The position numbers and the translations under genes are program-made. From positions 372,001-436,000 of the forward strand of contig CANMXP010000001.1 of assembly GCA_947501845.1 (NCBI GenBank): 64,000 nt of DNA. Direction: 5' to 3'. Under the pieces are notes generated by a model. It saw only the letters and a list, made by a program, of their open reading frames with translations. It did not search any database and was not told the DNA's origin. Source of the DNA: an uncultured Flavobacteriaceae bacterium (GTDB lineage Bacteria; Bacteroidota; Bacteroidia; Flavobacteriales; Flavobacteriaceae). The stretch's first letter is position 1; every line of letters starts with the position of its first letter. Positions 1 through 64,000 of this stretch are shown one piece after another.

Positions 1-821
1 ATAGGATATCCTGCTCTTCTAAAAGTATCGTAAACATGTAATGAGGTATTAATTCCATTATTAAAAATCAATGTCTTTTTACCCTTCGAACGCTCTTCAT
101 AAGCTTGTAAAAGCTTGCTAAGCATATCGTTATCAGTATATAAGTCTTCAGAAGATTTTACTGTATAATCCCCATTAGCGCCAACTACTAACGAGGTTAG
201 ACCTACGTTATAAGAAAACATTTCGGCACGTGCTAAAAATCCATTTTCAATTAAAGATTCAATGCTTTCACCAACAATTAATTCATCATAATTATCGGTC
301 ATAGGTAATTCTATACTAGAACTTAAAGGCGTAGCAGTAACTCCTAAGATAAACGATTGACTAAAAAATTTAAAAAGTTTTGTAAACGAGTTATAATGTG
401 CTTCATCAATAATGACCAATCCAATATCCGAAATATCCAATTTATCGTCTTGCAATCTATTATTTAAGGTTTCAACCATAGCCACAAAACAGCTATATTC
501 TGCTTGATCACTTAAATCGGCTTTACTATCAACCACTTTATTGTTTACTCCAAATTCTGTAAGTACGTTAGAGGTCTGCTTACACAATTCGATGCGGTGG
601 GTCATCACCAATACCTTTTTTTTATGGGTTTTAAGATATTGTCTAACAATTTCAGAAAAAATAACAGTTTTCCCCCCTCCTGTTGGCAATTGGTACAATA
701 AATGATAATCCTGTGGCGATTCATCAAAACTTTTAAAAATTTTATCGATAGCTCCTTTTTGGTAGCTATACAAGTCTTTTCCTGCTTTTCTTTCTTCTAA
801 TTCTGTTATTGAAACGGACAT
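1..821 (-). CDS. DEAD/DEAH-box superfamily 2 helicase, 5' part only
   Basis: The reading frame runs off the left edge, so only the first 273 codons are present. It starts at the ATG complementary to 819-821 (MSVSITELEE). Visible motifs are Walker A LPTGGGKT at residues 45-52, Walker B DEAH at 139-142 and motif III-like VTATP at about 161-165. This is the order of a superfamily 2 helicase RecA1 domain of the SSL2/UvrB-like group. The second RecA domain lies outside the window. The role is probably nucleic-acid unwinding in repair or RNA metabolism, but the exact subfamily cannot be fixed from half a protein. It is divergent from the sulfatase gene, with a 195-bp gap between them. Confidence 0.9.
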   Translation of the reverse strand, partial: MSVSITELEERKAGKDLYSYQKGAIDKIFKSFDESPQDYHLLYQLPTGGGKTVIFSEIVRQYLKTHKKKVLVMTHRIELCKQTSNVLTEFGVNNKVVDSKADLSDQAEYSCFVAMVETLNNRLQDDKLDISDIGLVIIDEAHYNSFTKLFKFFSQSFILGVTATPLSSSIELPMTDNYDELIVGESIESLIENGFLARAEMFSYNVGLTSLVVGANGDYTVKSSEDLYTDNDMLSKLLQAYEERSKGKKTLIFNNGINTSLHVYDTFRRAGYP

Positions 822-1016
822 CCCTATAATTTTATGACGTGCAAAAATAACACCTTTGTAGGGTTTATCACGAATGTTTATTACGAAAATTGTAAATGAT
901 TATTTTTTTATACTGAAAATGAATAAGTTAAACAGCAAATTAAACTTATTTAATTTTTTCAAGTCATACATCAATATAAATTCACATAATACCCAATAAC
1001 TAAAAACTCGACATCT

Positions 1017-2321
1017 ATGATTCGTTATATTTTTATTTATCTATTTATACTAATATTTTTTTCCTGTAGCAATTCTATAGAGACCATTTATAATGCTGAA
1101 GAAGACCAAGAGAATCCTCAAAATGCAGCTCCAAATATTTTACTTATTATTGCAGACGATATGGGACTCGATGCAACGCCTGGTTATAACATAGGAAGCG
1201 AGAAACCTAATATGCCGCACTTACAAAGTTTGATGGATTCGGGCATAAAATTCACAAACTTATGGTCTAATCCAACATGTTCTCCCACGAGGGCCACTAT
1301 TTTAACAGGAAAATATGGATTTAGAACAGGTGTACTCAATGCAAGCGATGTATTGCCAACTTCTGAAACCTCTCTTCAAAGTTATATAAATACCAATGCT
1401 AGCACATCATACAATCATGCCGTTATTGGTAAATGGCACTTGTCAAATAACGTGAATCATCCAAACAACATGGGAATAAACCATTTCGCAGGTCTTATTG
1501 GTGGTGGTGTTCAATCATATTGGAATTGGAACTTAACGACTAATGGTATCACAACAAAATCTACAGAATATACGACTACCAAGTTCACCGATTTAGCTAT
1601 TAATTGGATAGCAGAACAAACAACCCCATGGTTTTTATGGCTAGCCTATAATGCACCACATACGCCATTTCACCTACCTCCTAACAATTTACATTCTCAA
1701 AGGGCTTTACCTTCTGATCAGGCGAGTATAGATAGTAACCCACGCCCCTACTATATGGCTGCACTCGAAGCACTGGATAGCGAAATGGGCCGATTGATCA
1801 ATTCAATACCCAAAGAAGAACTGGATAATACAGTTATCATTTTTATAGGAGACAATGGCACTCCAAATCAAGTTGTGCAAGAACACCCATCAACAAGAGC
1901 GAAAGGAAGCGTATATCAGGGAGGTGTTAATGTTCCTCTGGTTATTTCTGGGAAAAATGTGACACGTATTAATGAAACCGAAAGTGCCCTTATAAATACT
2001 ACTGATTTATTTGCGACCATAGCAAACATAACAGGAGCATCTACAACAGACATTAACGATAGCAAAAGCTTTAAAGATTTGCTCATGAATACTGATGCTA
2101 ATAAGCGGGATTATGTCTATACCGAAAATGAAGATTTTACCATTAGAAATGCGACACATAAATACATTTATTTTGATAATGGCGCTGAAGCTTTATTCAA
2201 TTTAAGCAATAATCCATTAGAAAGTCCCAATCTTCTAAATCCAAATCAATTACCCTTAAGTAGTAGTGATAGTGAGATAAAAGATGCGTTAGCTACTAAA
2301 TTATCCGAGATTAGGAATTGA
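1017..2321 (+). CDS. Formylglycine-dependent sulfatase, lipoprotein
   Basis: A family S1 (arylsulfatase-type) sulfatase that hydrolyses sulfate esters, most plausibly on sulfated algal polysaccharide. The N-terminus is a lipoprotein signal with lipobox FFSC (Cys17), so it is probably anchored in the outer membrane or periplasmic face. The metal-binding pair Asp47-Asp48 lies in IIADDMG. The sulfatase signature CSPTR begins at Cys88, the residue normally converted to formylglycine. GKWHL and a late GDNGTP block are also present. At 434 residues it is a compact single-domain sulfatase. No SusC/SusD pair is adjacent, so it is not in a visible polysaccharide utilization locus, and the substrate cannot be named. 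A maturation enzyme would be needed elsewhere in the genome. Confidence 0.93.
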   Translation: MIRYIFIYLFILIFFSCSNSIETIYNAEEDQENPQNAAPNILLIIADDMGLDATPGYNIGSEKPNMPHLQSLMDSGIKFTNLWSNPTCSPTRATILTGKYGFRTGVLNASDVLPTSETSLQSYINTNASTSYNHAVIGKWHLSNNVNHPNNMGINHFAGLIGGGVQSYWNWNLTTNGITTKSTEYTTTKFTDLAINWIAEQTTPWFLWLAYNAPHTPFHLPPNNLHSQRALPSDQASIDSNPRPYYMAALEALDSEMGRLINSIPKEELDNTVIIFIGDNGTPNQVVQEHPSTRAKGSVYQGGVNVPLVISGKNVTRINETESALINTTDLFATIANITGASTTDINDSKSFKDLLMNTDANKRDYVYTENEDFTIRNATHKYIYFDNGAEALFNLSNNPLESPNLLNPNQLPLSSSDSEIKDALATKLSEIRN

Positions 2322-2348
2322 TATTTATTCATATGGAATTATATTTTC

Positions 2349-2380
2349 AAATGAGTTTGTAACAAAACTCATTTTTTTTC
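2349..2380 (+). terminator. Intrinsic terminator of the sulfatase gene
   Basis: A perfect 10-bp stem (AAATGAGTTT / AAACTCATTT, 2349-2358 and 2365-2374) with a 6-nt loop is followed by a T run. It begins 28 bp after the sulfatase stop, which separates that gene from the downstream peptidase. Confidence 0.8.
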
Positions 2381-2456
2381 TTCTAACTAAATATCAGTAC
2401 ATTGTAATATGATAATTTGTTTTTAAAATAACAATTCTATAATCCATATCAATCAA

Positions 2457-4763
2457 ATGAAAACAACTATTTTAAAACTAAGCGGTGCATTAATATGCTT
2501 TTTGTGCACAATAGCGCAAACGAATGCTCAGGAGCTAGTTGGCTCTTGGAAAGGACAACTATCTGTTCAAGGAACAGAAATCCCTCTACTATTTGATATT
2601 AAAAGTGAAGATAACGGCTATATCTCAACTATGGATAGTCCATCACAAGGTACCACAGGAATACCAATGGACGAAACGCTATATGTAAACGATACCCTAA
2701 CAATTAAATTCAAACAGGCAGGAATCAAATATGTAGCCTCGTTAAAAGAAAATACATTGTCTGGCACGTTTTACCAAGGCGGTCAGGAATTTCCTTTAGT
2801 ATTATCGAAAACAGAAAAAACACTTCCTGGAAATACGGCACTTCCTACCTCTGACGAAGATTTGGAAAAACTAGCCAATTGGAATCCTACTAATTATAAA
2901 TATGCCGTTGAAGATTATTTTGCACGACCAAAAGCCAGATCTTTTAGTTTTTCACCTAATGGCACCTATTTATCTTATCGGGAAAAAGATGAAAATACAA
3001 AAAATCATGTGTATGTAAAAAATCTTGAAACCAATGAAATTACAAGAGTTATTGAAGAAAAAGAAGAACTAATTCGAGGCTTTGGCTGGGCCAATGAAGG
3101 CCGATTAGTTTATGTAATGGATAAAGGTGGCAATGAAGATTATCACTTGTTTGCAGTAAATATAGATGGTAGTAACGCAAAAGAACTAACCCCTTTTGAA
3201 GGCGTGAAAGTGAATATTTTAGAAGGCCTTAAAGAAGATAAAGATCATATGATTATTTCTATGAATCAAAACAATCCTCAAATATTCGAGCCTTACAAAA
3301 TCAATATTGAAACTGGAGCCTTAGAACAATTATACAAAAATGAGGATGCTGCTAATCCAATTAATAATTATGTATTTGATAAAGATGGGAACTTACGCGG
3401 ATTTACTAAATTACGTGATGGCGTAAACATCGACTTATATTATACTGTAGATGGAGAAAATTACGAAATAAAGAAGCAATTAAGCTGGAAAGACAACTTT
3501 AATATTTCTTCGTTTAATTATGCTTCTAGTAATCCACATGAGGCCTATATCACATCAAATTTAGATAGTGATAAAACTCAAATATATTTATATGATCTTA
3601 AAGAAGATAAAATTATTAAAAAGCTTTTTTCTAATGACAATTATGATGTTTCGGGATTAGGACTATCAAGACATAGAGGCTATGAACTAGATTATTTTTA
3701 TTATGAGGGCGAAAAAAGACACATTGTACCTGTAAGTGAGTATTACAAAAAGTTACATCATAAGATTACCTCTAAATTTGCTGGATATAATTATTCAATC
3801 CCAGATGTAACCGATGATGAAAGTAAATATTTAATCTTCCTTCAAAGTGATAAATTATATGGTACTTATTATTCATATGATGCCAAAAAGGATGCATTTA
3901 AATTACTTTATAACCTCATGCCTAATCTTATTGAAAAAGATATGGCAGAAATGCGCCCTGTTACATTTAAGAGTAGAGATGGTATAACCATTCATGGCTA
4001 CATTACATTACCAAAAGAAGCCCTTAATGGAGAAAAGGTACCTGTTATTGTAAATCCCCATGGCGGACCTCAAGGAATAAGAGACTCTTGGGGCTTTAAC
4101 CCAGAGGCCCAATTGTTTGCCAGTCGTGGTTACGCTACACTACAAGTGAATTTTAGAATTTCTGGAGGTTACGGAAAAGAATTTTTAAAATCGGGATTTA
4201 AAGAAATTGGAAGAAAGGCTATGGATGATGTTGAAGATGGATTACAATATATTATAGACCAAGGTTGGGTAGATAAAGACAATGCCGCAATTTATGGTGG
4301 CAGCCACGGTGGGTATGCTGTATTACGTAGTCTGACTAAAACTCCAGATTTATATGCTTGCGGAGTTGATTATGTAGGGGTATCCAATTTATTTACTTTC
4401 ATGAAAACAATTCCTCCGTATTGGAAACCTTATTTAAAAATCATCAAAGAAATTTGGTATGATGAGGATATTCCAGAAGAAAAAGCCATTATGAAAGAAG
4501 TTTCACCAGTATTCCAAATGGACAAAATTAAAAAGCCTCTTTTTGTAATTCAGGGTGCTAACGACCCAAGGGTTAATATAGATGAATCCGATCAAATAGT
4601 AAGTGCCTTAAGAGCCAAAGGTTTTGAAGTGCCTTATATGGTTAAATATGATGAAGGACATGGTTTTGCCAAGGAAGAAAACAGTATTGCGCTTTATAAA
4701 TCTATGATGGGCTTCTACGCCAAGCATTTAAAAAAGAAAATCGAACAACCATTAAAGGACTAA
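2457..4763 (+). CDS. Exported S9-family prolyl oligopeptidase-like serine peptidase
   Basis: A 768-residue exported peptidase. Residues 1-24 form a signal peptide ending NAQ. Residues about 25-120 form a small beta-rich domain (GSWKGQLSVQGTEIPLLFDI) of the type found fused to alpha/beta hydrolases in Bacteroidota. Residues about 145-490 look like a beta-propeller. Residues about 495-760 are the S9 alpha/beta-hydrolase domain. The catalytic triad is recognisable: Ser616 in GGSHGG, Asp703 in GANDPR and His735 in DEGHGF. The family cleaves peptides, often dipeptidyl- or acylaminoacyl-type. The extra N-terminal domain is less usual than the plain propeller-hydrolase form. It is transcribed alone, with a terminator upstream and a convergent pxpC downstream. 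Confidence 0.92.
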   Translation: MKTTILKLSGALICFLCTIAQTNAQELVGSWKGQLSVQGTEIPLLFDIKSEDNGYISTMDSPSQGTTGIPMDETLYVNDTLTIKFKQAGIKYVASLKENTLSGTFYQGGQEFPLVLSKTEKTLPGNTALPTSDEDLEKLANWNPTNYKYAVEDYFARPKARSFSFSPNGTYLSYREKDENTKNHVYVKNLETNEITRVIEEKEELIRGFGWANEGRLVYVMDKGGNEDYHLFAVNIDGSNAKELTPFEGVKVNILEGLKEDKDHMIISMNQNNPQIFEPYKINIETGALEQLYKNEDAANPINNYVFDKDGNLRGFTKLRDGVNIDLYYTVDGENYEIKKQLSWKDNFNISSFNYASSNPHEAYITSNLDSDKTQIYLYDLKEDKIIKKLFSNDNYDVSGLGLSRHRGYELDYFYYEGEKRHIVPVSEYYKKLHHKITSKFAGYNYSIPDVTDDESKYLIFLQSDKLYGTYYSYDAKKDAFKLLYNLMPNLIEKDMAEMRPVTFKSRDGITIHGYITLPKEALNGEKVPVIVNPHGGPQGIRDSWGFNPEAQLFASRGYATLQVNFRISGGYGKEFLKSGFKEIGRKAMDDVEDGLQYIIDQGWVDKDNAAIYGGSHGGYAVLRSLTKTPDLYACGVDYVGVSNLFTFMKTIPPYWKPYLKIIKEIWYDEDIPEEKAIMKEVSPVFQMDKIKKPLFVIQGANDPRVNIDESDQIVSALRAKGFEVPYMVKYDEGHGFAKEENSIALYKSMMGFYAKHLKKKIEQPLKD

Positions 4764-4864
4764 ATCCTTTAAAATGCCATTATTAGATTAAAATCCAATA
4801 CATTTAATTTGAAGCTTAACTATACTTTTTTGTGAAATTTTATAGCCAGGCTTCAACTTTTAGT

Positions 4865-5725
4865 TTATATCAATAATGCTTTAAGGTCAAAGCATATGGT
4901 ATGTCCTGTAAATTTTTGTGCTAAAATATTAATTGCAGATTCTTTTAATTGCAAAACTCTTGGGTAACCTCCAGTAGTTTGACAATCCCTCATTAAAACA
5001 ATAAGTTTTCCCGATGGAGTTAATTGTACTGTTCCTGGTAAAACGGATGATGTTATAATGGGTTCCAGATTATTTTCCAAAAGTTCTTCTAATTGATAAG
5101 CCATTCTATTATTTTCTTTAGAAATAGTAAAATCTTGCGATAATAATAACTCCTGCTGCTCTTGGGAGAGTTTCTGAAATTCTGGTCCTTTAAAAACTTC
5201 TATTTTCTTAACATTAAAATGTGTGTTTCTCATTTTAATTACCGCATGTTTCTTTCCAAGACTTTTCAAAGATGTATCAATTAACAAACTAGAGTTTTTA
5301 AATAATGTAGATTGATCCGTTATACCATGGTACATACTATAACTATTCATGACTTTTTCGGTTTTAAAACCTCCCAAAACAGCTAAATACCCCCTAAATC
5401 CAGAAATAAGCTTTCCAAAAGATACCAGATCTCCCTTTTTTATTGAAATTTGCTTATTTAATTTTATTGGAACTTCATTTAATTTAGGAGACATATCTGC
5501 TCCAGATATACAAATACTGGTATCACAGCTAAATTTGAGGGTTGGTCCTGTCATGGTCATCTCAATAACAGCAGCATGCTTATCATTTCCTAACAATACA
5601 TTAGCCATAGATGCCGAATGCATATCCATAACGCCTGAATATGGTACACCGTACTCCTGATATCCATGACGTCCTAAATCTTGAATTGTAGAATACAAAC
5701 CTGGTTTTAAGACCTTAATCACCAA
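4865..5725 (-). CDS. pxpC: 5-oxoprolinase subunit PxpC (KipA/AHS2 family)
   Basis: The third subunit of the ATP-dependent 5-oxoprolinase PxpABC, which opens pyroglutamate to glutamate in the cytoplasm. The family hallmark is the N-terminal block LKPGLYSTIQDLGRHGYQEY followed by GVPYSGVMD, and the C-terminal block with SVLPGTVQLTPSGKLIVLM and DCQTTGGYPR. At 286 residues it is near the usual length. Its start overlaps the end of pxpB by 11 bp, so it is probably translationally coupled. It is the last gene of the minus-strand transporter-pxpA-pxpB-pxpC operon and is convergent with the S9 peptidase gene. Confidence 0.95.
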   Translation of the reverse strand: MVIKVLKPGLYSTIQDLGRHGYQEYGVPYSGVMDMHSASMANVLLGNDKHAAVIEMTMTGPTLKFSCDTSICISGADMSPKLNEVPIKLNKQISIKKGDLVSFGKLISGFRGYLAVLGGFKTEKVMNSYSMYHGITDQSTLFKNSSLLIDTSLKSLGKKHAVIKMRNTHFNVKKIEVFKGPEFQKLSQEQQELLLSQDFTISKENNRMAYQLEELLENNLEPIITSSVLPGTVQLTPSGKLIVLMRDCQTTGGYPRVLQLKESAINILAQKFTGHTICFDLKALLI

Positions 5726-6446
5726 TCACCTCACTTTCTAATTGATATACACCCGCTTCAACCAATGTCGTGATATCTTTATATGCTTTAATCGATATCG
5801 GATTAAAAACAATACGATCCCCTGCATTTGCAAAGCAAGGTATGTTATTCTTAGGATTAAAAAATTCTATAGGGGAATTGCCTATAATGTTCCAGCCCCC
5901 AGGACTTTCACTAGGGTAAATACCTGTTTGCTCGCCTCCTATAGCCACTGCTCCTTTTGGTATCTTTAATCTAGGTGTCGATTTACGTGGCGTATGAAGC
6001 TTTTTATCCAATCCGCCTAAGTACATAAATCCAGGTAAGAAACCAATAAAATATACCGTGTAAACCGCTTTAGCATGAAGCTTTATAATAGTGTCCTTAG
6101 ACACTCCTTTCTCAAGAGCCATTTCATTTAAATCAATAGCAAAAATATCATCGTAACATACTGGTATTTTCCATAGTTTTGGCCTTAATTTAAAATGCTT
6201 TTTTTCTTGATGGTATAATTCACCAAATTTATTTAAAATATTTCTAAACGAAATTAATTCTTTCACATAAACAACTAATAATGAATCATATGCATTCCTT
6301 ATCTCAACTATATATTCAAGATCTTCATTTTTAATTTTTTCTTTAAACAAACTAATATCCAAAAGGGTATTTTCATCAATAACTGCTGGCCATTCAATTA
6401 ACACAGCCCGTTCCCCAAAAGGTTTGTATGTTAGCTTATAAATCAC
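5715..6446 (-). CDS. pxpB: 5-oxoprolinase subunit PxpB (KipI/AHS1 family)
   Basis: The cyclophilin-like subunit of 5-oxoprolinase, which pairs with PxpC to form the ATP-using part of the complex. The family signature is clear: GFLPGFMYLGGLD, the basic TPRKSTPRLKIPKGAVAIGG block and the PGGWNIIGNSP block. At 243 residues it is full length. It overlaps pxpA by 4 bp and pxpC by 11 bp, the tight packing expected for subunits made in fixed ratio. In Bacillus the homologue KipI also inhibits the sporulation kinase KinA, a role without relevance to this lineage. Confidence 0.95.
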   Translation of the reverse strand: MIYKLTYKPFGERAVLIEWPAVIDENTLLDISLFKEKIKNEDLEYIVEIRNAYDSLLVVYVKELISFRNILNKFGELYHQEKKHFKLRPKLWKIPVCYDDIFAIDLNEMALEKGVSKDTIIKLHAKAVYTVYFIGFLPGFMYLGGLDKKLHTPRKSTPRLKIPKGAVAIGGEQTGIYPSESPGGWNIIGNSPIEFFNPKNNIPCFANAGDRIVFNPISIKAYKDITTLVEAGVYQLESEVIGD

Positions 6447-7183
6447 CTTATTTGTATGTCATGATTTTTTAAACGGAGTCCTAAATTTTTAATCAGATTT
6501 ACCGCATTGGGGTTATCTCCATGAATACAAAATGTCTGCGCCTTTATATCAACGATTTTACCCGTAATGGTTTTTACTTTTTGTTTAGAAATCATATTAA
6601 AAATGTGCGTGAACAAATGCGCTTCATTGTGTATAGAAGCAGCAGCCTCTTTTCTTGAAACCAAGGTTAAATCTTCATGGTAGTTTCTATCTGCAAAAGC
6701 TTCATAGATAATTGGAATATTTTGAGTTATGGCCAACTTCTCAATAACCGACTTGTAAGGCACATAAAGTTTAATTGGCAATACCATGGTTTTCATAACT
6801 TCTATAATAACATTGGCTATTCTTTCGTCTACAGCAGCCAAGTTATACAGGGCACCATGTGGTTTTATATGATGTAAAGATCTATGTTCTTCTCGGAGAA
6901 TATTAAATAAATCATCAACTTGTCCTTTAATACTTTTAAACAAAGCAGCACAGGACATTTCCATACGAATTCGACCAAAATTCACTTTATCAGGAAACGA
7001 TGGGTGTGCACCAATTTTTACACGATGCTTTTTAGCTAACCGAATAACATTTCGCATGGTGTCTTTGTCTCCTGCATGTCCACCGCATGCAATATTACAA
7101 GAAGAAATATACGGCATGAGCTGTGATTCATTACCAATCCCCTCTCCTACATCTACATTAATATCAATAGCATTTGGTGTCAC
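6443..7183 (-). CDS. pxpA: 5-oxoprolinase subunit PxpA (LamB/YcsF family)
   Basis: The LamB/YcsF-family subunit of 5-oxoprolinase. The N-terminal INVDVGEGIGNE corresponds to the usual DLNCDLGEGFG motif. CNIACGGHAGD and KIGAHPSFPD are the metal and substrate-pocket blocks. HIKPHGALYN and the late FCIHGDNPNA are also conserved family features. At 246 residues it is the usual length. Its first base is the last base of the upstream transporter gene, and it overlaps pxpB by 4 bp. The four genes therefore form one coupled operon for uptake and hydrolysis of 5-oxoproline, although the uptake part is inference. Confidence 0.96.
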   Translation of the reverse strand: MTPNAIDINVDVGEGIGNESQLMPYISSCNIACGGHAGDKDTMRNVIRLAKKHRVKIGAHPSFPDKVNFGRIRMEMSCAALFKSIKGQVDDLFNILREEHRSLHHIKPHGALYNLAAVDERIANVIIEVMKTMVLPIKLYVPYKSVIEKLAITQNIPIIYEAFADRNYHEDLTLVSRKEAAASIHNEAHLFTHIFNMISKQKVKTITGKIVDIKAQTFCIHGDNPNAVNLIKNLGLRLKNHDIQIR

Positions 7184-8412
7184 TAAAAAATATTTAACTG
7201 AAAAACCTTGTTGAGTGTTGTTACAGATAGCAAGATACTAATTCCTAAAATTATAAATCCGAAGATATTTTGTTTTATACTATTTTTATGCACTCCTAAG
7301 ACGGATGATTTATTCATGATCCAAATTAAAAACCCAGCAATAACAGGCAATAGAATACCATTAGCCACTTGAGCAAATTTAATTATATCTATGGGCTTTA
7401 TTGCTAAAGATGAAAACAAAACGCCTAATAACAAAATAAACATCCATACACCTCTAAATTTTTTAGATTTTAAATTTGAATGCCATCCTAAACAACCACT
7501 AGCTACATAGGCCGCTGCCAAAGGCGCCGTAATTGCACTGGTAATACCTGCTGCAAACAGTCCCATAGCCAAAAAGTATTTTGCGAAACTGCCAAACAAA
7601 GGCTCTAGTCCTTTTGCCAAATCTGATGCATTATTTATATCCTTCGATTGAATAGCAGCAGCCGAAATAATAATGCACATAGATACCAACCCGCCTAAAA
7701 CAATAGCTATAACGGTATCATTCCGTACATATTTTAAATCACTCATTTTATGCCACTTCTCTTTAACCAAAGATGCATGTAAAAACAGGTTATATGGGAC
7801 AACCGTGGTTCCAATTAACCCAATAACCGTTAATAAGCTATCGTTTGAAACCTTCGGGATAAAAATACCCTCAAAAATTTCTGATACATTTGGTTTCGTC
7901 ATAATTGCTGTAACTAAAAATGCAAAACTCATTAATATAACCAATCCTATCAATACTTTTTCAAGTAGTTTGTAGTTACCTATATACAATAAAGCAAAGG
8001 CTATTAATCCTGTAATAACACTCAAAAAATTCATAGAAACCCCATTGATTTCTATATTTGGATTCCCAATAATGGTTTGTAGTCCCAAAACACCTCCAGT
8101 AATGTTGCCTGCTTCGTAAGCTGCATTGCCAATTACTATGGCAGATAGAACTAATATGATGGTGAATGCTTTTAAAACTGGATGCTTTATTTCGGTTCGT
8201 ATAATTTCTGACAAACCTTTTTGAGAAATAATGCCTAAGCGCGCTGACATTTCCTGAAGCACTACAGCGGCTATTATAGATAATAACATCGCCCAAAGTA
8301 ATGCATACCCAAAGCCTACCCCAGCAAGTGTACAAACAGTCACAGTACCTGGCCCTATAAAGGCTGCTGCAACTAATGGCCCAGGGCCTACATTTTTTAA
8401 AAACTTTTTCAG
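7183..8412 (-). CDS. NRAMP-family transporter of the YcsG type, linked to 5-oxoprolinase
   Basis: A polytopic membrane protein of the NRAMP fold with about 11 helices. The first conventional start in frame is GTG at 8343, but that cuts the protein inside transmembrane helix 1. The frame stays open upstream to a TAA at 8425-8427 and encodes the conserved segment LKKFLKNVGPGPLVAAAFIG. No ATG, GTG or TTG lies in that stretch, so I place the start at CTG 8410-8412. A frameshift or sequence error is the alternative. Canonical NRAMP metal ligands are replaced: helix 1 DPGN is GPGT here, and helix 6 MPHN is VPYN. B. subtilis YcsG, also in a 5-oxoprolinase operon, belongs to the same branch. The likely role is uptake of 5-oxoproline or a related substrate rather than metal; this is inference. 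Confidence 0.85.
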   Translation of the reverse strand: MKKFLKNVGPGPLVAAAFIGPGTVTVCTLAGVGFGYALLWAMLLSIIAAVVLQEMSARLGIISQKGLSEIIRTEIKHPVLKAFTIILVLSAIVIGNAAYEAGNITGGVLGLQTIIGNPNIEINGVSMNFLSVITGLIAFALLYIGNYKLLEKVLIGLVILMSFAFLVTAIMTKPNVSEIFEGIFIPKVSNDSLLTVIGLIGTTVVPYNLFLHASLVKEKWHKMSDLKYVRNDTVIAIVLGGLVSMCIIISAAAIQSKDINNASDLAKGLEPLFGSFAKYFLAMGLFAAGITSAITAPLAAAYVASGCLGWHSNLKSKKFRGVWMFILLLGVLFSSLAIKPIDIIKFAQVANGILLPVIAGFLIWIMNKSSVLGVHKNSIKQNIFGFIILGISILLSVTTLNKVFQLNIF

Positions 8413-8532
8413 ACCGTTAGAAGATTAATGATAACGCCTAAATATATCACTTTATTTGGGTTAATAAAACACCTCTATTTTTAAGTCGTGCGTTTTTAGA
8501 GCCTTATAATCCGAGAATATTATTTTAAATGA

Positions 8533-9666
8533 TTATTCCGAAACAGAATTCAATGCATAAATAGCAAAACTACCAAGCCAATGCCCTCCCTCATAGCTAT
8601 CGTTTACAATACTTGGTAACGAATAATTTATGTGGTGATTGGCGATCTCCCTAAGATGCTCATATTCTGGCAACCCCTCAGCGATCTTATTTAAACTCCA
8701 TGCACGTGAAAAATTAACGCCGTCTAAATGTACCAATTTGCCATCTTTTCTATCTGATACTTTCCCTGTTTCAATCACAAAGTTTTTGTCCCTTAATTGT
8801 GGTAAAAATAGGTTTAACCACGCTTTAAATTCAACGGTAGTTAGCACACGCTTCATTAAAGCAGCTTCTTCTAAACATGGCGATAAAAAATCATAGCCAC
8901 TTGGCTCCCATGTTATCGGACAACCCGCATCTTTTAAATAAAAATCCTTAGCACGTTGTTCTATTAAACCCTTTAATACGTCGTTATTTACGGTATTGGC
9001 ATAATCCCATGCAAAGCTAAGTCCAAAGGCTGTATTGGGATGCTCTCCAACACGAACTGGATAATTTAATTTAGGAAGGAACTCTACATATTTACTAACA
9101 ATTAGATTTGTTAAAGGACTTAAATTGTGCTCTAATTTTTTTGCAATAGGTGATTCCCATGTATGTAATTCTTCTGCCAATTTAAGCAACCATGCCCAGC
9201 CATAAGTCCGCTCATAAGATTTGTTATGTTTGCCAAAAAAATAAGCTACTTCTATTTCTATATGCTCTTTTGATATATTTTGAAGTAATTTTTTCTTGAT
9301 GGTTTCAGCTTTATCCATTTCTGGAAAGGATTTTAGCAAACTCACCAGACTCCAATGTCCATGTACTGCCGAATGCCAATCGAAACAACCATAAAAAGCA
9401 GGGTGCAATATACTTGGTGGTTTTAAATCATTATCACTCCCTAAAGTTTGAGATAACCTGTTTGGATACTCTGTATTCATACAATGCAGAGGTAACTCTG
9501 CTAAAGTATTGGCACCTTCCAAATTAAGTTTTGGAATGTTATACGCTTCTGTATCATTAAAGGTTGAGTTTAAAGCTAAAACAAATTCATTTTTTTGTTT
9601 GCTTTCGTTTGAAATATTACAGCTAAAAGCTAATGCTATTGCTAATAGTATGATGTATTTTTGCAT
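8533..9666 (-). CDS. DUF2891 family lipoprotein
   Basis: A 377-residue DUF2891 protein with an N-terminal lipoprotein signal (AIALAFSC, Cys16). Family-like features are CFDWHSAVHGHWSLV near residue 94, repeated acidic-aromatic helical segments suggesting an (alpha/alpha) barrel, HLDGVNFSRAWSL and the C-terminal EGGHWLGSFAIYAL. The His-rich blocks suggest metal or carbohydrate binding, but no activity is established for the family that I can name. It is monocistronic, with no obvious functional link to its neighbours. Confidence 0.88.
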   Translation of the reverse strand: MQKYIILLAIALAFSCNISNESKQKNEFVLALNSTFNDTEAYNIPKLNLEGANTLAELPLHCMNTEYPNRLSQTLGSDNDLKPPSILHPAFYGCFDWHSAVHGHWSLVSLLKSFPEMDKAETIKKKLLQNISKEHIEIEVAYFFGKHNKSYERTYGWAWLLKLAEELHTWESPIAKKLEHNLSPLTNLIVSKYVEFLPKLNYPVRVGEHPNTAFGLSFAWDYANTVNNDVLKGLIEQRAKDFYLKDAGCPITWEPSGYDFLSPCLEEAALMKRVLTTVEFKAWLNLFLPQLRDKNFVIETGKVSDRKDGKLVHLDGVNFSRAWSLNKIAEGLPEYEHLREIANHHINYSLPSIVNDSYEGGHWLGSFAIYALNSVSE

Positions 9667-9912
9667 ACTGTAAATTTAGGGATGAATTCTTAAAATTTGG
9701 GTAATATTTATACATTTTATATCTTATGACTATCTTTTTAAATTGCTTGAATACAGAATAGAAACTGCTTTTAGGGTTTATGTTAAACAGAAAGCCCCTT
9801 CTGAATACTTTTAACCTGGAATTAAAGCAGTTTATATTCTGTATGCTAGCGTATCTACGGTTCAAAGAATAACCTAAATACTTTAAAGCTTTTAGATAAA
9901 ACCTTTTTAGGG

Positions 9913-10260
9913 TTAGTAAAACTTATTATTTAAAATACGACTCAATCCTCTATTTAGATTTTTTTCCAAAAGATCATACTTATTGTCGCTTAAGAAAAGT
10001 TCTTTTATTTCTTTGAACAAGGTATCCATATCGCTATCTGTATAGCCCTGGTTTTTAATGGATAATTGAATTTTTCGAATACTTTGATAATCATTATCTT
10101 CTTTAAATTCTTGATAAATTTTTTCAAAATTACTAGTACGTATTTTCGATTTTATAAAATCTATTTCAAATGTCGATTCATAAAAATCGGCATTGGCACA
10201 ATAAATCAATATGTAAATTTTCAATTCTTCGTTTGTCCAGTTGGTTTTGGTTTCTCCCAT
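9913..10260 (-). CDS. Conserved hypothetical protein, 115 residues
   Basis: A soluble, charged, mostly helical protein with no signal peptide or membrane segment. The start MGETKTNWTNEELK is a clean ATG, and codon use resembles neighbouring genes. The pattern, including EELKIYILIYCANADF and DTLFKEIKELF, resembles small TerB-like or stress-associated helical proteins, but I do not recognise the family with confidence. It stands alone between the DUF2891 gene and a decayed paralogue of the Cys-rich lipoprotein. Confidence 0.7.
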   Translation of the reverse strand: MGETKTNWTNEELKIYILIYCANADFYESTFEIDFIKSKIRTSNFEKIYQEFKEDNDYQSIRKIQLSIKNQGYTDSDMDTLFKEIKELFLSDNKYDLLEKNLNRGLSRILNNKFY

Positions 10261-10466
10261 TGATTCTTTTATAAAATTTCTAGAGCTTTATGTTTTTAAT
10301 ACAACAAAAAACAAAAGTGGGTGGGTTCTTACAAAATAAAACAAAATATATCAAGTTTTATTGTTGAAATAATGAGACAAAAAGGTCTGGAGTATTTAAT
10401 ATACTAGGCCTTTTTTGATCCACAATCTAGCAGAAAATGAATACTCTTTACTCAATTTATTATTAT

Positions 10467-10665
10467 TTAGTAAGGAGAAAATCCTGTACACCCCAAAAAC
10501 TCCAATAATACCTGAAATAGCCATAGCTGCTATTATTATACAAATATAGGCTGTATTATTGCTGCATCCTGCCACAACTGTTAGCTCTAGTAAATAACAT
10601 TTTTCGAATTTGTTTGGTAAACATTTAGATTTCAATGCATCTTTTCCTCTATAAAACAGCACCAC
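10467..10665 (-). pseudogene. Decayed paralogue of the C-terminal tail of the Cys-rich lipoprotein (12573-13211)
   Basis: An 89-codon open frame here (10396-10665) is not an ordinary gene. Its minus strand matches the last part of the lipoprotein gene at 12573-13211. Shared stretches at DNA level are GTGGCAGGATG, GCAGCTATGGC, AGGTATTATTGG and TCTCCTTA with the stop TAA. AGCSNN...ICIIIAAMA aligns with AGCNNN...ICRTLAAMA. After a deletion of roughly 36 nt and a further 1-nt loss, the correct frame continues as GCTGFSPY-stop (stop at 10467-10469), matching GCTGPSPY-stop of the intact copy. The lipoprotein signal and the middle domain are absent. The two copies are direct repeats that bracket the GH16 gene. 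Confidence 0.75.
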
Positions 10666-10939
10666 GATAATTATAGGTTTTAATTGAAATCAAAAAATGT
10701 AAGATTAAGACTTCTTATATATAAATAAAAAAACTACAACAAATCTAGTTTTTGTCAAGTTAAAAAATAAACATAAAAATTATTAATCATATATATTTAA
10801 CAATTAAAACAAATTAATCATAAAAAATTGAGCAAAAAATTAAAAATTTAAACAACTATTAACATAAAAAAATACAAAATACCCAAAATAACTAAAAAGA
10901 CATTAGTTACAGCCATTAACCTTTTTAAATTAAATACTT

Positions 10940-12502
10940 ATGAAAAAAATTAAATTTAGTTTTTTACTAGCAGTTATAACTTTGACTTCAGTTATAGCGC
11001 AACCTACACCTCCTGCAGGAAAAAAGTGGGTTGTAGTTGATCAATTAACAGATGGTGTTAATGGTGAATGGACACAAAGCAAGTGGTTTAAGCCTTTGTG
11101 GAACTATGATGAGCCTGTTTAAATGGCTGCTGAAAATGCTCAATTCACAAATGGAGAATTAAGAATTAAAGCGACACTTGCAAGTGGTTCAAGGTGGTTT
11201 AAGACTTCTAGGGTACAATCTAATGCTCAAATTAAATACCCCATGTATACCGAATCTAGAATAAAAACAGCTCATATTTCAGCTTATAATACATTTTGGA
11301 TGAACAATGGAGACATCAACAATAGAAATGAGATCGATATTATTGAAAATAACTCTAAGCCATCATGCGGATGCCAACCAAATTTTCCATGGACAATGAA
11401 TTCTCAATATTTCCATGTTGTAAATGGAGATGTAAAAAGAGCAACAGGGAACTTCGATAATAGAAATCTTCCTAATGGAACCCCTGGAAAAGGCGTGAAA
11501 TGGAATGAACAATTTCATGTTGTAGGTGTTTGGTGGAAAGATGCCAGAAATATTCAATTCTATTTAAATGGACAACCAGCAGGTAGCGTTGTCTCAGCGA
11601 GAGATTTTACAAGAAACCTGAATCTGATTTGGGATTTATGGACCAAAGATGCTACTTGGCTTGGTGGCCTTGTCCTTAGATCTGATTTGAACAATAATTC
11701 AATCAATACCATGAGAGTGGATTGGGTTAAAACTTGGAAACTTGAGAATGATGATACTGGAGGTGGTGAAAATGTAGTAACTATGCGAAAAGGAAACTCA
11801 AATGGTTTTTCAATAGATGGCAACAATGGAGGCGCAAATAATCAAAACGTTTATTTATGGGCTACAAATAGTAATAATGTTAATCAGCAGTGGGTCGAAA
11901 TCAATAGAGGCAACGGTTTTTATTCTTACAAGAAAAAAAACACCAATTTTTGTTTAGATGGTGGAAATGGAGGTGCAAACGGCCAAAATTTAAAATTATG
12001 GTCCTGCGGAAATAATAATCAAAACCAACATTGGAAAAAGGTCAATGTAGGCGGTGGTAAATTCCGCTTAGAAAAACGAAATGCTCCAGGGTTCTCAATT
12101 GATGGGGGTAACGGGGGTGCTAATCTTCAAAACGTTTATTTATGGGCTTCAAATAACAACAATGGCAATCAGCAATGGCTATTTAGCGGAAGTTCAGCTA
12201 AATCTTCTGGTAAATCCCCTAATACTATCGAAAGTGATGCCAAGGCCATAGACAATGACAAGAGTGTTGGTTTTGCTGTGTACCCCAATCCAGCTAACAA
12301 TAAAATTACACTTGAAGGCATAGGGAAAGGTACAATAGAAGCTACTATTTACGATTTAATGGGATCTCAAGTAAAAAAGGTAAAAATCAATAACGAAAAA
12401 ACAAACAATGTTGATGTAAGCAACCTAACAGCGGGGATATATCTCGTAACGGTGACACAAGAAAATGGAGAAAGTGTCTCTACTAAATTTGTCAAGAAAT
12501 AG
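10940..12502 (+). pseudogene. GH16 glycoside hydrolase with ricin-type lectin and T9SS sorting domain, interrupted by an in-frame TAA
   Basis: A secreted GH16 enzyme, probably an endo-hydrolase of algal galactan (agarase/porphyranase-like) or a related glucan. Residues 1-20 are a signal peptide. The catalytic core contains EIDIIE, with Glu131, Asp133 and Glu136 as the GH16 ExDxxE triad. Residues about 275-415 hold three QxW-type ricin B repeats. The last 75 residues are a type A T9SS sorting domain (VYPNPANNK...). At 11120-11122 codon 61 is TAA, in the phrase WNYDEPV-stop-MAAENAQ. The frame and the homology continue unbroken on both sides, so this is a single nonsense change. Re-initiation at the following ATG would give a product without a signal peptide. 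It is either a recent pseudogene or a sequence error. A terminator follows at 12532-12566. Confidence 0.9.
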
Positions 12503-12531
12503 TTTGTTCTATTTAAAAAATAACCAATAAA

Positions 12532-12566
12532 AATAAAGGAGGTTGTCCTATACAGCCTCCTTTATT
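12532..12566. terminator. Bidirectional terminator between the GH16 gene and the Cys-rich lipoprotein
   Basis: Perfect 11-bp arms AATAAAGGAGG and CCTCCTTTATT enclose a 13-nt loop, with A/T-rich flanks on both sides. It lies in the 70-bp gap between convergent genes. Confidence 0.75.
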
Positions 12567-12572
12567 ATTCTT

Positions 12573-13211
12573 TTAATAAGGAGACGGTCCCGTACATCCA
12601 TAAAAACCCCAATAATACCTAAACATCTTTGGGTGTATACTACAACACCAAGAACCTGGTGCTGCCATAGCTGCCAATGTTCTACAAATACAAGCTGCAT
12701 TGTTATTACATCCTGCCAACACCGCCAATAAAGCTATGGAACAACAACCTTCAGTTGCAACAGTCCACTTCCATGAAAGCGCAATAGATACGGTTCCAGG
12801 TTGATAACCTATTAATTCAATAGGGAAAGAATAAACTCCATTTACCTGTATGTTACCAATATTTACATGATGCTCATAACTACTAAGACCATCTCTAAAT
12901 TTTGCAACATCACCATCTGCTATTGTAGCAGTAACAATAAGAGGAATAGCATCATTAAAGCCTCCTGAAAATATACTATCTTTTAAGAGGGTTAACCCTT
13001 CTAAAGTCACATTGCCTTCAATGAGTTCGCCTTTTTCGGAAACTTTTTCCGCACTGAGTTTAATAGTAGCCGCCCCTTCTGGCATCGGCCATGTAGGCTC
13101 TACTACTTTCACTTCTGGTTCTGGATTAGGAACACCCGTAACCTTCTTTGATTTTTGATTGCAAGCGGCTAGCATGACAGCAATCATAACAAATAACATT
13201 AAGTTTTTCAT
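12573..13211 (-). CDS. Lipoprotein with Cys-rich hydrophobic C-terminal tail, unknown function
   Basis: A 212-residue protein starting with a lipoprotein signal (AVMLAAC, Cys17). Residues about 35-155 form a predicted beta-rich, Ig-like domain. From about residue 154 the character changes to a tail of roughly 58 residues rich in Cys, Ala and Gly: EGCCSIALLAVLAGC, then NNNAACICRTLAAMAAPG, SWCCS and finally GFYGCTGPSPY. I count eight cysteines in the tail and none between the lipobox and the tail. I do not recognise the family. The tail looks like a disulfide-rich or modified peptide carried by a lipoprotein domain, but this is only an impression. A decayed copy of the tail lies at 10467-10665. 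Confidence 0.75.
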   Translation of the reverse strand: MKNLMLFVMIAVMLAACNQKSKKVTGVPNPEPEVKVVEPTWPMPEGAATIKLSAEKVSEKGELIEGNVTLEGLTLLKDSIFSGGFNDAIPLIVTATIADGDVAKFRDGLSSYEHHVNIGNIQVNGVYSFPIELIGYQPGTVSIALSWKWTVATEGCCSIALLAVLAGCNNNAACICRTLAAMAAPGSWCCSIHPKMFRYYWGFYGCTGPSPY

Positions 13212-13543
13212 AATTAATTAATTTATGTTTATTAAGCATGACCAATCACAGCACCAAATACATAAATCAGCATAATAATCCCAATGAAACATATTTAGTG
13301 AGAGAAGTCAATATTTTGCTATTAAATAAAATCAATTATAGTGTCTAAACACTTAAGGGAGAGCATCTAAAGTTAATAAAAAAAATATAAACACCTATCA
13401 TTCAAAACAATACAATATATTAACCTAAAACCAGATTGTAATGATTTTGCTATCTATTCAGCCTTATTGTTAACTACAATTAACTGTAAATCTTGTGGTC
13501 TTCAATTCATACAAAATTTATATAAAAAAGCAGGAATATTTAT
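13212..13543. other. Intergenic region without a recognised feature
   Basis: A 332-bp A/T-rich gap. I see no open frame, hairpin with T tract, RNA gene or repeat here. It presumably holds the promoter of the Cys-rich lipoprotein at its left end. Confidence 0.5.
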
Positions 13544-14497
13544 TTAGCATATACTTTCTTTCTCAGTAATATAATAGTGTGGTTTTATATTAAATTTATT
13601 GAGTATTCTAATTCTAAAAGGAAGAAGCTTCCAACAGTACGCACTAACAGTCTTACTTCCTAACATTAACTTGTACAATTCAGCAAATGATTTAATGATA
13701 ACCATAAAAACAATGAAAGAAAGTCCCATTATCAACACTATTTGAAATAACTCCATTCTTAATATATCTCCCCAAGGTTTTGATTTTAAAAAGGCATATA
13801 AATTTGCACATGAAAGCACAAAGAAAAATAGGATGAGTATATAATAAACATAAGATGAGTACAAAGGATATTCCCAACTCTTGGATCTATATTTCTTAAA
13901 CAATGTGCTAAACAATAGTTTTATACCCTTTAAAGCACCTCGTCTATCCACTTCTGGCTTAAGAAGGTTATATTTTTTAAAATTTTTGCAAATATTATCA
14001 ATATTAAGACCTTTATATTTTAAAACCTCTTTCCAGTAGTCCTTAGGAAATTGTATATGAACCTTTGAGTTTTCTAATTTTCCCACACATACCTCCCATG
14101 TAATTACATGTTCAATAGACTTTTTTTTACGGGTCTTATCTATCTTACTTGAGGCTATCTCAAGATTAATTAGTTTACAATAACCAGCATATCTGTTAAT
14201 TGAATTGAATTTGTACAAGGCAAGATAGAAAAAAGATGAAATTATTGTAGTGGAAAACATACATATAAGTGATAAACTTAATACATTATAATCTGGATTC
14301 ATTAAGGCTGTCATAGCTATATAAAGGATTCCCGAACCGCCAATGGCAAAACTCAAGTGAGTAGTCAATCTATGTCGATTAGACTCTATAGCCTCTCGAA
14401 TAATTTCGTATTCTTTTGTATTTTGTACCAACATATCTCTATAAATTAATATTGCTTTTAATACCTGGTAGTCTATAATATATACAATCAATATCAT
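13544..14497 (-). CDS. Predicted membrane protein with about four transmembrane segments
   Basis: A 317-residue protein of unknown family. Two transmembrane segments lie at about residues 48-92 (FAIGGSGILYIAMTAL and ICMFSTTIISSFFYLALY) and two near residues 215-275 (YYILILFFFVLSCANLYAFL and IVLIMGLSFIVFMVII). A basic cytosolic loop of about 110 residues separates them. An internal Met at residue 22 (MLVQNTKEY, 14434) fits better as the start, because a helical IREAIESNRHRLT segment then leads directly into the first membrane pair. The layout of a short helix, two TM, a loop and two TM recalls small membrane sensors or effectors of conflict systems, but no domain can be assigned. It is transcribed alone, divergent from the Tc toxin operon. 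Confidence 0.7.
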   Translation of the reverse strand: MILIVYIIDYQVLKAILIYRDMLVQNTKEYEIIREAIESNRHRLTTHLSFAIGGSGILYIAMTALMNPDYNVLSLSLICMFSTTIISSFFYLALYKFNSINRYAGYCKLINLEIASSKIDKTRKKKSIEHVITWEVCVGKLENSKVHIQFPKDYWKEVLKYKGLNIDNICKNFKKYNLLKPEVDRRGALKGIKLLFSTLFKKYRSKSWEYPLYSSYVYYILILFFFVLSCANLYAFLKSKPWGDILRMELFQIVLIMGLSFIVFMVIIKSFAELYKLMLGSKTVSAYCWKLLPFRIRILNKFNIKPHYYITEKESIC

Positions 14498-14653
14498 AAG
14501 TCAGGTGGTAGATTTATGTATAAATTTTAATGTAACAGAAAAAGTCAAATTAGAGTTTTCCTATAAGGCCATGATAAAAGCTTACCACTCCAACACTACC
14601 CAAACCACTATACTAAATAACGTGAGTTCGATACAACTTTAGTTTTATTCAAA

Positions 14654-14728
14654 TGTCAGGTTGAGCGCAGTCGAAACCTAATTGAAACAACTGAATTTTA
14701 AGACCTTTCGACTGCGCTCAAGGTGACA
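14654..14728. repeat. Flavobacterial-type intergenic inverted repeat
   Basis: Arms 14654-14679 and 14701-14728 share the core GAGCGCAGTCGAAA and its reverse complement, with outer TGTCA and TGACA. The arms are separated by about 21 nt. A related element with core CTCGACTGCGTTCGA occurs at 45264-45390. I know such GCAGTCGA palindromes as common intergenic repeats in this family. They could be miniature mobile elements or transcription end points. Confidence 0.7.
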
Positions 14729-14861
14729 AACTTTATTGTATTGAACTTTTGTCTATTTCTTTATAAATTTTATGTCGGACTTACATTAAATAGTTTCACC
14801 AATATACCATCCATTAATAATTTTCAATATTCTAGACAATTGAAAAACGAATAAGGTTTTC

Positions 14862-14905
14862 ACCCCTCCAAAAAAGGGGATTTAACCCCTCCAAAAAAGG
14901 GAATT
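14862..14905. repeat. Two tandem copies of a short CCCCTCCAAAAAAGGG unit
   Basis: The unit ACCCCTCCAAAAAAGGG begins at 14862 and again at 14885 (23-bp period). Each unit is itself weakly palindromic (CCCC...GGGG). Its function is unknown. Confidence 0.7.
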
Positions 14906-15102
14906 CTGCTAATATAACCTTGTTGGAATTTTGAGAAATTAGTGGTGTTAATTTTCTGATTATGTGAATAGTAACCAGTTACTATTATTTGGTACAATAC
15001 AAAAGGAATAATTTCCTTTTCATAAGCTAATGCCCCCATATCTGTCTATTAACGATTTGAGAAATAATCAGAGATTCAAACTCATAATATTAAAGCCGAA
15101 CC

Positions 15103-18100
15103 ATGCAAAATCAAGACCGGAGTAATACAAACAAAGACCTACTTAAAACCAACGGAGGAAAAACAAAGTCTATCGCCATAGAAATCCCTTCTATTTCATT
15201 ACCAAAAGGAGGAGGCGCTATAAGCGGTATAGATGAAAAATTCTCAGTAAATGCCATAAATGGTACAGCTTCGTTTTCAGTACCTCTCCCCCTTTCACCC
15301 TCAAGAGGTGTATCACCATCATTAAACCTATCATATAACTCTGGAGTTGGTAATGGTATTTTTGGATTAGGTTGGAGCTTGGACCTGCCATCCATTAAGA
15401 GAAATACAGATAAAGGTCTTCCCCTATACCAAGACACCATAGATTCGGATACCTTCCTGTTTTCAAAAACCGAGGATCTTATTCCCGAATTCAGAAAATT
15501 AAATGATGGAAGCTTCGAGACAAACGATGAAGGCGCATATATCATTAAGGAAAAAGATTCGCCAGACAGATTGTTTATTATCCGTAACTACATCCCACGT
15601 ATTGAGGGTCGTTACGACCGAATTGAGCGCTGGACAGAGAAATCAAATGGACGAATCAAATGGAGAGTAACCACTGGTGAAAACGTAACGACTCTATTTG
15701 GGTGGACTGATAATTCGATTATCTCAAACCCAGAAGATCCTACAAAAATATTTGAGTGGCTCCCAGAATTTGTATTTGATGATACTGGAAATTGTTCACA
15801 ATATATATATAAGAAAGAGGACGAAACTGGCTTCGATCATGATTTGCTTCACAATAGAAACAGATACAAGGAAGACGAGATTACCTTCACCAACACCTAT
15901 TTAGAAAAAGTTCTCTATGGAAATCAAACACCATATTATTTTCCTAATGATGCATTTCCTCAGAAAACTGATTATCTATTCTCTATCATCCTTGACTATG
16001 GTACCTTAGGTCCCGAAGAGTCTCCAGAAACCTTGAACAATTGGGATTATAGATGGGATGCCTTCTCAAATTACAAGTCAGGATTTGAAATACGAACCAC
16101 CCGACTCTGTAAAAGAGTGTTGTTGTTCCATCACTTCAAAAACGAAAATGAATACGAAGGCTTGGTCAAAAGCCTTGATTTCGTATACAATACCGATACA
16201 GATGCCCCATTTGCCTTTTTGGAAAAGATATGTTCGAAGGGATATATTAAAAAAGCAGATGGAACCTACTCAAGCAAAGCACTTCCTCCTCTGCAATTTG
16301 AATACCAGCAACCTGATTGGGATGATGAGATAAAGGTCATTTCGGACGATACGATGATTCATACATCTACAGGTCCTGAAAACCGAAAATATCAGTTCGT
16401 AGACCTGTATAGTGAAGGACTCTCTGGTATATTGACCGAGCAAGCAAACAGCTGGTACTATAAACGTAACTTAGGCGGTGGGAATTTTGAACAAGCCAAA
16501 ATGATATCCCCAATGCCTTCCTTAGCAGGAACGGGCTCATCTATGCAGCTGGTTGATCTCAATGGAGATGGTAGGAAGCAACTTGCCTCCTTTGATAGTC
16601 ATGCTCCTGGATATTTTGAACTCGATGAAGAAAGTGAATGGCAGGGCATGCGCTCCTTTACATCTATCCCCAATATAGATTTTGGAAATAAAAACACACG
16701 GTTATTGGATCTGGATGGAGACGGAAAACCTGAGATTGTTATTTCTGAAGACCATGTACTTACTTGGTACCCATCTGAAGGCAGAAACGGATTTTCGGCT
16801 GCTCGAAAAACAGCTAAACCATTCGATGAAGAAGAAGGCCCTCATGTAGTTTTCGCAGATGCCCGACAAACCATTCACTTCTCCGATATGACAGGCGATG
16901 GAATGACAGATATTGTCCGCATACGGAACGGTGAAGTATGTTATTGGCCCAATCTAGGGTACGGGAAATTCGGATCGAAAGTAAACTTGGACAATGCTCC
17001 TATCTTTGATAATCCAGATAGTTTCAATCCTTCCTTTTTACGACTGGCAGATATTGACGGCTCTGGTACATCAGATATCGTTTACCTAGGAAAAAACCAG
17101 CTTACTTGTTGGAAAAACTTGAGTGGAAATAGTCTTTGCAAAGCGCCTTTTAAAATTGAATCCCTTCCCGAAGTTCATGACCAATCCAATATCTCCGTAA
17201 CCGACCTTTTAGGTGATGGTGTGGCGTGCATCGTTTGGTCCAATTCTTTATCTAAAGACATAAACGCACCGTTAAAATACATAGACTTGATGCAGGGCAA
17301 AAAGCCCTATATCCTTACCAAATATGCAAATAATATGGGAAAGGAAGTAGCTATGGAATATACGCCATCAACCAAGTTTTATCTCGATGATAAGCTAGCA
17401 GGACAGCCCTGGGTAACTAAACTACATTTCCCCATACAATGTGTCTCTAAAACATTGATCGAAGATAAAATTTCTGGCCATCAATTTGTAAGTGAATATA
17501 AATACCACCATGGCTATTATGACCATGCAGAAAGAGAGTTTAGAGGTTTTGGAATGATAGAACAACTGGACGCCGAAAGTTTTGAACACTGGGTACAGGG
17601 AGCTGCTTCAAATATTGTTGAAGAACCACTACACCAAGAACCAGTAGTTACCAAAACATGGAATCATACAGGGGCATTCCTACAACAAGATAAGATACTA
17701 AGTCAGTATGCAAAAGATCATTGGTATGAAGCCCTCGAAAGGGAAGGCTATACAACACCCCATCATGAAGCCCCTCTCCCCGATGCACAATTGGTCGCGA
17801 CTCCTGGAATTGATCCTGAAGCAATCAACCTGCTTTCCAAACAGGAATGGCAAGAAGCACAAAGAGCCTGTAAAGGAATTCATTTACGCTCAGAAGTTTT
17901 CACTAAGGACACTAATAAATCCAGAAACACCACAAAGGCTCGCAAACAAGAACTTACTCCTTTTTCGGTAACAGCACAGAACTACATCATAGAATTATTA
18001 CAACCCAAAGGCCACAACAAACATGCGGTTTTTACAGTCAAGGAAAGCGAAAAAATCACCTACGCCTACGAACGCAACCCAGAAGATCCCAGAATCACGC

Positions 18101-21100
18101 ACGCCCTAAATATTAAAACGGATAAATATGGCAATGTTCTTGAATCTGCCAAGGTCGTATACCCCCGAAAAAAAACAGAAATGACGCTCCCCTCTGAAAC
18201 CCGAATGGAGCAGAAAAAAACGGTGCTTACTTATATAGAAAATACATTCACAAACGATGTGATTGAAGATGAAGTGTATAGATTGCGACTGCCCTCAGAA
18301 GAAAAAACATTTGAACTACAAGACGTTTCAAAAACCAATACCTATTACGCTATTGAGGATTTCAAAGACTTACTTAACAATGAAAAATCGCGTGCTATTC
18401 CGTATCATGAAATGAATGCCCCTCATACCACCAATAAAGCAAAAAGAAGGTTAATAGAACATACCCGTTCCATCTATTATCGCAACGACCTTACTGGCCC
18501 TTTACCATTACATGAGCTAGAATCTTTTGCTTTTTCGTTCGAAAACTATCAACTAGCCTATACTCCAGCATTACTGGCAAACATTTTCGGCGATAGGGTC
18601 AACAATACATTGATGAACGAAGGTAAATTCACAAATAGCGAGAGCGATGATAACTGGTGGGTGCGGTCCGGCACAACGCAATTCAAACTGGAATCAGAAA
18701 ACCAGGCCGATGCTAAAAACCGATTTTATGCCCCGATTTCATATATAGATCCTTACGGCGCCACAACCCAAATCTCGTACCATGGTGATTATTATCTGTT
18801 CATTCAATCTACTAAAAACGCTCTGGGGAATACGTCCGATGCCATCAATTTTAACTTTCGAACACTTACGCCTCAACTGGTAAGAGATCACAATGGAAAC
18901 TTATCAGAAGTCATTAGTGACGAACTAGGTTTTGTAAAGGCCATGGCTTTGATGGGCAAAGGAGACGAAGCCGATGCATTGACTGGGCTTACAGAAACAA
19001 CAGACATTATCGAATTAGATTCCACAAATAGCTTCTTTGAAGCTTCAGATTCTGAAAGCCTAACCCTTTTAGGAAAGGAATTACTAAACTGTGCTTCTTC
19101 TCGGTTTGTTTACGATCTTGATGCCTACTCCATTTCTGGCACTCCAGTCGTTACAACAACAATCAAACGCGAACAGCATTTTAAACAGCAATCCGATTCT
19201 CCTGTCCAAATTAGTTTCGAATATACCAATGGCATGGGTGAAGTAATAATGAAAAAAACACAGGCTGAACCTGGTAAGGCCAAACTGGCACTTGTGAATC
19301 CAGACAACACTATAACCGTAACCGAGGTAGATACCTCAGCCTCAGAATCCAAACAACTTCGCTGGATTGGTAGTGGACGGATTATTAAGAACAATAAAGG
19401 CAGTGAAGTAAAGCAATATGAGCCATACTTCTCAGTAACTCATCACTATGAAGATTTTAAAGAACTGGTAGAAACTGGAGTAACCCCCATATTTTACTAT
19501 GACGGACTCGATCGATTAACGAAAGCCGAAATGCCTGATGGTACATTCATGAAAGTAGAATTCAATTCTTGGAAGCAAACCATTTTCGATACGGCGGATA
19601 CGGTACTCGAATCTCCATGGTATCACGATCGAACCAACCGCCTTATTGATACTCAGCTCTTGGAAGAAGGCAAGGATCCCATTAGGGAAAAACAAGCCGC
19701 AGACAGTGCGGTTATACATGCCAACACCCCAAATACTATGTGTTTTGACACACTTGGTAGACCAATCTTATCTATTGATTACTATAAAAACAGCATCAAT
19801 GGCACAGAGGAACAGCACTATACAAAAATCGAACTTGATGTTGAAGGCAATCTAAGAGGGCTCACCGATGCCCGTGGCAACTCCGTAATACAATATAAAT
19901 ATGACATGCTTGGCAATTTGGTCTACCAGAAATGTGTAGATGCAGGGCAACGTTGGTTGCTTTCCAATATACTGGATAACCCACTTCGTACCTGGGACGA
20001 AAGAGATCATGAACTCCAGTATTACTATGATATTATGAGCCGTCCAATATACAGTAAAGTGTTAAATACTGTGGGTAATTCTGGTGATAGTATACTAGAC
20101 CATATTTTTGATCGGACTATATATGGTGAGAGCTTGTTAACGGAAAATCGTAGTAATGAGGTCGAATTACAGGCCAAGAATGTACTTGGCAAAGTCATTC
20201 AGCATTACGATACCGCTGGCTTATTAGACACTTCTGAGTATGATTTCAAGGGACAACCCGCCTCCACTACTAGAAAACTATTTGCTAAGTATAAAGAAAC
20301 AGTAAACTGGACGCAAGCCAATCTGGCTAATGACCTAGAACCTATAAATGGATTTACCACGGTTACAAAAACTGATGCCTTGGGCAGAACAACTCAACAA
20401 ACGACTCCCGATGGCAGCACCACGATCTCCTCTTATAATCAGTCTGGTCTTTTAAACACTCAAAGTGTATTACCTCCAGGATCAGAGACTGCTTCCCCAC
20501 ACATTCTTTCTATTGACTATAATGAAAAAGGACAGCGAAACAAAATCACATATGGTAATAATGTTAGTACCAGGTTTTACTACGATCGGGAAACATTCAG
20601 GTTAAAAAGACTGGAAAGTAAACGCCTCAATGGAGATCCCTTGCAAGACTGGCACTATACGTACGATCCTACTGGAAACATCACTCATATAGAAGATAAA
20701 AATGTTCCTATAACTTTCTTCAACAACCAAAAGGTAACAGGTATTTCCACCTATACTTACGATTCTCTGTACCGATTGATAGAGGCCACAGGTCGGGAAA
20801 ATGACTCAACTCTTTCTTTTAATAGCTGCGATAATTGGAATGACAAACCATTTATGCACGCTTTAAGTCCTGGAGATCCTATGGCAGTGAGAAACTATAC
20901 CCGACGCTATCAATACGATCCCGTTGGAAACATTATGGAAATGAAGCATAGGGTTCAAGGTGGAAATTGGACAAGAGCCTACACATACGAAACAGGCAAT
21001 AACCGATTAAAAAGCACTCAAATTGGAGACCATAGTAATCCAGCTACTTATACAAAGTACACCCATCACGAAAAGCATGGTTTTCTCACAGCATTACCGC

Positions 21101-22515
21101 ATCTTGAGACCATAAAATGGAACTTCAAGGAAGAAGTCATACTAACTAGCCGCCAACGTTGTACCAATGACAATATTCCCGTCATCACATATTATCAGTA
21201 CGATAGTAACGGTAAGCGTATTCGAAAAATAACCGAAAACCAAACTGTTGAAGGTAATATACCATCTAAAAAGGAAGAACGAATTTACATAGGAGAATAC
21301 GAACTATATAAAAAATACAGCAATCCTCATGGGGGACTGGAACGAACGAGCCTCAATCTCTCTGACCAAGGCCATCGATTCGCAACCATTGAAACTCGAA
21401 ATAATGTGGACGACGGAACAGAAAAGCAACTTACCCGTTATCAGCTGCACAACCATCTTGGTTCCTGCTCTATAGAGTTAGACGGAACTCTTGAAGCCAA
21501 CATCATTTCGTACGAAGAATACCATCCTTATGGAACTACGGCCTATCAGGCTAAAAACACAGCCATACGATCAGCAGCTAAGCGCTACCGCTATACTGGT
21601 ATGGAACGGGATGAAGAAACTGGTTTAGAATATCACAGCGCAAGATACTACATCCCTTGGTTAGGAAGGTGGCTATCTTGTGACCCTCTACTCTCCGATC
21701 CTCAAAATTCAAATAAAGGTTCAAATACAGATAACAAGAATAAAAAAAATAAAGAGACTCAAAATACACCAAATCATGGTGTTGATACGTCCAATGGCAA
21801 CACATCTACAGATGCATGCTATGGAAACGACTGTGATCCTTCTGCAGCCATGAAACAGCTACATGAACATCAAAGAAACCACTCAAAACAGCAGCCACAA
21901 GAAACCACAGAAAGTCAGGACGGCATGTCCAATTTAAAAAACCTAAATCTATATGCCTACGGCGCCTTAAATCCGATCATTTATACAGATCCATCAGGTA
22001 ATGTCCCCATTATACAAGCTTGGTGGGACGGATATAATAATGCCTCGGATGCAGGCAAGGTTGGATACGGATTTCTTTTTCTTCTGGCCTGGTTGGCTCA
22101 TGTTATAGTCAACCTCATCGTCCTAGTATTATCTGTTACCATACTTAATCCAGGAGGACTCTTTGGTGCCTTGGATTTCACCTGGGGAGCACCACAGAGT
22201 ATTCTAGGCTTAGGAGCTGGAATTGTTTTAACACTACTAGGTGCAGACGTAAGGCCAAAATGGGGACTGGGAGCTATCGTTGAGATGCCCGCCTATATGG
22301 GAAATCCAGGAGGTATGTCTCTTGGGCCAGTTGTATTAGGTGGTCACGGGTTCTCTGATTACCCGCACGAATTTGGGCATACCTGGCAAAGCCGCTTACT
22401 AGGGCCTCTTTACCTACTCATCATAGGCATTCCTAGTCTCATTAGTGCAATTGCAGATCCTGGAAATCACAGCAATTTTTATACAGAACAATGGGCAGAC
22501 GCCTGGGCAACATAA
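15103..22515 (+). CDS. Tc toxin TcB-TcC fusion (SpvB / VCBS / TcdB-mid / RHS) with predicted metalloprotease effector domain
   Basis: A 2470-residue fusion of the TcB and TcC components of an ABC (Tc) toxin. An SpvB domain (about 30-300) opens with GISGIDEKFSVNA-type sequence and GNGIFGLGWSLDLP. FG-GAP/VCBS repeats (about 480-660) show DLNGDG, DLDGDG, DMTGDG and DIDGSG. TcdB middle domains follow, then RHS/YD repeats from about 1460. The RHS core is at about 2140-2195 (RYRYTGMERDEETGLEYHSA, GRWLSCDPL). A low-complexity insert of about 88 residues (2193-2280) precedes NLYAYGALNPIIYTDPSGN, where TcC proteins autocleave. The final ~165 residues are the variable effector: hydrophobic stretches plus HEFGH (2422-2426) and ExxAD (Glu2462). 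In known systems the TcB-TcC shell encloses the effector and docks on the TcA pore. It starts 33 bp before the tcA gene ends its leader, so the two are one operon. Confidence 0.95.
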   Translation: MQNQDRSNTNKDLLKTNGGKTKSIAIEIPSISLPKGGGAISGIDEKFSVNAINGTASFSVPLPLSPSRGVSPSLNLSYNSGVGNGIFGLGWSLDLPSIKRNTDKGLPLYQDTIDSDTFLFSKTEDLIPEFRKLNDGSFETNDEGAYIIKEKDSPDRLFIIRNYIPRIEGRYDRIERWTEKSNGRIKWRVTTGENVTTLFGWTDNSIISNPEDPTKIFEWLPEFVFDDTGNCSQYIYKKEDETGFDHDLLHNRNRYKEDEITFTNTYLEKVLYGNQTPYYFPNDAFPQKTDYLFSIILDYGTLGPEESPETLNNWDYRWDAFSNYKSGFEIRTTRLCKRVLLFHHFKNENEYEGLVKSLDFVYNTDTDAPFAFLEKICSKGYIKKADGTYSSKALPPLQFEYQQPDWDDEIKVISDDTMIHTSTGPENRKYQFVDLYSEGLSGILTEQANSWYYKRNLGGGNFEQAKMISPMPSLAGTGSSMQLVDLNGDGRKQLASFDSHAPGYFELDEESEWQGMRSFTSIPNIDFGNKNTRLLDLDGDGKPEIVISEDHVLTWYPSEGRNGFSAARKTAKPFDEEEGPHVVFADARQTIHFSDMTGDGMTDIVRIRNGEVCYWPNLGYGKFGSKVNLDNAPIFDNPDSFNPSFLRLADIDGSGTSDIVYLGKNQLTCWKNLSGNSLCKAPFKIESLPEVHDQSNISVTDLLGDGVACIVWSNSLSKDINAPLKYIDLMQGKKPYILTKYANNMGKEVAMEYTPSTKFYLDDKLAGQPWVTKLHFPIQCVSKTLIEDKISGHQFVSEYKYHHGYYDHAEREFRGFGMIEQLDAESFEHWVQGAASNIVEEPLHQEPVVTKTWNHTGAFLQQDKILSQYAKDHWYEALEREGYTTPHHEAPLPDAQLVATPGIDPEAINLLSKQEWQEAQRACKGIHLRSEVFTKDTNKSRNTTKARKQELTPFSVTAQNYIIELLQPKGHNKHAVFTVKESEKITYAYERNPEDPRITHALNIKTDKYGNVLESAKVVYPRKKTEMTLPSETRMEQKKTVLTYIENTFTNDVIEDEVYRLRLPSEEKTFELQDVSKTNTYYAIEDFKDLLNNEKSRAIPYHEMNAPHTTNKAKRRLIEHTRSIYYRNDLTGPLPLHELESFAFSFENYQLAYTPALLANIFGDRVNNTLMNEGKFTNSESDDNWWVRSGTTQFKLESENQADAKNRFYAPISYIDPYGATTQISYHGDYYLFIQSTKNALGNTSDAINFNFRTLTPQLVRDHNGNLSEVISDELGFVKAMALMGKGDEADALTGLTETTDIIELDSTNSFFEASDSESLTLLGKELLNCASSRFVYDLDAYSISGTPVVTTTIKREQHFKQQSDSPVQISFEYTNGMGEVIMKKTQAEPGKAKLALVNPDNTITVTEVDTSASESKQLRWIGSGRIIKNNKGSEVKQYEPYFSVTHHYEDFKELVETGVTPIFYYDGLDRLTKAEMPDGTFMKVEFNSWKQTIFDTADTVLESPWYHDRTNRLIDTQLLEEGKDPIREKQAADSAVIHANTPNTMCFDTLGRPILSIDYYKNSINGTEEQHYTKIELDVEGNLRGLTDARGNSVIQYKYDMLGNLVYQKCVDAGQRWLLSNILDNPLRTWDERDHELQYYYDIMSRPIYSKVLNTVGNSGDSILDHIFDRTIYGESLLTENRSNEVELQAKNVLGKVIQHYDTAGLLDTSEYDFKGQPASTTRKLFAKYKETVNWTQANLANDLEPINGFTTVTKTDALGRTTQQTTPDGSTTISSYNQSGLLNTQSVLPPGSETASPHILSIDYNEKGQRNKITYGNNVSTRFYYDRETFRLKRLESKRLNGDPLQDWHYTYDPTGNITHIEDKNVPITFFNNQKVTGISTYTYDSLYRLIEATGRENDSTLSFNSCDNWNDKPFMHALSPGDPMAVRNYTRRYQYDPVGNIMEMKHRVQGGNWTRAYTYETGNNRLKSTQIGDHSNPATYTKYTHHEKHGFLTALPHLETIKWNFKEEVILTSRQRCTNDNIPVITYYQYDSNGKRIRKITENQTVEGNIPSKKEERIYIGEYELYKKYSNPHGGLERTSLNLSDQGHRFATIETRNNVDDGTEKQLTRYQLHNHLGSCSIELDGTLEANIISYEEYHPYGTTAYQAKNTAIRSAAKRYRYTGMERDEETGLEYHSARYYIPWLGRWLSCDPLLSDPQNSNKGSNTDNKNKKNKETQNTPNHGVDTSNGNTSTDACYGNDCDPSAAMKQLHEHQRNHSKQQPQETTESQDGMSNLKNLNLYAYGALNPIIYTDPSGNVPIIQAWWDGYNNASDAGKVGYGFLFLLAWLAHVIVNLIVLVLSVTILNPGGLFGALDFTWGAPQSILGLGAGIVLTLLGADVRPKWGLGAIVEMPAYMGNPGGMSLGPVVLGGHGFSDYPHEFGHTWQSRLLGPLYLLIIGIPSLISAIADPGNHSNFYTEQWADAWAT

Positions 22516-22548
22516 ATAGGAAATAAACTCACCTCAAAATTTAGAATC

Positions 22549-25500
22549 ATGATAACAAAAAATCAAATCACCAATACTGTTCGAGGCATCGTAACCGATA
22601 TAAAAGGTAAGCCTTTAGCCAACCTAAAAGTAGCAATCTACGATGTAGATATGCGTAAATGGGAACTTCTTTCGGAAGTTCAAACCGACAGAACTGGTAA
22701 ATATGAACTTAAGTGGACACACGATCAGCTTAGCGGAAGAGGCAAAAAAACAGGTGATATCGCCATTAAGGTACTTACACCCAAGAAAAATATAGAGCTC
22801 TATAAATCATCTATAGATGAGGTGAGATTTAACGCCTCCCGAAGCGAGGAGATTAATATTGTACTCAAAGAACAAGTCAAACCCGATCAGGTCGAATTTG
22901 AATGGCTCGTACAGGAGATTAATTTTCTTGCTGATAAGGTTGCTATTACCGATCTAACAGAGAATGAAGAGAATCGTGACGTCACATTTCTAGCAAAAGA
23001 ACTCAACGTAGCTCCAGAAAAAATAGAACATGTGATCGTAGCACATAGACTGTCCAAAATTTCTAAAATTGAGCCTGGTTTCTTTTACGGGTTACTACAA
23101 AAGGACACATTGCTCAACAACAAGTTGGCAACTCATTTTAGTGCCCGACTTTCCATAGGTGTTGCCACAGAAGAGCAACCTGTTTTATACGATGCAGCAC
23201 TCACAGAGTCCAAGAAGATACAAGCTGACATACGTAGTGCCAATAAAGATATGCTAGTCTCTGGTAAGGTTGTAAAAAATCTAAAACAAAGCTTAGAAAC
23301 CTTATATAAATATAAAGATGAAGCAGAAGCTTACTATCAAAATAAACACCCAAAGAAGATCATTGAACTACTTTCTTCAGTCTTCAAAAAAGACAAGCTA
23401 CAGGAAGTAGAAAAACTCTTTGTCGAGAACAAGAATGATCTGAACGGGTTTTTTGATAAGGTACAAGGTACATTCAAATCGAAAGAAAAAGAAAAACAGG
23501 GCAAAACCCATCTTTTGCTCAATAAATTAATGGGGATGGGCAATGACATCGTTCCTCGTATAACCAAAGAAAGAAAGATCAAAACGCCCAAAGACGTTCG
23601 TAGGCTAGCAAAATTAAACAAAGCCGATTGGGTAAACGAACTCAGTAAAGGAAATTCAAAAAAAGCCACCAAGAAATCTATTAGCACCTATGCATCAACA
23701 CTGGTACGAAAATTCGAAAAGGAGTATCCTACAATGGCATTTACTGCCCAATTAGAGCGAGAAAAAGACTCCGTTATTAAAGAACAGGATAAAATTATTC
23801 AATTTCTCAACAAACATGAGGAGTTTGAATTCACAAAGGACAATATCGACCTCTTTGTAAAACGCAAAAAAATCGCGGTTAAAGAAGGCGCTCGTAATGA
23901 ATTGAAATCCATTCAACGGATTTTCAAACTAACTCCAAACTATAGCAAGACCCTGGCACTCCGAAAAGAGAAAATACATTCTGCTCAAAATATAGTAGCC
24001 CTAGGCAAAGTAAAATTCACTGATGAAATTGCTCCTAAAGCTGGGTTAACTGCTAGTGAAGCTAATGAAATATATGTAAGAGCCGAAACAAGACATACAG
24101 CAGCCATGTTAATGATAGGAGATCTCTATGACAATATGAGTGTCATGGATATCGCTTCATTCGAAACCAAATCCTTGTCAAAAAAACTGGAGGCTGTAAG
24201 TACCGATTTCCCAAATCTGAAATCACTTTTCAAGGTTGTAGATACCTGCGAATGTGAACACTGTCGTTCCGTATACAGTCCAGCTGCCTATATGGTTGAA
24301 ATCCTACAATTCCTTGATAAAAGAACCGTTGTGGCTGGAAATGCAAAAAGCGTATTGTTCGACCGTAGGCCAGATATTGGAGAGATTGACCTTAATTGTT
24401 CCAATGCCAATACCCCAGTAAAATATATAGATCTGGTATGTGAGCTTCTCGAAGAGGCTATCGCACCCGATCCAGGAATAGATTTCACAGGAAACCTTTC
24501 CTCTGGAGCCGATCCGTTGGTTGGGGAGATATCAAATGCGCTTTTGGGAACGCTTCAGGCTGAAGGCCTACCTGTAACTTCCAATGCCATTATTCATGAA
24601 ACGGAATCTGAACTGCTTCCAGCAACGTCCTTACCACATTATTTACGTGATGAAGGCTTGGTATGTAAAATCGTAAATGTGGGAGGCAACGATTATAAAG
24701 TCTTCCGTCTACGACAAACCTTTGGTACTGCTGAAGAATTAGACGCTGCACCTGAATATGTAAATTTAAACGCCTATACCGAACTACTAAACAGTTCATT
24801 CGCTTTTACCCTGCCCTTTGATTTGAACCACACCGAAGCCAAAGCCTACCTGAATCGATTTGATATAGCCCGTGCAGATCTTATGAAGGCATTTCAAACT
24901 GCTATGGTTCCAGCAAATGAGGTAATTGCCTCAGAACGATTGGGACTCTCTGAAGCCGAACGGCTTATTATATCCAGTCCACCAGCTCCAAACAACAATG
25001 CCGCACAGCAGGAATATTGGAATGTACCCGCGCCTGGTAATGTAGTAGCTCATTTGAGACAAGTAGATCACTTCCTGAATAGAACTGGACTATCCTACAG
25101 AGAACTAGGGCTATTGTTAAAACTTGAATTCATTGATCCTAATAACAATCTCCTTATCAGTCATGATGACTTAAGTTGTGATACATCCAAAAAAGAAATT
25201 GCCAATCTCGATCTGGATGCGCTGGATCGAATACATCGTTTCTTACGACTTCAAAAGAAAACAGGCTGGTCGTTTGAAGTACTAGACGCCATCATTACTC
25301 AGGCCAATCTGGGCAATGGAACACTGGACGATGCTAGCCTTATTAAAGCTGCTCAATTAAAAGAGATATCCGATAAAACTGGTATTAAGCTAGAGGAACT
25401 CATAGGTTGCTTCGGTGAAATTCCACATAAGATATATGGTGAAGACTACGATACCCCTCTTTACCATCAGATCTTTTTGAATAAAGCCAAGAATGGTGTT

Positions 25501-28500
25501 ATTGATGAGGTCTTATTACCCGAAAATGTAGATGGTTCACAACAGGTGACTGCCCATATAGAAAGTATTGCCACCTGCCTTCAGTTAAAACAAAAAGACC
25601 TAGAGTTTGTACTACCTCTATTGCCCAATGATGATTTAACCTTTTCCAATCTTAGCCACCTTCTATTGGCAACCCGATTGATGAAAAAGTTGAAGCACAA
25701 AGCAGAAGACTTTGCTATTTTAGTTGATCTTAGCGATATTAATATTGAATCTTCTCCAGAAAACGCATTAAACTTCATCGAAGTTGCCAATACATTTAGC
25801 TTTTCTGCTCTTGACGCTGCAGATGTTAAATACGTACTTGAACACGATGCCGCTAACCTAGACGACAGATTCATTAGTGACGAGAAGATTGAAGAGATTC
25901 TTACCAGTCTAAAAGATACATATGAGGCAATCCATACAGATCTTGCTTCTAAATACGATGACAACCTAACAGCAGAAGAGCAGTCTGAAACACTTATGAA
26001 CGTGCTATCAGCACTAGAAAATGTAAGTGAGGACGATGTAAAAACAATACTCAAGTTCCTAGATAAGGATTGGGTTTCGGCTGCCGCAGCCAAGACTTTT
26101 ATTGACGATACTCTTAATGAAGGTATAAATCGTACTCAAATTGATGCAGCCATTGATGCTTTGGACGCTATAGCAGCGGGAATGGATATCAGTGCAGAAC
26201 AAAAAGACTTGGCAAAGGCTTTACTTGATGCTATTGTCGATTATCAAATCCTAACCGCGAAACGGACAGCTCTGGAAGAGGTATTGTCTTCATCATTTAA
26301 AGCGGAACTGGATCTGATAAATACCGTATTATCACACGCCATTCTCAAGCAAACGGCACCAGGAACAGAACTTATTGTCAATCTACTTCTGGACCATTTT
26401 AATAATGCTATTAGTGCTGCAAACTATCCAGCACAATATGACTGTCTACGTCTATTGCACAAATCGCTTTATGTGATCAATACCCTTGCATTAAGTAATG
26501 ATAATGTTGCATGGTATTTCACTAATAATATGAATATGGGATGGTTCGAGTTGGATGGAATTCCATTTGACCCAGCACATACTACCATTGGTTTCTCAAC
26601 ATACCTGAACTTCATCAGAGTTATTTCATATAGCAATGAGTTCCGACCAGTTGTCGATCCTTCGGATGCAGAAAACCCAATTACCTTTTTCGGTGTACTG
26701 GACATGTTACTTCCAGCTTCGGCATCCACAAAGGACGATCTTATGAAGTCACTTGCACTGCTCACCTCTTATGAAAAAGATGACCTAGACGCCATAGATG
26801 CTCATTTGTTTGCTGCCTTTGATAAGGCCAATTATCGCGATATGGAAACCTGGAAGCGTGTACTTGAATGTGCCGAATACATTCGTACACTTAGCGCATC
26901 AATAGCCCAGATAACCAATTACATACAGCCAACCCTTTCTGCTATAGACGTGCTCAATTTGCGCACAACGTTAAAATCTCGCTACGACGAAAGTACCTGG
27001 TTGAATACACTTAAGGAAATCATGGATGCGGTTCGCGGTCCAAAACGGGATGCACTGGTAGCTTACCTTTTAGCAACCAATCCAGAAATAAAGGATGAAA
27101 ACGATCTTTACGAATATTTACTTATTGATGTCGAAATGGAGGCTTGCATGCCATCTTCCCGAATCGTTCTGGCACACAATAGCATACAATTGTTTGTACA
27201 ACGCTGCCTGATGGGGCTGGAACCAGATGCCATTGCCGATGTGGATAATGACCCAAACTGGAACCAGTGGCAATGGATGAAGAATTACCGCGTTTGGGAA
27301 GCCAACCGCAAGGTGTTCCTATACCCAGAAAACTGGTATGATGTTACCTTATCAGACAATAAATCTTATCTGCTAACCGAGTTTATTGACGAATTACAGC
27401 AAAACGAACTCACTAATGATACCGCAGAAGAGGCCTTAAAAAAATATCTCGAAAAACTCGATGGTATAGCCTTCTTGGAAGTCATGGCTTCCTGGTACGA
27501 TACCAAGACCAAGCACATGCATGTGTTTGCTCGTACCAAGGGTGGAGATCCAGCACAATATTACTACCGAAGATTTGAAAAAGAACGTTATTGGACGCCT
27601 TGGGAAAAAGTAGATCTGGATATTTCGGGCGACATCCTCTTAGCCTTTATGCGAAACGACCGATTAACTTTAGCTTGGCCTATAACCAGTGAAGAGGCTG
27701 ATCCTAATCCTCAGTCCACCATACCTGAAAGTACAGCCAATGCTGTAGTGGACAACGACAAACCTAAGCGAAAACTGAAGATTCAACTGGCCATTAGCGA
27801 GTATAGCAATAATACTTGGAAGCCTAAAAAACTGTCCAAAGATTATATATTGACTCCAAACTCGTACACATTTGAAGACATCTATTTCGATATGACGAAG
27901 TATAACATGATCTACTTGCAGCCAACCGATCAGATCATGATTTTTAGCAGCAACTGGGACAGCGTAGATTATCATACGCTCAACGGAATCTTCAATATAA
28001 CTGGATGTAAAGGGTATCCCGAACTCGTATTTCAGGGCAGCATTGGGTTCCCAGATTTTCTGCCAGACTTTAAAGATGCAGAACTACTATCGCAGCGATA
28101 CAATGAAATTATAGACATATTGCCCGATGAACTGGCAGTACGAAACGGCGTGTCCATGTTTTTCTTCTATAACTTGCTGAACAAAACACCTGGCAAATTC
28201 AGAATAACGTACCCACACCAGTTTACGACTATTGATCTGCTATCGCTTCTTTTCCAATACTTTATTTTCTTACTATGGGGTAAAAATACGAGCGTAAAAG
28301 ATCGTAATAGACTCAAAATTCCGCTAGGGACTATGCTGCCTTATTTTGATGAGGATAGTGAGCATGCCTATGTTGTAATTCCTGGTTTCTATAAAAAAGT
28401 ACAGAATGGTATCGGCACTGCAAGCACGCATACCCTCGTCGATGAGGAAAAACGCACAGCTTCAGATGTGTTTCAACTCTTAGAGGATATCATGAACTGG

Positions 28501-31500
28501 GTGAAGAAAATTATACATGAGTTTAATACCAATCCACCAGCAGATGCACAAGCTGCTGTGGATATGATTATTACAGATGCCGATTTCCAAGATATTCTCA
28601 AGGAAATATCGAAATATGAGGCCTTGGATTTCATATTCAACTTCCTGATAGGCAATACTGGCAATGATGAGTTTGATGCCATGCTAACGAGTCTTAGAGA
28701 TTCTGAAGGGTTAGTATACGGCGAGCAATTTAAGAACTTGTACCATCCGTTAGTTTGCGCATTACGCACCATCCTTAATAAAGATGGTGTTCCCGCTTTG
28801 ATGAAACGGGAAACCCAAATACAGCAAAGTGCTTTCAATTTTGAGAATTATTATCTGCCCAATAAGCAGATTGTATCAGAGATTATGATGAAGAATGCGG
28901 GCGGTACGGTAACTCCATCTTTCCCCATTGAAGATGTCGATTTCACCAGTGACGGAAGTTACAGTGCATATAACTGGGACCTGTTTTACAGGTTACCATT
29001 ACACATTGCTGGCAGCCTTACACAAAACCAGCGTTTTGAAGAAGCTTTAACCTGGTTTCATTATATATTCAACCCAACAGGGGCTTTACCAGGTAACGGA
29101 GTTCAGAAATATTGGGTAACCAAACCTTTCTATTTCAATCAGGATGCCGATTATCTGGCTCAGCGAATCGATAATTTGATGTATGCCGTTTCAGATGCCA
29201 CCAATCCAAATATCAACGAACTCGAATTTGCCATCGACGAGTGGCGGGAAAAACCCTTCCGTCCAGATGCTATTGCTCGTTTCAGACCCGTTGCCTATCA
29301 AAAGGCCGTCCTTATGAAGTACATCGACAACCTTGTTGAGTGGGGAGATTACCTATTCAGACAGGACACGATGGAATCTGTGGCTCAAGCAACCCAGATG
29401 TATATTTTGGCCGATAAGTTATTGGGACCAAAACCCAGAATCGTACCAGCTCTGGTGAAACCACCTTATGAGACCTATAATCAGATTGAAGCCAAACTGG
29501 ATGGTTTTGGCAACGCCCTTATCGAATTAGAGAATATTTTGCCCGACCTACTGTCGCTAAGTGAAGGAGACCATGATTTACCAGCGCCTCCAGTCACTTT
29601 ATCGATGCTCTATTTCTGTATTCCGAATAATGAAAAAATGAACGCGTATTGGGATCGCGTGGCAGACAGGTTATTCAAGATCCGTCATTGTCAGAATATC
29701 GATGGTGTTGAGCGCACATTGGCACTCTTCGCACCACCTATTGACCCAGGAATGCTGGTAAAAGCCTTTGCTTCTGGACTGGATATCTCGTCCATAATGG
29801 CTGGACTCAATGCACCAACACCCTACTATCGTTTTACCATCATTTCACGTAAAGCACAGGAATTGGCTGTTGAAGTACGCGGATTAGGTCTTGCCTTATT
29901 GCAAGCCCTAGAGAAAAAGGACGGAGAGGCCATGACATTGTTGCGTAATGAGCTGGAAATTAAAGTACTTAACTCTGTTTTGGAAACCAAGCAAATACAC
30001 ATTGAAGAAACCGAAGAGCAGATCGAGGTACTAAAACGAGCCAAAGCTACTGCCGAAGAAAGAAATAGCTATTATGCTTCAATTGAGAAGATTATTTCCA
30101 AGGAGCAGTTGCATTTGGATAAGCTTAGTGAATCTCACGGCTACCAGATGGCTTCTCAAATTATTCAAGCCTCTGCTGCGGTAATGGCTTTAATTCCCGA
30201 TTTCGCCATAGGTGCCTCAGGATTTGGAGGCAGCCCTCATGCTGCTGGAAAATGGGGAGGTTCCTTCCTAGCACATTCTGCAAATGCGGCTTCCAGTGTA
30301 TTAGGCGTGCTTTCTACCGCTGCATCCTATGAAGCCAACAGAGCTTCCATATTGGGAGGCTACGACAGACGCTATAGTGATTGGAAATTACAGGAACGTT
30401 TGGCTGAAAAGGAAATTGAACAGATAGAGCAACAAATCGTGGTTGCCGAGATTCGTAAACAAATTGCTGAAGCCGATTATAAGAATCATGAATTACAGAT
30501 CGAGAATTCCGAGAAGGCCAGAGCGTTCATGCAAGACAAGTTCACAAATAAAGAGCTGTACGATTGGATGGTAGGACAAATTAGCTCTGTGTATTTTAAA
30601 TCGTACCAATTGGCTCATGACTATGCGAAAAAAGCCGAACGTTGCTATCGTTTTGAATTAGGTAATGACGACTCGTTTATTTCATTTGGTTACTGGGATA
30701 GCATGAAAAAAGGCTTGCGCTCTGCAGACAACCTCATCCACGATATCAAACGGATGCAAACAGATTATTTGGACAAAAACAAACGAGAATATGAAATTAC
30801 CAAACACGTATCTCTGGCACAGCTTGATCCGCTAGCTCTGATACGACTACGAACCACAGGTATTTGTGATTTCGAAATTCCCGAAGCCCTCTATGATATG
30901 GATCACTCTGGACACTATTTCAGAAGGCTTAAAACTGTAAGTGTTAGTATTCCTTGTGTTGCAGGCCCTCATACTTCAATAAGTGCCAAGATGTCTCTGG
31001 TAAATAACAGATACAGAAAAAACACCAATCCAGATAACGCGGCAGCTACAGGGTATATAGAAGATCCAAATAATGACGAACGATTTATTTACAACGTTGG
31101 AGCCATTCAATCCATCGCCACCAGTGACGCTCAAAATGATAGTGGTGTCTTTGAATTGGACTTCAGAGACGAGCGTTATTTGCCTTTCGAGAATACGGGT
31201 GCCATTAGTGGTTGGAGATTAGAACTTCCTACAGAGGTCCGTCAATTTGATTACAACTCGATCAGCGATGTTGTGGTTCATGTGAAGTATACAGCCCGCG
31301 AGGGAGGGTCTGGTTTGAAGACGCTTGCCAACAATGCCCTTAAAGGTTTATTGGCTGCCATTGAGCAGGATTTAGGTCAGAATGGTCTACATGTTGCCTT
31401 GAATATGGTTCATGATCTGCCCAATGAATGGTTGCTTCTAAAAACGAATGGAACGGTCAATCTGACGATTGATAAGAACCGATTGCCTTATATGGTGCAA

Positions 31501-31740
31501 TCTGTCAATACTGCAGCCATTGAAAGTGTTATGTTTATAGCCAAGGTAAACGGTAATCCAGCAAGTTTTACAGTTAATGTAGATGCGGTTGCCACGAACC
31601 TATCAAGAGTTGACGATTTGGAAATGTGCACTGGAATAAATTCAGACATTGATCTGGATACCCAGTTTGCACTATCCGTCTCCGATGCCGATAAGGCTAA
31701 TATTGAAGAGCTTATGATGATCGTGAAATATAATTTTTAA
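22549..31740 (+). CDS. Tc toxin TcA-like pore and receptor-binding component
   Basis: A 3063-residue TcA-type protein, expected to form the pentameric injection channel for the TcB-TcC cocoon. Residues about 8-105 form a carboxypeptidase-regulatory-like beta domain (RGIVTDIKGKPLANLKVAIY) ahead of the usual start. The VRP1-type block is near 567 (CEHCRSVYSPAAYMVEILQF). The neuraminidase-like/ABC toxin region starts near 1570 (WNQWQWMKNYRVWEANRKVF). The TcB-binding and pore region includes KMNAYWDRVADRLFKIRHC near 2365. Long amphipathic helices at about 2460-2530 (VLETKQIHIEETEEQIEVLK) correspond to the pore-forming helices. It begins 33 bp after the TcB-TcC stop and is followed by a strong terminator. 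By eye GC is higher than in neighbours: one counted line had 28 of 60, against 16 of 60 in the metallopeptidase gene at 33.4 kb. Confidence 0.94.
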   Translation: MITKNQITNTVRGIVTDIKGKPLANLKVAIYDVDMRKWELLSEVQTDRTGKYELKWTHDQLSGRGKKTGDIAIKVLTPKKNIELYKSSIDEVRFNASRSEEINIVLKEQVKPDQVEFEWLVQEINFLADKVAITDLTENEENRDVTFLAKELNVAPEKIEHVIVAHRLSKISKIEPGFFYGLLQKDTLLNNKLATHFSARLSIGVATEEQPVLYDAALTESKKIQADIRSANKDMLVSGKVVKNLKQSLETLYKYKDEAEAYYQNKHPKKIIELLSSVFKKDKLQEVEKLFVENKNDLNGFFDKVQGTFKSKEKEKQGKTHLLLNKLMGMGNDIVPRITKERKIKTPKDVRRLAKLNKADWVNELSKGNSKKATKKSISTYASTLVRKFEKEYPTMAFTAQLEREKDSVIKEQDKIIQFLNKHEEFEFTKDNIDLFVKRKKIAVKEGARNELKSIQRIFKLTPNYSKTLALRKEKIHSAQNIVALGKVKFTDEIAPKAGLTASEANEIYVRAETRHTAAMLMIGDLYDNMSVMDIASFETKSLSKKLEAVSTDFPNLKSLFKVVDTCECEHCRSVYSPAAYMVEILQFLDKRTVVAGNAKSVLFDRRPDIGEIDLNCSNANTPVKYIDLVCELLEEAIAPDPGIDFTGNLSSGADPLVGEISNALLGTLQAEGLPVTSNAIIHETESELLPATSLPHYLRDEGLVCKIVNVGGNDYKVFRLRQTFGTAEELDAAPEYVNLNAYTELLNSSFAFTLPFDLNHTEAKAYLNRFDIARADLMKAFQTAMVPANEVIASERLGLSEAERLIISSPPAPNNNAAQQEYWNVPAPGNVVAHLRQVDHFLNRTGLSYRELGLLLKLEFIDPNNNLLISHDDLSCDTSKKEIANLDLDALDRIHRFLRLQKKTGWSFEVLDAIITQANLGNGTLDDASLIKAAQLKEISDKTGIKLEELIGCFGEIPHKIYGEDYDTPLYHQIFLNKAKNGVIDEVLLPENVDGSQQVTAHIESIATCLQLKQKDLEFVLPLLPNDDLTFSNLSHLLLATRLMKKLKHKAEDFAILVDLSDINIESSPENALNFIEVANTFSFSALDAADVKYVLEHDAANLDDRFISDEKIEEILTSLKDTYEAIHTDLASKYDDNLTAEEQSETLMNVLSALENVSEDDVKTILKFLDKDWVSAAAAKTFIDDTLNEGINRTQIDAAIDALDAIAAGMDISAEQKDLAKALLDAIVDYQILTAKRTALEEVLSSSFKAELDLINTVLSHAILKQTAPGTELIVNLLLDHFNNAISAANYPAQYDCLRLLHKSLYVINTLALSNDNVAWYFTNNMNMGWFELDGIPFDPAHTTIGFSTYLNFIRVISYSNEFRPVVDPSDAENPITFFGVLDMLLPASASTKDDLMKSLALLTSYEKDDLDAIDAHLFAAFDKANYRDMETWKRVLECAEYIRTLSASIAQITNYIQPTLSAIDVLNLRTTLKSRYDESTWLNTLKEIMDAVRGPKRDALVAYLLATNPEIKDENDLYEYLLIDVEMEACMPSSRIVLAHNSIQLFVQRCLMGLEPDAIADVDNDPNWNQWQWMKNYRVWEANRKVFLYPENWYDVTLSDNKSYLLTEFIDELQQNELTNDTAEEALKKYLEKLDGIAFLEVMASWYDTKTKHMHVFARTKGGDPAQYYYRRFEKERYWTPWEKVDLDISGDILLAFMRNDRLTLAWPITSEEADPNPQSTIPESTANAVVDNDKPKRKLKIQLAISEYSNNTWKPKKLSKDYILTPNSYTFEDIYFDMTKYNMIYLQPTDQIMIFSSNWDSVDYHTLNGIFNITGCKGYPELVFQGSIGFPDFLPDFKDAELLSQRYNEIIDILPDELAVRNGVSMFFFYNLLNKTPGKFRITYPHQFTTIDLLSLLFQYFIFLLWGKNTSVKDRNRLKIPLGTMLPYFDEDSEHAYVVIPGFYKKVQNGIGTASTHTLVDEEKRTASDVFQLLEDIMNWVKKIIHEFNTNPPADAQAAVDMIITDADFQDILKEISKYEALDFIFNFLIGNTGNDEFDAMLTSLRDSEGLVYGEQFKNLYHPLVCALRTILNKDGVPALMKRETQIQQSAFNFENYYLPNKQIVSEIMMKNAGGTVTPSFPIEDVDFTSDGSYSAYNWDLFYRLPLHIAGSLTQNQRFEEALTWFHYIFNPTGALPGNGVQKYWVTKPFYFNQDADYLAQRIDNLMYAVSDATNPNINELEFAIDEWREKPFRPDAIARFRPVAYQKAVLMKYIDNLVEWGDYLFRQDTMESVAQATQMYILADKLLGPKPRIVPALVKPPYETYNQIEAKLDGFGNALIELENILPDLLSLSEGDHDLPAPPVTLSMLYFCIPNNEKMNAYWDRVADRLFKIRHCQNIDGVERTLALFAPPIDPGMLVKAFASGLDISSIMAGLNAPTPYYRFTIISRKAQELAVEVRGLGLALLQALEKKDGEAMTLLRNELEIKVLNSVLETKQIHIEETEEQIEVLKRAKATAEERNSYYASIEKIISKEQLHLDKLSESHGYQMASQIIQASAAVMALIPDFAIGASGFGGSPHAAGKWGGSFLAHSANAASSVLGVLSTAASYEANRASILGGYDRRYSDWKLQERLAEKEIEQIEQQIVVAEIRKQIAEADYKNHELQIENSEKARAFMQDKFTNKELYDWMVGQISSVYFKSYQLAHDYAKKAERCYRFELGNDDSFISFGYWDSMKKGLRSADNLIHDIKRMQTDYLDKNKREYEITKHVSLAQLDPLALIRLRTTGICDFEIPEALYDMDHSGHYFRRLKTVSVSIPCVAGPHTSISAKMSLVNNRYRKNTNPDNAAATGYIEDPNNDERFIYNVGAIQSIATSDAQNDSGVFELDFRDERYLPFENTGAISGWRLELPTEVRQFDYNSISDVVVHVKYTAREGGSGLKTLANNALKGLLAAIEQDLGQNGLHVALNMVHDLPNEWLLLKTNGTVNLTIDKNRLPYMVQSVNTAAIESVMFIAKVNGNPASFTVNVDAVATNLSRVDDLEMCTGINSDIDLDTQFALSVSDADKANIEELMMIVKYNF

Positions 31741-31800
31741 ATATTAAAAAGAATGCTAGTTTCTTAAAAATAGCCTCGATATTTAGTATATTAGTTTTTG

Positions 31801-31836
31801 AAAAATCATGAGTTTTAACGAACTCATGATTTTTTG
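31801..31836 (+). terminator. Intrinsic terminator of the Tc toxin operon
   Basis: 14-bp arms (31801-31814 AAAAATCATGAGTT and 31821-31834 AACTCATGATTTTT) with a 6-nt loop, ending in a T run. It lies 60 bp after the tcA stop. Confidence 0.85.
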
Positions 31837-31849
31837 TTTGAGTGGGTGT

Positions 31850-32012
31850 AAAACTTCTAAAACATCGCACTTAAATTCGGTTAATTCATCTAAAAACAGC
31901 ACATATTTTTTGAGGTTTAAAACAAATGTTAAAGTTTAAAAAATTATCCTAAATATAAATAATACACCTCCTCCAACCAAAGCGACATTTGTGATATTAT
32001 CTAATGTATAGG
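31850..32012 (-). pseudogene. comM: Remnant of the middle of a comM gene
   Basis: The stretch matches the intact comM at about 44195-44325, in the same orientation. Shared pieces include ACTTCTAA, CTTAAATTCGG, TAATTCATCTAAAAA, AGCAC, CCTCCTCCAAC and AGCGACAT in the same order. This part of comM encodes the region around GVLFLDELPEFKRGVLEVL. The copy has insertions and no open frame. It lies between the Tc toxin terminator and the first cargo gene of the comM-linked array, so it is the outermost comM-derived scar. Confidence 0.75.
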
Positions 32013-32078
32013 TCTCGCAACAACAGATTAGTCAGCTATTTAAAATACAAGCTTATTATTACAAAGTAAACCACTCCT

Positions 32079-32820
32079 CTAATTCTTTAATAATTCACTC
32101 AACTCTTTGTCCGTTAAATCATTTAAAAAGACTTTAGTATCTGCTATTCCTTGTTCAAGTTCAACCTTAGAAAACCTATAACCAATAAATGATTTTTTAC
32201 TTATCTTAAGACTTGTTTCTCCTATGTATTCATTTTTAAGATTGGAGCTTAGGTTAATGTCATTTAATAACGCAGCGTCAAGACTAATAACACTATTGTT
32301 TGAATCATAAAATGTATATTCAATGCTTCCAGCTTGTAAGACCCTTGAAATTACCACATTGTTATCATCTTTAATTGCATTTAAACATGCTCCTGATAAA
32401 ATCCTTTATTTTATTTTTAATTGATACCTCAGATATAGCAAATTCTTTTGCATCTTCAATTTTTATATTGACTTTTTTTACTCTATTATTTTCAAATGCC
32501 GACTCTAACTTAATATTTTCATCTAATATCTTAGCTAAATTAAGCTCTAACTTATTATCCCTCTTTACTTCATAAGAATAATTAGGTATAGATGCATCAG
32601 TAACTCGTGCAGATTGATTAATACATTCATCATTAAAAGCTACTATTAACTCACCATTATTTTTAGTTATTATTGTTCCTGCCCCCCAATCACTTCTAAT
32701 TACTTCAAAAGGAATATAATTTAATTCATAAATAAATTTCTGAAGAGGACTTTTACAGCCAATAAATACCATCGTTATCGTGATTAATAAAATTGATGTG
32801 ACTTTTTGTTTAATGTTCAT
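32079..32820 (-). pseudogene. Lipoprotein gene split by a frameshift
   Basis: Two open frames, 32371-32820 (149 codons) and 32079-32357 (92 codons from a GTG), are parts of one gene. The first starts with a lipoprotein signal (TMVFIGC, Cys22) and stops after KDFIRSMFKCN. In the next frame the coding sequence runs on without a stop from LSGACLNAIKDDNN into VVISRVLQAGSIEY. The junction lies in GATTTTATCAGG at about 32395-32408. Joined, the protein is about 240 residues. The family is not recognised. The short intergenic distance to the metallopeptidase gene (11 bp) indicates a common transcript. It is either a real inactivation or a sequence error. Confidence 0.7.
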
Positions 32821-32831
32821 AATAATTAGTT

Positions 32832-34757
32832 TTAGTTTTTATTCATTTGTTCATAAAAATTCTTATAATTTGCTAATATTTCAATTGAGTCAAACTTTGA
32901 TGTAATATATCCCTTAAGCTCTTTTACTCTATCACTTATTTTTGGATGACAATCATTTCCTGAATATTCAATTGATTCAAAAAAATAATTATCAAATATC
33001 TCATATATGGATTTACCTAAAAAAGAACTAATTTCATATTTAAACGCTGAATCAGAAACCCCAGATGCACTGCTTGTTAAATATTGAAAAATATCATCAA
33101 AGAATAATTTTAAATATACATCTAATGCAAATCTGTCAGCTAAGTATTCAGCTTCCATACAACCATCATAATTACTTAATGTTGGTTGGATATAAGAGTG
33201 AAACAGTTCATGACTTAACGTAAATATTAAATACTTTTGTAATTCCATACTAAGCCTTATATGTGCTTGTAAGGTATATAAATAAATAGTTAACGATGAT
33301 TCAAAACAATTGACTTCATTACTAAAAAAATTGTCAGGAAAATAGTTCTCTTTTAGTTGTTTCAGTAATTCCTTAATTTTTTTACTTTTTACTTTCTCCA
33401 AGTCAATGAAATCTTCAAGCCCAAAAAATAATTGGTCTTCAAATCCTATAAAATAGCCATGTTTACCTTTTATTTTTATAAACTTATTTACTTCAGCAGT
33501 ATTCATGTCAATGAACTCTTTGTTTAATAATTTTTCTTTTTGAATTGTTAATAATTTTTTATCGCCCTCATCTAAGCCATCTACCCATATATCTTTCTGT
33601 ATTAATTTCTTAATATCCTTATATTCAATAAAATAAAATTTAGGGAATTCTGTATTATAAAGAATATTAAGAAAATCAGTAAATGTGAACCTTATATCAA
33701 GTAATTCATACAATGAGTTTTCTTCAAAAAAATCATAAATAGGAGTAGTTTCATACATTATGGCTATCTCCTCTTGTTCTCTAAAAAACTCCGAAAGTGA
33801 CCTCTTGATAAACCTCCTTAAAACTTCAATTGGAATTTTTTGAACATTACCCTTTGGCTGAAAAATTCCAATTTCATCTGCTTCTATTAATTTTACATTT
33901 ATTCGGTGAGTATCTATACCGAAAGAATCCTTGGCATATTTATCAACACTTTCATATACATTCTCAATTTGTTTCTCAATTTTCCTTTGTATGGATTTTT
34001 TAAGTTTTTTATCAATCAAAACATGTGAATACTTTCCGAAATCATAATTTGTAGAATCTATATCCAAATTGCTCAAAGCATATGATGAGTTGTGTTCGTA
34101 ATCTTTTATTTCTTTCCTTCTAATTATTTTTAACCTATCCTTATTGATAATAAATAAATCATCAACTAAATTAGAATAAGTTATTGTATTTAGAGATTCA
34201 TTTAAAAAATCACGCATTGAAACGTTGAAATTTTTATTGAAAAAGTTATAACATTGTTCTTTTGAATAAACAAAACTTTTGTCATTATTACTGAAATAAA
34301 TACTATCAAGTTGTTTTTCAGTATAAACAGGAAATGCTACTTCCCACTTTTCTAAGTAAAAATTATAATTATCTTTAATGTCATTTAAATCAATAGTAAT
34401 ATCTTGAGCAATGTACTCGTAATCATCTTCGCCTGCAACCCTCATAGAAATGTTTAAATAGTTAGAACTTTCTTTTATTTCAAATTGAAAATGCCCTAAA
34501 CTATCAGTTTTTGTATTGAAAGAGATTGGATAAGTATTTCTGCCCTTTCTAGAGGTGGAATCTATTATTGATTCAGTTCTATATCCATTAAACATAACGA
34601 GATAATCTTTAACTGGAACAATAGAGTCTTTATAAACAAATCCCTGTATCTCGAGAATGTCATAACTGTTTTTTTGTGAATAGCAAGAAAAATAGAATAA
34701 TGTAAATATTATAAATAACCGCATTGTGACTAAATAATTTATGAGGCTATTAAGCAA
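32832..34757 (-). CDS. Exported zinc metallopeptidase-like protein (HExxH plus ExxAD), cargo of the comM array
   Basis: A 641-residue protein whose better start is Met12 (MRLFIIFTLFYFSC, 34724), giving a signal or lipoprotein leader. Residues about 30-135 resemble a small carboxypeptidase-regulatory-like beta domain. The long middle part is helical and unrecognised. The peptidase signature is near the C-terminus: HELFH at 516-520 (long numbering), followed by EYLAD at 537-541. This is the HExxH...ExxAD arrangement of gluzincin-type enzymes such as M48-like peptidases. GNDCHPKISDRVKELKGY follows near 605. Very low GC and Lys/Asn/Ile-rich composition set it apart from the Tc genes. It shares a transcript with the frameshifted lipoprotein downstream. 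The substrate is unknown. Confidence 0.8.
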   Translation of the reverse strand: MLNSLINYLVTMRLFIIFTLFYFSCYSQKNSYDILEIQGFVYKDSIVPVKDYLVMFNGYRTESIIDSTSRKGRNTYPISFNTKTDSLGHFQFEIKESSNYLNISMRVAGEDDYEYIAQDITIDLNDIKDNYNFYLEKWEVAFPVYTEKQLDSIYFSNNDKSFVYSKEQCYNFFNKNFNVSMRDFLNESLNTITYSNLVDDLFIINKDRLKIIRRKEIKDYEHNSSYALSNLDIDSTNYDFGKYSHVLIDKKLKKSIQRKIEKQIENVYESVDKYAKDSFGIDTHRINVKLIEADEIGIFQPKGNVQKIPIEVLRRFIKRSLSEFFREQEEIAIMYETTPIYDFFEENSLYELLDIRFTFTDFLNILYNTEFPKFYFIEYKDIKKLIQKDIWVDGLDEGDKKLLTIQKEKLLNKEFIDMNTAEVNKFIKIKGKHGYFIGFEDQLFFGLEDFIDLEKVKSKKIKELLKQLKENYFPDNFFSNEVNCFESSLTIYLYTLQAHIRLSMELQKYLIFTLSHELFHSYIQPTLSNYDGCMEAEYLADRFALDVYLKLFFDDIFQYLTSSASGVSDSAFKYEISSFLGKSIYEIFDNYFFESIEYSGNDCHPKISDRVKELKGYITSKFDSIEILANYKNFYEQMNKN

Positions 34758-34925
34758 ACAGGGAAGTATAAACTTACAAAAATAAAAGCAATAATTTATA
34801 TTAATTCAAAAAAACACTTACAATTTAGACAATCATTAATTTTAATAAACAAAATATTTTGGCAAACTGCTTTTTATAATCACTTTTTGAATGATATCAA
34901 TTTTGTTAATAGAAATTTTATAACT

Positions 34926-35160
34926 TCATAAAAACAAAAGATATATTATTACTAAAATGCAAATTGTAAGAACAATCCAAAAGACGTTCAGTGATTTATT
35001 TTGCTTAGAGATTTGGTTTATTAAAAGCAGCTTTTCCTTTTCAACTATTTTTTGATAGTTTTCCATTTCTAAATCTTTTGATTTAATAAAACTCACTTTA
35101 TTTTTATAGTTGTTTGCGATTTCTTGTAAAAACACCCCAATTGAAGTAGGCGTAGCCCCC
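34926..35160 (-). pseudogene. 3' fragment of an unknown gene, truncated at the comM repeat
   Basis: An open frame reads from the edge of the comM repeat (about 35160) to a stop at 34926: ATPTSIGVFLQEIANNYKNK, then a charged coiled-coil-like part and a C-terminal membrane helix (FWIVLTICILVIIYLLFL). It opens in mid-protein, with no good ATG (first GTG at 35135). I read it as the tail of a gene whose 5' part was lost where comM-derived sequence begins. The identity is unknown. Confidence 0.5.
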
Positions 35161-35161
35161 C

Positions 35162-35391
35162 GATCGTCCTAGTATATCCACTCAAGAGTGAGTGCTAACG
35201 CTAGTTTCCAAAACTAGTGGCATTTATGAGTAAGCCATATCATCTCAAAAAGTTAACTTATTTTACATGAATCTTAAAATAGCCCCAAGATTCCTTCCTC
35301 CGCAGGAATTGTTCACCCCAACCAACCTTCTCTATCCAAACTTCGATACTGAATAGCCTCACTAATATGCGTACCATTAACATCTTTAGCG
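35162..35391 (-). repeat. comM: Displaced comM 3' end, copy R1
   Basis: About 230 bp matching the end of comM and its downstream flank. The minus strand encodes [23 protein letters not shown]-stop, identical in protein to the C-terminus of intact ComM but with synonymous differences. The flank includes the palindromic CTAGTTTCCAAAACTAG, shared with copy R2 (37083-37347) and, less exactly, with the native site (43484-43719). R1 and R2 resemble each other more than either resembles the native end. At its comM-internal side (35392) homology stops abruptly at the start of a metallophosphoesterase-like gene. Confidence 0.85.
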
Positions 35392-35452
35392 CAATCCAAC
35401 TTTGATTACGTGCGAATTCTAAATGTAAATCTGAGCAAAATTGAATTTTCAC
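35392..35452 (-). pseudogene. First ~20 codons of a metallophosphoesterase gene fused to comM repeat R1
   Basis: Starting from a GTG at 35450-35452 the minus strand reads MKIQFCSDLHLEFARNQSWI. This is the typical N-terminus of a calcineurin-like phosphoesterase, with the metal-binding Asp-x-His of SDLH. At about 35392 the sequence switches into the comM 3' end in a different frame, so the 64-codon open frame to 35258 is a chimera and not a gene. The junction marks a recombination point. Confidence 0.65.
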
Positions 35453-35572
35453 TAGTACAATTTATTATCAAAAATAAAAACAGTTTGATATAAAAAGAAA
35501 AAACTATACAAAATACACATTTTGTATAGAGTTAAGTAAATGGATTTATTATATTGTGTAGCTGATTGTTTT

Positions 35573-36973
35573 TTATTCAAAACAAAATTCAATAGCAGGT
35601 ATACCAATGCGTTCAGCGGCCTCTAATGTCCAACCTCTATTCACAGTAATACCATCAAAACCTGTAAGTCTTCCTCCTGGTGATATATCATAAGCCGTAC
35701 CCCCAGTCCAAAGACGAACCGTTATTCTATTTTTATTTATAATTCCTTTTATAGTTCGTCCATCACTTATATAGTCACTAAGGTCCATATTCCAATTGTA
35801 TAATCCATTAAGTCTAGAGTTATATGTAAACCCTGCTCCAATTATATTTCGATTTGGAGTTGTCCAACAAGGTGGCGGTGGCGTTGGTCTTGGTGAAACA
35901 GTTATTAAAACATTTGCAGTAGAAGTCTGACCTGCAGTCGATGAACGCAAAAAATACTCAAATGATCCTGTAGGGGTTACTCTTAAACTTCCAGAGGTCG
36001 TTCTAAACTGGTGGTTTTCACCACGAGGACCACTTATTTCAGTTAGACAGGGGGCATTACAATCTACCATAAAATCAATTACTGAACTTTCTCCTTCATA
36101 AATTCTACTAGGTATAGCTCGAAACCTTTCAATGACTGGAGCTCCTGGTCTAGAATATCGAACATTGATAGTCTCTGAAATCGTAGCAACAGAATTTGAT
36201 GCAACTAATTTGAATACACCACCTTCACTAATACGAAAACTTACATTATCATTCATATTATTACTTGTTAATGGAGTTCCATCAAAAGGAGAATATACAC
36301 TTATTATATCTGTATAAAGTGTTTCAAATTCTATCCTTGCAATATCCAGAGCAGTAGATCTCTCTATACTACTTTCTATTTTGACAATCTTTGGTTCCTT
36401 TTTTGGGTTTACAGTAACTATAGGAGAAATTGTAATATTTCCTGCAAAGTCTACTGTTTCGGCTTGAATAAACATAGAATTTTGTTCATTATCAAAAAAA
36501 CAACTACCTAAAGAAATTAATTTATCTTTTGTTTTACCATCTTCTTCAATATTAGTTACTGTGAACTCTGTAACCAGTCTTTCTACCCCTCCAGATTCTA
36601 ATACTTTTATTTTACCGCCTCTTATTACTTTAACAGTAAGCCTATTGGGGCCACTTTCGGAATCAATTGCTCCTGCTGTGAAATAAAAATCTCTTTCACT
36701 TGAAGCATCAAAAGTCTTATCTATATTTTCAATGGAACTTACCATCGCGGATCTAAAACCGCTAATATTTTGGTGAACTACTAAGTTTAACTCTGTCTTA
36801 ATAGTATTTGAAGTTCCAGTAATAACACTTTTACAACTTATTAATAAAACTACTAAGATCAACATACCACGAGAAAGAATTGCTTTTAAGCACATAATAT
36901 TTTTTTTATAAAAGTACTTACTTAATGAAATTCCGTCAAGAAGAAAAACCCTATTTTTAAAAAGAGAAAACAC
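35573..36973 (-). CDS. Large lipoprotein with Ig-like repeats, unknown function
   Basis: The frame has 466 codons. The best start is Met27 (36895), which gives MCLKAILSRGMLILVVLLISC with lipobox LISC. The mature part consists of several beta-rich segments with Ig- or cadherin-like spacing (AETVDFAGNITISPIVTVNP; SNSVATISETINVRYSRPGAP), a Pro-rich linker (SPRPTPPPPCW, about residue 385) and a C-terminal domain of about 80 residues with GTAYDISPGGRLTGFDGITV. I do not recognise the family. It sits alone between comM repeats R1 and R2, on the comM strand, and looks like a surface-exposed cargo protein. Confidence 0.7.
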   Translation of the reverse strand: MFSLFKNRVFLLDGISLSKYFYKKNIMCLKAILSRGMLILVVLLISCKSVITGTSNTIKTELNLVVHQNISGFRSAMVSSIENIDKTFDASSERDFYFTAGAIDSESGPNRLTVKVIRGGKIKVLESGGVERLVTEFTVTNIEEDGKTKDKLISLGSCFFDNEQNSMFIQAETVDFAGNITISPIVTVNPKKEPKIVKIESSIERSTALDIARIEFETLYTDIISVYSPFDGTPLTSNNMNDNVSFRISEGGVFKLVASNSVATISETINVRYSRPGAPVIERFRAIPSRIYEGESSVIDFMVDCNAPCLTEISGPRGENHQFRTTSGSLRVTPTGSFEYFLRSSTAGQTSTANVLITVSPRPTPPPPCWTTPNRNIIGAGFTYNSRLNGLYNWNMDLSDYISDGRTIKGIINKNRITVRLWTGGTAYDISPGGRLTGFDGITVNRGWTLEAAERIGIPAIEFCFE

Positions 36974-36990
36974 CCTTTTTTTAAAAAGGG
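36973..36990. other. Hairpin of unknown role
   Basis: CCCTTTTT-TT-AAAAAGGG forms an 8-bp stem just upstream of the 466-codon gene. It is rich in T/A and could be a terminator stem or a regulatory hairpin. Confidence 0.4.
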
Positions 36991-37082
36991 AAACTCTTTT
37001 TTAAAAAGATTTTTTGAATAAGTAGAAGAAATAATTGCAATTTATTTTGTAGTGTTATCAATTACTCTTGTAATTTATCCTC

Positions 37083-37347
37083 TGATCGTCCTAGTATATC
37101 CGAGCAAGAGTGAGTGTTACCGCTAGTTTCCAAAACTAGTGGTATTCATGAGCAAGCCATATCATCTCAAAAAGTTAACGTATTTTACATGAATCTTAAA
37201 ATAGCCCCAAGATTCCTGCCTCAGCAGGAATTGTTCAGCCCAACCACCCTTCACGATCCAAACTTCGATACTGAATAGCCTCACTAATATGCGTACCATT
37301 AACGTCTGAAGGACCTTCCAAATCAGCAATGGTTCTAGAAACTTTAG
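37083..37347 (-). repeat. comM: Displaced comM 3' end, copy R2
   Basis: About 265 bp homologous to R1 and to the end of comM. The minus strand reads [36 protein letters not shown]-stop in frame. Against native comM most changes are synonymous. The notable protein difference is PSD for VED. The homology stops exactly inside the LKVSRT codons on the comM side. Downstream of the stop it carries GCTAGTTTCCAAAACTAGTGG, a near-perfect 11-bp-arm palindrome (ACCGCTAGTTT / AAACTAGTGGT) found in all copies. Confidence 0.88.
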
Positions 37348-37407
37348 TTACACAAATACATATAGTGTTCAGAACTATTTTTTTCTATCAAACCTTAGCT
37401 AATATTC

Positions 37408-40400
37408 TTACCTTACTAAACTGAAATGCCCCTTCAACACCTTACCACCTCTATAGTTTATTAGATACCAATAGTCATCAGCTGGCATTAGACTACCATT
37501 GAAAGTACCATCCCATCCTGTAGAAATATTACCTATTTGTTTTAACAGCTTTCCGTAGCGGTTATAAATAATGATACTTATTACTTGATTTGAGAGGTTT
37601 GGAACTATCCAATAATCATTTATACTATCATTATTCGGCGTGAAGAACTTTGGTGGTAAATCGCTATTAGAGAAAACCGTTTCTGTAGTAAAGCGTTCCT
37701 GGGTACAACCTATTGCTTCTCCAACTGAATTGTACGGGGTAATGCTAACGTAAATACGCTTACCTTCTGGCAAATCTGCTGTTAAATCATGACTCAATAC
37801 ATGACCAACATCTAATGCATTCAGTATGTCGGCACTTCCTGGATTGGTTCCTATAGTTAGCCTATATCCTGTTGCATTCGAAACAGAGTTCCACGTTAAA
37901 TCCGTTCCTACCAAAACATTTGTGTCTCCTGCCAACGGAGAGAACAAGGAGGTACATAATGGCCTGGACATTAAAAGTTCTGTGGTAAAGTCTTCCTCTA
38001 CACAACCTATTGCTTCTCCAACTGAATTGTACGGGGTAATGCTAACGTAAATACGCTTACCTTCTGGCAAATCTGCTGTTAAATCATGACTCAATACATG
38101 ACCAACATCTAATACATTCAGTATGTCGGCACTTCCTGGATTGGTTCCTATAGTTAGCCTATATCCTGTTGCATTCGAAACAGAGTTCCACGTTAAATCC
38201 GTTCCTACCAAAACATTTGTGTCTCCTGCCAACGGAGAGAACAAGGTGGTACATAATGGCCTGGACATTAAAAGTTCTGTGGTAAAGTCTTCCTCTACAC
38301 AACCTATTGCTTCTCCAACTGAATTGTACGGGATAATGCTAACGTAAATACGCTTATCTTCTGGCAAATCTGTTGTTAAATCATGACTCAATACATGACC
38401 AACATCTAATGCACTCAGTATGTCGGCACTTCCTAGATTGGTTCCTATAGTTAGTTTATATCCTGTTGCATTCGAAATAGAGTTCCACGTTAAATCCGTT
38501 CCTACCAAAACATTTGTGTCTCCTGCCAATGGGGAGGACAAGGTGGTACATAACGGAACAGAAGTTATTGTTAATTCAAAATCTTGTTCAGAACTACAAC
38601 CCGAACTAAAACTATCATAAATATATATGGTGATAGGATAAGAGGAGAAATCGCCAAAACTAATAACATCTCCAGCATTATAAACCGTTCCTGTACCATT
38701 AACACCTGTATAGTATCGTTGATTGCCTGTGAGATTTACTCCAGTAATTGTTGGCAATACATAATTAGTTGGTGCGGTTTGATCTGCTATATCATTAATT
38801 ACAGGTGCTACCGTACCTGCATCAGTAATCATCCAATTATCGCTAGTAATCATATTAGACCTAGCAGCTTCACCTAAACAATATTTACTTAACCCACCAC
38901 TAAATGGTACATTAGACTGTAAAACTATACTATTCCAACCGATTAGCAATGAATCATAATTACTTACTGATAGCTCCACACCATCAAACATTAAATTCAT
39001 ATCGGAAACATTAATTACATTCCAATTACCTAAATCCTGATCGAAGGTAACAGCATTAGCAAACATAGAATTCATATAGTTAACATTACTAACATTCCAG
39101 TCCCCTATATCCTGATTAAACAATGCAGCTTCAGAAAACATTTGTTCCATTATGGTTACATTGCCCACATCCCAACTTCCAATATCTTGGTTAAATGATA
39201 TAGCTTCAGAAAACGTAAACCCCATAGTTGTCACGTTACTAGTAATCCAACTACCAATGTTTTGATTGAATGCACTGGCTCGATAAAACATAAAGTTCAT
39301 ATTCTCTGCACTGCTTGTATTCCAGTTACCAATATCTTGGTTAAAAGCAAATGCTTCGCCAAACATAGCTTCCATAAGCCTTACATTAGCTACATCCCAG
39401 CGACCAATATCTTGATTAAATACCGTGGCTTGATAAAACATAAACGCCATATCGTTAACATTGCTCACATTCCAATTCCCAATATCTTGATTAAATGAAC
39501 TAGCTGTAGCAAACATAGCTGTCATTCGAAGTACATTGCTAACATCCCAATTGCCTATATTCTGATTAAAGACTATTGCATCTCGAAACATAAACGTCAT
39601 ACCGGTTACATTGCTCACATCCCAACTACTAATATCTTGATTGAATGATGTTGCACCTGCAAACATCGAAGACATCCTATTCACAGTACTAACATCCCAA
39701 TTACTTATATCATGATTAAAGGACGATGCCGAATCGAACATAAAAGCAAAATCTGTAACATTGGACAAATCTGGACTATCGGTAAAATTTCCCTGTAAAT
39801 TTATACAGCCATGATATGCAGCAAACATAGTACCCCATTCTATACTACCCCATTGCTCTATGGTCAATATTTTTTCTTTATCTCCAGAATCATTAAAAAC
39901 AATCGCAGGAAAAGTACCAGTAATACTTACCGTATAAACTCCTGGAGTTGCATAAGTATGAGTCGCATCTCCTGTTTCTAATGTTGGTGATGTACCATCT
40001 CCCCAATCGACAGTGTAGTTATATCCAGTTCCAAATGTTGGAATGGTTATTTGATTGTTGGCAGATACTCCGGGGTTATCTGTTTTCCATGTTGTTACGA
40101 AAGGAAGATTAACTTTGTTTATAGTTAGTTGAAAATCTTGTTCTGAACTACAACTGGCATTCGTTCCGCCATAAATATAAAGCATAATCGGATAGCTAGG
40201 GAAATCGGAAAAGTTAATAACATCTCCTGGGTTAAAAGCAGTACCAGTTCCACTAGCTCCTGTATAATAGGCTTCGTTCCCTACTAGGTCTATTCCAGTA
40301 ATAGCAGGTAACGTAAAACTTCCTGAAGCATTTTGATTTATTAAATCGTTTATTGATGGTGCCGCTATTCCAGCGTCTATAATACTCCAGTTATCGCTAT

Positions 40401-43161
40401 TAAGCATATTTGCTCTAGCAACTGCACCTGCACAGTATTTACTATTGCCTCCATGAAAAGAAACGTTTGGGTTTAAATTTTGAGCATCCCAGCCTATGAG
40501 CAAGGCATCATAATTAACAGTAGACAATTTTACACCTACAAACATATTATTAGCACTTGTAAGGTTGCCTACAGCCCAAGCCCCTATATTTTGATCGAAA
40601 TTAATGGCATTTTGAAACATGCTCCGCATATCAATTACTTTGCTTACATCCCAACTACTTATATCCTGATTAAATGCAGTTCCAAAAAACATATAACTCA
40701 TGTCTACAACATTACCAACATTCCAACCTCCTATATCCTGATTAAACAACGTAGCTCCCCTAAACATATCTTTCATAGTTACAACGTTACTTACATTCCA
40801 ACTTCCTATGTTTTGATTAAATGAGGTTGCGCCACTAAACGTTGAAAACATGTTGGTAATACTACTAACATTCCAATTACCTATATTTTGATTGAACGAT
40901 GTTGCTCTCATAAACATTGTTCCCATATTAACAACATTGCCAACATCCCAACTGCTAATATCCTGATTAAATGAATTTGTATCGGCAAACATAGCTGACA
41001 TACTTGTAACATTACTTACATTCCAATTGCCTATATTTTGATTAAATGATATGGCATTATTAAACATCGTAGACATATTTGTAACGTTACTTACATCCCA
41101 ATTACTTATATCGTGATTAAACAAAACCGCTCCACTAAACATTCCAGCCATACTAGTAACATTCGACAAATCTGGGCTATCTGTAAAATTCCCTTGTAGA
41201 TTGCTACAACCATTAAAAGCCCCTCCCATAGACACCCATTGGTTATCTCCCCATTGCTCTATAGTCAATATTTTATCCTTATCTCCAGAATTATTAAAAA
41301 TAATTCTCGGGAAAGTTCCCGTTATACTAACTGTATAAGTTCCTGGGGCAGCATAGGTATGAGTAATATTACCTGTTATATTTGTTGACATTGTTGTGCC
41401 ATCACCCCAATCTACTGTATAATTATAACCTCCACCTGTTGTAGGAATGGTAATTTGATCATTGTTTGAAGTCCCCGGATTATCAGTTTTCCATGTTGTA
41501 ATAAATGGCCTTACACCACTATTTATTACTAATTGAAAATCTTCTTCAGCACTACAACCGGAAGCCCCTACATCGTAAATGTAAAGTGTAACTGGATATG
41601 ATGCAAAATCGGAAAAGTTAATGACATCGCCAGCGTTATAAATCGTTCCTGTTCCGTTAGTTCCTGTATAATATTTTTCATTTCCTGAAAGATCTACACC
41701 AGTGATTAACGGTACGGTAAAACTTCCAGACACATTCTGATTTGACAAATCATTAATAGTTGGTCTAGGAGCTGGTCCCCCATCAACAATACTCCAATTA
41801 TCGCTAGCAATTATATTGTCCCGAGCAGATTCTCCCATGCAGTATTCACTATTTCCTCCATGAAAATTTGTATTAAGCCTTAAGTTTAACATGTCCCAAC
41901 CAATAAGTAGAGCATCGTAATTATTCAATGATAATGTAACATCTCTAAACATATTTGACATGTAAATAACGTTTTGTACATCCCAGTTTTCAAGATTTTG
42001 ATCAAAAGCCGTTGCTCCATAAAACATGGACGACATATTTGTAACATTACTTACGTTCCAATTCCCTATATCTTGATTAAACGCAGCTGCTCTGTAAAAC
42101 ATATTTTGCATTCTTGTTACGTTACCCACATTCCAGTTCCCAATATCTCGATTAAAAACAGCGCCCATAAACATGTCACTCATTTCTGTAACATTACTAA
42201 CGTTCCAACCTCCTATATCTTGATTAAATGCTGTTGTCCCTCCAAACATATTGCCCATATTGGTAACACTACTTACATTCCAACCGCTTATATCCTGATT
42301 AAAATTAGTGTTTAAAAACATTCCGTACATGTTAGTGGTTCTACTTACATCCCACACTCCTATATTTTGATTAAACGCTACTGCATTTCTAAATAATTCT
42401 AGCATGTTAACCACATTGCTTACATTCCACAGCCCTATATTTTGGTTAAAATTAATAGCATCAAAAAACATATTTCTCATATTGATAACGTTGCCTACGT
42501 TCCAATTACCAATATTTTGGTTGAATACGGTGGCTGCACGAAACATATCAGACATTTCGGTGACATTACCAACATTCCAAGAACCAATATCTTGATTAAA
42601 GGCAGAAGCACTAAAAAATAATCCCTTCATATCATTAACATTACTAACATTCCAAGAACTAACATCATAATTAAACGTTGATGCATTTCTAAACATATAA
42701 GACATATCTGTAACATTTGACAAATCTGGACTATCAGAGTAATTTCCCTGTAAATTACTACATCCAAAAAATGCACCATTCATGCTCGCCCACTGATTAT
42801 CCCCCCATTGCTCTATAGTCAATATTTTATTTTTATCTCCAGTATTATTAAAAACAATCGCAGGAAAAGTTCCCGTAATGCTAACCGTATAAGTTCCTGA
42901 GGCAGCATAGGTATGAGTAATATTACCTGTTATATTTGTTGACATTGCTGTGCCATCACCCCAATCTACTGTATAATTATAACCTCCGCCTGTTGTAGGA
43001 ATGGTAATTTGGTCATTGTTTGAAGTCCCTGGGTTATCAGTTTTCCATGTTGTAATGAAAGGGGTAATTCCAAAAAGTATTGAACTATGTGATTTTGTAA
43101 TTAAAAAAAATAGAACGAAAAGAAGAGAGATACAGTGCTTAATTGAAAGGCGCTTGGTCAT
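37408..43161 (-). CDS. Giant BspA-like (DUF285) repeat surface protein with T9SS type B sorting domain
   Basis: A 1917-residue secreted protein with an N-terminal signal ([16 protein letters not shown]). It has three large modules starting near residues 36, 548 and 1020. Each has a PKD-like domain ([11 protein letters not shown]...[15 protein letters not shown]), then 10-14 DUF285 repeats of about 25 residues ([20 protein letters not shown]), then an Ig-like spacer ([10 protein letters not shown]). Three nearly identical ~99-residue FN3-like repeats follow (about 1530-1825). The last ~85 residues form a CHU_C-type gliding-associated sorting domain ([18 protein letters not shown]). It is likely exported by T9SS to the cell surface, where such proteins serve adhesion or motility. 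It lies between comM repeat R2 and comM itself, on the comM strand. Confidence 0.93.
37690..38562 (-). repeat. Three tandem 297-bp repeats inside the DUF285 protein gene
   Basis: The FN3-like units recur with an exact 297-bp period. Long stretches are identical between copies: for example GGCACTTCCTGGATTGGTTC occurs at the same phase in the first two, with single changes in the third. Such near identity means recent duplication or gene conversion, and it makes the region prone to length change and to assembly collapse. Confidence 0.9.
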
Positions 43162-43483
43162 TTGATAATTGTCTTAGTAGCTGTGTTAAAACCCATTAAG
43201 AGTCAGTTACTCTTAATAAACAAATAAAAGTACCTATTTATAATATACAGCCTCTTTTCTTTTCGTTAAACAGTCATTTTTTTAGAAATACGGTTTTAAC
43301 TTAATAAATTACTTGTTAATTGATTTATTGGTTGCAAGAATTATAAAACCAATATTTTTTTCATATTTCTATTTATCTCTTAGATAATAAAGCTTTCATA
43401 GGGACGAGTATCTCCCTAATTAATAGTTAAATTTCTATAAAAGGTAAGTTCAGTATATACATAAAAATGAATCCCCGCTGTTC

Positions 43484-43719
43484 CCCAGTATGAGCTACCG
43501 CTAATTTCCAAAACTAGTGGTATTCATGATGTCTCGCCCTAAAAAAAGTTAACGTATTTTACATGAATCCTAAAATAGCCCCAAGATTCCTGCCTCCGCA
43601 GGAATTGTTCACCCCAACCAACCTTCTCTATCCAAACTCCTGTATTGAATCGCCTCACTAATGTGAGTTCCATTAACATCTTCAACACCTTCCAAATCAG
43701 CAATGGTTCTAGAAACTTT
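43484..43719 (-). repeat. Native comM 3' end and flank, the parent of R1 and R2
   Basis: The last ~110 bp of comM plus about 125 bp of downstream flank, homologous to R1 and R2. The flank includes the palindrome ACCGCTAATTTCCAAAACTAGTGGT, followed by GTTAACGTATTTTACATGAATC and AAAATAGCCCCAAGATTCC. The conserved hairpin has no T tract on the comM strand, so it is not an obvious terminator. Confidence 0.85.
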
Positions 43720-45144
43720 TAAAATACGATCGTAGGCACGGGCAGACAGATTAAGCCGTTCCATTGCTGTTTTTAATAATTTTTTGGAAGCCTCGTCCAA
43801 CAAACAATATTTCCGTATCTGCTTGGTATTCATCTGTGCATTGTAGTGTACCAAATCAGACTCTTTAAAACGGTTGGTCTGAATCTCTCTAGCTTTCGTT
43901 ACACGCTTTCTAATATCTACAGAGGTTTCTCCTTTTCTATCATCAGACAATTTTTCAAAAGGTACGGGTGTGACTTCAATATGGATATCAATCCTATCTA
44001 ATAAAGGCCCTGAAATTTTGCTTAAATACCGTTGCATTTCTGCTGGGCTAGACGTTACGGGTGCATCAGGATCGTTAAAATAGCCTCCTGGACTTGGGTT
44101 CATACTCGCAACTAACATAAACGACGATGGATAAGTTACCGTAAATTTAGCTCTGGAAATGGTGACTTCCCTATCTTCCAATGGTTGGCGCAACACTTCT
44201 AACACACCACGCTTAAATTCGGGTAATTCATCTAAAAATAGCACGCCATTATGAGACAAAGAAATTTCTCCTGGTTGTGGAAATGCGCCTCCTCCAACTA
44301 GAGCGACATCACTTATGGTATGATGGGGACTTCTAAACGGACGCTGCGCCATAAGCCCTGAATCTTTAATGCGTCCAACCACCGAATGTATCTTGGTTGT
44401 TTCCAAAGCTTCATAAAGTGTCATAGGTGGCAAGATACTAGGCAAACGTTTTGCCAGCATGGTTTTTCCTGCACCTGGGGGACCTATTAAAATAATATTA
44501 TGACCGCCTGCTGCTGCTATTTCCATACAGCGTTTTATGCCTTCTTGTCCTTTGACATCGGAAAAATCAAACTCAGGAAATTCTAAATTTTTATAAAACT
44601 CTTCACGAGTATTTATAATGGTTTGCTCAAGTGGTTCACCTTTATCAAAAAAATTAATAACCTGCTTAATGGTATCAACCCCATAAACTTCCAACCCATC
44701 TACAATGGCTGCCTCTTTGGCATTTTGTTTTGGTAGAATAAATCCCTTATAACCTTCTTCTCTTGCCTTGACTGCAATAGGCAAAGCTCCTTTTATGGGT
44801 TGTAAACTTCCATCTAGGGAAAGTTCTCCCATAATAAGATAACGTTCTAAATCTTCTGCTTGTATTTGTTTAGAAGCTGTAAGAATCCCAATAGCCAATG
44901 TAAGGTCGTAAGCACTTCCCTCCTTCCGTAAATCGGCAGGCGCCATATTAATAGTAATCTTCTTTCCTGGAATTTTATAACCGTTATTTTGAAGTGCGGC
45001 TGCAATACGATAATTACTTTCTTTTATGGCATTGTCTGGAAGCCCTACTAAATGATACCCAATTCCTGAATCTACATTGACTTCTACTGTAATAGTTGTG
45101 GCTTCTACACCAAACACGGCACTTCCAAAAACTTTTTTAAGCAT
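43609..45144 (-). CDS. comM: ComM/YifB-family AAA+ ATPase (magnesium chelatase-like)
   Basis: A full-length 511-residue ComM. Residues about 20-165 form the Lon-protease-like (ChlI) domain (GIGYHLVGLPDNAIKESNYR). Residues about 190-395 form the AAA+ Mg-chelatase domain with Walker A GPPGAGKT at 221-228 and Walker B VLFLDELPEF. The C-terminal domain ends [18 protein letters not shown]. ComM is known as a hexameric branch-migration helicase that supports integration of DNA taken up by natural transformation. In Acinetobacter, comM is a well-known insertion target of resistance islands. Here the gene is intact, but extra copies of its 3' end and middle lie downstream among cargo genes. Confidence 0.95.
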   Translation of the reverse strand: MLKKVFGSAVFGVEATTITVEVNVDSGIGYHLVGLPDNAIKESNYRIAAALQNNGYKIPGKKITINMAPADLRKEGSAYDLTLAIGILTASKQIQAEDLERYLIMGELSLDGSLQPIKGALPIAVKAREEGYKGFILPKQNAKEAAIVDGLEVYGVDTIKQVINFFDKGEPLEQTIINTREEFYKNLEFPEFDFSDVKGQEGIKRCMEIAAAGGHNIILIGPPGAGKTMLAKRLPSILPPMTLYEALETTKIHSVVGRIKDSGLMAQRPFRSPHHTISDVALVGGGAFPQPGEISLSHNGVLFLDELPEFKRGVLEVLRQPLEDREVTISRAKFTVTYPSSFMLVASMNPSPGGYFNDPDAPVTSSPAEMQRYLSKISGPLLDRIDIHIEVTPVPFEKLSDDRKGETSVDIRKRVTKAREIQTNRFKESDLVHYNAQMNTKQIRKYCLLDEASKKLLKTAMERLNLSARAYDRILKVSRTIADLEGVEDVNGTHISEAIQYRSLDREGWLG

Positions 45145-45263
45145 ATTATTTTTTTATCGCTTAAATGTAAGAAAAATTACCGTATTTAATATCTAATTGT
45201 ACAGGTCTAATATTTATAATTCTAAGGGTTATTCAATTAAAATTGAAGAATAAAAAAGAAAAA

Positions 45264-45390
45264 GGTTGTCTAAAAAGTACTTAGATGTCCGTTAGAGAGC
45301 AATCGAGAACTTTTAAATGTCTTGATTTTGAAGACATCTCGACTGCGTTCGATGAGACAATTTTTAGCTTCTAATACTTTTTAGACAACC
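45264..45390 (-). terminator. Long nested inverted repeat, probable terminator of the GH16 operon
   Basis: Outer arms GGTTGTCTAAAAAGTA (45264-45279) and TACTTTTTAGACAACC (45375-45390) are perfect over 16 bp. Inside is a second imperfect pair containing AGCAATCGAGA and TCTCGACTGCGTTCG, of the same type as the repeat at 14654-14728. On the minus strand the outer arm is followed by TTTTTCTTTTTT, so it should terminate transcripts from the GH16 gene that ends at 45407. It could also be a miniature mobile element co-opted as a terminator. Confidence 0.75.
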
Positions 45391-45406
45391 CCAATAAATT
45401 ATTTAC

Positions 45407-47338
45407 TTACTCAACTGCGATCAACAATGTTTTTACTTCATCTGAAGAAAAGCTTTGAACATTAAGCATGTAAAGTCCTGTTGCTTGAAATATATCTGAT
45501 TTTAAGTTCAATTTCTGAGGACTGGCATCTTTCTTATATAAAAGCCTGCCATGAATATCAAAAATACTAATTAGAACATCGCTATCATACCCACTTAAAT
45601 CTACCATAAAACTGCTTCCAGCAATTGGATTAGGATAAACTTTCAATACAGAATTACCTAACGTAGAAACATCTGATTGTTGTTTTTTAAACCCTTTACT
45701 TGTAGATGCTGAATTATAAGTAATGACCAATTGCGGTTCGGTTGCACTATTTTCTTTAGAAGCAAAAGCAACATCATCTGCACTGCCCGATGCCGTAATA
45801 ATTAAACTAACATCACCTCCACCATTCAACAAATTAGTATTTAAGTCCCATGTATAAGTATCTCCAGGGTTAAATGGCCCTTGTTTAACGTCTAAAACCC
45901 CTATGGATGATGGCGCGTTAGCATTGGACACATTGGTCTCCGTCCAGTTATTACTATCCCCTAATGCTGCTGTAATAGCCAAAGCCGAGTTACCCGCATC
46001 AGAATTACATGTCATTTTTAACTGAGCTGATGAAATTGCACCATAGATGCCACTCAGGTCATACTTAAGATATCCTATTCGCTTCCTACCTGTGTTCTCT
46101 ACACGAACTAGGTTATTATTTTTATTTACACCATTTTGAGTGTATGCGTCATGAATAGGAGAAAGTGTTACTGTTTGAATTGAACCAGCATTTACTGTAA
46201 CGTTGCTTGTTGCTGTAAAACCACCATCATTTGTAGTCGCTATAATTTTTGTACTACCCGCCGCAACCGCTGTTACAACGCCATTAGTATCCACAATAGC
46301 TACAGAAGTATTATTTGAACTCCAAGTAACCGATTTATTTGTTGCATTAAAAGGCAATATTACAGCAGATAACTGTTCGGTTTCGTTAGTGTTTAGTGAA
46401 ACCATTGTTGGTGAAACTGAAACATCCATCACCGCAATTGCACTTCCATCATCTGGGACTAGTGTCCAAACTCTTACCCAATCGTAATATGACGTATTTC
46501 TACTAGGATCTGTTAATGATGCATTTGTAGGTCTTTGTTCCCAATCGTACGTTTCTGTTACCATACATATAAACATGCCTCTATTAAACGGTGTAGGGGT
46601 TTTGTCCGTTCTAAATTGGACCGTCTCTCCTTGTCTATCATCGAGATAGAAAGTGACTTCTTTAGCATCTCGCCACCAAGCACCATAAGTATGAAAACCT
46701 TCATCACTTTGTTGGTTTACCTCTTGGCCAGAACTATTTATAGCCGTTATAGGCCCCGTAGTAGTTCCCTTGGAAAAGAATTGCTCATTACTGCCTCCGC
46801 TACAATTTTTCCATCTAAAATGAGTATTCGATTTCTGATGTGTAGCAAAAATAGGCAAGTTTGTTGCATCTCCAACGGTTTCTACAATATCCAATTCTTG
46901 ACTGTAAGTATCACCATTACAACCGCCGGGCAAAGGAGCTTTTCTATTTTCCAACCAAAAGGTAGTCGACATTCTAGAAGAAGAAGCTTTTAACCGACAT
47001 TCGTAATAAGCAAACTTGGTATTTTCATTTACTGACGTTACAGCTCCTCCATAGATATTGTAACCATTAAAAGGCTCGCTTAGAATACCATTTGTAATCT
47101 TCATATATCCGTCACTCACAGAAATAGCATCTGGATTGAACCAAGCAGGCTTTCTTCCATTCCAAAATGGGTGTTCTTTTCTCCATTTATTAAGATTTAG
47201 GTTATTGCCATTAAATTCGTCTGAGTACAATGCTGTTAATTGCCACCTATAACCAGCAGGTGCTGGCGGAGGATCTGCAAATGCCACTGTGCCAATCAAG
47301 AACACATATATAAGTATAATTAATTTTTTAGTCTTCAT
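45407..47338 (-). CDS. Secreted GH16 glycoside hydrolase with Big_2, CBM96-like and T9SS sorting domains
   Basis: The frame is open from 47383, but the natural start is Met16 (47338, MKTKKLIILIYVF), which gives a signal peptide ending at VAFAD. The GH16 core (about 40-300) contains the catalytic ELDIVE (Glu148, Asp150 and Glu153 from this start) after LPGGCNGDTYSQ. Then come a bacterial Ig-like Big_2 domain (VSVSPTMVSLNTNETEQLSA), a CBM96/DNRLRE-type beta-sandwich (IGYLKYDLSGIYGAISSAQL) and a type A T9SS sorting domain (LKVYPNPIAGSSFMV). It is probably an agarase/porphyranase- or carrageenase-like enzyme acting on red-algal galactan; the substrate is not provable here. It is the second gene of an operon, 46 bp after the nucleoside-hydrolase-like gene. 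Confidence 0.92.
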   Translation of the reverse strand: MKTKKLIILIYVFLIGTVAFADPPPAPAGYRWQLTALYSDEFNGNNLNLNKWRKEHPFWNGRKPAWFNPDAISVSDGYMKITNGILSEPFNGYNIYGGAVTSVNENTKFAYYECRLKASSSRMSTTFWLENRKAPLPGGCNGDTYSQELDIVETVGDATNLPIFATHQKSNTHFRWKNCSGGSNEQFFSKGTTTGPITAINSSGQEVNQQSDEGFHTYGAWWRDAKEVTFYLDDRQGETVQFRTDKTPTPFNRGMFICMVTETYDWEQRPTNASLTDPSRNTSYYDWVRVWTLVPDDGSAIAVMDVSVSPTMVSLNTNETEQLSAVILPFNATNKSVTWSSNNTSVAIVDTNGVVTAVAAGSTKIIATTNDGGFTATSNVTVNAGSIQTVTLSPIHDAYTQNGVNKNNNLVRVENTGRKRIGYLKYDLSGIYGAISSAQLKMTCNSDAGNSALAITAALGDSNNWTETNVSNANAPSSIGVLDVKQGPFNPGDTYTWDLNTNLLNGGGDVSLIITASGSADDVAFASKENSATEPQLVITYNSASTSKGFKKQQSDVSTLGNSVLKVYPNPIAGSSFMVDLSGYDSDVLISIFDIHGRLLYKKDASPQKLNLKSDIFQATGLYMLNVQSFSSDEVKTLLIAVE

Positions 47339-47384
47339 ATTGTTATATCTTTTTACTTCAATAAGTTTCTGTTCTTTTATCACT

Positions 47385-50300
47385 TTATTTAACTACCGCT
47401 TTTATTGTTTCATTGCCATTTTTATTTGAAATATTGACAAAATAAACCCCTTTTGAAGTAAAAATATTTGAGTCAAGCTCTAATTGATTTTCAATAGTCT
47501 CTGTTTTGTAAATCAGCTGCCCCACACTATTAAATATGGCCACATATGTGGAACTACCGTTCCCATGTAAATTAATTTTAAATGCTCCATAAATTGGATT
47601 AGGAAAAAGTTCAATTTTTAACTTGTTTGATGTCGATTTACCTATGGCATCAAATTTTCTTGCATTAGAGTCTCTAAGCTTACCTACAGTATTTAGAGTT
47701 GCTCCAGAAGTATTATAAGTAATCACCAACTGAGGTTCGGTCGCGTTATTTTCTTTTGAAGCAAAAGCAACGTCATTGCCTCCTGTTGAAGCGACAATCA
47801 AGCTAACTTTTCCTCCGCCACTTAAAGTATTTTCATCAAGTGACCAAGTATAAGTCGTCCCAATACTATACGCACTATTTAGATTTCCTAAAAGAGCTCC
47901 TGATGCTGGTTTATTAGCATTGGAAAGCGTAGTTTCTGTCCAGTTATTGGAAGTACCAAGGTTAATATTAATATTACCATTTCCTGCATCACCATTACAA
48001 GTCATTTTCAGTTCTGCATTAGTTATAGTTCCTGAAATGCTGCTTAAATCGTATTGCAGGTAGCCTACTCTATTGCCAGATTCCACTCTAAGAATTGTAT
48101 TATTAAAATTAGTCGAACCTTGTAAATAAGAATCATGAATAGGAGAAAGCGTAACCGTATTTTCTACATGACCTTCACAGTTTGCAGCAACAGGAGCAAT
48201 ACCCTTACCTGAAGGCTTAGTATATGTTTTTGACAAAATAAACTTATCCATTTCAAAACCATCTTCTCTCATTGAAAAAGAAATAGTGTGTATCCCTGCA
48301 GATGGTACATCTAAGAAAATTTGTTGTGCGACACCACAATGGTTAGCGTTTGTACGCTGCTTACTCTCCCATGTCCAGGCATTTTTGCCACCACACCATT
48401 GCATTCTTTTACCAGATTCAGGCCATGTACCATCAATGCCTACATGAATTCCGTTATCTTCAGACCCTGTAGAATAAGCCCTTACCCAAACAAAATATTT
48501 ACCAGGCGAGTTAAATTTAACCTTATAATTTATAATACCTGCAACACCAGGGGTATTAGTAAAATTCACACCATTAATTAATGGGTCACTATGTGTTACA
48601 CGTGTGTCAGGTAGCAACTCTATATATTTACCTCCACTGGCTGTTCCTGCATGGTTTCCATCTGGATCTGGTGTTGGTGTTGTGGCTCCAGCACCAATAG
48701 TGAACCATTCTCTCTCATTAATTTCAACTTGTCCAATAAAATCTTCAGCTTCAACGGCAACAATACCATTTTGTTCTTCAAAAATTTTATCACAATCCGT
48801 ATTGGTAGCACTAACAGTAACGGCACTTGTTCCTGTCAAGGCGCCTTCAACTGTTGTTGCAGTAATTATTGCATTTCCTTCGGCAACAGCTGTAACAAGG
48901 CCATTATTACTTACTGTTGCAATTGCTGTATCACTTGAACTCCAGGTAACATTTTTGTTTGTCGCATCATTAGGAAGTACAGTGGTAACTAAAGTTTTTG
49001 TTTCTTCGGTTTGAAGTGAAAAAGAAGTAGAGTCTACAGTTACACTGGTAGGTTCTATTGATGTCGAATTGCCTGTTGTAGTAATTGTTAATACAGGTCT
49101 TTTAGATGCATTTTCATCAGAAGCAAAAGACACATCATTGCCCCCTGTAGCCATTACAATCAAACTTAATTTCCCGCCTCCATTAATTTGAGTTGGATCT
49201 AATGTCCATGTATACGATTGATTCAATGCATAAGTTGAATTTAGTGTACCTAATTGGATTCCTGAACTGGGTTTATTTGTGTTAGATAATGTCGTTTCTG
49301 TCCAATTATTACCAGCACCTAAGTTTATATTAATTGTGCCATTTCCTGCATCATTACTTATAGATAGCTTGAGTTTAGCACTACTAATTGTACCAGAAAC
49401 TGAACTGAGATCGAACATAAGATAAGAAACTCTGTTACCAGACTCAACCCTAAGGTCGGCAGTATTAAAACGTGTACTACCTTGTAAATAAGCATCATTA
49501 ATGGCACTAAATGTTTGAGTGTTTTCTCCTGTTCCAGCCGTTACTGTTACAAAAGTGGACGCCGTAAAACTACCTTGTTGTGTAGTTACTGTAATAGTTG
49601 AAGCCCCTTGAGAAACACCTGTTACGACTCCATTAGAGTTAACCGTTGCCACAGACTCATTACTTGAACTCCATGTTACATTTTTGTTACCTGCTGTAGA
49701 TGGAAGTACTGTTGCAGTAAGGCTTGATGTTTGATTCTCTGTTATCGCTAAAGATGTTGGAGAAACAGTTACACCTGTCACATCATCATTAGGTGTATTT
49801 GGCGTATTGGTTACATATCTACTCCAGAATTTAGTAGTGCTATTAGCAGCCGCTCCAATATTGAAGATCCACCAGTTCTCTGCACAATCTGAAAAATCGA
49901 CACCATCATAATGAATGTGAGACCAATCATGCGGGTAACCATTAGGCCACATGGTATCAACAATTCTATCTGCTTCCCTCCAAAGCTGCTTTGCTTTTGG
50001 GTTTACAGAAGATTTTGCTTCAGCAATCCATGTATTAGCTCTAGACCTATATTCGGGAGTTTCCCAGGGACCACGGTCTCCCCAATTGGCTCCAAAAGGA
50101 GCATTACCATCATCAATGGCAAAATATGTGGTTTTATTTTTCACATAATTCAGATCAGAACTCGCAGTTTTGTCTTCATTCCAATTACTATGCTGAACAA
50201 CAATGACATTGTTCTTAACAGTATTAGAAGCAACGGTTTGTAATACTTGAGCAATCCAATCTGCTGTTATGTTGGACTGACCTGCCTCTTGAACCCATAC

Positions 50301-50672
50301 CTTTCCTCCATTTTGTAAAATAGGGATCACTTTATTTTTAATGCTGGTTACAGATGCAGACCAGTTTGCATCAGCATCTATCCAGTTATTGCTTCCAAAC
50401 GCCATGGTAAACAGTGCATCAGAATCAATAAATTGTCCGCCTTGAGTACCAATGGCACCCGCAACAGCATAATAATTAACACCTTCAAGATCGGGGTGAT
50501 CTAACATACAGCCTAATGCTGCTTGCGCATGGATGTCATCTGGGTCTGGTTTGCTATCAAACTGAGCAATTAAAATGTCTTTGTTCTTGTTAAAAAAAGG
50601 GCGTTGGGCTAACGCTTGTGTGAATGTGATCAATAAGACCAACATACTGATAGGGAAAATTTTAGATTTCAT
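47385..50672 (-). CDS. Secreted nucleoside-hydrolase-fold protein with multiple carbohydrate-binding-type modules and T9SS sorting domain
   Basis: A 1095-residue modular protein. A signal peptide (1-22) is followed by a domain of about 260 residues with FDSKPDPDD (Asp39, 43, 45 and 46), resembling the Ca-binding Asp cluster of inosine-uridine nucleoside hydrolases, and [17 protein letters not shown] near its end. Then Big_2 (about 300-380), a CBM96/DNRLRE module (about 385-535), Big_2 (about 540-625), a CBM6- or GH115-C-like module (about 635-835, [11 protein letters not shown]...), a second CBM96 module (about 845-990) and a type A T9SS domain. The binding modules and the GH16 gene behind it argue for a role in polysaccharide or glycoside breakdown rather than nucleoside salvage. 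The catalytic reaction is unknown. Confidence 0.85.
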
Positions 50673-51073
50673 CTAGTAAAATTTAGGGTTATATTTATTT
50701 TTTTTGCTTGTATACTTACTACACATATTTTGTAGTAATATTATTTGTTTTTAGAGTTTCTAGGTTAGAAACTTTTTATGCACGAATAATTTCCAAACAA
50801 TCGAAAAATAATTAAAAAACGATGTTTTTTCTTACTAAAATGAAGGTTTTTTACTAATTAAAATTTAAAAAAGCTCTTTGTCGGACTTATCTATCCATTC
50901 GCAGATAAACTAAAAATATAAGGCTCTGAAATAATTTCAGAGCCTTAATTAATACTTAGCATAAAAAATTTACAACCGTTCTACAATATAATATACCAAG
51001 TAATTTAGTTTCTTTCGTAAACCTTACTTCACAGCTATTGGGGAGCTTACTCTAATTAGCACCCATTGCTGTG
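50673..51073. other. 401-bp intergenic region
   Basis: It contains the terminator at 50920-50946 and, near 50690-50870, very A/T-rich DNA that must hold the promoter of the modular-enzyme operon. I see no small gene or RNA. Confidence 0.5.
50920..50946 (-). terminator. Intrinsic terminator of the gene at 51074-51742
   Basis: A perfect 13-bp stem (AAGGCTCTGAAAT / ATTTCAGAGCCTT) with a 1-nt loop is followed on the minus strand by TATATTTTTAG. It ends the minus-strand gene that stops at 51074. Confidence 0.75.
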
Positions 51074-51742
51074 TTAGATAGTCATATCTGTTAATGATAT
51101 TATTTTACGAATAGAAACGGTATGACGTATTCTGTTTAAAATGAAACCAATAAATGTCGACATATTTAATACCCATTTACGTAACCCATAATTTTTTTCT
51201 TCTTTATATTTTAAATGATACGTACTTGGTAAACAATAATGAAAAGAGTTAAAATCATGATTAGTCACTGAGTCATCATTAAGCATAATGGGAGTAGTAT
51301 CTGGGTGCAGCTTGGGTAGATTTTCAAACTCAGTCGGTGAGGATATCATAACCTCGGAAGGTGACGATAAAACCATAGACTCATAAGCATGTAGGTTAAG
51401 TTTGGTAAAATTTTCAACAAATAATTTTGTCTCCATAGAAGGCGATTTATAGTCTTGCTCATACCTTACTTCCATTTTATGATTATTAATGATAAATATG
51501 AATGTAGATTTCGCTTTATGAGTGTCGAAAATAGCCCAATACATATTCGTACTATTGGTTTCAGGAGTAAGTACTTTTGTTCCCCAATTATATTTCTTTG
51601 AGCCACCTTCATCTATTACCTGAACATTTTTACCTCGGTTAGAAATAATGATTTTTGTTGTTCTTTTTTTCTCCTCATCACTATTAATCCAAGTACCATC
51701 AATAGTATTTGTAGTAGCTGACATACTACTAATTGCTTCCAT
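51074..51742 (-). CDS. Hypothetical protein, 222 residues
   Basis: A soluble protein without a signal peptide. Residues about 14-105 look like a small beta-barrel or lipocalin-like domain: IDGTWINSDEEKKRTTKIII, VQVIDEGG, KYNWG. A polar middle follows, and a C-terminal part with one weak hydrophobic stretch (WVLNMSTFIGFILNRIRH). The start could also be Met8. I do not recognise the family. It is transcribed alone with its own terminator. Confidence 0.65.
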   Translation of the reverse strand: MEAISSMSATTNTIDGTWINSDEEKKRTTKIIISNRGKNVQVIDEGGSKKYNWGTKVLTPETNSTNMYWAIFDTHKAKSTFIFIINNHKMEVRYEQDYKSPSMETKLFVENFTKLNLHAYESMVLSSPSEVMISSPTEFENLPKLHPDTTPIMLNDDSVTNHDFNSFHYCLPSTYHLKYKEEKNYGLRKWVLNMSTFIGFILNRIRHTVSIRKIISLTDMTI

Positions 51743-52042
51743 AAATTTAAGTTTAAAATATTAATCCAAAGGTATTTTTTAAGTCATATGAACTCAAGAG
51801 AGAAAAGCCTGAAAAACAGCCAGGGGATTATTCCAAAATAGAACAGGTGTATTTTTTTAAAATAAGGGGTTTTCCCCCTTTTTTAATAAGACAAACACCT
51901 TGAAATTACTCAAAAAAATAATGCAACAATTTGATTTTTAATAAATTACACATATTAAACTTTTTGCTTAGTACTTAAGAAGCGTAAAAACTTCAAATAT
52001 TAATATGTATTTTTGGAATTAACCGTATAATTAAAAATCTCG
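51743..52042. other. 300-bp divergent intergenic region with a GC-rich hairpin
   Basis: AAGGGG-TTTTC-CCCCTT (51864-51880) followed by TTTTTT looks like a terminator for the plus strand, yet no plus-strand gene precedes it. It lies between divergent promoters and may instead be a regulatory hairpin of the downstream operon's leader. Otherwise nothing is recognised. Confidence 0.4.
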
Positions 52043-52540
52043 ATGAAAACAAAATCAATTCAAAAGTTAGTATTTTTCTTAGCGATCATAACCCTGTTTT
52101 TTCAATCATGTAAAGAAAAAATTGAAGCACCACAACAAACTATTGATTACAAGTATGCCAGTAGTTTAGAAGATGAATTTATAAAAACTAGAGGAGCAAT
52201 TATAAAAAAGTATCTAAATTTAGAAGAAGAAGATCCCCGTGAATTCTGGTTTGATCTGGAAGAATTAAAAAAATACATTGCTTATGTAGAACAAGAGGCC
52301 AAGCCATTAGGTTATAGAAATTTAGGCATTCGTATATATAAGGGTGCCTATCCAAAGGATGAAAAGTATCCTGATCCTGGCTACTCAACTGTATTCTTAG
52401 TTCCAACAGGAAATAGAATAACCTCTAAAGCTAGTTTTTCGCCTATAAATTCAACAATAATTGTTCAAAATGACAACATTCATGAAATTCCAGCTTATAA
52501 TTATGGCCAGGCTGGTAGGCCTCCTAAAAATTTAAAATAA
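52043..52540 (+). CDS. Small lipoprotein of a two-component operon
   Basis: A 165-residue protein with lipobox FFQSC (Cys22). The mature part is polar and helical, with repeated Glu/Lys/Tyr (LEEEDPREFWFDLEELKKYI) and a C-terminal beta-like part (YSTVFLVPTGNRITSK). The family is not recognised. It is the first gene of a four-gene unit, 13 bp before the membrane protein, and is followed by the kinase and regulator. A periplasmic sensor or modulator role is an inference from position. Confidence 0.75.
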   Translation: MKTKSIQKLVFFLAIITLFFQSCKEKIEAPQQTIDYKYASSLEDEFIKTRGAIIKKYLNLEEEDPREFWFDLEELKKYIAYVEQEAKPLGYRNLGIRIYKGAYPKDEKYPDPGYSTVFLVPTGNRITSKASFSPINSTIIVQNDNIHEIPAYNYGQAGRPPKNLK

Positions 52541-52553
52541 AACATGATGTAAA

Positions 52554-53201
52554 ATGAGTAGTTCTTACGCATACTTTTTATCATATTCAATTAATGCACT
52601 TGAGCTTATAGCAGCCATTGTTGCATTAATACATTATAAAAAGTATGCAAACTCATCTGAACGTTATTTTTTACTTTTTTTATGGGCAACTTTTTTCATA
52701 GATAGTATATTAGGGCCTTTATCAAGCTTTTTTAACATAGATAATACTTGGCTTTACTATGGATATACTGGAGTAAGTTTTTTGTTTTATTATTTATGGT
52801 ACCATACTATTTTAGCTGAAAAACTATTTAAAACAATAACAAAGGTACTAAGTGTTGTATTCATGGTTTTATATGTTTTAAATGGTACAAATGTTGAATT
52901 TCAAAAATATAGTTTTGTAATAGGTGCTTCTTTTGTATTAATTCTAGCAGGGTTTCATCTACATCAGTTATTTAACTCAGACTATACTTTAAAAATAAAA
53001 TATAAATTAAGTTTCTGGATAACTATTGCTTTATTGTTGTTCAATATAGGTATGATCCCATTTATATTATTGTCTAAATATTTTAATATTTGGGTTGGCA
53101 ATTCTATATTTATCATTATTCTATTTTTCCTGAACTTAGTTTTATATGGTTCGTATATAATAGGCTTCACATGGACGAAAAAGAAATACAATCATTTTTA
53201 A
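52554..53201 (+). CDS. Seven-helix membrane protein of the two-component operon
   Basis: 215 residues, almost entirely hydrophobic, with about seven transmembrane segments (for example ALELIAAIVALIHY, YFLLFLWATFFIDSILG, FWITIALLLFNIGMIPFILL, FIIILFFLNLVLYGSYIIGF). I see no catalytic motif. It overlaps the histidine kinase gene by 31 bp, so the two are translationally coupled. This suggests that the membrane protein is the input module for a kinase that itself has only one membrane helix. The family is otherwise unknown. Confidence 0.8.
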   Translation: MSSSYAYFLSYSINALELIAAIVALIHYKKYANSSERYFLLFLWATFFIDSILGPLSSFFNIDNTWLYYGYTGVSFLFYYLWYHTILAEKLFKTITKVLSVVFMVLYVLNGTNVEFQKYSFVIGASFVLILAGFHLHQLFNSDYTLKIKYKLSFWITIALLLFNIGMIPFILLSKYFNIWVGNSIFIIILFFLNLVLYGSYIIGFTWTKKKYNHF

Positions 53202-53917
53202 TTATATCGTCAGTTGTATTATTCATTGTAATAATTACTATGATCTCACTTTTTATTCTTTTTAAAAAAAGAAAAAACGCTTTACTTTTAAAAAATGAGT
53301 TTGAAAAAAAACATTTTGAACAAGAAATATCTAAAGCACAAATTGAAATTAGAGAAGAAACATTTAGAAATATTAGTTGGGAATTGCATGATAATATTGG
53401 TCAGTTACTAACCTTGGCCAAAATACAGTTGCAAAACAATTCGCCTGTTGATGATGTAAAAGGGACATTAAACAAGTGTCTTAAGGAGTTAAGAGATTTA
53501 TCTAAAATAATTAGTCCAGACGCTCTAAAAAACATGTCTTTAGAGCAGGCCATATCTGGTGAAATCGATCGGTTTAATAGACTTAATTTTATAGAATCGC
53601 AACTCACGATTAAAGGACAACAAACAAAGATTGATAGCAAAACTGAAATCGTGTTTTTTAGAATTTTACAAGAGTTTTTTTCAAACACCATAAAGCACGC
53701 AAAAGCAACACATTTAAGTATTATTTTAAACTACCAAACAGATATGTTAATTATTACAGCAAAAGACAATGGTTTGGGCTTTGATTTAGACAAACAAAAA
53801 CATTCTGGACTGGGTTTAACCAACATGAAAAATAGGGCAAAATTGGTAAATGCCAATGCCACAATTTTATCTGAACCCAATATAGGCACAAAATTAACGA
53901 TCACCTACAAATTTTAA
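53171..53917 (+). CDS. Sensor histidine kinase, HisKA_3 (NarL-partner) type
   Basis: The frame is open from 53090, but the start is ATG 53171 (MDEKEIQSFL), inside the end of the membrane protein gene. The 248-residue kinase has one membrane helix (about 10-32) and a coiled-coil, then the HisKA_3 dimerization and phosphoacceptor block with His73 in WELHDNIGQ. The HATPase domain shows the N box EFFSNTIKHAKA, G1 DNGLGFD and G2 GLGLTNMKNRA. There is no extracellular sensor domain, so the signal is probably supplied by the coupled lipoprotein and seven-helix protein. The response regulator gene follows after 2 bp. Confidence 0.93.
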   Translation: MDEKEIQSFLIISSVVLFIVIITMISLFILFKKRKNALLLKNEFEKKHFEQEISKAQIEIREETFRNISWELHDNIGQLLTLAKIQLQNNSPVDDVKGTLNKCLKELRDLSKIISPDALKNMSLEQAISGEIDRFNRLNFIESQLTIKGQQTKIDSKTEIVFFRILQEFFSNTIKHAKATHLSIILNYQTDMLIITAKDNGLGFDLDKQKHSGLGLTNMKNRAKLVNANATILSEPNIGTKLTITYKF

Positions 53918-53919
53918 CC

Positions 53920-54561
53920 ATGAAACCACATACCGTTGTAATTGTTGAAGACCATATTTTATTATCACAGGCCATAGCCAGTCTAGTAAATTCTTTTGAA
54001 GATTTTAATGTGCTTTTTACTTGCAAAAATGGCCAAGAACTTCTTACTAAACTAAAAACCCCAAGTAATATTCCAGATATTATACTTATGGATGTTAATA
54101 TGCCTATCTTAAATGGCATAGAGACCACAGAGATTATAAAAAATGAGTATCCAAAAATAAAAGTCATAGCACTTTCTGTAGAAGAAAACGACACCACGAT
54201 TATTAAAATGCTTAAAGCTGGTGCTAAAGGCTATTTATTAAAAGATGTTGAAAAAGATGTTTTAGAATTAGCCTTAATAGAAACTATAAAGCATGGTTAT
54301 TATCACACCAAAGATGTTTCTAATATTTTAATCAACTCTCTTAGCGATGATAATTCAAGTAAAATTCGGCTAAAAGATAGAGAGATCGAGTTTATCATAC
54401 ACACCTGCTCTGAAATGACCTATAAAGAAATAGCCGAAAAAATGTTTTTAAGCCCAAAAACAATTGATGGTTACAGGGATACTCTTTTTCAAAAATTAAA
54501 TGTTAAAAACAGAATAGGCCTTGTTTTATACGCTATTAAGAATGGAATTTATAAGTTATAA
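53920..54561 (+). CDS. NarL/FixJ-type response regulator with LuxR HTH
   Basis: 213 residues. The receiver domain (1-120) has acidic residues in VEDH (Glu10, Asp11), the phosphoacceptor Asp58 in ILMDVNMP, and Lys in GYLLKDVEKD. The LuxR-type helix-turn-helix (about 150-208) reads LKDREIEFI, MTYKEIAEKMFLSPKTIDGY and LFQKLNVKNR. It is the cognate regulator of the upstream kinase. It is convergent with the nitrate porin gene, separated by a shared terminator. Control of the nitrate genes is possible from position alone but is not shown. Confidence 0.95.
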   Translation: MKPHTVVIVEDHILLSQAIASLVNSFEDFNVLFTCKNGQELLTKLKTPSNIPDIILMDVNMPILNGIETTEIIKNEYPKIKVIALSVEENDTTIIKMLKAGAKGYLLKDVEKDVLELALIETIKHGYYHTKDVSNILINSLSDDNSSKIRLKDREIEFIIHTCSEMTYKEIAEKMFLSPKTIDGYRDTLFQKLNVKNRIGLVLYAIKNGIYKL

Positions 54562-54580
54562 TTTTTGAAAAAGGCTGTTT

Positions 54581-54621
54581 AAAATAAAAGAAACCCGCTT
54601 AAAGCGGGTTTCTTTTATTTT
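54581..54621. terminator. Bidirectional terminator between the response regulator and the porin gene
   Basis: Near-perfect arms AAAATAAAAGAAACCCGCTT and AAGCGGGTTTCTTTTATTTT, about 20 bp each, with A and T tracts at the ends. It works in both directions between convergent genes. Confidence 0.88.
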
Positions 54622-54670
54622 GAGTTAGTCATTCTCAAAAATCTAAAAATAGATTATGTTTTTATAATAA

Positions 54671-55948
54671 TTATTTTGCTGTATTTAAAAACTTAGGTTT
54701 TAATACTAACATTACCCAAGCCCAGTTTTGTGTGTCTGACGCAAGATCTTCAGTAATTCCTTTTAATTCATACATACCATCAGATGGAAATAAGTGTGAA
54801 TATCCAGCAACCAAAGCATAGCCTTTGAATTTCTTTTTGAAAACCAGATCAATCTCTGTACCTAATGATTTTTCACCACTGGCCAGTTCTTGCTCTCCAC
54901 TAAAATTTAAGGCTTTAACCAAAAGGCTAGACGTATCACTTAATTTAAAGTTTGCACTCACGTGAACATCAAATAAACCAATTGAGTTGGCATGGTTCCC
55001 TACATAGAAATAATCCATAAATCCGTTAAATTTATGATTGGTTCCATATAGAGGGAAAAATGCTCCTGTTTCCCCAGGGTCTGCATCGTTTCCACTAATA
55101 ATTTCCAGACCAGCTCCCAATCCAACTTTATCTGATGCTTTGTATGATAGATCTAGACCTAAAAGGTAAGCACCTTTAACATCTATCTCACCTTGTCTTT
55201 TACCTGTTTGTATGAAGGCATTTGCGGCTAAACCAAAGCTTCCTGCTTTATAGTTTAAATGTGTCCCCAAAGTTTGAAGGTTACTTACACCATCTGGGGC
55301 ATTGTTAGTATCAAATTCTTGAAAACCATTGTTCATTAATAACAAACTTCCAGAAAAATTATCCCAAGCTTGTTTTAAATAAGCATACTGCATGGTTTTA
55401 TAAGAGAAAAAACCTGTGGTATTATAGCCCGTTCCTGTTGATACGAAACCTGTTGGGTGCGAATAATCTTGGTTAAAAGCTAATGCTACATCAAGTAAAA
55501 ATTTGTCCTTTTTATATTTTATCAAAGCGGCATCATGATTACGCCCTTGTTGTGCCCAATCTAAACCACCAAGGATACGTTGATCGTCGTAAGACAATAC
55601 CTGACGCCCTAATTTGGTCGACCATCCTTCTCCTAAATTAATTTCTGCCCAAGCTTGAAAAACGGCAAATGAGTTATTCTGATCGTAAGGTAAAATCTGT
55701 CTGTTTTCACCCCATACCATGATATCCTGTAAACTAACAAATACTTTGTAAGCATCCGTTTTATATCCTGCATTTAAACGTACTCTTGTTGAGATACCAA
55801 AACCTGCATCTGCATCGTCTGCTATAAGGTTTCCAAAACCATTTCTATATTCTGTGCGTGGCCTAAATTCGCCATCTAAAGTAAATTGTGCTTGTGCAAA
55901 TTGTAAGCACCCTAACAGTAGTCCCAAAATCACGTAGTGTCTTTTCAT
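54671..55948 (-). CDS. Alginate-export-family outer-membrane porin of the nitrate locus
   Basis: 425 residues with a signal peptide ending QAQ. The mature protein has amphipathic beta strands throughout and matches the alginate_exp type of barrel: FTLDGEFRPRTEYRNGFG, STRVRLNAGYKTDAYKVFVSLQDIMVWGE, WSTKLGRQVLSYDDQRILGG. In this context it probably admits nitrate or nitrite through the outer membrane rather than alginate. It is separated from nrtD by 155 bp that contain its own promoter (TATATTTG box and TATGA-N6-TCATA palindrome), so it can be transcribed independently of the ABC genes. Confidence 0.88.
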   Translation of the reverse strand: MKRHYVILGLLLGCLQFAQAQFTLDGEFRPRTEYRNGFGNLIADDADAGFGISTRVRLNAGYKTDAYKVFVSLQDIMVWGENRQILPYDQNNSFAVFQAWAEINLGEGWSTKLGRQVLSYDDQRILGGLDWAQQGRNHDAALIKYKKDKFLLDVALAFNQDYSHPTGFVSTGTGYNTTGFFSYKTMQYAYLKQAWDNFSGSLLLMNNGFQEFDTNNAPDGVSNLQTLGTHLNYKAGSFGLAANAFIQTGKRQGEIDVKGAYLLGLDLSYKASDKVGLGAGLEIISGNDADPGETGAFFPLYGTNHKFNGFMDYFYVGNHANSIGLFDVHVSANFKLSDTSSLLVKALNFSGEQELASGEKSLGTEIDLVFKKKFKGYALVAGYSHLFPSDGMYELKGITEDLASDTQNWAWVMLVLKPKFLNTAK

Positions 55949-56011
55949 CTTTTTTGTTTTAAGTTTTTTTATGTTTGAGTTGATTTAATCTTTATTCTTA
56001 ATTTTTATCTT

Positions 56012-56057
56012 ACAAATATAAAGTTGGCTTAACTTTTAGTTTATGATAAATCTCATA
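56012..56057 (-). promoter_or_regulatory. Porin promoter with Crp/Fnr-type operator
   Basis: On the minus strand, TATATTTG (56012-56019) fits the Bacteroidota -7 consensus TANNTTTG. The palindrome TATGA-N6-TCATA (56042-56057) is centred 34 bp upstream of the box, about -43 from the presumed start point, a class II activator position. A further AAAGTT-N5-AACTTT repeat lies between them. Confidence 0.55.
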
Positions 56058-56103
56058 TAAGCTTATCTTTATATTGATATCATTTTTTATGGCATTTTCT
56101 TTA

Positions 56104-56934
56104 TTAATGCTCTAAAAAATCTATTAAATGTTTTCTATATTTATAATAATCATCATGTTCTAAAACAGATTTACGAGTTCTTGGTCTTTCAAAATCAATA
56201 TTTAGAATATCTCCTATTTTAGCTTTAGGTCCGCTAGTCATCATCACCACACGATCTGCTAAAAAAATAGCTTCATCTACATCGTGCGTTATCATAACTG
56301 CAGTAATTTTCTCTTTGTTCCAGATTTCGATTAAAATATCCTGAAGTTCTCCTCTTGTTAAAGAATCCAACATACCAAAAGGCTCATCCAATAACAATAC
56401 TTTTGGTTTTATGGCAAAAGCCCTGGCAATTCCCACACGCTGCTGCATCCCTTGAGATAATTCTGAAGCTTTTTTATAAAAAGCATCTTCCAGTCCTACT
56501 TTTTGTAAATAGTATTTGGCGATATCGTTACGTTGCGATTTTGTGGCATGCGGAAAAACTTGATTGACTCCCAATAATACATTTTGAAGCGAAGTCATCC
56601 ATGGCATTAAACTAGGCGCTTGAAAAATAACACCTCTATCTGGCCCTGGTCCTTTTATATGTTTCCCTAACACCGATATATTACCCCCAGAAATCTCGTT
56701 AAGTCCAGCAATCATGGAAAGCATTGTTGTTTTTCCACAACCTGAATGCCCAATAATAGTAACGAACTCTTCTTTTTTTATTTGAAGGTTTAAGTCTTCA
56801 AGCACAACATAATCCCCCTTTGGTGTTGGATATACTTTTTTTAGCTTTTTTAAATCCAACATAACCTCTGATGAAGGGAAAAGCCCATTGTCTGTAAAAC
56901 TATTTGTTTTTTTATCTTCTATTATAGTATTCAT
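56104..56934 (-). CDS. nrtD: Nitrate/nitrite ABC transporter ATPase, NrtD-like
   Basis: 276 residues of the NrtD/SsuB/TauB ATPase family. Walker A is GHSGCGKT, the Q loop is IFQAPSLMPWMT, the signature is LSQGMQQRVGIARA, Walker B is VLLLDEPFGMLD and the switch His is in MITHDVDEA. A 36-residue N-terminal extension precedes the family start. It starts 9 bp after the NrtC-like gene. With that protein it should form an asymmetric ATPase pair that powers NrtB. Nitrate as substrate is inferred from NrtA and the redox neighbours. Confidence 0.9.
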   Translation of the reverse strand: MNTIIEDKKTNSFTDNGLFPSSEVMLDLKKLKKVYPTPKGDYVVLEDLNLQIKKEEFVTIIGHSGCGKTTMLSMIAGLNEISGGNISVLGKHIKGPGPDRGVIFQAPSLMPWMTSLQNVLLGVNQVFPHATKSQRNDIAKYYLQKVGLEDAFYKKASELSQGMQQRVGIARAFAIKPKVLLLDEPFGMLDSLTRGELQDILIEIWNKEKITAVMITHDVDEAIFLADRVVMMTSGPKAKIGDILNIDFERPRTRKSVLEHDDYYKYRKHLIDFLEH

Positions 56935-56943
56935 ATGATTTCC

Positions 56944-57792
56944 CTATTTAAATTGATTGACAAAGTCCTTTGGGCTCAAATCTGGAAGCGCAAATTCTTC
57001 ACTTGACTGCGATTTTCTTTCATCCCCTATACCCATTAAGTATTCTATAATGGCATTTCTAGTTTTCTTGTAACTCGGATTGTCATTTAATTCGGTTTTA
57101 TCTCTTGGGCGTTCTATATCAATTTTAAACTCAGGTCCTAAAGTTGCATTTGGCCCTGGCTCCAGTGGTATAATACGATCTGCCATATAAATACCTTCAT
57201 CTACATCATTTGTAATCAATAGAGCTGTACGCTTATCCTTTCCCCAAATATTTAAAATCTCATCTTGAAGATTACCACGTGTTAAAGCATCCAATGCTCC
57301 TAAAGGCTCATCCATGATAATCATTTCTGGTTTCATAGCTAAGGCTCTGGCTACGGCTACACGCTGACGCATCCCTCCAGATAATTCTTTTGGGCGTTTA
57401 TTAATTGCTGGAGTTAGACTCACCATTTCAACATATTCTGCCACGAGTTCATTTAACTCCGATTTACTTTTTTTAGGAAATGCTTCTTTAACAGCCATAT
57501 AGACATTTTGACCTACGGTTAGCCATGGTAACAAGGAATAGTTTTGAAAAATAACGCCTCGTTCATGACTGGTACCAGATATTGGAGTGCCTTTAAACAG
57601 CACTTCTCCTTTAGTAGGTTCTAGTAATCCGTTTATAAGATTAACCAAGGTTGTTTTTCCACTTCCAGTAAATCCAACAATAGCTACAAATTCGCCTTCT
57701 TCAATCGATAAATTAATATTCGAAAGTACTTCGGTTTCGTTATCGCCTTGGCCATAGGTTTTAGATACATTATTTAATTCTAGATATGCCAT
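56944..57792 (-). CDS. nrtC: Nitrate/nitrite ABC transporter ATPase, NrtC-like, without fused binding domain
   Basis: 282 residues with a complete ATPase: Walker [10 protein letters not shown] loop [12 protein letters not shown], signature [14 protein letters not shown], Walker [13 protein letters not shown]. The usual switch His is Asn here: LITNDVDEG, where the partner has ITHDVDEA. This is also typical of cyanobacterial NrtC. The cyanobacterial protein carries a C-terminal NrtA-like regulatory domain; here only a tail of about 40 residues ([17 protein letters not shown]) remains. An 82-bp gap upstream contains a large inverted repeat. Confidence 0.88.
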
Positions 57793-57815
57793 TTTTAATG
57801 TTGATTTATTAGTTG

Positions 57816-57870
57816 CTTAATTGTTGAATCGTTTGCTTCATATATACCGTTCAACAATTGAACGATTAAA
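57816..57870. repeat. Inverted repeat in the nrtB-nrtC gap
   Basis: AATTGTTGAA (about 57819-57829) and TTCAACAATT (about 57850-57859) can pair across about 20 nt. It is a candidate site for mRNA processing or partial termination that would set the ATPase-to-permease ratio. Confidence 0.45.
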
Positions 57871-57874
57871 TATT

Positions 57875-58981
57875 TTATATGCCATCATTTTTATTGAATG
57901 ACACTGTATTTTGAATAGTTAACATGATTCTGTCCAATAAGAAACCTATGATACCTATTACAAACATGGCTACAATAATTTTAGAGTTTGAATCATTAGC
58001 TCCATTTTGGAATTCTTCCCAAACAAAGAGCCCTAAACCTGGGCTTTGCGCCAATAATTCGATAGCAATTAATACCATCCATGCTACAGACAAAGTAATT
58101 TTTAACCCCGTAAATATTAAAGGCAATGAGGACGGTAAAATCACCTTAAAAATCTTTTGAAAAGTGCCTAACTTTAATACTTTGGCCACATTTATATAAT
58201 CTTTATCTACTGATGATACGCCCATAGCTGTATTTACCAAGGTTGCCCACATTGAGCACAATCCTACGCTTATAAATGAAATGATGAACGAACTATCTTC
58301 ACTAGAATCTATCAAGATGGTTTTAACTATCATAAATACTAATAGGTACCAAACTACTGGAGATACTGGTTTAAAAATTTGAATGAACCAATTAAAAGCA
58401 CTTTTTAAAGTTGGGCTTAGGCCTATAAAAATTCCTATAGGGATGGCAATAATCAAAGCTAGCAGAAAACCAGCAAACACCGTTTTTAAGCTCATGATGA
58501 TTTGATCTATAAAGGAAGGTCTACCAGTATAGGTTATAGCTGCTAAACCATCGGCGATTCGTTGGGCATTTAAAGCGGCAGTTTTTTCTTTAAATGCCGC
58601 TTTATCTGCACTAATAATGTTATGATCTCTCAACAATGATTTATAAGAACCCCAAACCTGACCAGGAGAAGGCAAAGTATTAGGTTGGCAGCTAATATCA
58701 CCAGATGCAATACATTCACGCATAGCTTCTGCTGCAGCAGGCCCTTGATCTTTGAGTGCTTTTTCAATTTTAAAATCGGCCTCTCTATTGTATAGAGATT
58801 TAGCTCCCAAATGCCATAATCCAATAAATAATAGTATGGAAGCAATAGGCACGACTATTTTGCGTAAGAAGTTTATAAAATCCTCTTTTTCCAGCTTCCC
58901 TGTGAATAGGCTTTTTAAAGTACTTAAAAACCCTAACCCCATAAATTTGGTTACTTTTCCTAATGTTATACTTTGCTTCAT
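57875..58981 (-). CDS. nrtB: Nitrate/nitrite ABC transporter permease, NrtB-like
   Basis: 368 residues. One N-terminal membrane helix (VPIASILLFIGLWHLGAKSL) is followed by a periplasmic stretch of about 110 residues, longer than in cyanobacterial NrtB and containing a Cys pair (RECIASGDISCQP). Five further helices form the binding-protein-dependent permease domain (MSLKTVFAGFLLALIIAIPI ... WMVLIAIELLAQSPGLGLFV). The EAA-like coupling loop is near INVAKVLKLGTFQKIFKVIL. It lies 25 bp after nrtA. It imports the anion delivered by NrtA using the NrtC/NrtD ATPases. Confidence 0.92.
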   Translation of the reverse strand: MKQSITLGKVTKFMGLGFLSTLKSLFTGKLEKEDFINFLRKIVVPIASILLFIGLWHLGAKSLYNREADFKIEKALKDQGPAAAEAMRECIASGDISCQPNTLPSPGQVWGSYKSLLRDHNIISADKAAFKEKTAALNAQRIADGLAAITYTGRPSFIDQIIMSLKTVFAGFLLALIIAIPIGIFIGLSPTLKSAFNWFIQIFKPVSPVVWYLLVFMIVKTILIDSSEDSSFIISFISVGLCSMWATLVNTAMGVSSVDKDYINVAKVLKLGTFQKIFKVILPSSLPLIFTGLKITLSVAWMVLIAIELLAQSPGLGLFVWEEFQNGANDSNSKIIVAMFVIGIIGFLLDRIMLTIQNTVSFNKNDGI

Positions 58982-59006
58982 GGCTCTTTATTTAATTTCT
59001 TGTTTG

Positions 59007-60401
59007 TTATTGTACTGCCTTGTCCTTGTTTCCAATAGAAAAACTATTGATATATGAAATTGGGTCTTTAGCATCATAAGTTGTCCCGTCTATAAAATCG
59101 GTTGTAGCTGGCTTAAAACCATCTGTTTTAGGTATATCGGTTGCTGGAATATTTCCTTCTTCTACTAAAAGCTCGGCTGCTTTTTTCCAGATATCTGGTC
59201 TGTAAATGTCCTTAATAGTTTCTGCATACCACTCAGCTGGTTTAGATTCTGGAATTTGTCCCCATCTTCTCATTTGAGTTAAGAACCAAATACCATCAGA
59301 ATAGAACGGATACGTTGCATTATACTTATAAAATACATTAAAGTCTGGCATCTCACGTTTATCTCCTTTTTCAAATTCAAAAGTTCCTGTCATAGAGTTC
59401 GCTAATACAGCTTCATCTGCTCCAACATATTGAGACATTGACAATATTTTCACTGCTTCTGCTCTATTTCCTGGTTCATCTAACCACTTACCTGCTCTAA
59501 TTAAAGCTTTGGTTACAGCAATAGCTGTGTTAGGGTTTTCGTTAACGAACTTCTTAGTCATTACAAATACTTTTTCTGGGTTGTTTTTCCAGATGTCATA
59601 ATTTGTAGTTACTGGCACTCCAATACCTTTAAATACGGCTTGCTGGTTCCATGGTTCTCCTACACAATATCCATAAATTGTCCCCGCTTCTAACGTTGCT
59701 GGCATTTGTGGTGGTGGCGTTACAGATAACAGAACTTCAGCATCTATTTGTCCTTGTACATTATCGGCTGTATACATACCTGGGTGGATTCCTGCTGCAG
59801 CTAACCAATATCTAATCTCGTAGTTATGTGTAGATACTGGAAATACCATCCCCATTTTAAAAGCTTTTCCTGAGTTTTTGTAATCTTCAATAACTGGCTT
59901 AAGAGCATCTGCTTTAATAGGATGAATTGGTTTTCCGTCTGCTCCTTTTGGCACGTTAGGCTTCATTTTAGACCACACATCATTCGACACTGTAATACCA
60001 TTACCGTTCAAGTCCATAGAGAATGGGGTTACTAATTCTGCTTGTCTACCAAATCCTGCTCCTGCAGCAATTGGTTGCCCTGCCAACATATGCGAACCGT
60101 CTAACTGACCATCAATAACGCGGTCTAATACATTTTTCCAGTTTGATTGTGCTTCCACAGATACAAATAGGCCTTCATCTTCAAAAAAACCTTTTTCTTT
60201 AGCTATAGCTAATGGAGCCATATCTGTTAATTTGATAAAACCAAAAGTTAATTGGGGTTTTTCAATATTTAGAGTTTTTGTTTTAGACGTTTCAGTCGTT
60301 ACATTTTCAGCAATGGTCTGCTTTTTTTCCTTGTTACCGCAAGCAAACAGTAAAACTGCTACTGGTAGCATCCAAGTTGATTTTTTAATTAGAGATTTCA
60401 T
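59007..60401 (-). CDS. nrtA: Nitrate/nitrite ABC transporter substrate-binding lipoprotein, NrtA-like
   Basis: 464 residues with lipobox LLFAC (Cys21), so it is membrane-anchored as in cyanobacterial NrtA. The CmpA/NrtA family is recognisable from [20 protein letters not shown], the [12 protein letters not shown] segment, [19 protein letters not shown] and [12 protein letters not shown]. It captures nitrate or nitrite in the periplasm and feeds NrtB. It is the first gene of the transport operon and has a recognisable promoter with an activator-type palindrome upstream. Confidence 0.93.
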
Positions 60402-60422
60402 AATTTTAAGTTTTAATTAAAC

Positions 60423-60490
60423 TAAGTATTTATACTTATTTTATACAAATATATAAGTAGTAACACTTAACCCTTATGTAAATACACATA
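60423..60490 (-). promoter_or_regulatory. nrtA promoter with Crp/Fnr-type operator
   Basis: On the minus strand, the -7 box TATATTTG lies at 60446-60453. The palindrome TATGT-N6-ACATA (60475-60490) is centred 33 bp upstream of the box, nearly the same geometry as at the porin promoter. Between the box and nrtA lies a perfect palindrome TAAGTAT-TT-ATACTTA (60423-60438), a possible second operator or a 5'-leader hairpin. Confidence 0.55.
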
Positions 60491-60567
60491 TTCAATCATC
60501 TTTTTTCACATAATCCGACCTGACAAAAAACATAAAAACACCATAACACACTAATAACAAACCAAAT

Positions 60568-60598
60568 AAAACTAAAAAAAACAGGTTTCAAAACCTGT
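60568..60598 (-). terminator. Intrinsic terminator of the redox operon
   Basis: The palindrome ACAGGTTT-CA-AAACCTGT (60581-60598) is followed on the minus strand by TTTTTTTTAG. It lies 126 bp past the end of the pentahaem cytochrome gene, separating that operon from nrtA. A second small hairpin ATTGGT-GAAA-ACCAAT lies at about 60604-60619. Confidence 0.75.
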
Positions 60599-60723
60599 AA
60601 TCAATTGGTGAAAACCAATAAATTCATATTTATTGGCATCAATTTTTTTAAATATTTGATAACTATTTCTTGTTTAGAAGAAAAAAATACGTAGAAATTG
60701 TATTATATAGAGGGATAAAACTT

Positions 60724-61431
60724 TTATTCCTCTAAAGTCTTCAACCAAGCTTCTTGAGATAAAGCCGTATACTTTTTAGTGGTGCCATATGGATCTTTCC
60801 CGCCATCAAAATAATTTTGAATAGATTTCATAGGAATCGTATCAGATAGTTTTTCGGGTACATCATATTTATGGTTACCGTGAAAATCGTGACATTGTAT
60901 GCAGGTAAACCATTCTTCCTTAGCTATTAAGCTTTTGTGCGATATGTCTAATGGATCATTTTCCACTTCTAAATCTTGATGGCAGTTCATGCAATAATTA
61001 ATTGAAGCTACAGATACACGCTCTTCCTGATGCTCTGTATGGCAAGTAATACATGTTGTGGCGTCAATCTGCTTTACAGCTTCTTTAAATCTAGGTTCTG
61101 AAAACCGATGGGTTGGATGTCTATCGTTTGGCCTGTCATGACATTGCATGCAATTATCTACAGTAACATCTTTGGTACCAAAATCGACGCTTTCTTCTCT
61201 AGCTCCAAACGCATGGGAAATATTAGATTGTATCTGTTGCAATAAATTCCCTTTAGCATCTGTATGACATGCAAAGCACGAAAGCTCCTGATGCCCTGTA
61301 TTCATAGGACCAATTGACACATATTTTTCGGTAGTATCTAGAGTTAAAATATAAAATATGGAAGCCCCCAAGGTCATACCTATAATACCTCCTAAAAATT
61401 GTCTTTTACGTAATGGTCCTACCTTAAACAT
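60724..61431 (-). CDS. Membrane-anchored pentahaem c-type cytochrome
   Basis: 235 residues with an N-terminal membrane anchor (about 12-30, GGIIGMTLGASIFYILTL) and a periplasmic part with five CxxCH haem sites at residues 52-56, 94-98, 127-131, 147-151 and 177-181. Extra His residues between them can serve as distal ligands. It resembles NapC/NirT- or cytochrome c3-type electron carriers but has no close named family that I can assert. It is the last gene of the operon with the reductase and the membrane cytochrome b, so it is the likely periplasmic end of an electron chain. Confidence 0.88.
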   Translation of the reverse strand: MFKVGPLRKRQFLGGIIGMTLGASIFYILTLDTTEKYVSIGPMNTGHQELSCFACHTDAKGNLLQQIQSNISHAFGAREESVDFGTKDVTVDNCMQCHDRPNDRHPTHRFSEPRFKEAVKQIDATTCITCHTEHQEERVSVASINYCMNCHQDLEVENDPLDISHKSLIAKEEWFTCIQCHDFHGNHKYDVPEKLSDTIPMKSIQNYFDGGKDPYGTTKKYTALSQEAWLKTLEE

Positions 61432-61452
61432 GCGTCAACTAATATTTTTAAA

Positions 61453-62481
61453 TTATATTTCAATTACAACTTTGTCACTTACAGGATAACTAATACATGT
61501 AAGAATCTCTCCGTTATCTACATCGTCATTTGTTAATAGATGCCCTTCGGTCATCTTTACTTCACCTGAAACACATTTTGCTCTGCAAGTAGAGCACATG
61601 CCTGCTCTACAAGAATACGGAATAACAATACTATCTGACATAGCCTGTTGCAGTATTGATTTATCTCCTCTTACTTTTATATCATGTACTTCTCCTTTAA
61701 CTTTTAAAGTAACATCGCTGAGTAAATTTTTACCTGATACTTTTACCTTTGGGCTTTTAAAAACTTCAATCTTTATCTTATCTCTGGTAACTCCATTATC
61801 TTTTAAGATTTCTTTTATCTTTTCCATATAACCAAAAGGCCCACAAATCATGTAAGTATGATCGTCATATGCCAAGTTATGTCTTGAAAATATCTTGTTT
61901 AATAATTTATGAGTTGCCAAACCTGAGTGGTAATTATTACTATCAGCTTGATTTGAAGAAATGATATGTTCGACAAAAAACGTATCGGGGTACTCCTTTT
62001 CCAATGCTTTAATTTCATCATGAAAAATAATAGACTCTATACTTTGGTTCGCATAAATCAATAATATATTCGAGTCTTTTTCTTCCGTTAAAACAGATTT
62101 TACAATAGAAAACATTGGTGTAATACCACTACCTCCTGCAAATAATACGTATTGTTTTTTTTGCCCACTTACTGGTTCTATATAAAAAGAACCTGCTGGA
62201 TTATCTACTACCAACTTGTCCCCTACGTGAAGATGATCGTGAACAAAGTTAGATACCAAACCTTTCTCAACACGCTTTATGGTAATTTTTAAATCTTTAT
62301 CGGTATAGGGGTTACTACTAAATGAATAAGCCCTTTTTTGTACCACCTTATCAATGGGGACATGAATGGTTAAAAATTGTCCAGGTTTATACTTTAATTT
62401 TTTGAATAAATTTCCATTCTTAAAGCATACGCTTACAGCATCATTGGTTTCTTTAATTATATCTTTTACTAGTAATTTCAT
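61453..62481 (-). CDS. FAD/NAD(P)H ferredoxin reductase with C-terminal [2Fe-2S] domain
   Basis: 342 residues in PaaE/Hmp-like order. The FAD-binding domain has RAYS (50-53). The NAD-binding domain has FAGGSGITPMFSI (about 114-126) and the late MICGPFGYME. A plant-type [2Fe-2S] domain has Cys291, Cys296, Cys299 and Cys329 in the CxxxxCxxC...C pattern. No signal peptide, so it acts in the cytoplasm, transferring electrons from NAD(P)H through FAD and the cluster. Its gene lies 7 bp after the di-haem membrane protein gene. Likely acceptors are that membrane protein or the globin encoded upstream. Confidence 0.93.
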   Translation of the reverse strand: MKLLVKDIIKETNDAVSVCFKNGNLFKKLKYKPGQFLTIHVPIDKVVQKRAYSFSSNPYTDKDLKITIKRVEKGLVSNFVHDHLHVGDKLVVDNPAGSFYIEPVSGQKKQYVLFAGGSGITPMFSIVKSVLTEEKDSNILLIYANQSIESIIFHDEIKALEKEYPDTFFVEHIISSNQADSNNYHSGLATHKLLNKIFSRHNLAYDDHTYMICGPFGYMEKIKEILKDNGVTRDKIKIEVFKSPKVKVSGKNLLSDVTLKVKGEVHDIKVRGDKSILQQAMSDSIVIPYSCRAGMCSTCRAKCVSGEVKMTEGHLLTNDDVDNGEILTCISYPVSDKVVIEI

Positions 62482-62488
62482 ACATTAT

Positions 62489-62968
62489 CTATTTATAATA
62501 AAATACCATGGTTATATGAAACACCATCATAATTGTAACTATTATGGAAAGTGCAACATGAGCAATCATCCATCCTTTAAATAATAAATCGCTATTGTTT
62601 TTTATAACATCAAGGTTAAAATACCCTAACAAGGTATTTGAAAAGAATATATATGATAGCAGTAACAAATAGCCATAACCTAAAGCCATACTATGTATAT
62701 AAAAAAACAATGGACTAACTGTTCCCAACCATTTGTGTATGGTCTGCATAGACATAGCATGTTTTTTTAATCTCTTGATTACACGGGTTAATGTTAATAT
62801 CCATTGAAAGGCTATAAACAAGGCCAATGCTAGACCAGACCAGCGTTTATACATTTCTTGCTGCTGAAGATCGTATAACCAATGCCATTCTAATTTTAAA
62901 AAGAATTGTAAAAAGAAAGCACTTAGTAAAACCAATCCGATTAAAGTGGATTTGCTATTAATTACCAT
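62489..62968 (-). CDS. Predicted di-haem cytochrome b-type membrane protein
   Basis: 159 residues with four to five membrane segments. Four His residues lie in two pairs, each 14 residues apart: His78 (IHKW) and His92 (YIHS), then His137 (IAHV) and His151 (FHIT). Two helices with His-x13-His are the classic way to hold two b haems across a membrane, as in ferric reductases and cytochrome b subunits. I do not recognise a named family. It lies between the reductase and the haem lipoprotein genes, which fits transfer of electrons from the cytoplasmic reductase to periplasmic haems. Confidence 0.8.
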   Translation of the reverse strand: MVINSKSTLIGLVLLSAFFLQFFLKLEWHWLYDLQQQEMYKRWSGLALALFIAFQWILTLTRVIKRLKKHAMSMQTIHKWLGTVSPLFFYIHSMALGYGYLLLLSYIFFSNTLLGYFNLDVIKNNSDLLFKGWMIAHVALSIIVTIMMVFHITMVFYYK

Positions 62969-63075
62969 AAACTATCAAGGTTTTTTTAGAAAACAAATGC
63001 AACTTGCCCATAACTTTTTTGAGGCCTTAGAAATGAGCAAAGTTGCAATTGAATAATCAAAACTAAATTTTTAAC

Positions 63076-63885
63076 TTATTTTTTTACTACAAGATGTTTC
63101 ATAGTTTCGTAAGATGATAACTTCTTAACACTATCAAGAAAAACTTCAGCTGTTGGCAGATAATTTCCTTCTGCTGGCCATTTATCTCCTACTTCTGGTT
63201 TCTCATTTGCTTCAAAAGCTTTAATTTCATCCAGATACTGTACATATATATCTACAGTCCCTTTAGCATAAGCATTTAAAACTGCTACGGTTTCTTTATA
63301 TGTTAATGAATCTTTAGGATATTGCCATGTTGTTGCTCCCATAACATCTCCTAATTTCCAATCGGACTTTGTTGTTTGAGGGTGTTTATTATGACAGCTT
63401 ACACAGGCTCCAGCGCTAGCCAAATCTGCAAACATAGCTGTATGCAGTTTTTGTTCTTCATCATAAAAAAATTGTGGTTTTTGATCCTTTTTTATCTGTT
63501 CAAACAAATCGGCCTGCTTTCCTTCAAATTTGTTAGCTGCATTAACTGGAAAATCAGAACCCAAATACAAGCCTAAGGGTACAGGGCTCTTTCTTATACT
63601 CGTTGCTACACCTCTAAGAAATAATGCTGGTAGTGGTCCGGCTTCCACATCATCTTTTCTCCAATCTTCATCAAACTTCATTCCTTGGGCTTTACCCTTT
63701 CCTACTATAGCTTTAGTGTATAATGTTCTTGTTACATCATTCTCTTTGGCTACCATTTCTAATACTTCTTCTACCGAAAAGGCATTCTCGGTATTCGCTG
63801 TTTTAGACTTTTCTTCTGGAACACCGCCACAGGCCACCAAAATAGTACATGTAAATAATAATATGGTTTTGTAAATAGTTTTCAT
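63076..63885 (-). CDS. DUF3365 (Tll0287-like) c-type haem lipoprotein
   Basis: 269 residues with lipobox LVAC (Cys19) and a DUF3365 domain. LGLYLGSDFPVN and QKLHTAMFADLASAGACVSCH lead to a single CxxCH at 161-165, and KSDWKLGDVMGATTW follows. Family members are periplasmic haem sensors or redox proteins with PAS-like folds. Its gene begins 20 bp after the globin gene ends and precedes the di-haem membrane protein, so it is part of the same operon. It may bind NO or act as an electron carrier; neither is shown. Confidence 0.85.
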   Translation of the reverse strand: MKTIYKTILLFTCTILVACGGVPEEKSKTANTENAFSVEEVLEMVAKENDVTRTLYTKAIVGKGKAQGMKFDEDWRKDDVEAGPLPALFLRGVATSIRKSPVPLGLYLGSDFPVNAANKFEGKQADLFEQIKKDQKPQFFYDEEQKLHTAMFADLASAGACVSCHNKHPQTTKSDWKLGDVMGATTWQYPKDSLTYKETVAVLNAYAKGTVDIYVQYLDEIKAFEANEKPEVGDKWPAEGNYLPTAEVFLDSVKKLSSYETMKHLVVKK

Positions 63886-63905
63886 ATTCTTGATTTTTTA
63901 AATTA

Positions 63906-64000
63906 TTAATAAGCAGCATCAATCATGACATTAGACATGGTTCCATATACCGTTGTCCATGCTTCTTTTACATCAGGCGTAAAGTCATCACCTAAACCAA
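63906..64000 (-). CDS. Globin-family protein, C-terminal end only
   Basis: The last 31 codons of a gene that enters from the right edge: LGDDFTPDVKEAWTTVYGTM then SNVMIDAAY and a TAA at 63906-63908. This is the typical C-terminus of the globin domain of flavohaemoglobins and single-domain globins (helices G-H). There is no reductase domain after it, so it is a single-domain globin or a fusion with the globin last. It is first in the visible part of the redox operon; NO dioxygenation with the downstream reductase is plausible. Confidence 0.75.
   Translation of the reverse strand, partial: GLGDDFTPDVKEAWTTVYGTMSNVMIDAAY

Follow-up and report, generated by a model that had tools for sequence, protein, structure and literature searches.

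How does a gene come to be followed by several copies of its own end, with other genes lodged between them? comM poses this question in an uncultured marine Flavobacteriaceae bacterium whose closest named relative is Flavivirga rizhaonensis. The window, by which we mean the whole stretch of 64,000 nucleotides analysed, holds one intact comM and, downstream of it, three partial copies, R2, R1 and R0 in that order, each in the orientation of comM:

43609–45144, minus strand: intact comM, 511 amino acids (YifB family, Mg chelatase-like AAA ATPase)
37084–37345, minus strand: R2, displaced comM end, codons 476–511 plus 3′ UTR, by DNA match to comM
35162–35399, minus strand: R1, displaced comM end comprising the codons from about 484 onwards and part of the 3′ UTR, by DNA match to comM
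31842–31988, minus strand: R0, decayed comM codons ~278–322 in two pieces at the outer edge of the insert, by comM match and comparison with congener G011

DNA matches confirmed what a sequence-only reading had described, namely an intact comM accompanied by two displaced 3′ ends and an inner remnant, all in one orientation. R2 (37345–37118) follows comM from codon 476 to 113 nt past the stop (85.7% identity over 230 columns) and R1 (35399–35194) matches it at 84.6% over 208 columns; between themselves the two ends are 93% identical over 224 nt, an alignment that extends to 35162 in R1 and 37084 in R2. The two pieces of R0 are shorter (31902–31842, 84% over 61 nt, E = 1.6e-12; 31988–31961, 86% over 28 nt). 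R1 is preceded by the start of a gene that is cut at the junction (35258–35452) and that, from a motif, looks metallophosphoesterase-like.

Protein and DNA searches of the same genome found no comM sequence beyond comM, R0, R1 and R2, and none of 140 sequence records compared, several of them from one genome, held a comM piece on the opposite strand. Across the family, 363 of 397 genomes have a comM match. An intact comM accompanied by displaced ends occurs in at least 23 of the 397, a count that includes G260 (piece 446 kb from comM) and G195 (piece beginning at a contig end), and a split comM in at least 12 (at codon ~279 in ten and ~295 in two; three across contigs). Both counts are minima because, of 71 listed genomes with at least two comM matches, 44 were re-searched (along with three congeners) and five were known from the congener survey, while the remaining 22, mostly less complete, were left out. 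G332 and G268, whose loci are broken or cut, were excluded, and the extra match in G127 is a 52% paralogue. Extra partial copies are present in 5 of 11 congeners, and the arrangement differs between congeners instead of being conserved unchanged across the genus. Among 80 named loci searched by tblastn, ten carry partial copies downstream of comM; displaced C-terminal ends follow 8 of the 80 comM genes, whereas among the remaining ORFs of 300 or more amino acids in these loci (569 in total) one has such an end (Fisher p = 3e-7). This enrichment and the own-genome searches exclude chance as the source of the displaced ends. We regard the array as real, as occurring throughout the family and as peculiar to comM. 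Matches to comM in plasmid (60) and phage (32) records all fall short of 80% identity (best 64.8% and 65.0%, respectively); 57 IMG/VR loci matched, in a table that does not separate whole genes from halves. G155 and G300 show the usual pattern in mirror image, with fragments of the comM 5′ end preceding the intact gene.

Relatives show what the locus looked like before the array:

31850–43608: insert relative to congener G011, 11.8 kb, with G011 as the empty site
8533–9666, minus strand: DUF2891 gene, the ancestral downstream neighbour of comM, from comparison of relatives
22549–31740, plus strand: putative TcA-like protein, in the older part of the gap and common to G011 (ORF and G011 comparison)

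G011 is collinear with the window up to the comM stop (43611) and resumes at window position 31849, about 90 nt past its own comM stop, with 89% identity over 17 kb; 31850–43608 was thus inserted, and R0 marks its outer edge. In Flaviramulus, Algibacter, Hyunsoonleella, Mangrovimonas, Gelidibacter, Paucihalobacter, Winogradskyella and others, comM and the DUF2891 gene lie 22–141 bp apart. In the window they are 33.9 kb apart, so the variable region exceeds the bounds first drawn around it. The older part of this gap is common to the window and G011, with parts also in G002 and G003; the genes after DUF2891 are presumably mntH-like and pxp-like. Eight loci have comM pieces and DUF2891 both in view; in all of them the pieces are confined to the interval separating these two genes, and no partial copy of DUF2891 was observed. 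In G078, G024 and L089, a displaced end stands 65, 73 and 79 bp before DUF2891, respectively, which is the ancestral spacing and identifies it as the old resident end. The upstream side of comM is variable too: ~12.9 kb separate it from its upstream gene in G011 (L256, 5399–18334), compared with ~0.2 kb in the window (45175–45394).

Between the displaced ends lie the following genes:

37408–43161, minus strand: surface protein, 1917 amino acids, with 12 DUF285 repeats, three PKD domains and a CHU_C sorting domain (domain scan)
35573–36973, minus strand: lipoprotein-like protein, 466 amino acids, matching no Pfam family (ORF)
32832–34757, minus strand: peptidase-like protein, 641 amino acids, matching no Pfam family, with an HELFH motif (ORF)
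32371–32820 and 32079–32357, minus strand: broken lipoprotein-like gene in two ORFs of 149 and 92 amino acids (ORF list)

We judged signal peptides, lipoboxes and the HELFH motif by eye. Comparison of the regions downstream of comM in relatives bore out the proposal that variable cargo is flanked by comM ends. The further proposal that all cargo is exported and lies on the comM strand was partly upheld: every cargo ORF within 31850–43608 is on the comM strand, but relatives also carry opposite-strand genes and sulfatase/SusCD loci. In one such case, G228, the intact comM is separated from a displaced half of 98.4% identity by ~39 kb in which SusD, TonB-receptor, sulfatase, GH3 and hybrid-sensor genes lie and no recombinase was found. 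The peptidase-like protein is present in 2 of 397 genomes and the lipoprotein-like protein, likewise a near-orphan, in 1 of 397; no donor genome for either was found among the 397. Behind a displaced half in G336 (L146, 11–18379) stand many related short genes starting MIxFFRxIR, with three more comM ends scattered among them.

Are the displaced ends duplicates of the resident gene or alleles from elsewhere? Seven pairs of intact and displaced halves differ by 9–95 synonymous and 2–21 non-synonymous changes, a synonymous excess in all seven given a share of 22–23% expected without selection. In the window, R2 differs from comM by 12 synonymous and 1 non-synonymous changes and R1 by 8 and 0 (codons 489–511). 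Since the differences are mainly synonymous, the displaced ends look like imported alleles and not like decaying duplicates, as had been proposed from their intact C-terminal frame and mostly synonymous changes. We consider it quite unlikely that the comM 3′ end was duplicated locally and that other DNA was then inserted between the copies. Such duplication would account for displaced halves lying nearest to their own intact half in six of seven pairs and for near-identical pairs (one difference in 349 nt in G047; two in 119 in G428), which, like the L099 end that follows comM at 115 nt, may have arisen by local duplication and count against import. It fits poorly with the synonymous excess, with a displaced half in G004 that shares 86.7% identity with G006 but 84.2% with its own gene, and with high-identity pair alignments (G428, G222 and G024, for example) that stop at the comM stop codon.

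The tree built with the short window ends has one well-supported branch. R1 and R2 branching with the resident comM had been put forward as the sign of local duplication; the free tree contains no such clade, but the short ends do not reject it either (p-AU 0.33 for R2 with resident comM, 0.49 for R1, R2 and resident). The tree is therefore compatible with duplication for R1 and R2 and to that extent speaks against import, and the allele argument rests on the synonymous excess rather than on the tree. The comM tails nearest to R2 are those of Algibacter L069 (87.0%), G003, L071 and G005, with its own comM at 84.3%. Over codons 489–511, R1 and R2 are 88.4 and 89.9% identical to the sister genome G011, compared with 82.6% for the intact comM, whose drop relative to G011 behind codon 476 is borderline (p = 0.051).

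Some of the copies are mosaics. The first 33 nt of R2 equal the resident comM (33/33), a 33-mer absent from every other comM of the set, and the next 75 nt match at 58 positions (p = 0.001, for a comparison chosen after seeing the data). Identity between displaced and intact halves falls from 93–100% near the site to 78–85% near the stop in G409, and from 100 to 76% in G155; it is patchy along the displaced halves of L073 and G005. The R2 mosaic and the two gradients point to homologous recombination within comM in some events. Two observations argue the other way: G162 shows no gradient along its displaced half, and R2 retains resident codons 476–486 on both sides, an outcome that a linear donor simply replacing the resident sequence would not produce.

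At roughly even confidence, we favour a reading in which homologous import from relatives rebuilds comM, in some cases after a serine recombinase has broken it; the import delivers cargo, and the former end stays where it was. On this view the locus is an array of scars, and the interval from comM to DUF2891 is a hotspot. Large serine recombinase elements would first enter comM at codon ~279 and split it, a step shown in relatives and weakly indicated in the window. DNA of a close relative, containing comM and strain-specific downstream genes, would then recombine homologously with the resident comM. The product would be a functional comM whose 3′ end is new, followed by the downstream genes of the donor; the end of the resident gene would escape removal and persist behind the new cargo. 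Repetition would produce the order comM, cargo, old end, cargo, older end, so that R0 would be the oldest scar in the window, followed by R1 and then R2. The likeliest route would be natural transformation because the genome encodes a ComEC family protein. The displacement of resident ends is well supported; relatives provide support for allele import, which is likely in the window too; we infer the serial order, the uptake route and the joining on the right-hand side. Of the serial integration at the comM 3′ end that had been suggested earlier, the insertion and the displacement of older ends hold, given the empty site in G011, and the nesting fits the order; the placing of all events at the 3′ end does not hold, since R0 begins at the codon ~279 cut point of the serine recombinases.

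This cut point is defined by the split genes. A large serine recombinase was present in all 11 split-comM loci fetched (of 12), mostly as the first gene past the left junction. The recombinase profile was built from ten of these eleven loci, so the Pfam domain scan, which found resolvase, recombinase and zinc-ribbon domains in 10 of 10 split-locus recombinases scanned, is the independent check. Codon-279 junctions show, by eye, near-palindromic arms around a GA dinucleotide. In six loci with an intact comM (G409, G162, G410, G222, L117 and L130), a right-hand recombinase site precedes the displaced half (26–40 bits, compared with 31–49 in splits), and no recombinase was found in the stretches searched; comM in these loci was probably split once and made whole later. 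The displaced halves of G004, G005, G228 and L073 have a different flank, the start of a regulator-like gene sharing CATCAYACC with comM. In G005 (L041, 2097–10884), three related regulator-like genes carry the motif GTTACAAATGGGC at their start; one abuts the displaced comM half and another adjoins a 17-codon comM end. In G048 (L044, 872–16777), comM is broken from codon 127 to codon 283 by a stretch that contains a small serine recombinase and genes resembling, by eye, those of a Tn7/Tn5053-type transposon. The insertion that interrupts comM in G072 (L153, L154) looks by eye like a prophage and includes terminase- and portal-like genes.

The window itself bears a faint trace of such an element:

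31982–32021, minus strand: attR-like flank beside R0, weak, corresponding to the codon ~279 site of serine recombinases (site scoring)

This flank is the top-scoring site in the window (17.0 bits; next 8.8), although its element side alone ranks only sixth; with comM intact, there is no attL. R0 is the comM remnant it was first thought to be, but its start at codon ~279 and its flank set it apart from R1 and R2. The report that no integrase is present was borne out: neither our home-made serine recombinase profile nor a home-made tyrosine recombinase profile, built from 20 PF00589 loci of the same genome, matched in window positions 1–50000. It is highly improbable, in our judgement, that serine recombinase elements bring along a substitute comM 3′ half and so repair the gene when they integrate. 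That would explain right-hand scars beside an intact comM, but all 11 fetched elements that still have their recombinase split the gene, and the G409 gradient from site to stop fits a crossover inside comM.

Site-specific cassettes are a tentative but real possibility. Units with their own comM end (codon ~476 to stop) could be inserted around codon 476 by a recombinase whose gene lies elsewhere; comM would be made whole and its former end pushed aside, much as happens when integrases act at the 3′ ends of tRNA and other genes; the whole genome has 22 PF00589 matches, and a tyrosine recombinase could be among genes outside the window. Of 33 displaced ends starting at codons other than 279, ten begin at codons 470–478 (Poisson p = 1.4e-5, on starts listed by hand and open to bias from alignment edges), a clustering that random joining under import does not predict. 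The cluster lacks a defined core, R1 and R2 begin at different codons, and many ends start elsewhere (codons 354–458 and 481–495). Shared junctions keep site-specific integration alive. As a DNA query, the 3′ end of the DUF285 gene matched 141 of 339 genomes, mostly over short stretches; its three best foreign matches (G340, G367 and G360), and likewise that in G371, lie behind comM on the comM strand. A comM end from the identical codon trails this gene by 62 bp in the window and 60 bp in G371, which belongs to another genus, and a second gene family, presumably DUF6090, shares a comM-end junction between L128 and G260. The DUF285 gene is, however, trailed in G340 by a shorter remnant of about nine codons (counted by eye) and in G360 and G367 by no evident comM end, and home-made profiles found no tyrosine or serine recombinase in the loci combining an intact comM with displaced ends.

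An unlikely but coherent variant would make comM ends the docking sites of a recombinase-free cassette system with comM as its sole address. Cargo and a comM tail would be freed as circles by recombination between two comM ends and would then dock by homology onto the comM of another strain. The dock gene encodes a helicase that aids integration of foreign DNA, so each import would keep or restore what a further import needs.

Integron cassettes and rAID arrays resemble the window in having cargo separated by similar short sequences; here no XerD- or IntI-type gene was found, and the separators are ends of a protein-coding gene. That comM is a target of mobile elements is already known (PMC10083194, PMC10293859, PMC11472951). 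According to one study, genes for magnesium chelatase/ATP-dependent protease are the target of 12.4% of predicted site-specific recombinases (PMC10083194); the split comM loci are of the large serine recombinase kind treated there, with the same target gene family, whereas the window has an intact comM and several displaced ends in series, and no recombinase was found in its positions 1–50000. AbaR, Tn7-like and Tsy elements inactivate comM, an insertion hotspot (PMC11472951, PMC10293859); one of these studies discusses its recovery by recombination and found no excess of recovery in Acinetobacter (PMC11472951). No Tns or Tsy genes were noted in the window, and the scars here are structural ones of a restored comM. 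Homology-facilitated illegitimate recombination (PMC3240628) would leave such scars through one homologous and one non-homologous junction, but comM ends cluster and the illegitimate right-hand junction is only putative here. Genomic island accretion and CIMEs at gene 3′ ends (PMC3146451; see also PMC7563491) likewise involve integrase-less serial modules bounded by gene-end copies, but the window modules apparently lack the bounding att pair of one integrase. The papers listed in literature searches include none on displaced comM ends in Flavobacteriaceae, and arrays in which displaced ends accompany a restored comM and no recombinase is found appear to be new.

If homologous import is the right reading, a comM often broken by mobile elements would be rebuilt in nature, and each repair, with its accompanying genes, would leave a readable record by which the DNA-uptake history of marine Flavobacteriaceae could be tested from single genomes. 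It would also provide an integrase-less entry route for surface proteins and, in G228, for a whole sulfatase/SusCD locus, as well as structural evidence on whether recombination recovers broken comM.

An Rfam scan of window positions 31700–45600 gave no match up to E 1. We considered the hairpin of the 3′ UTR that accompanies R1 and R2 as a dispersed repeat and rejected this, as a 26-nt motif has only four matches in the genome at up to three mismatches, three of them behind comM ends. In G009 (L049), the UTR hairpin region behind the comM stop is tandemly repeated with a 153-bp period.
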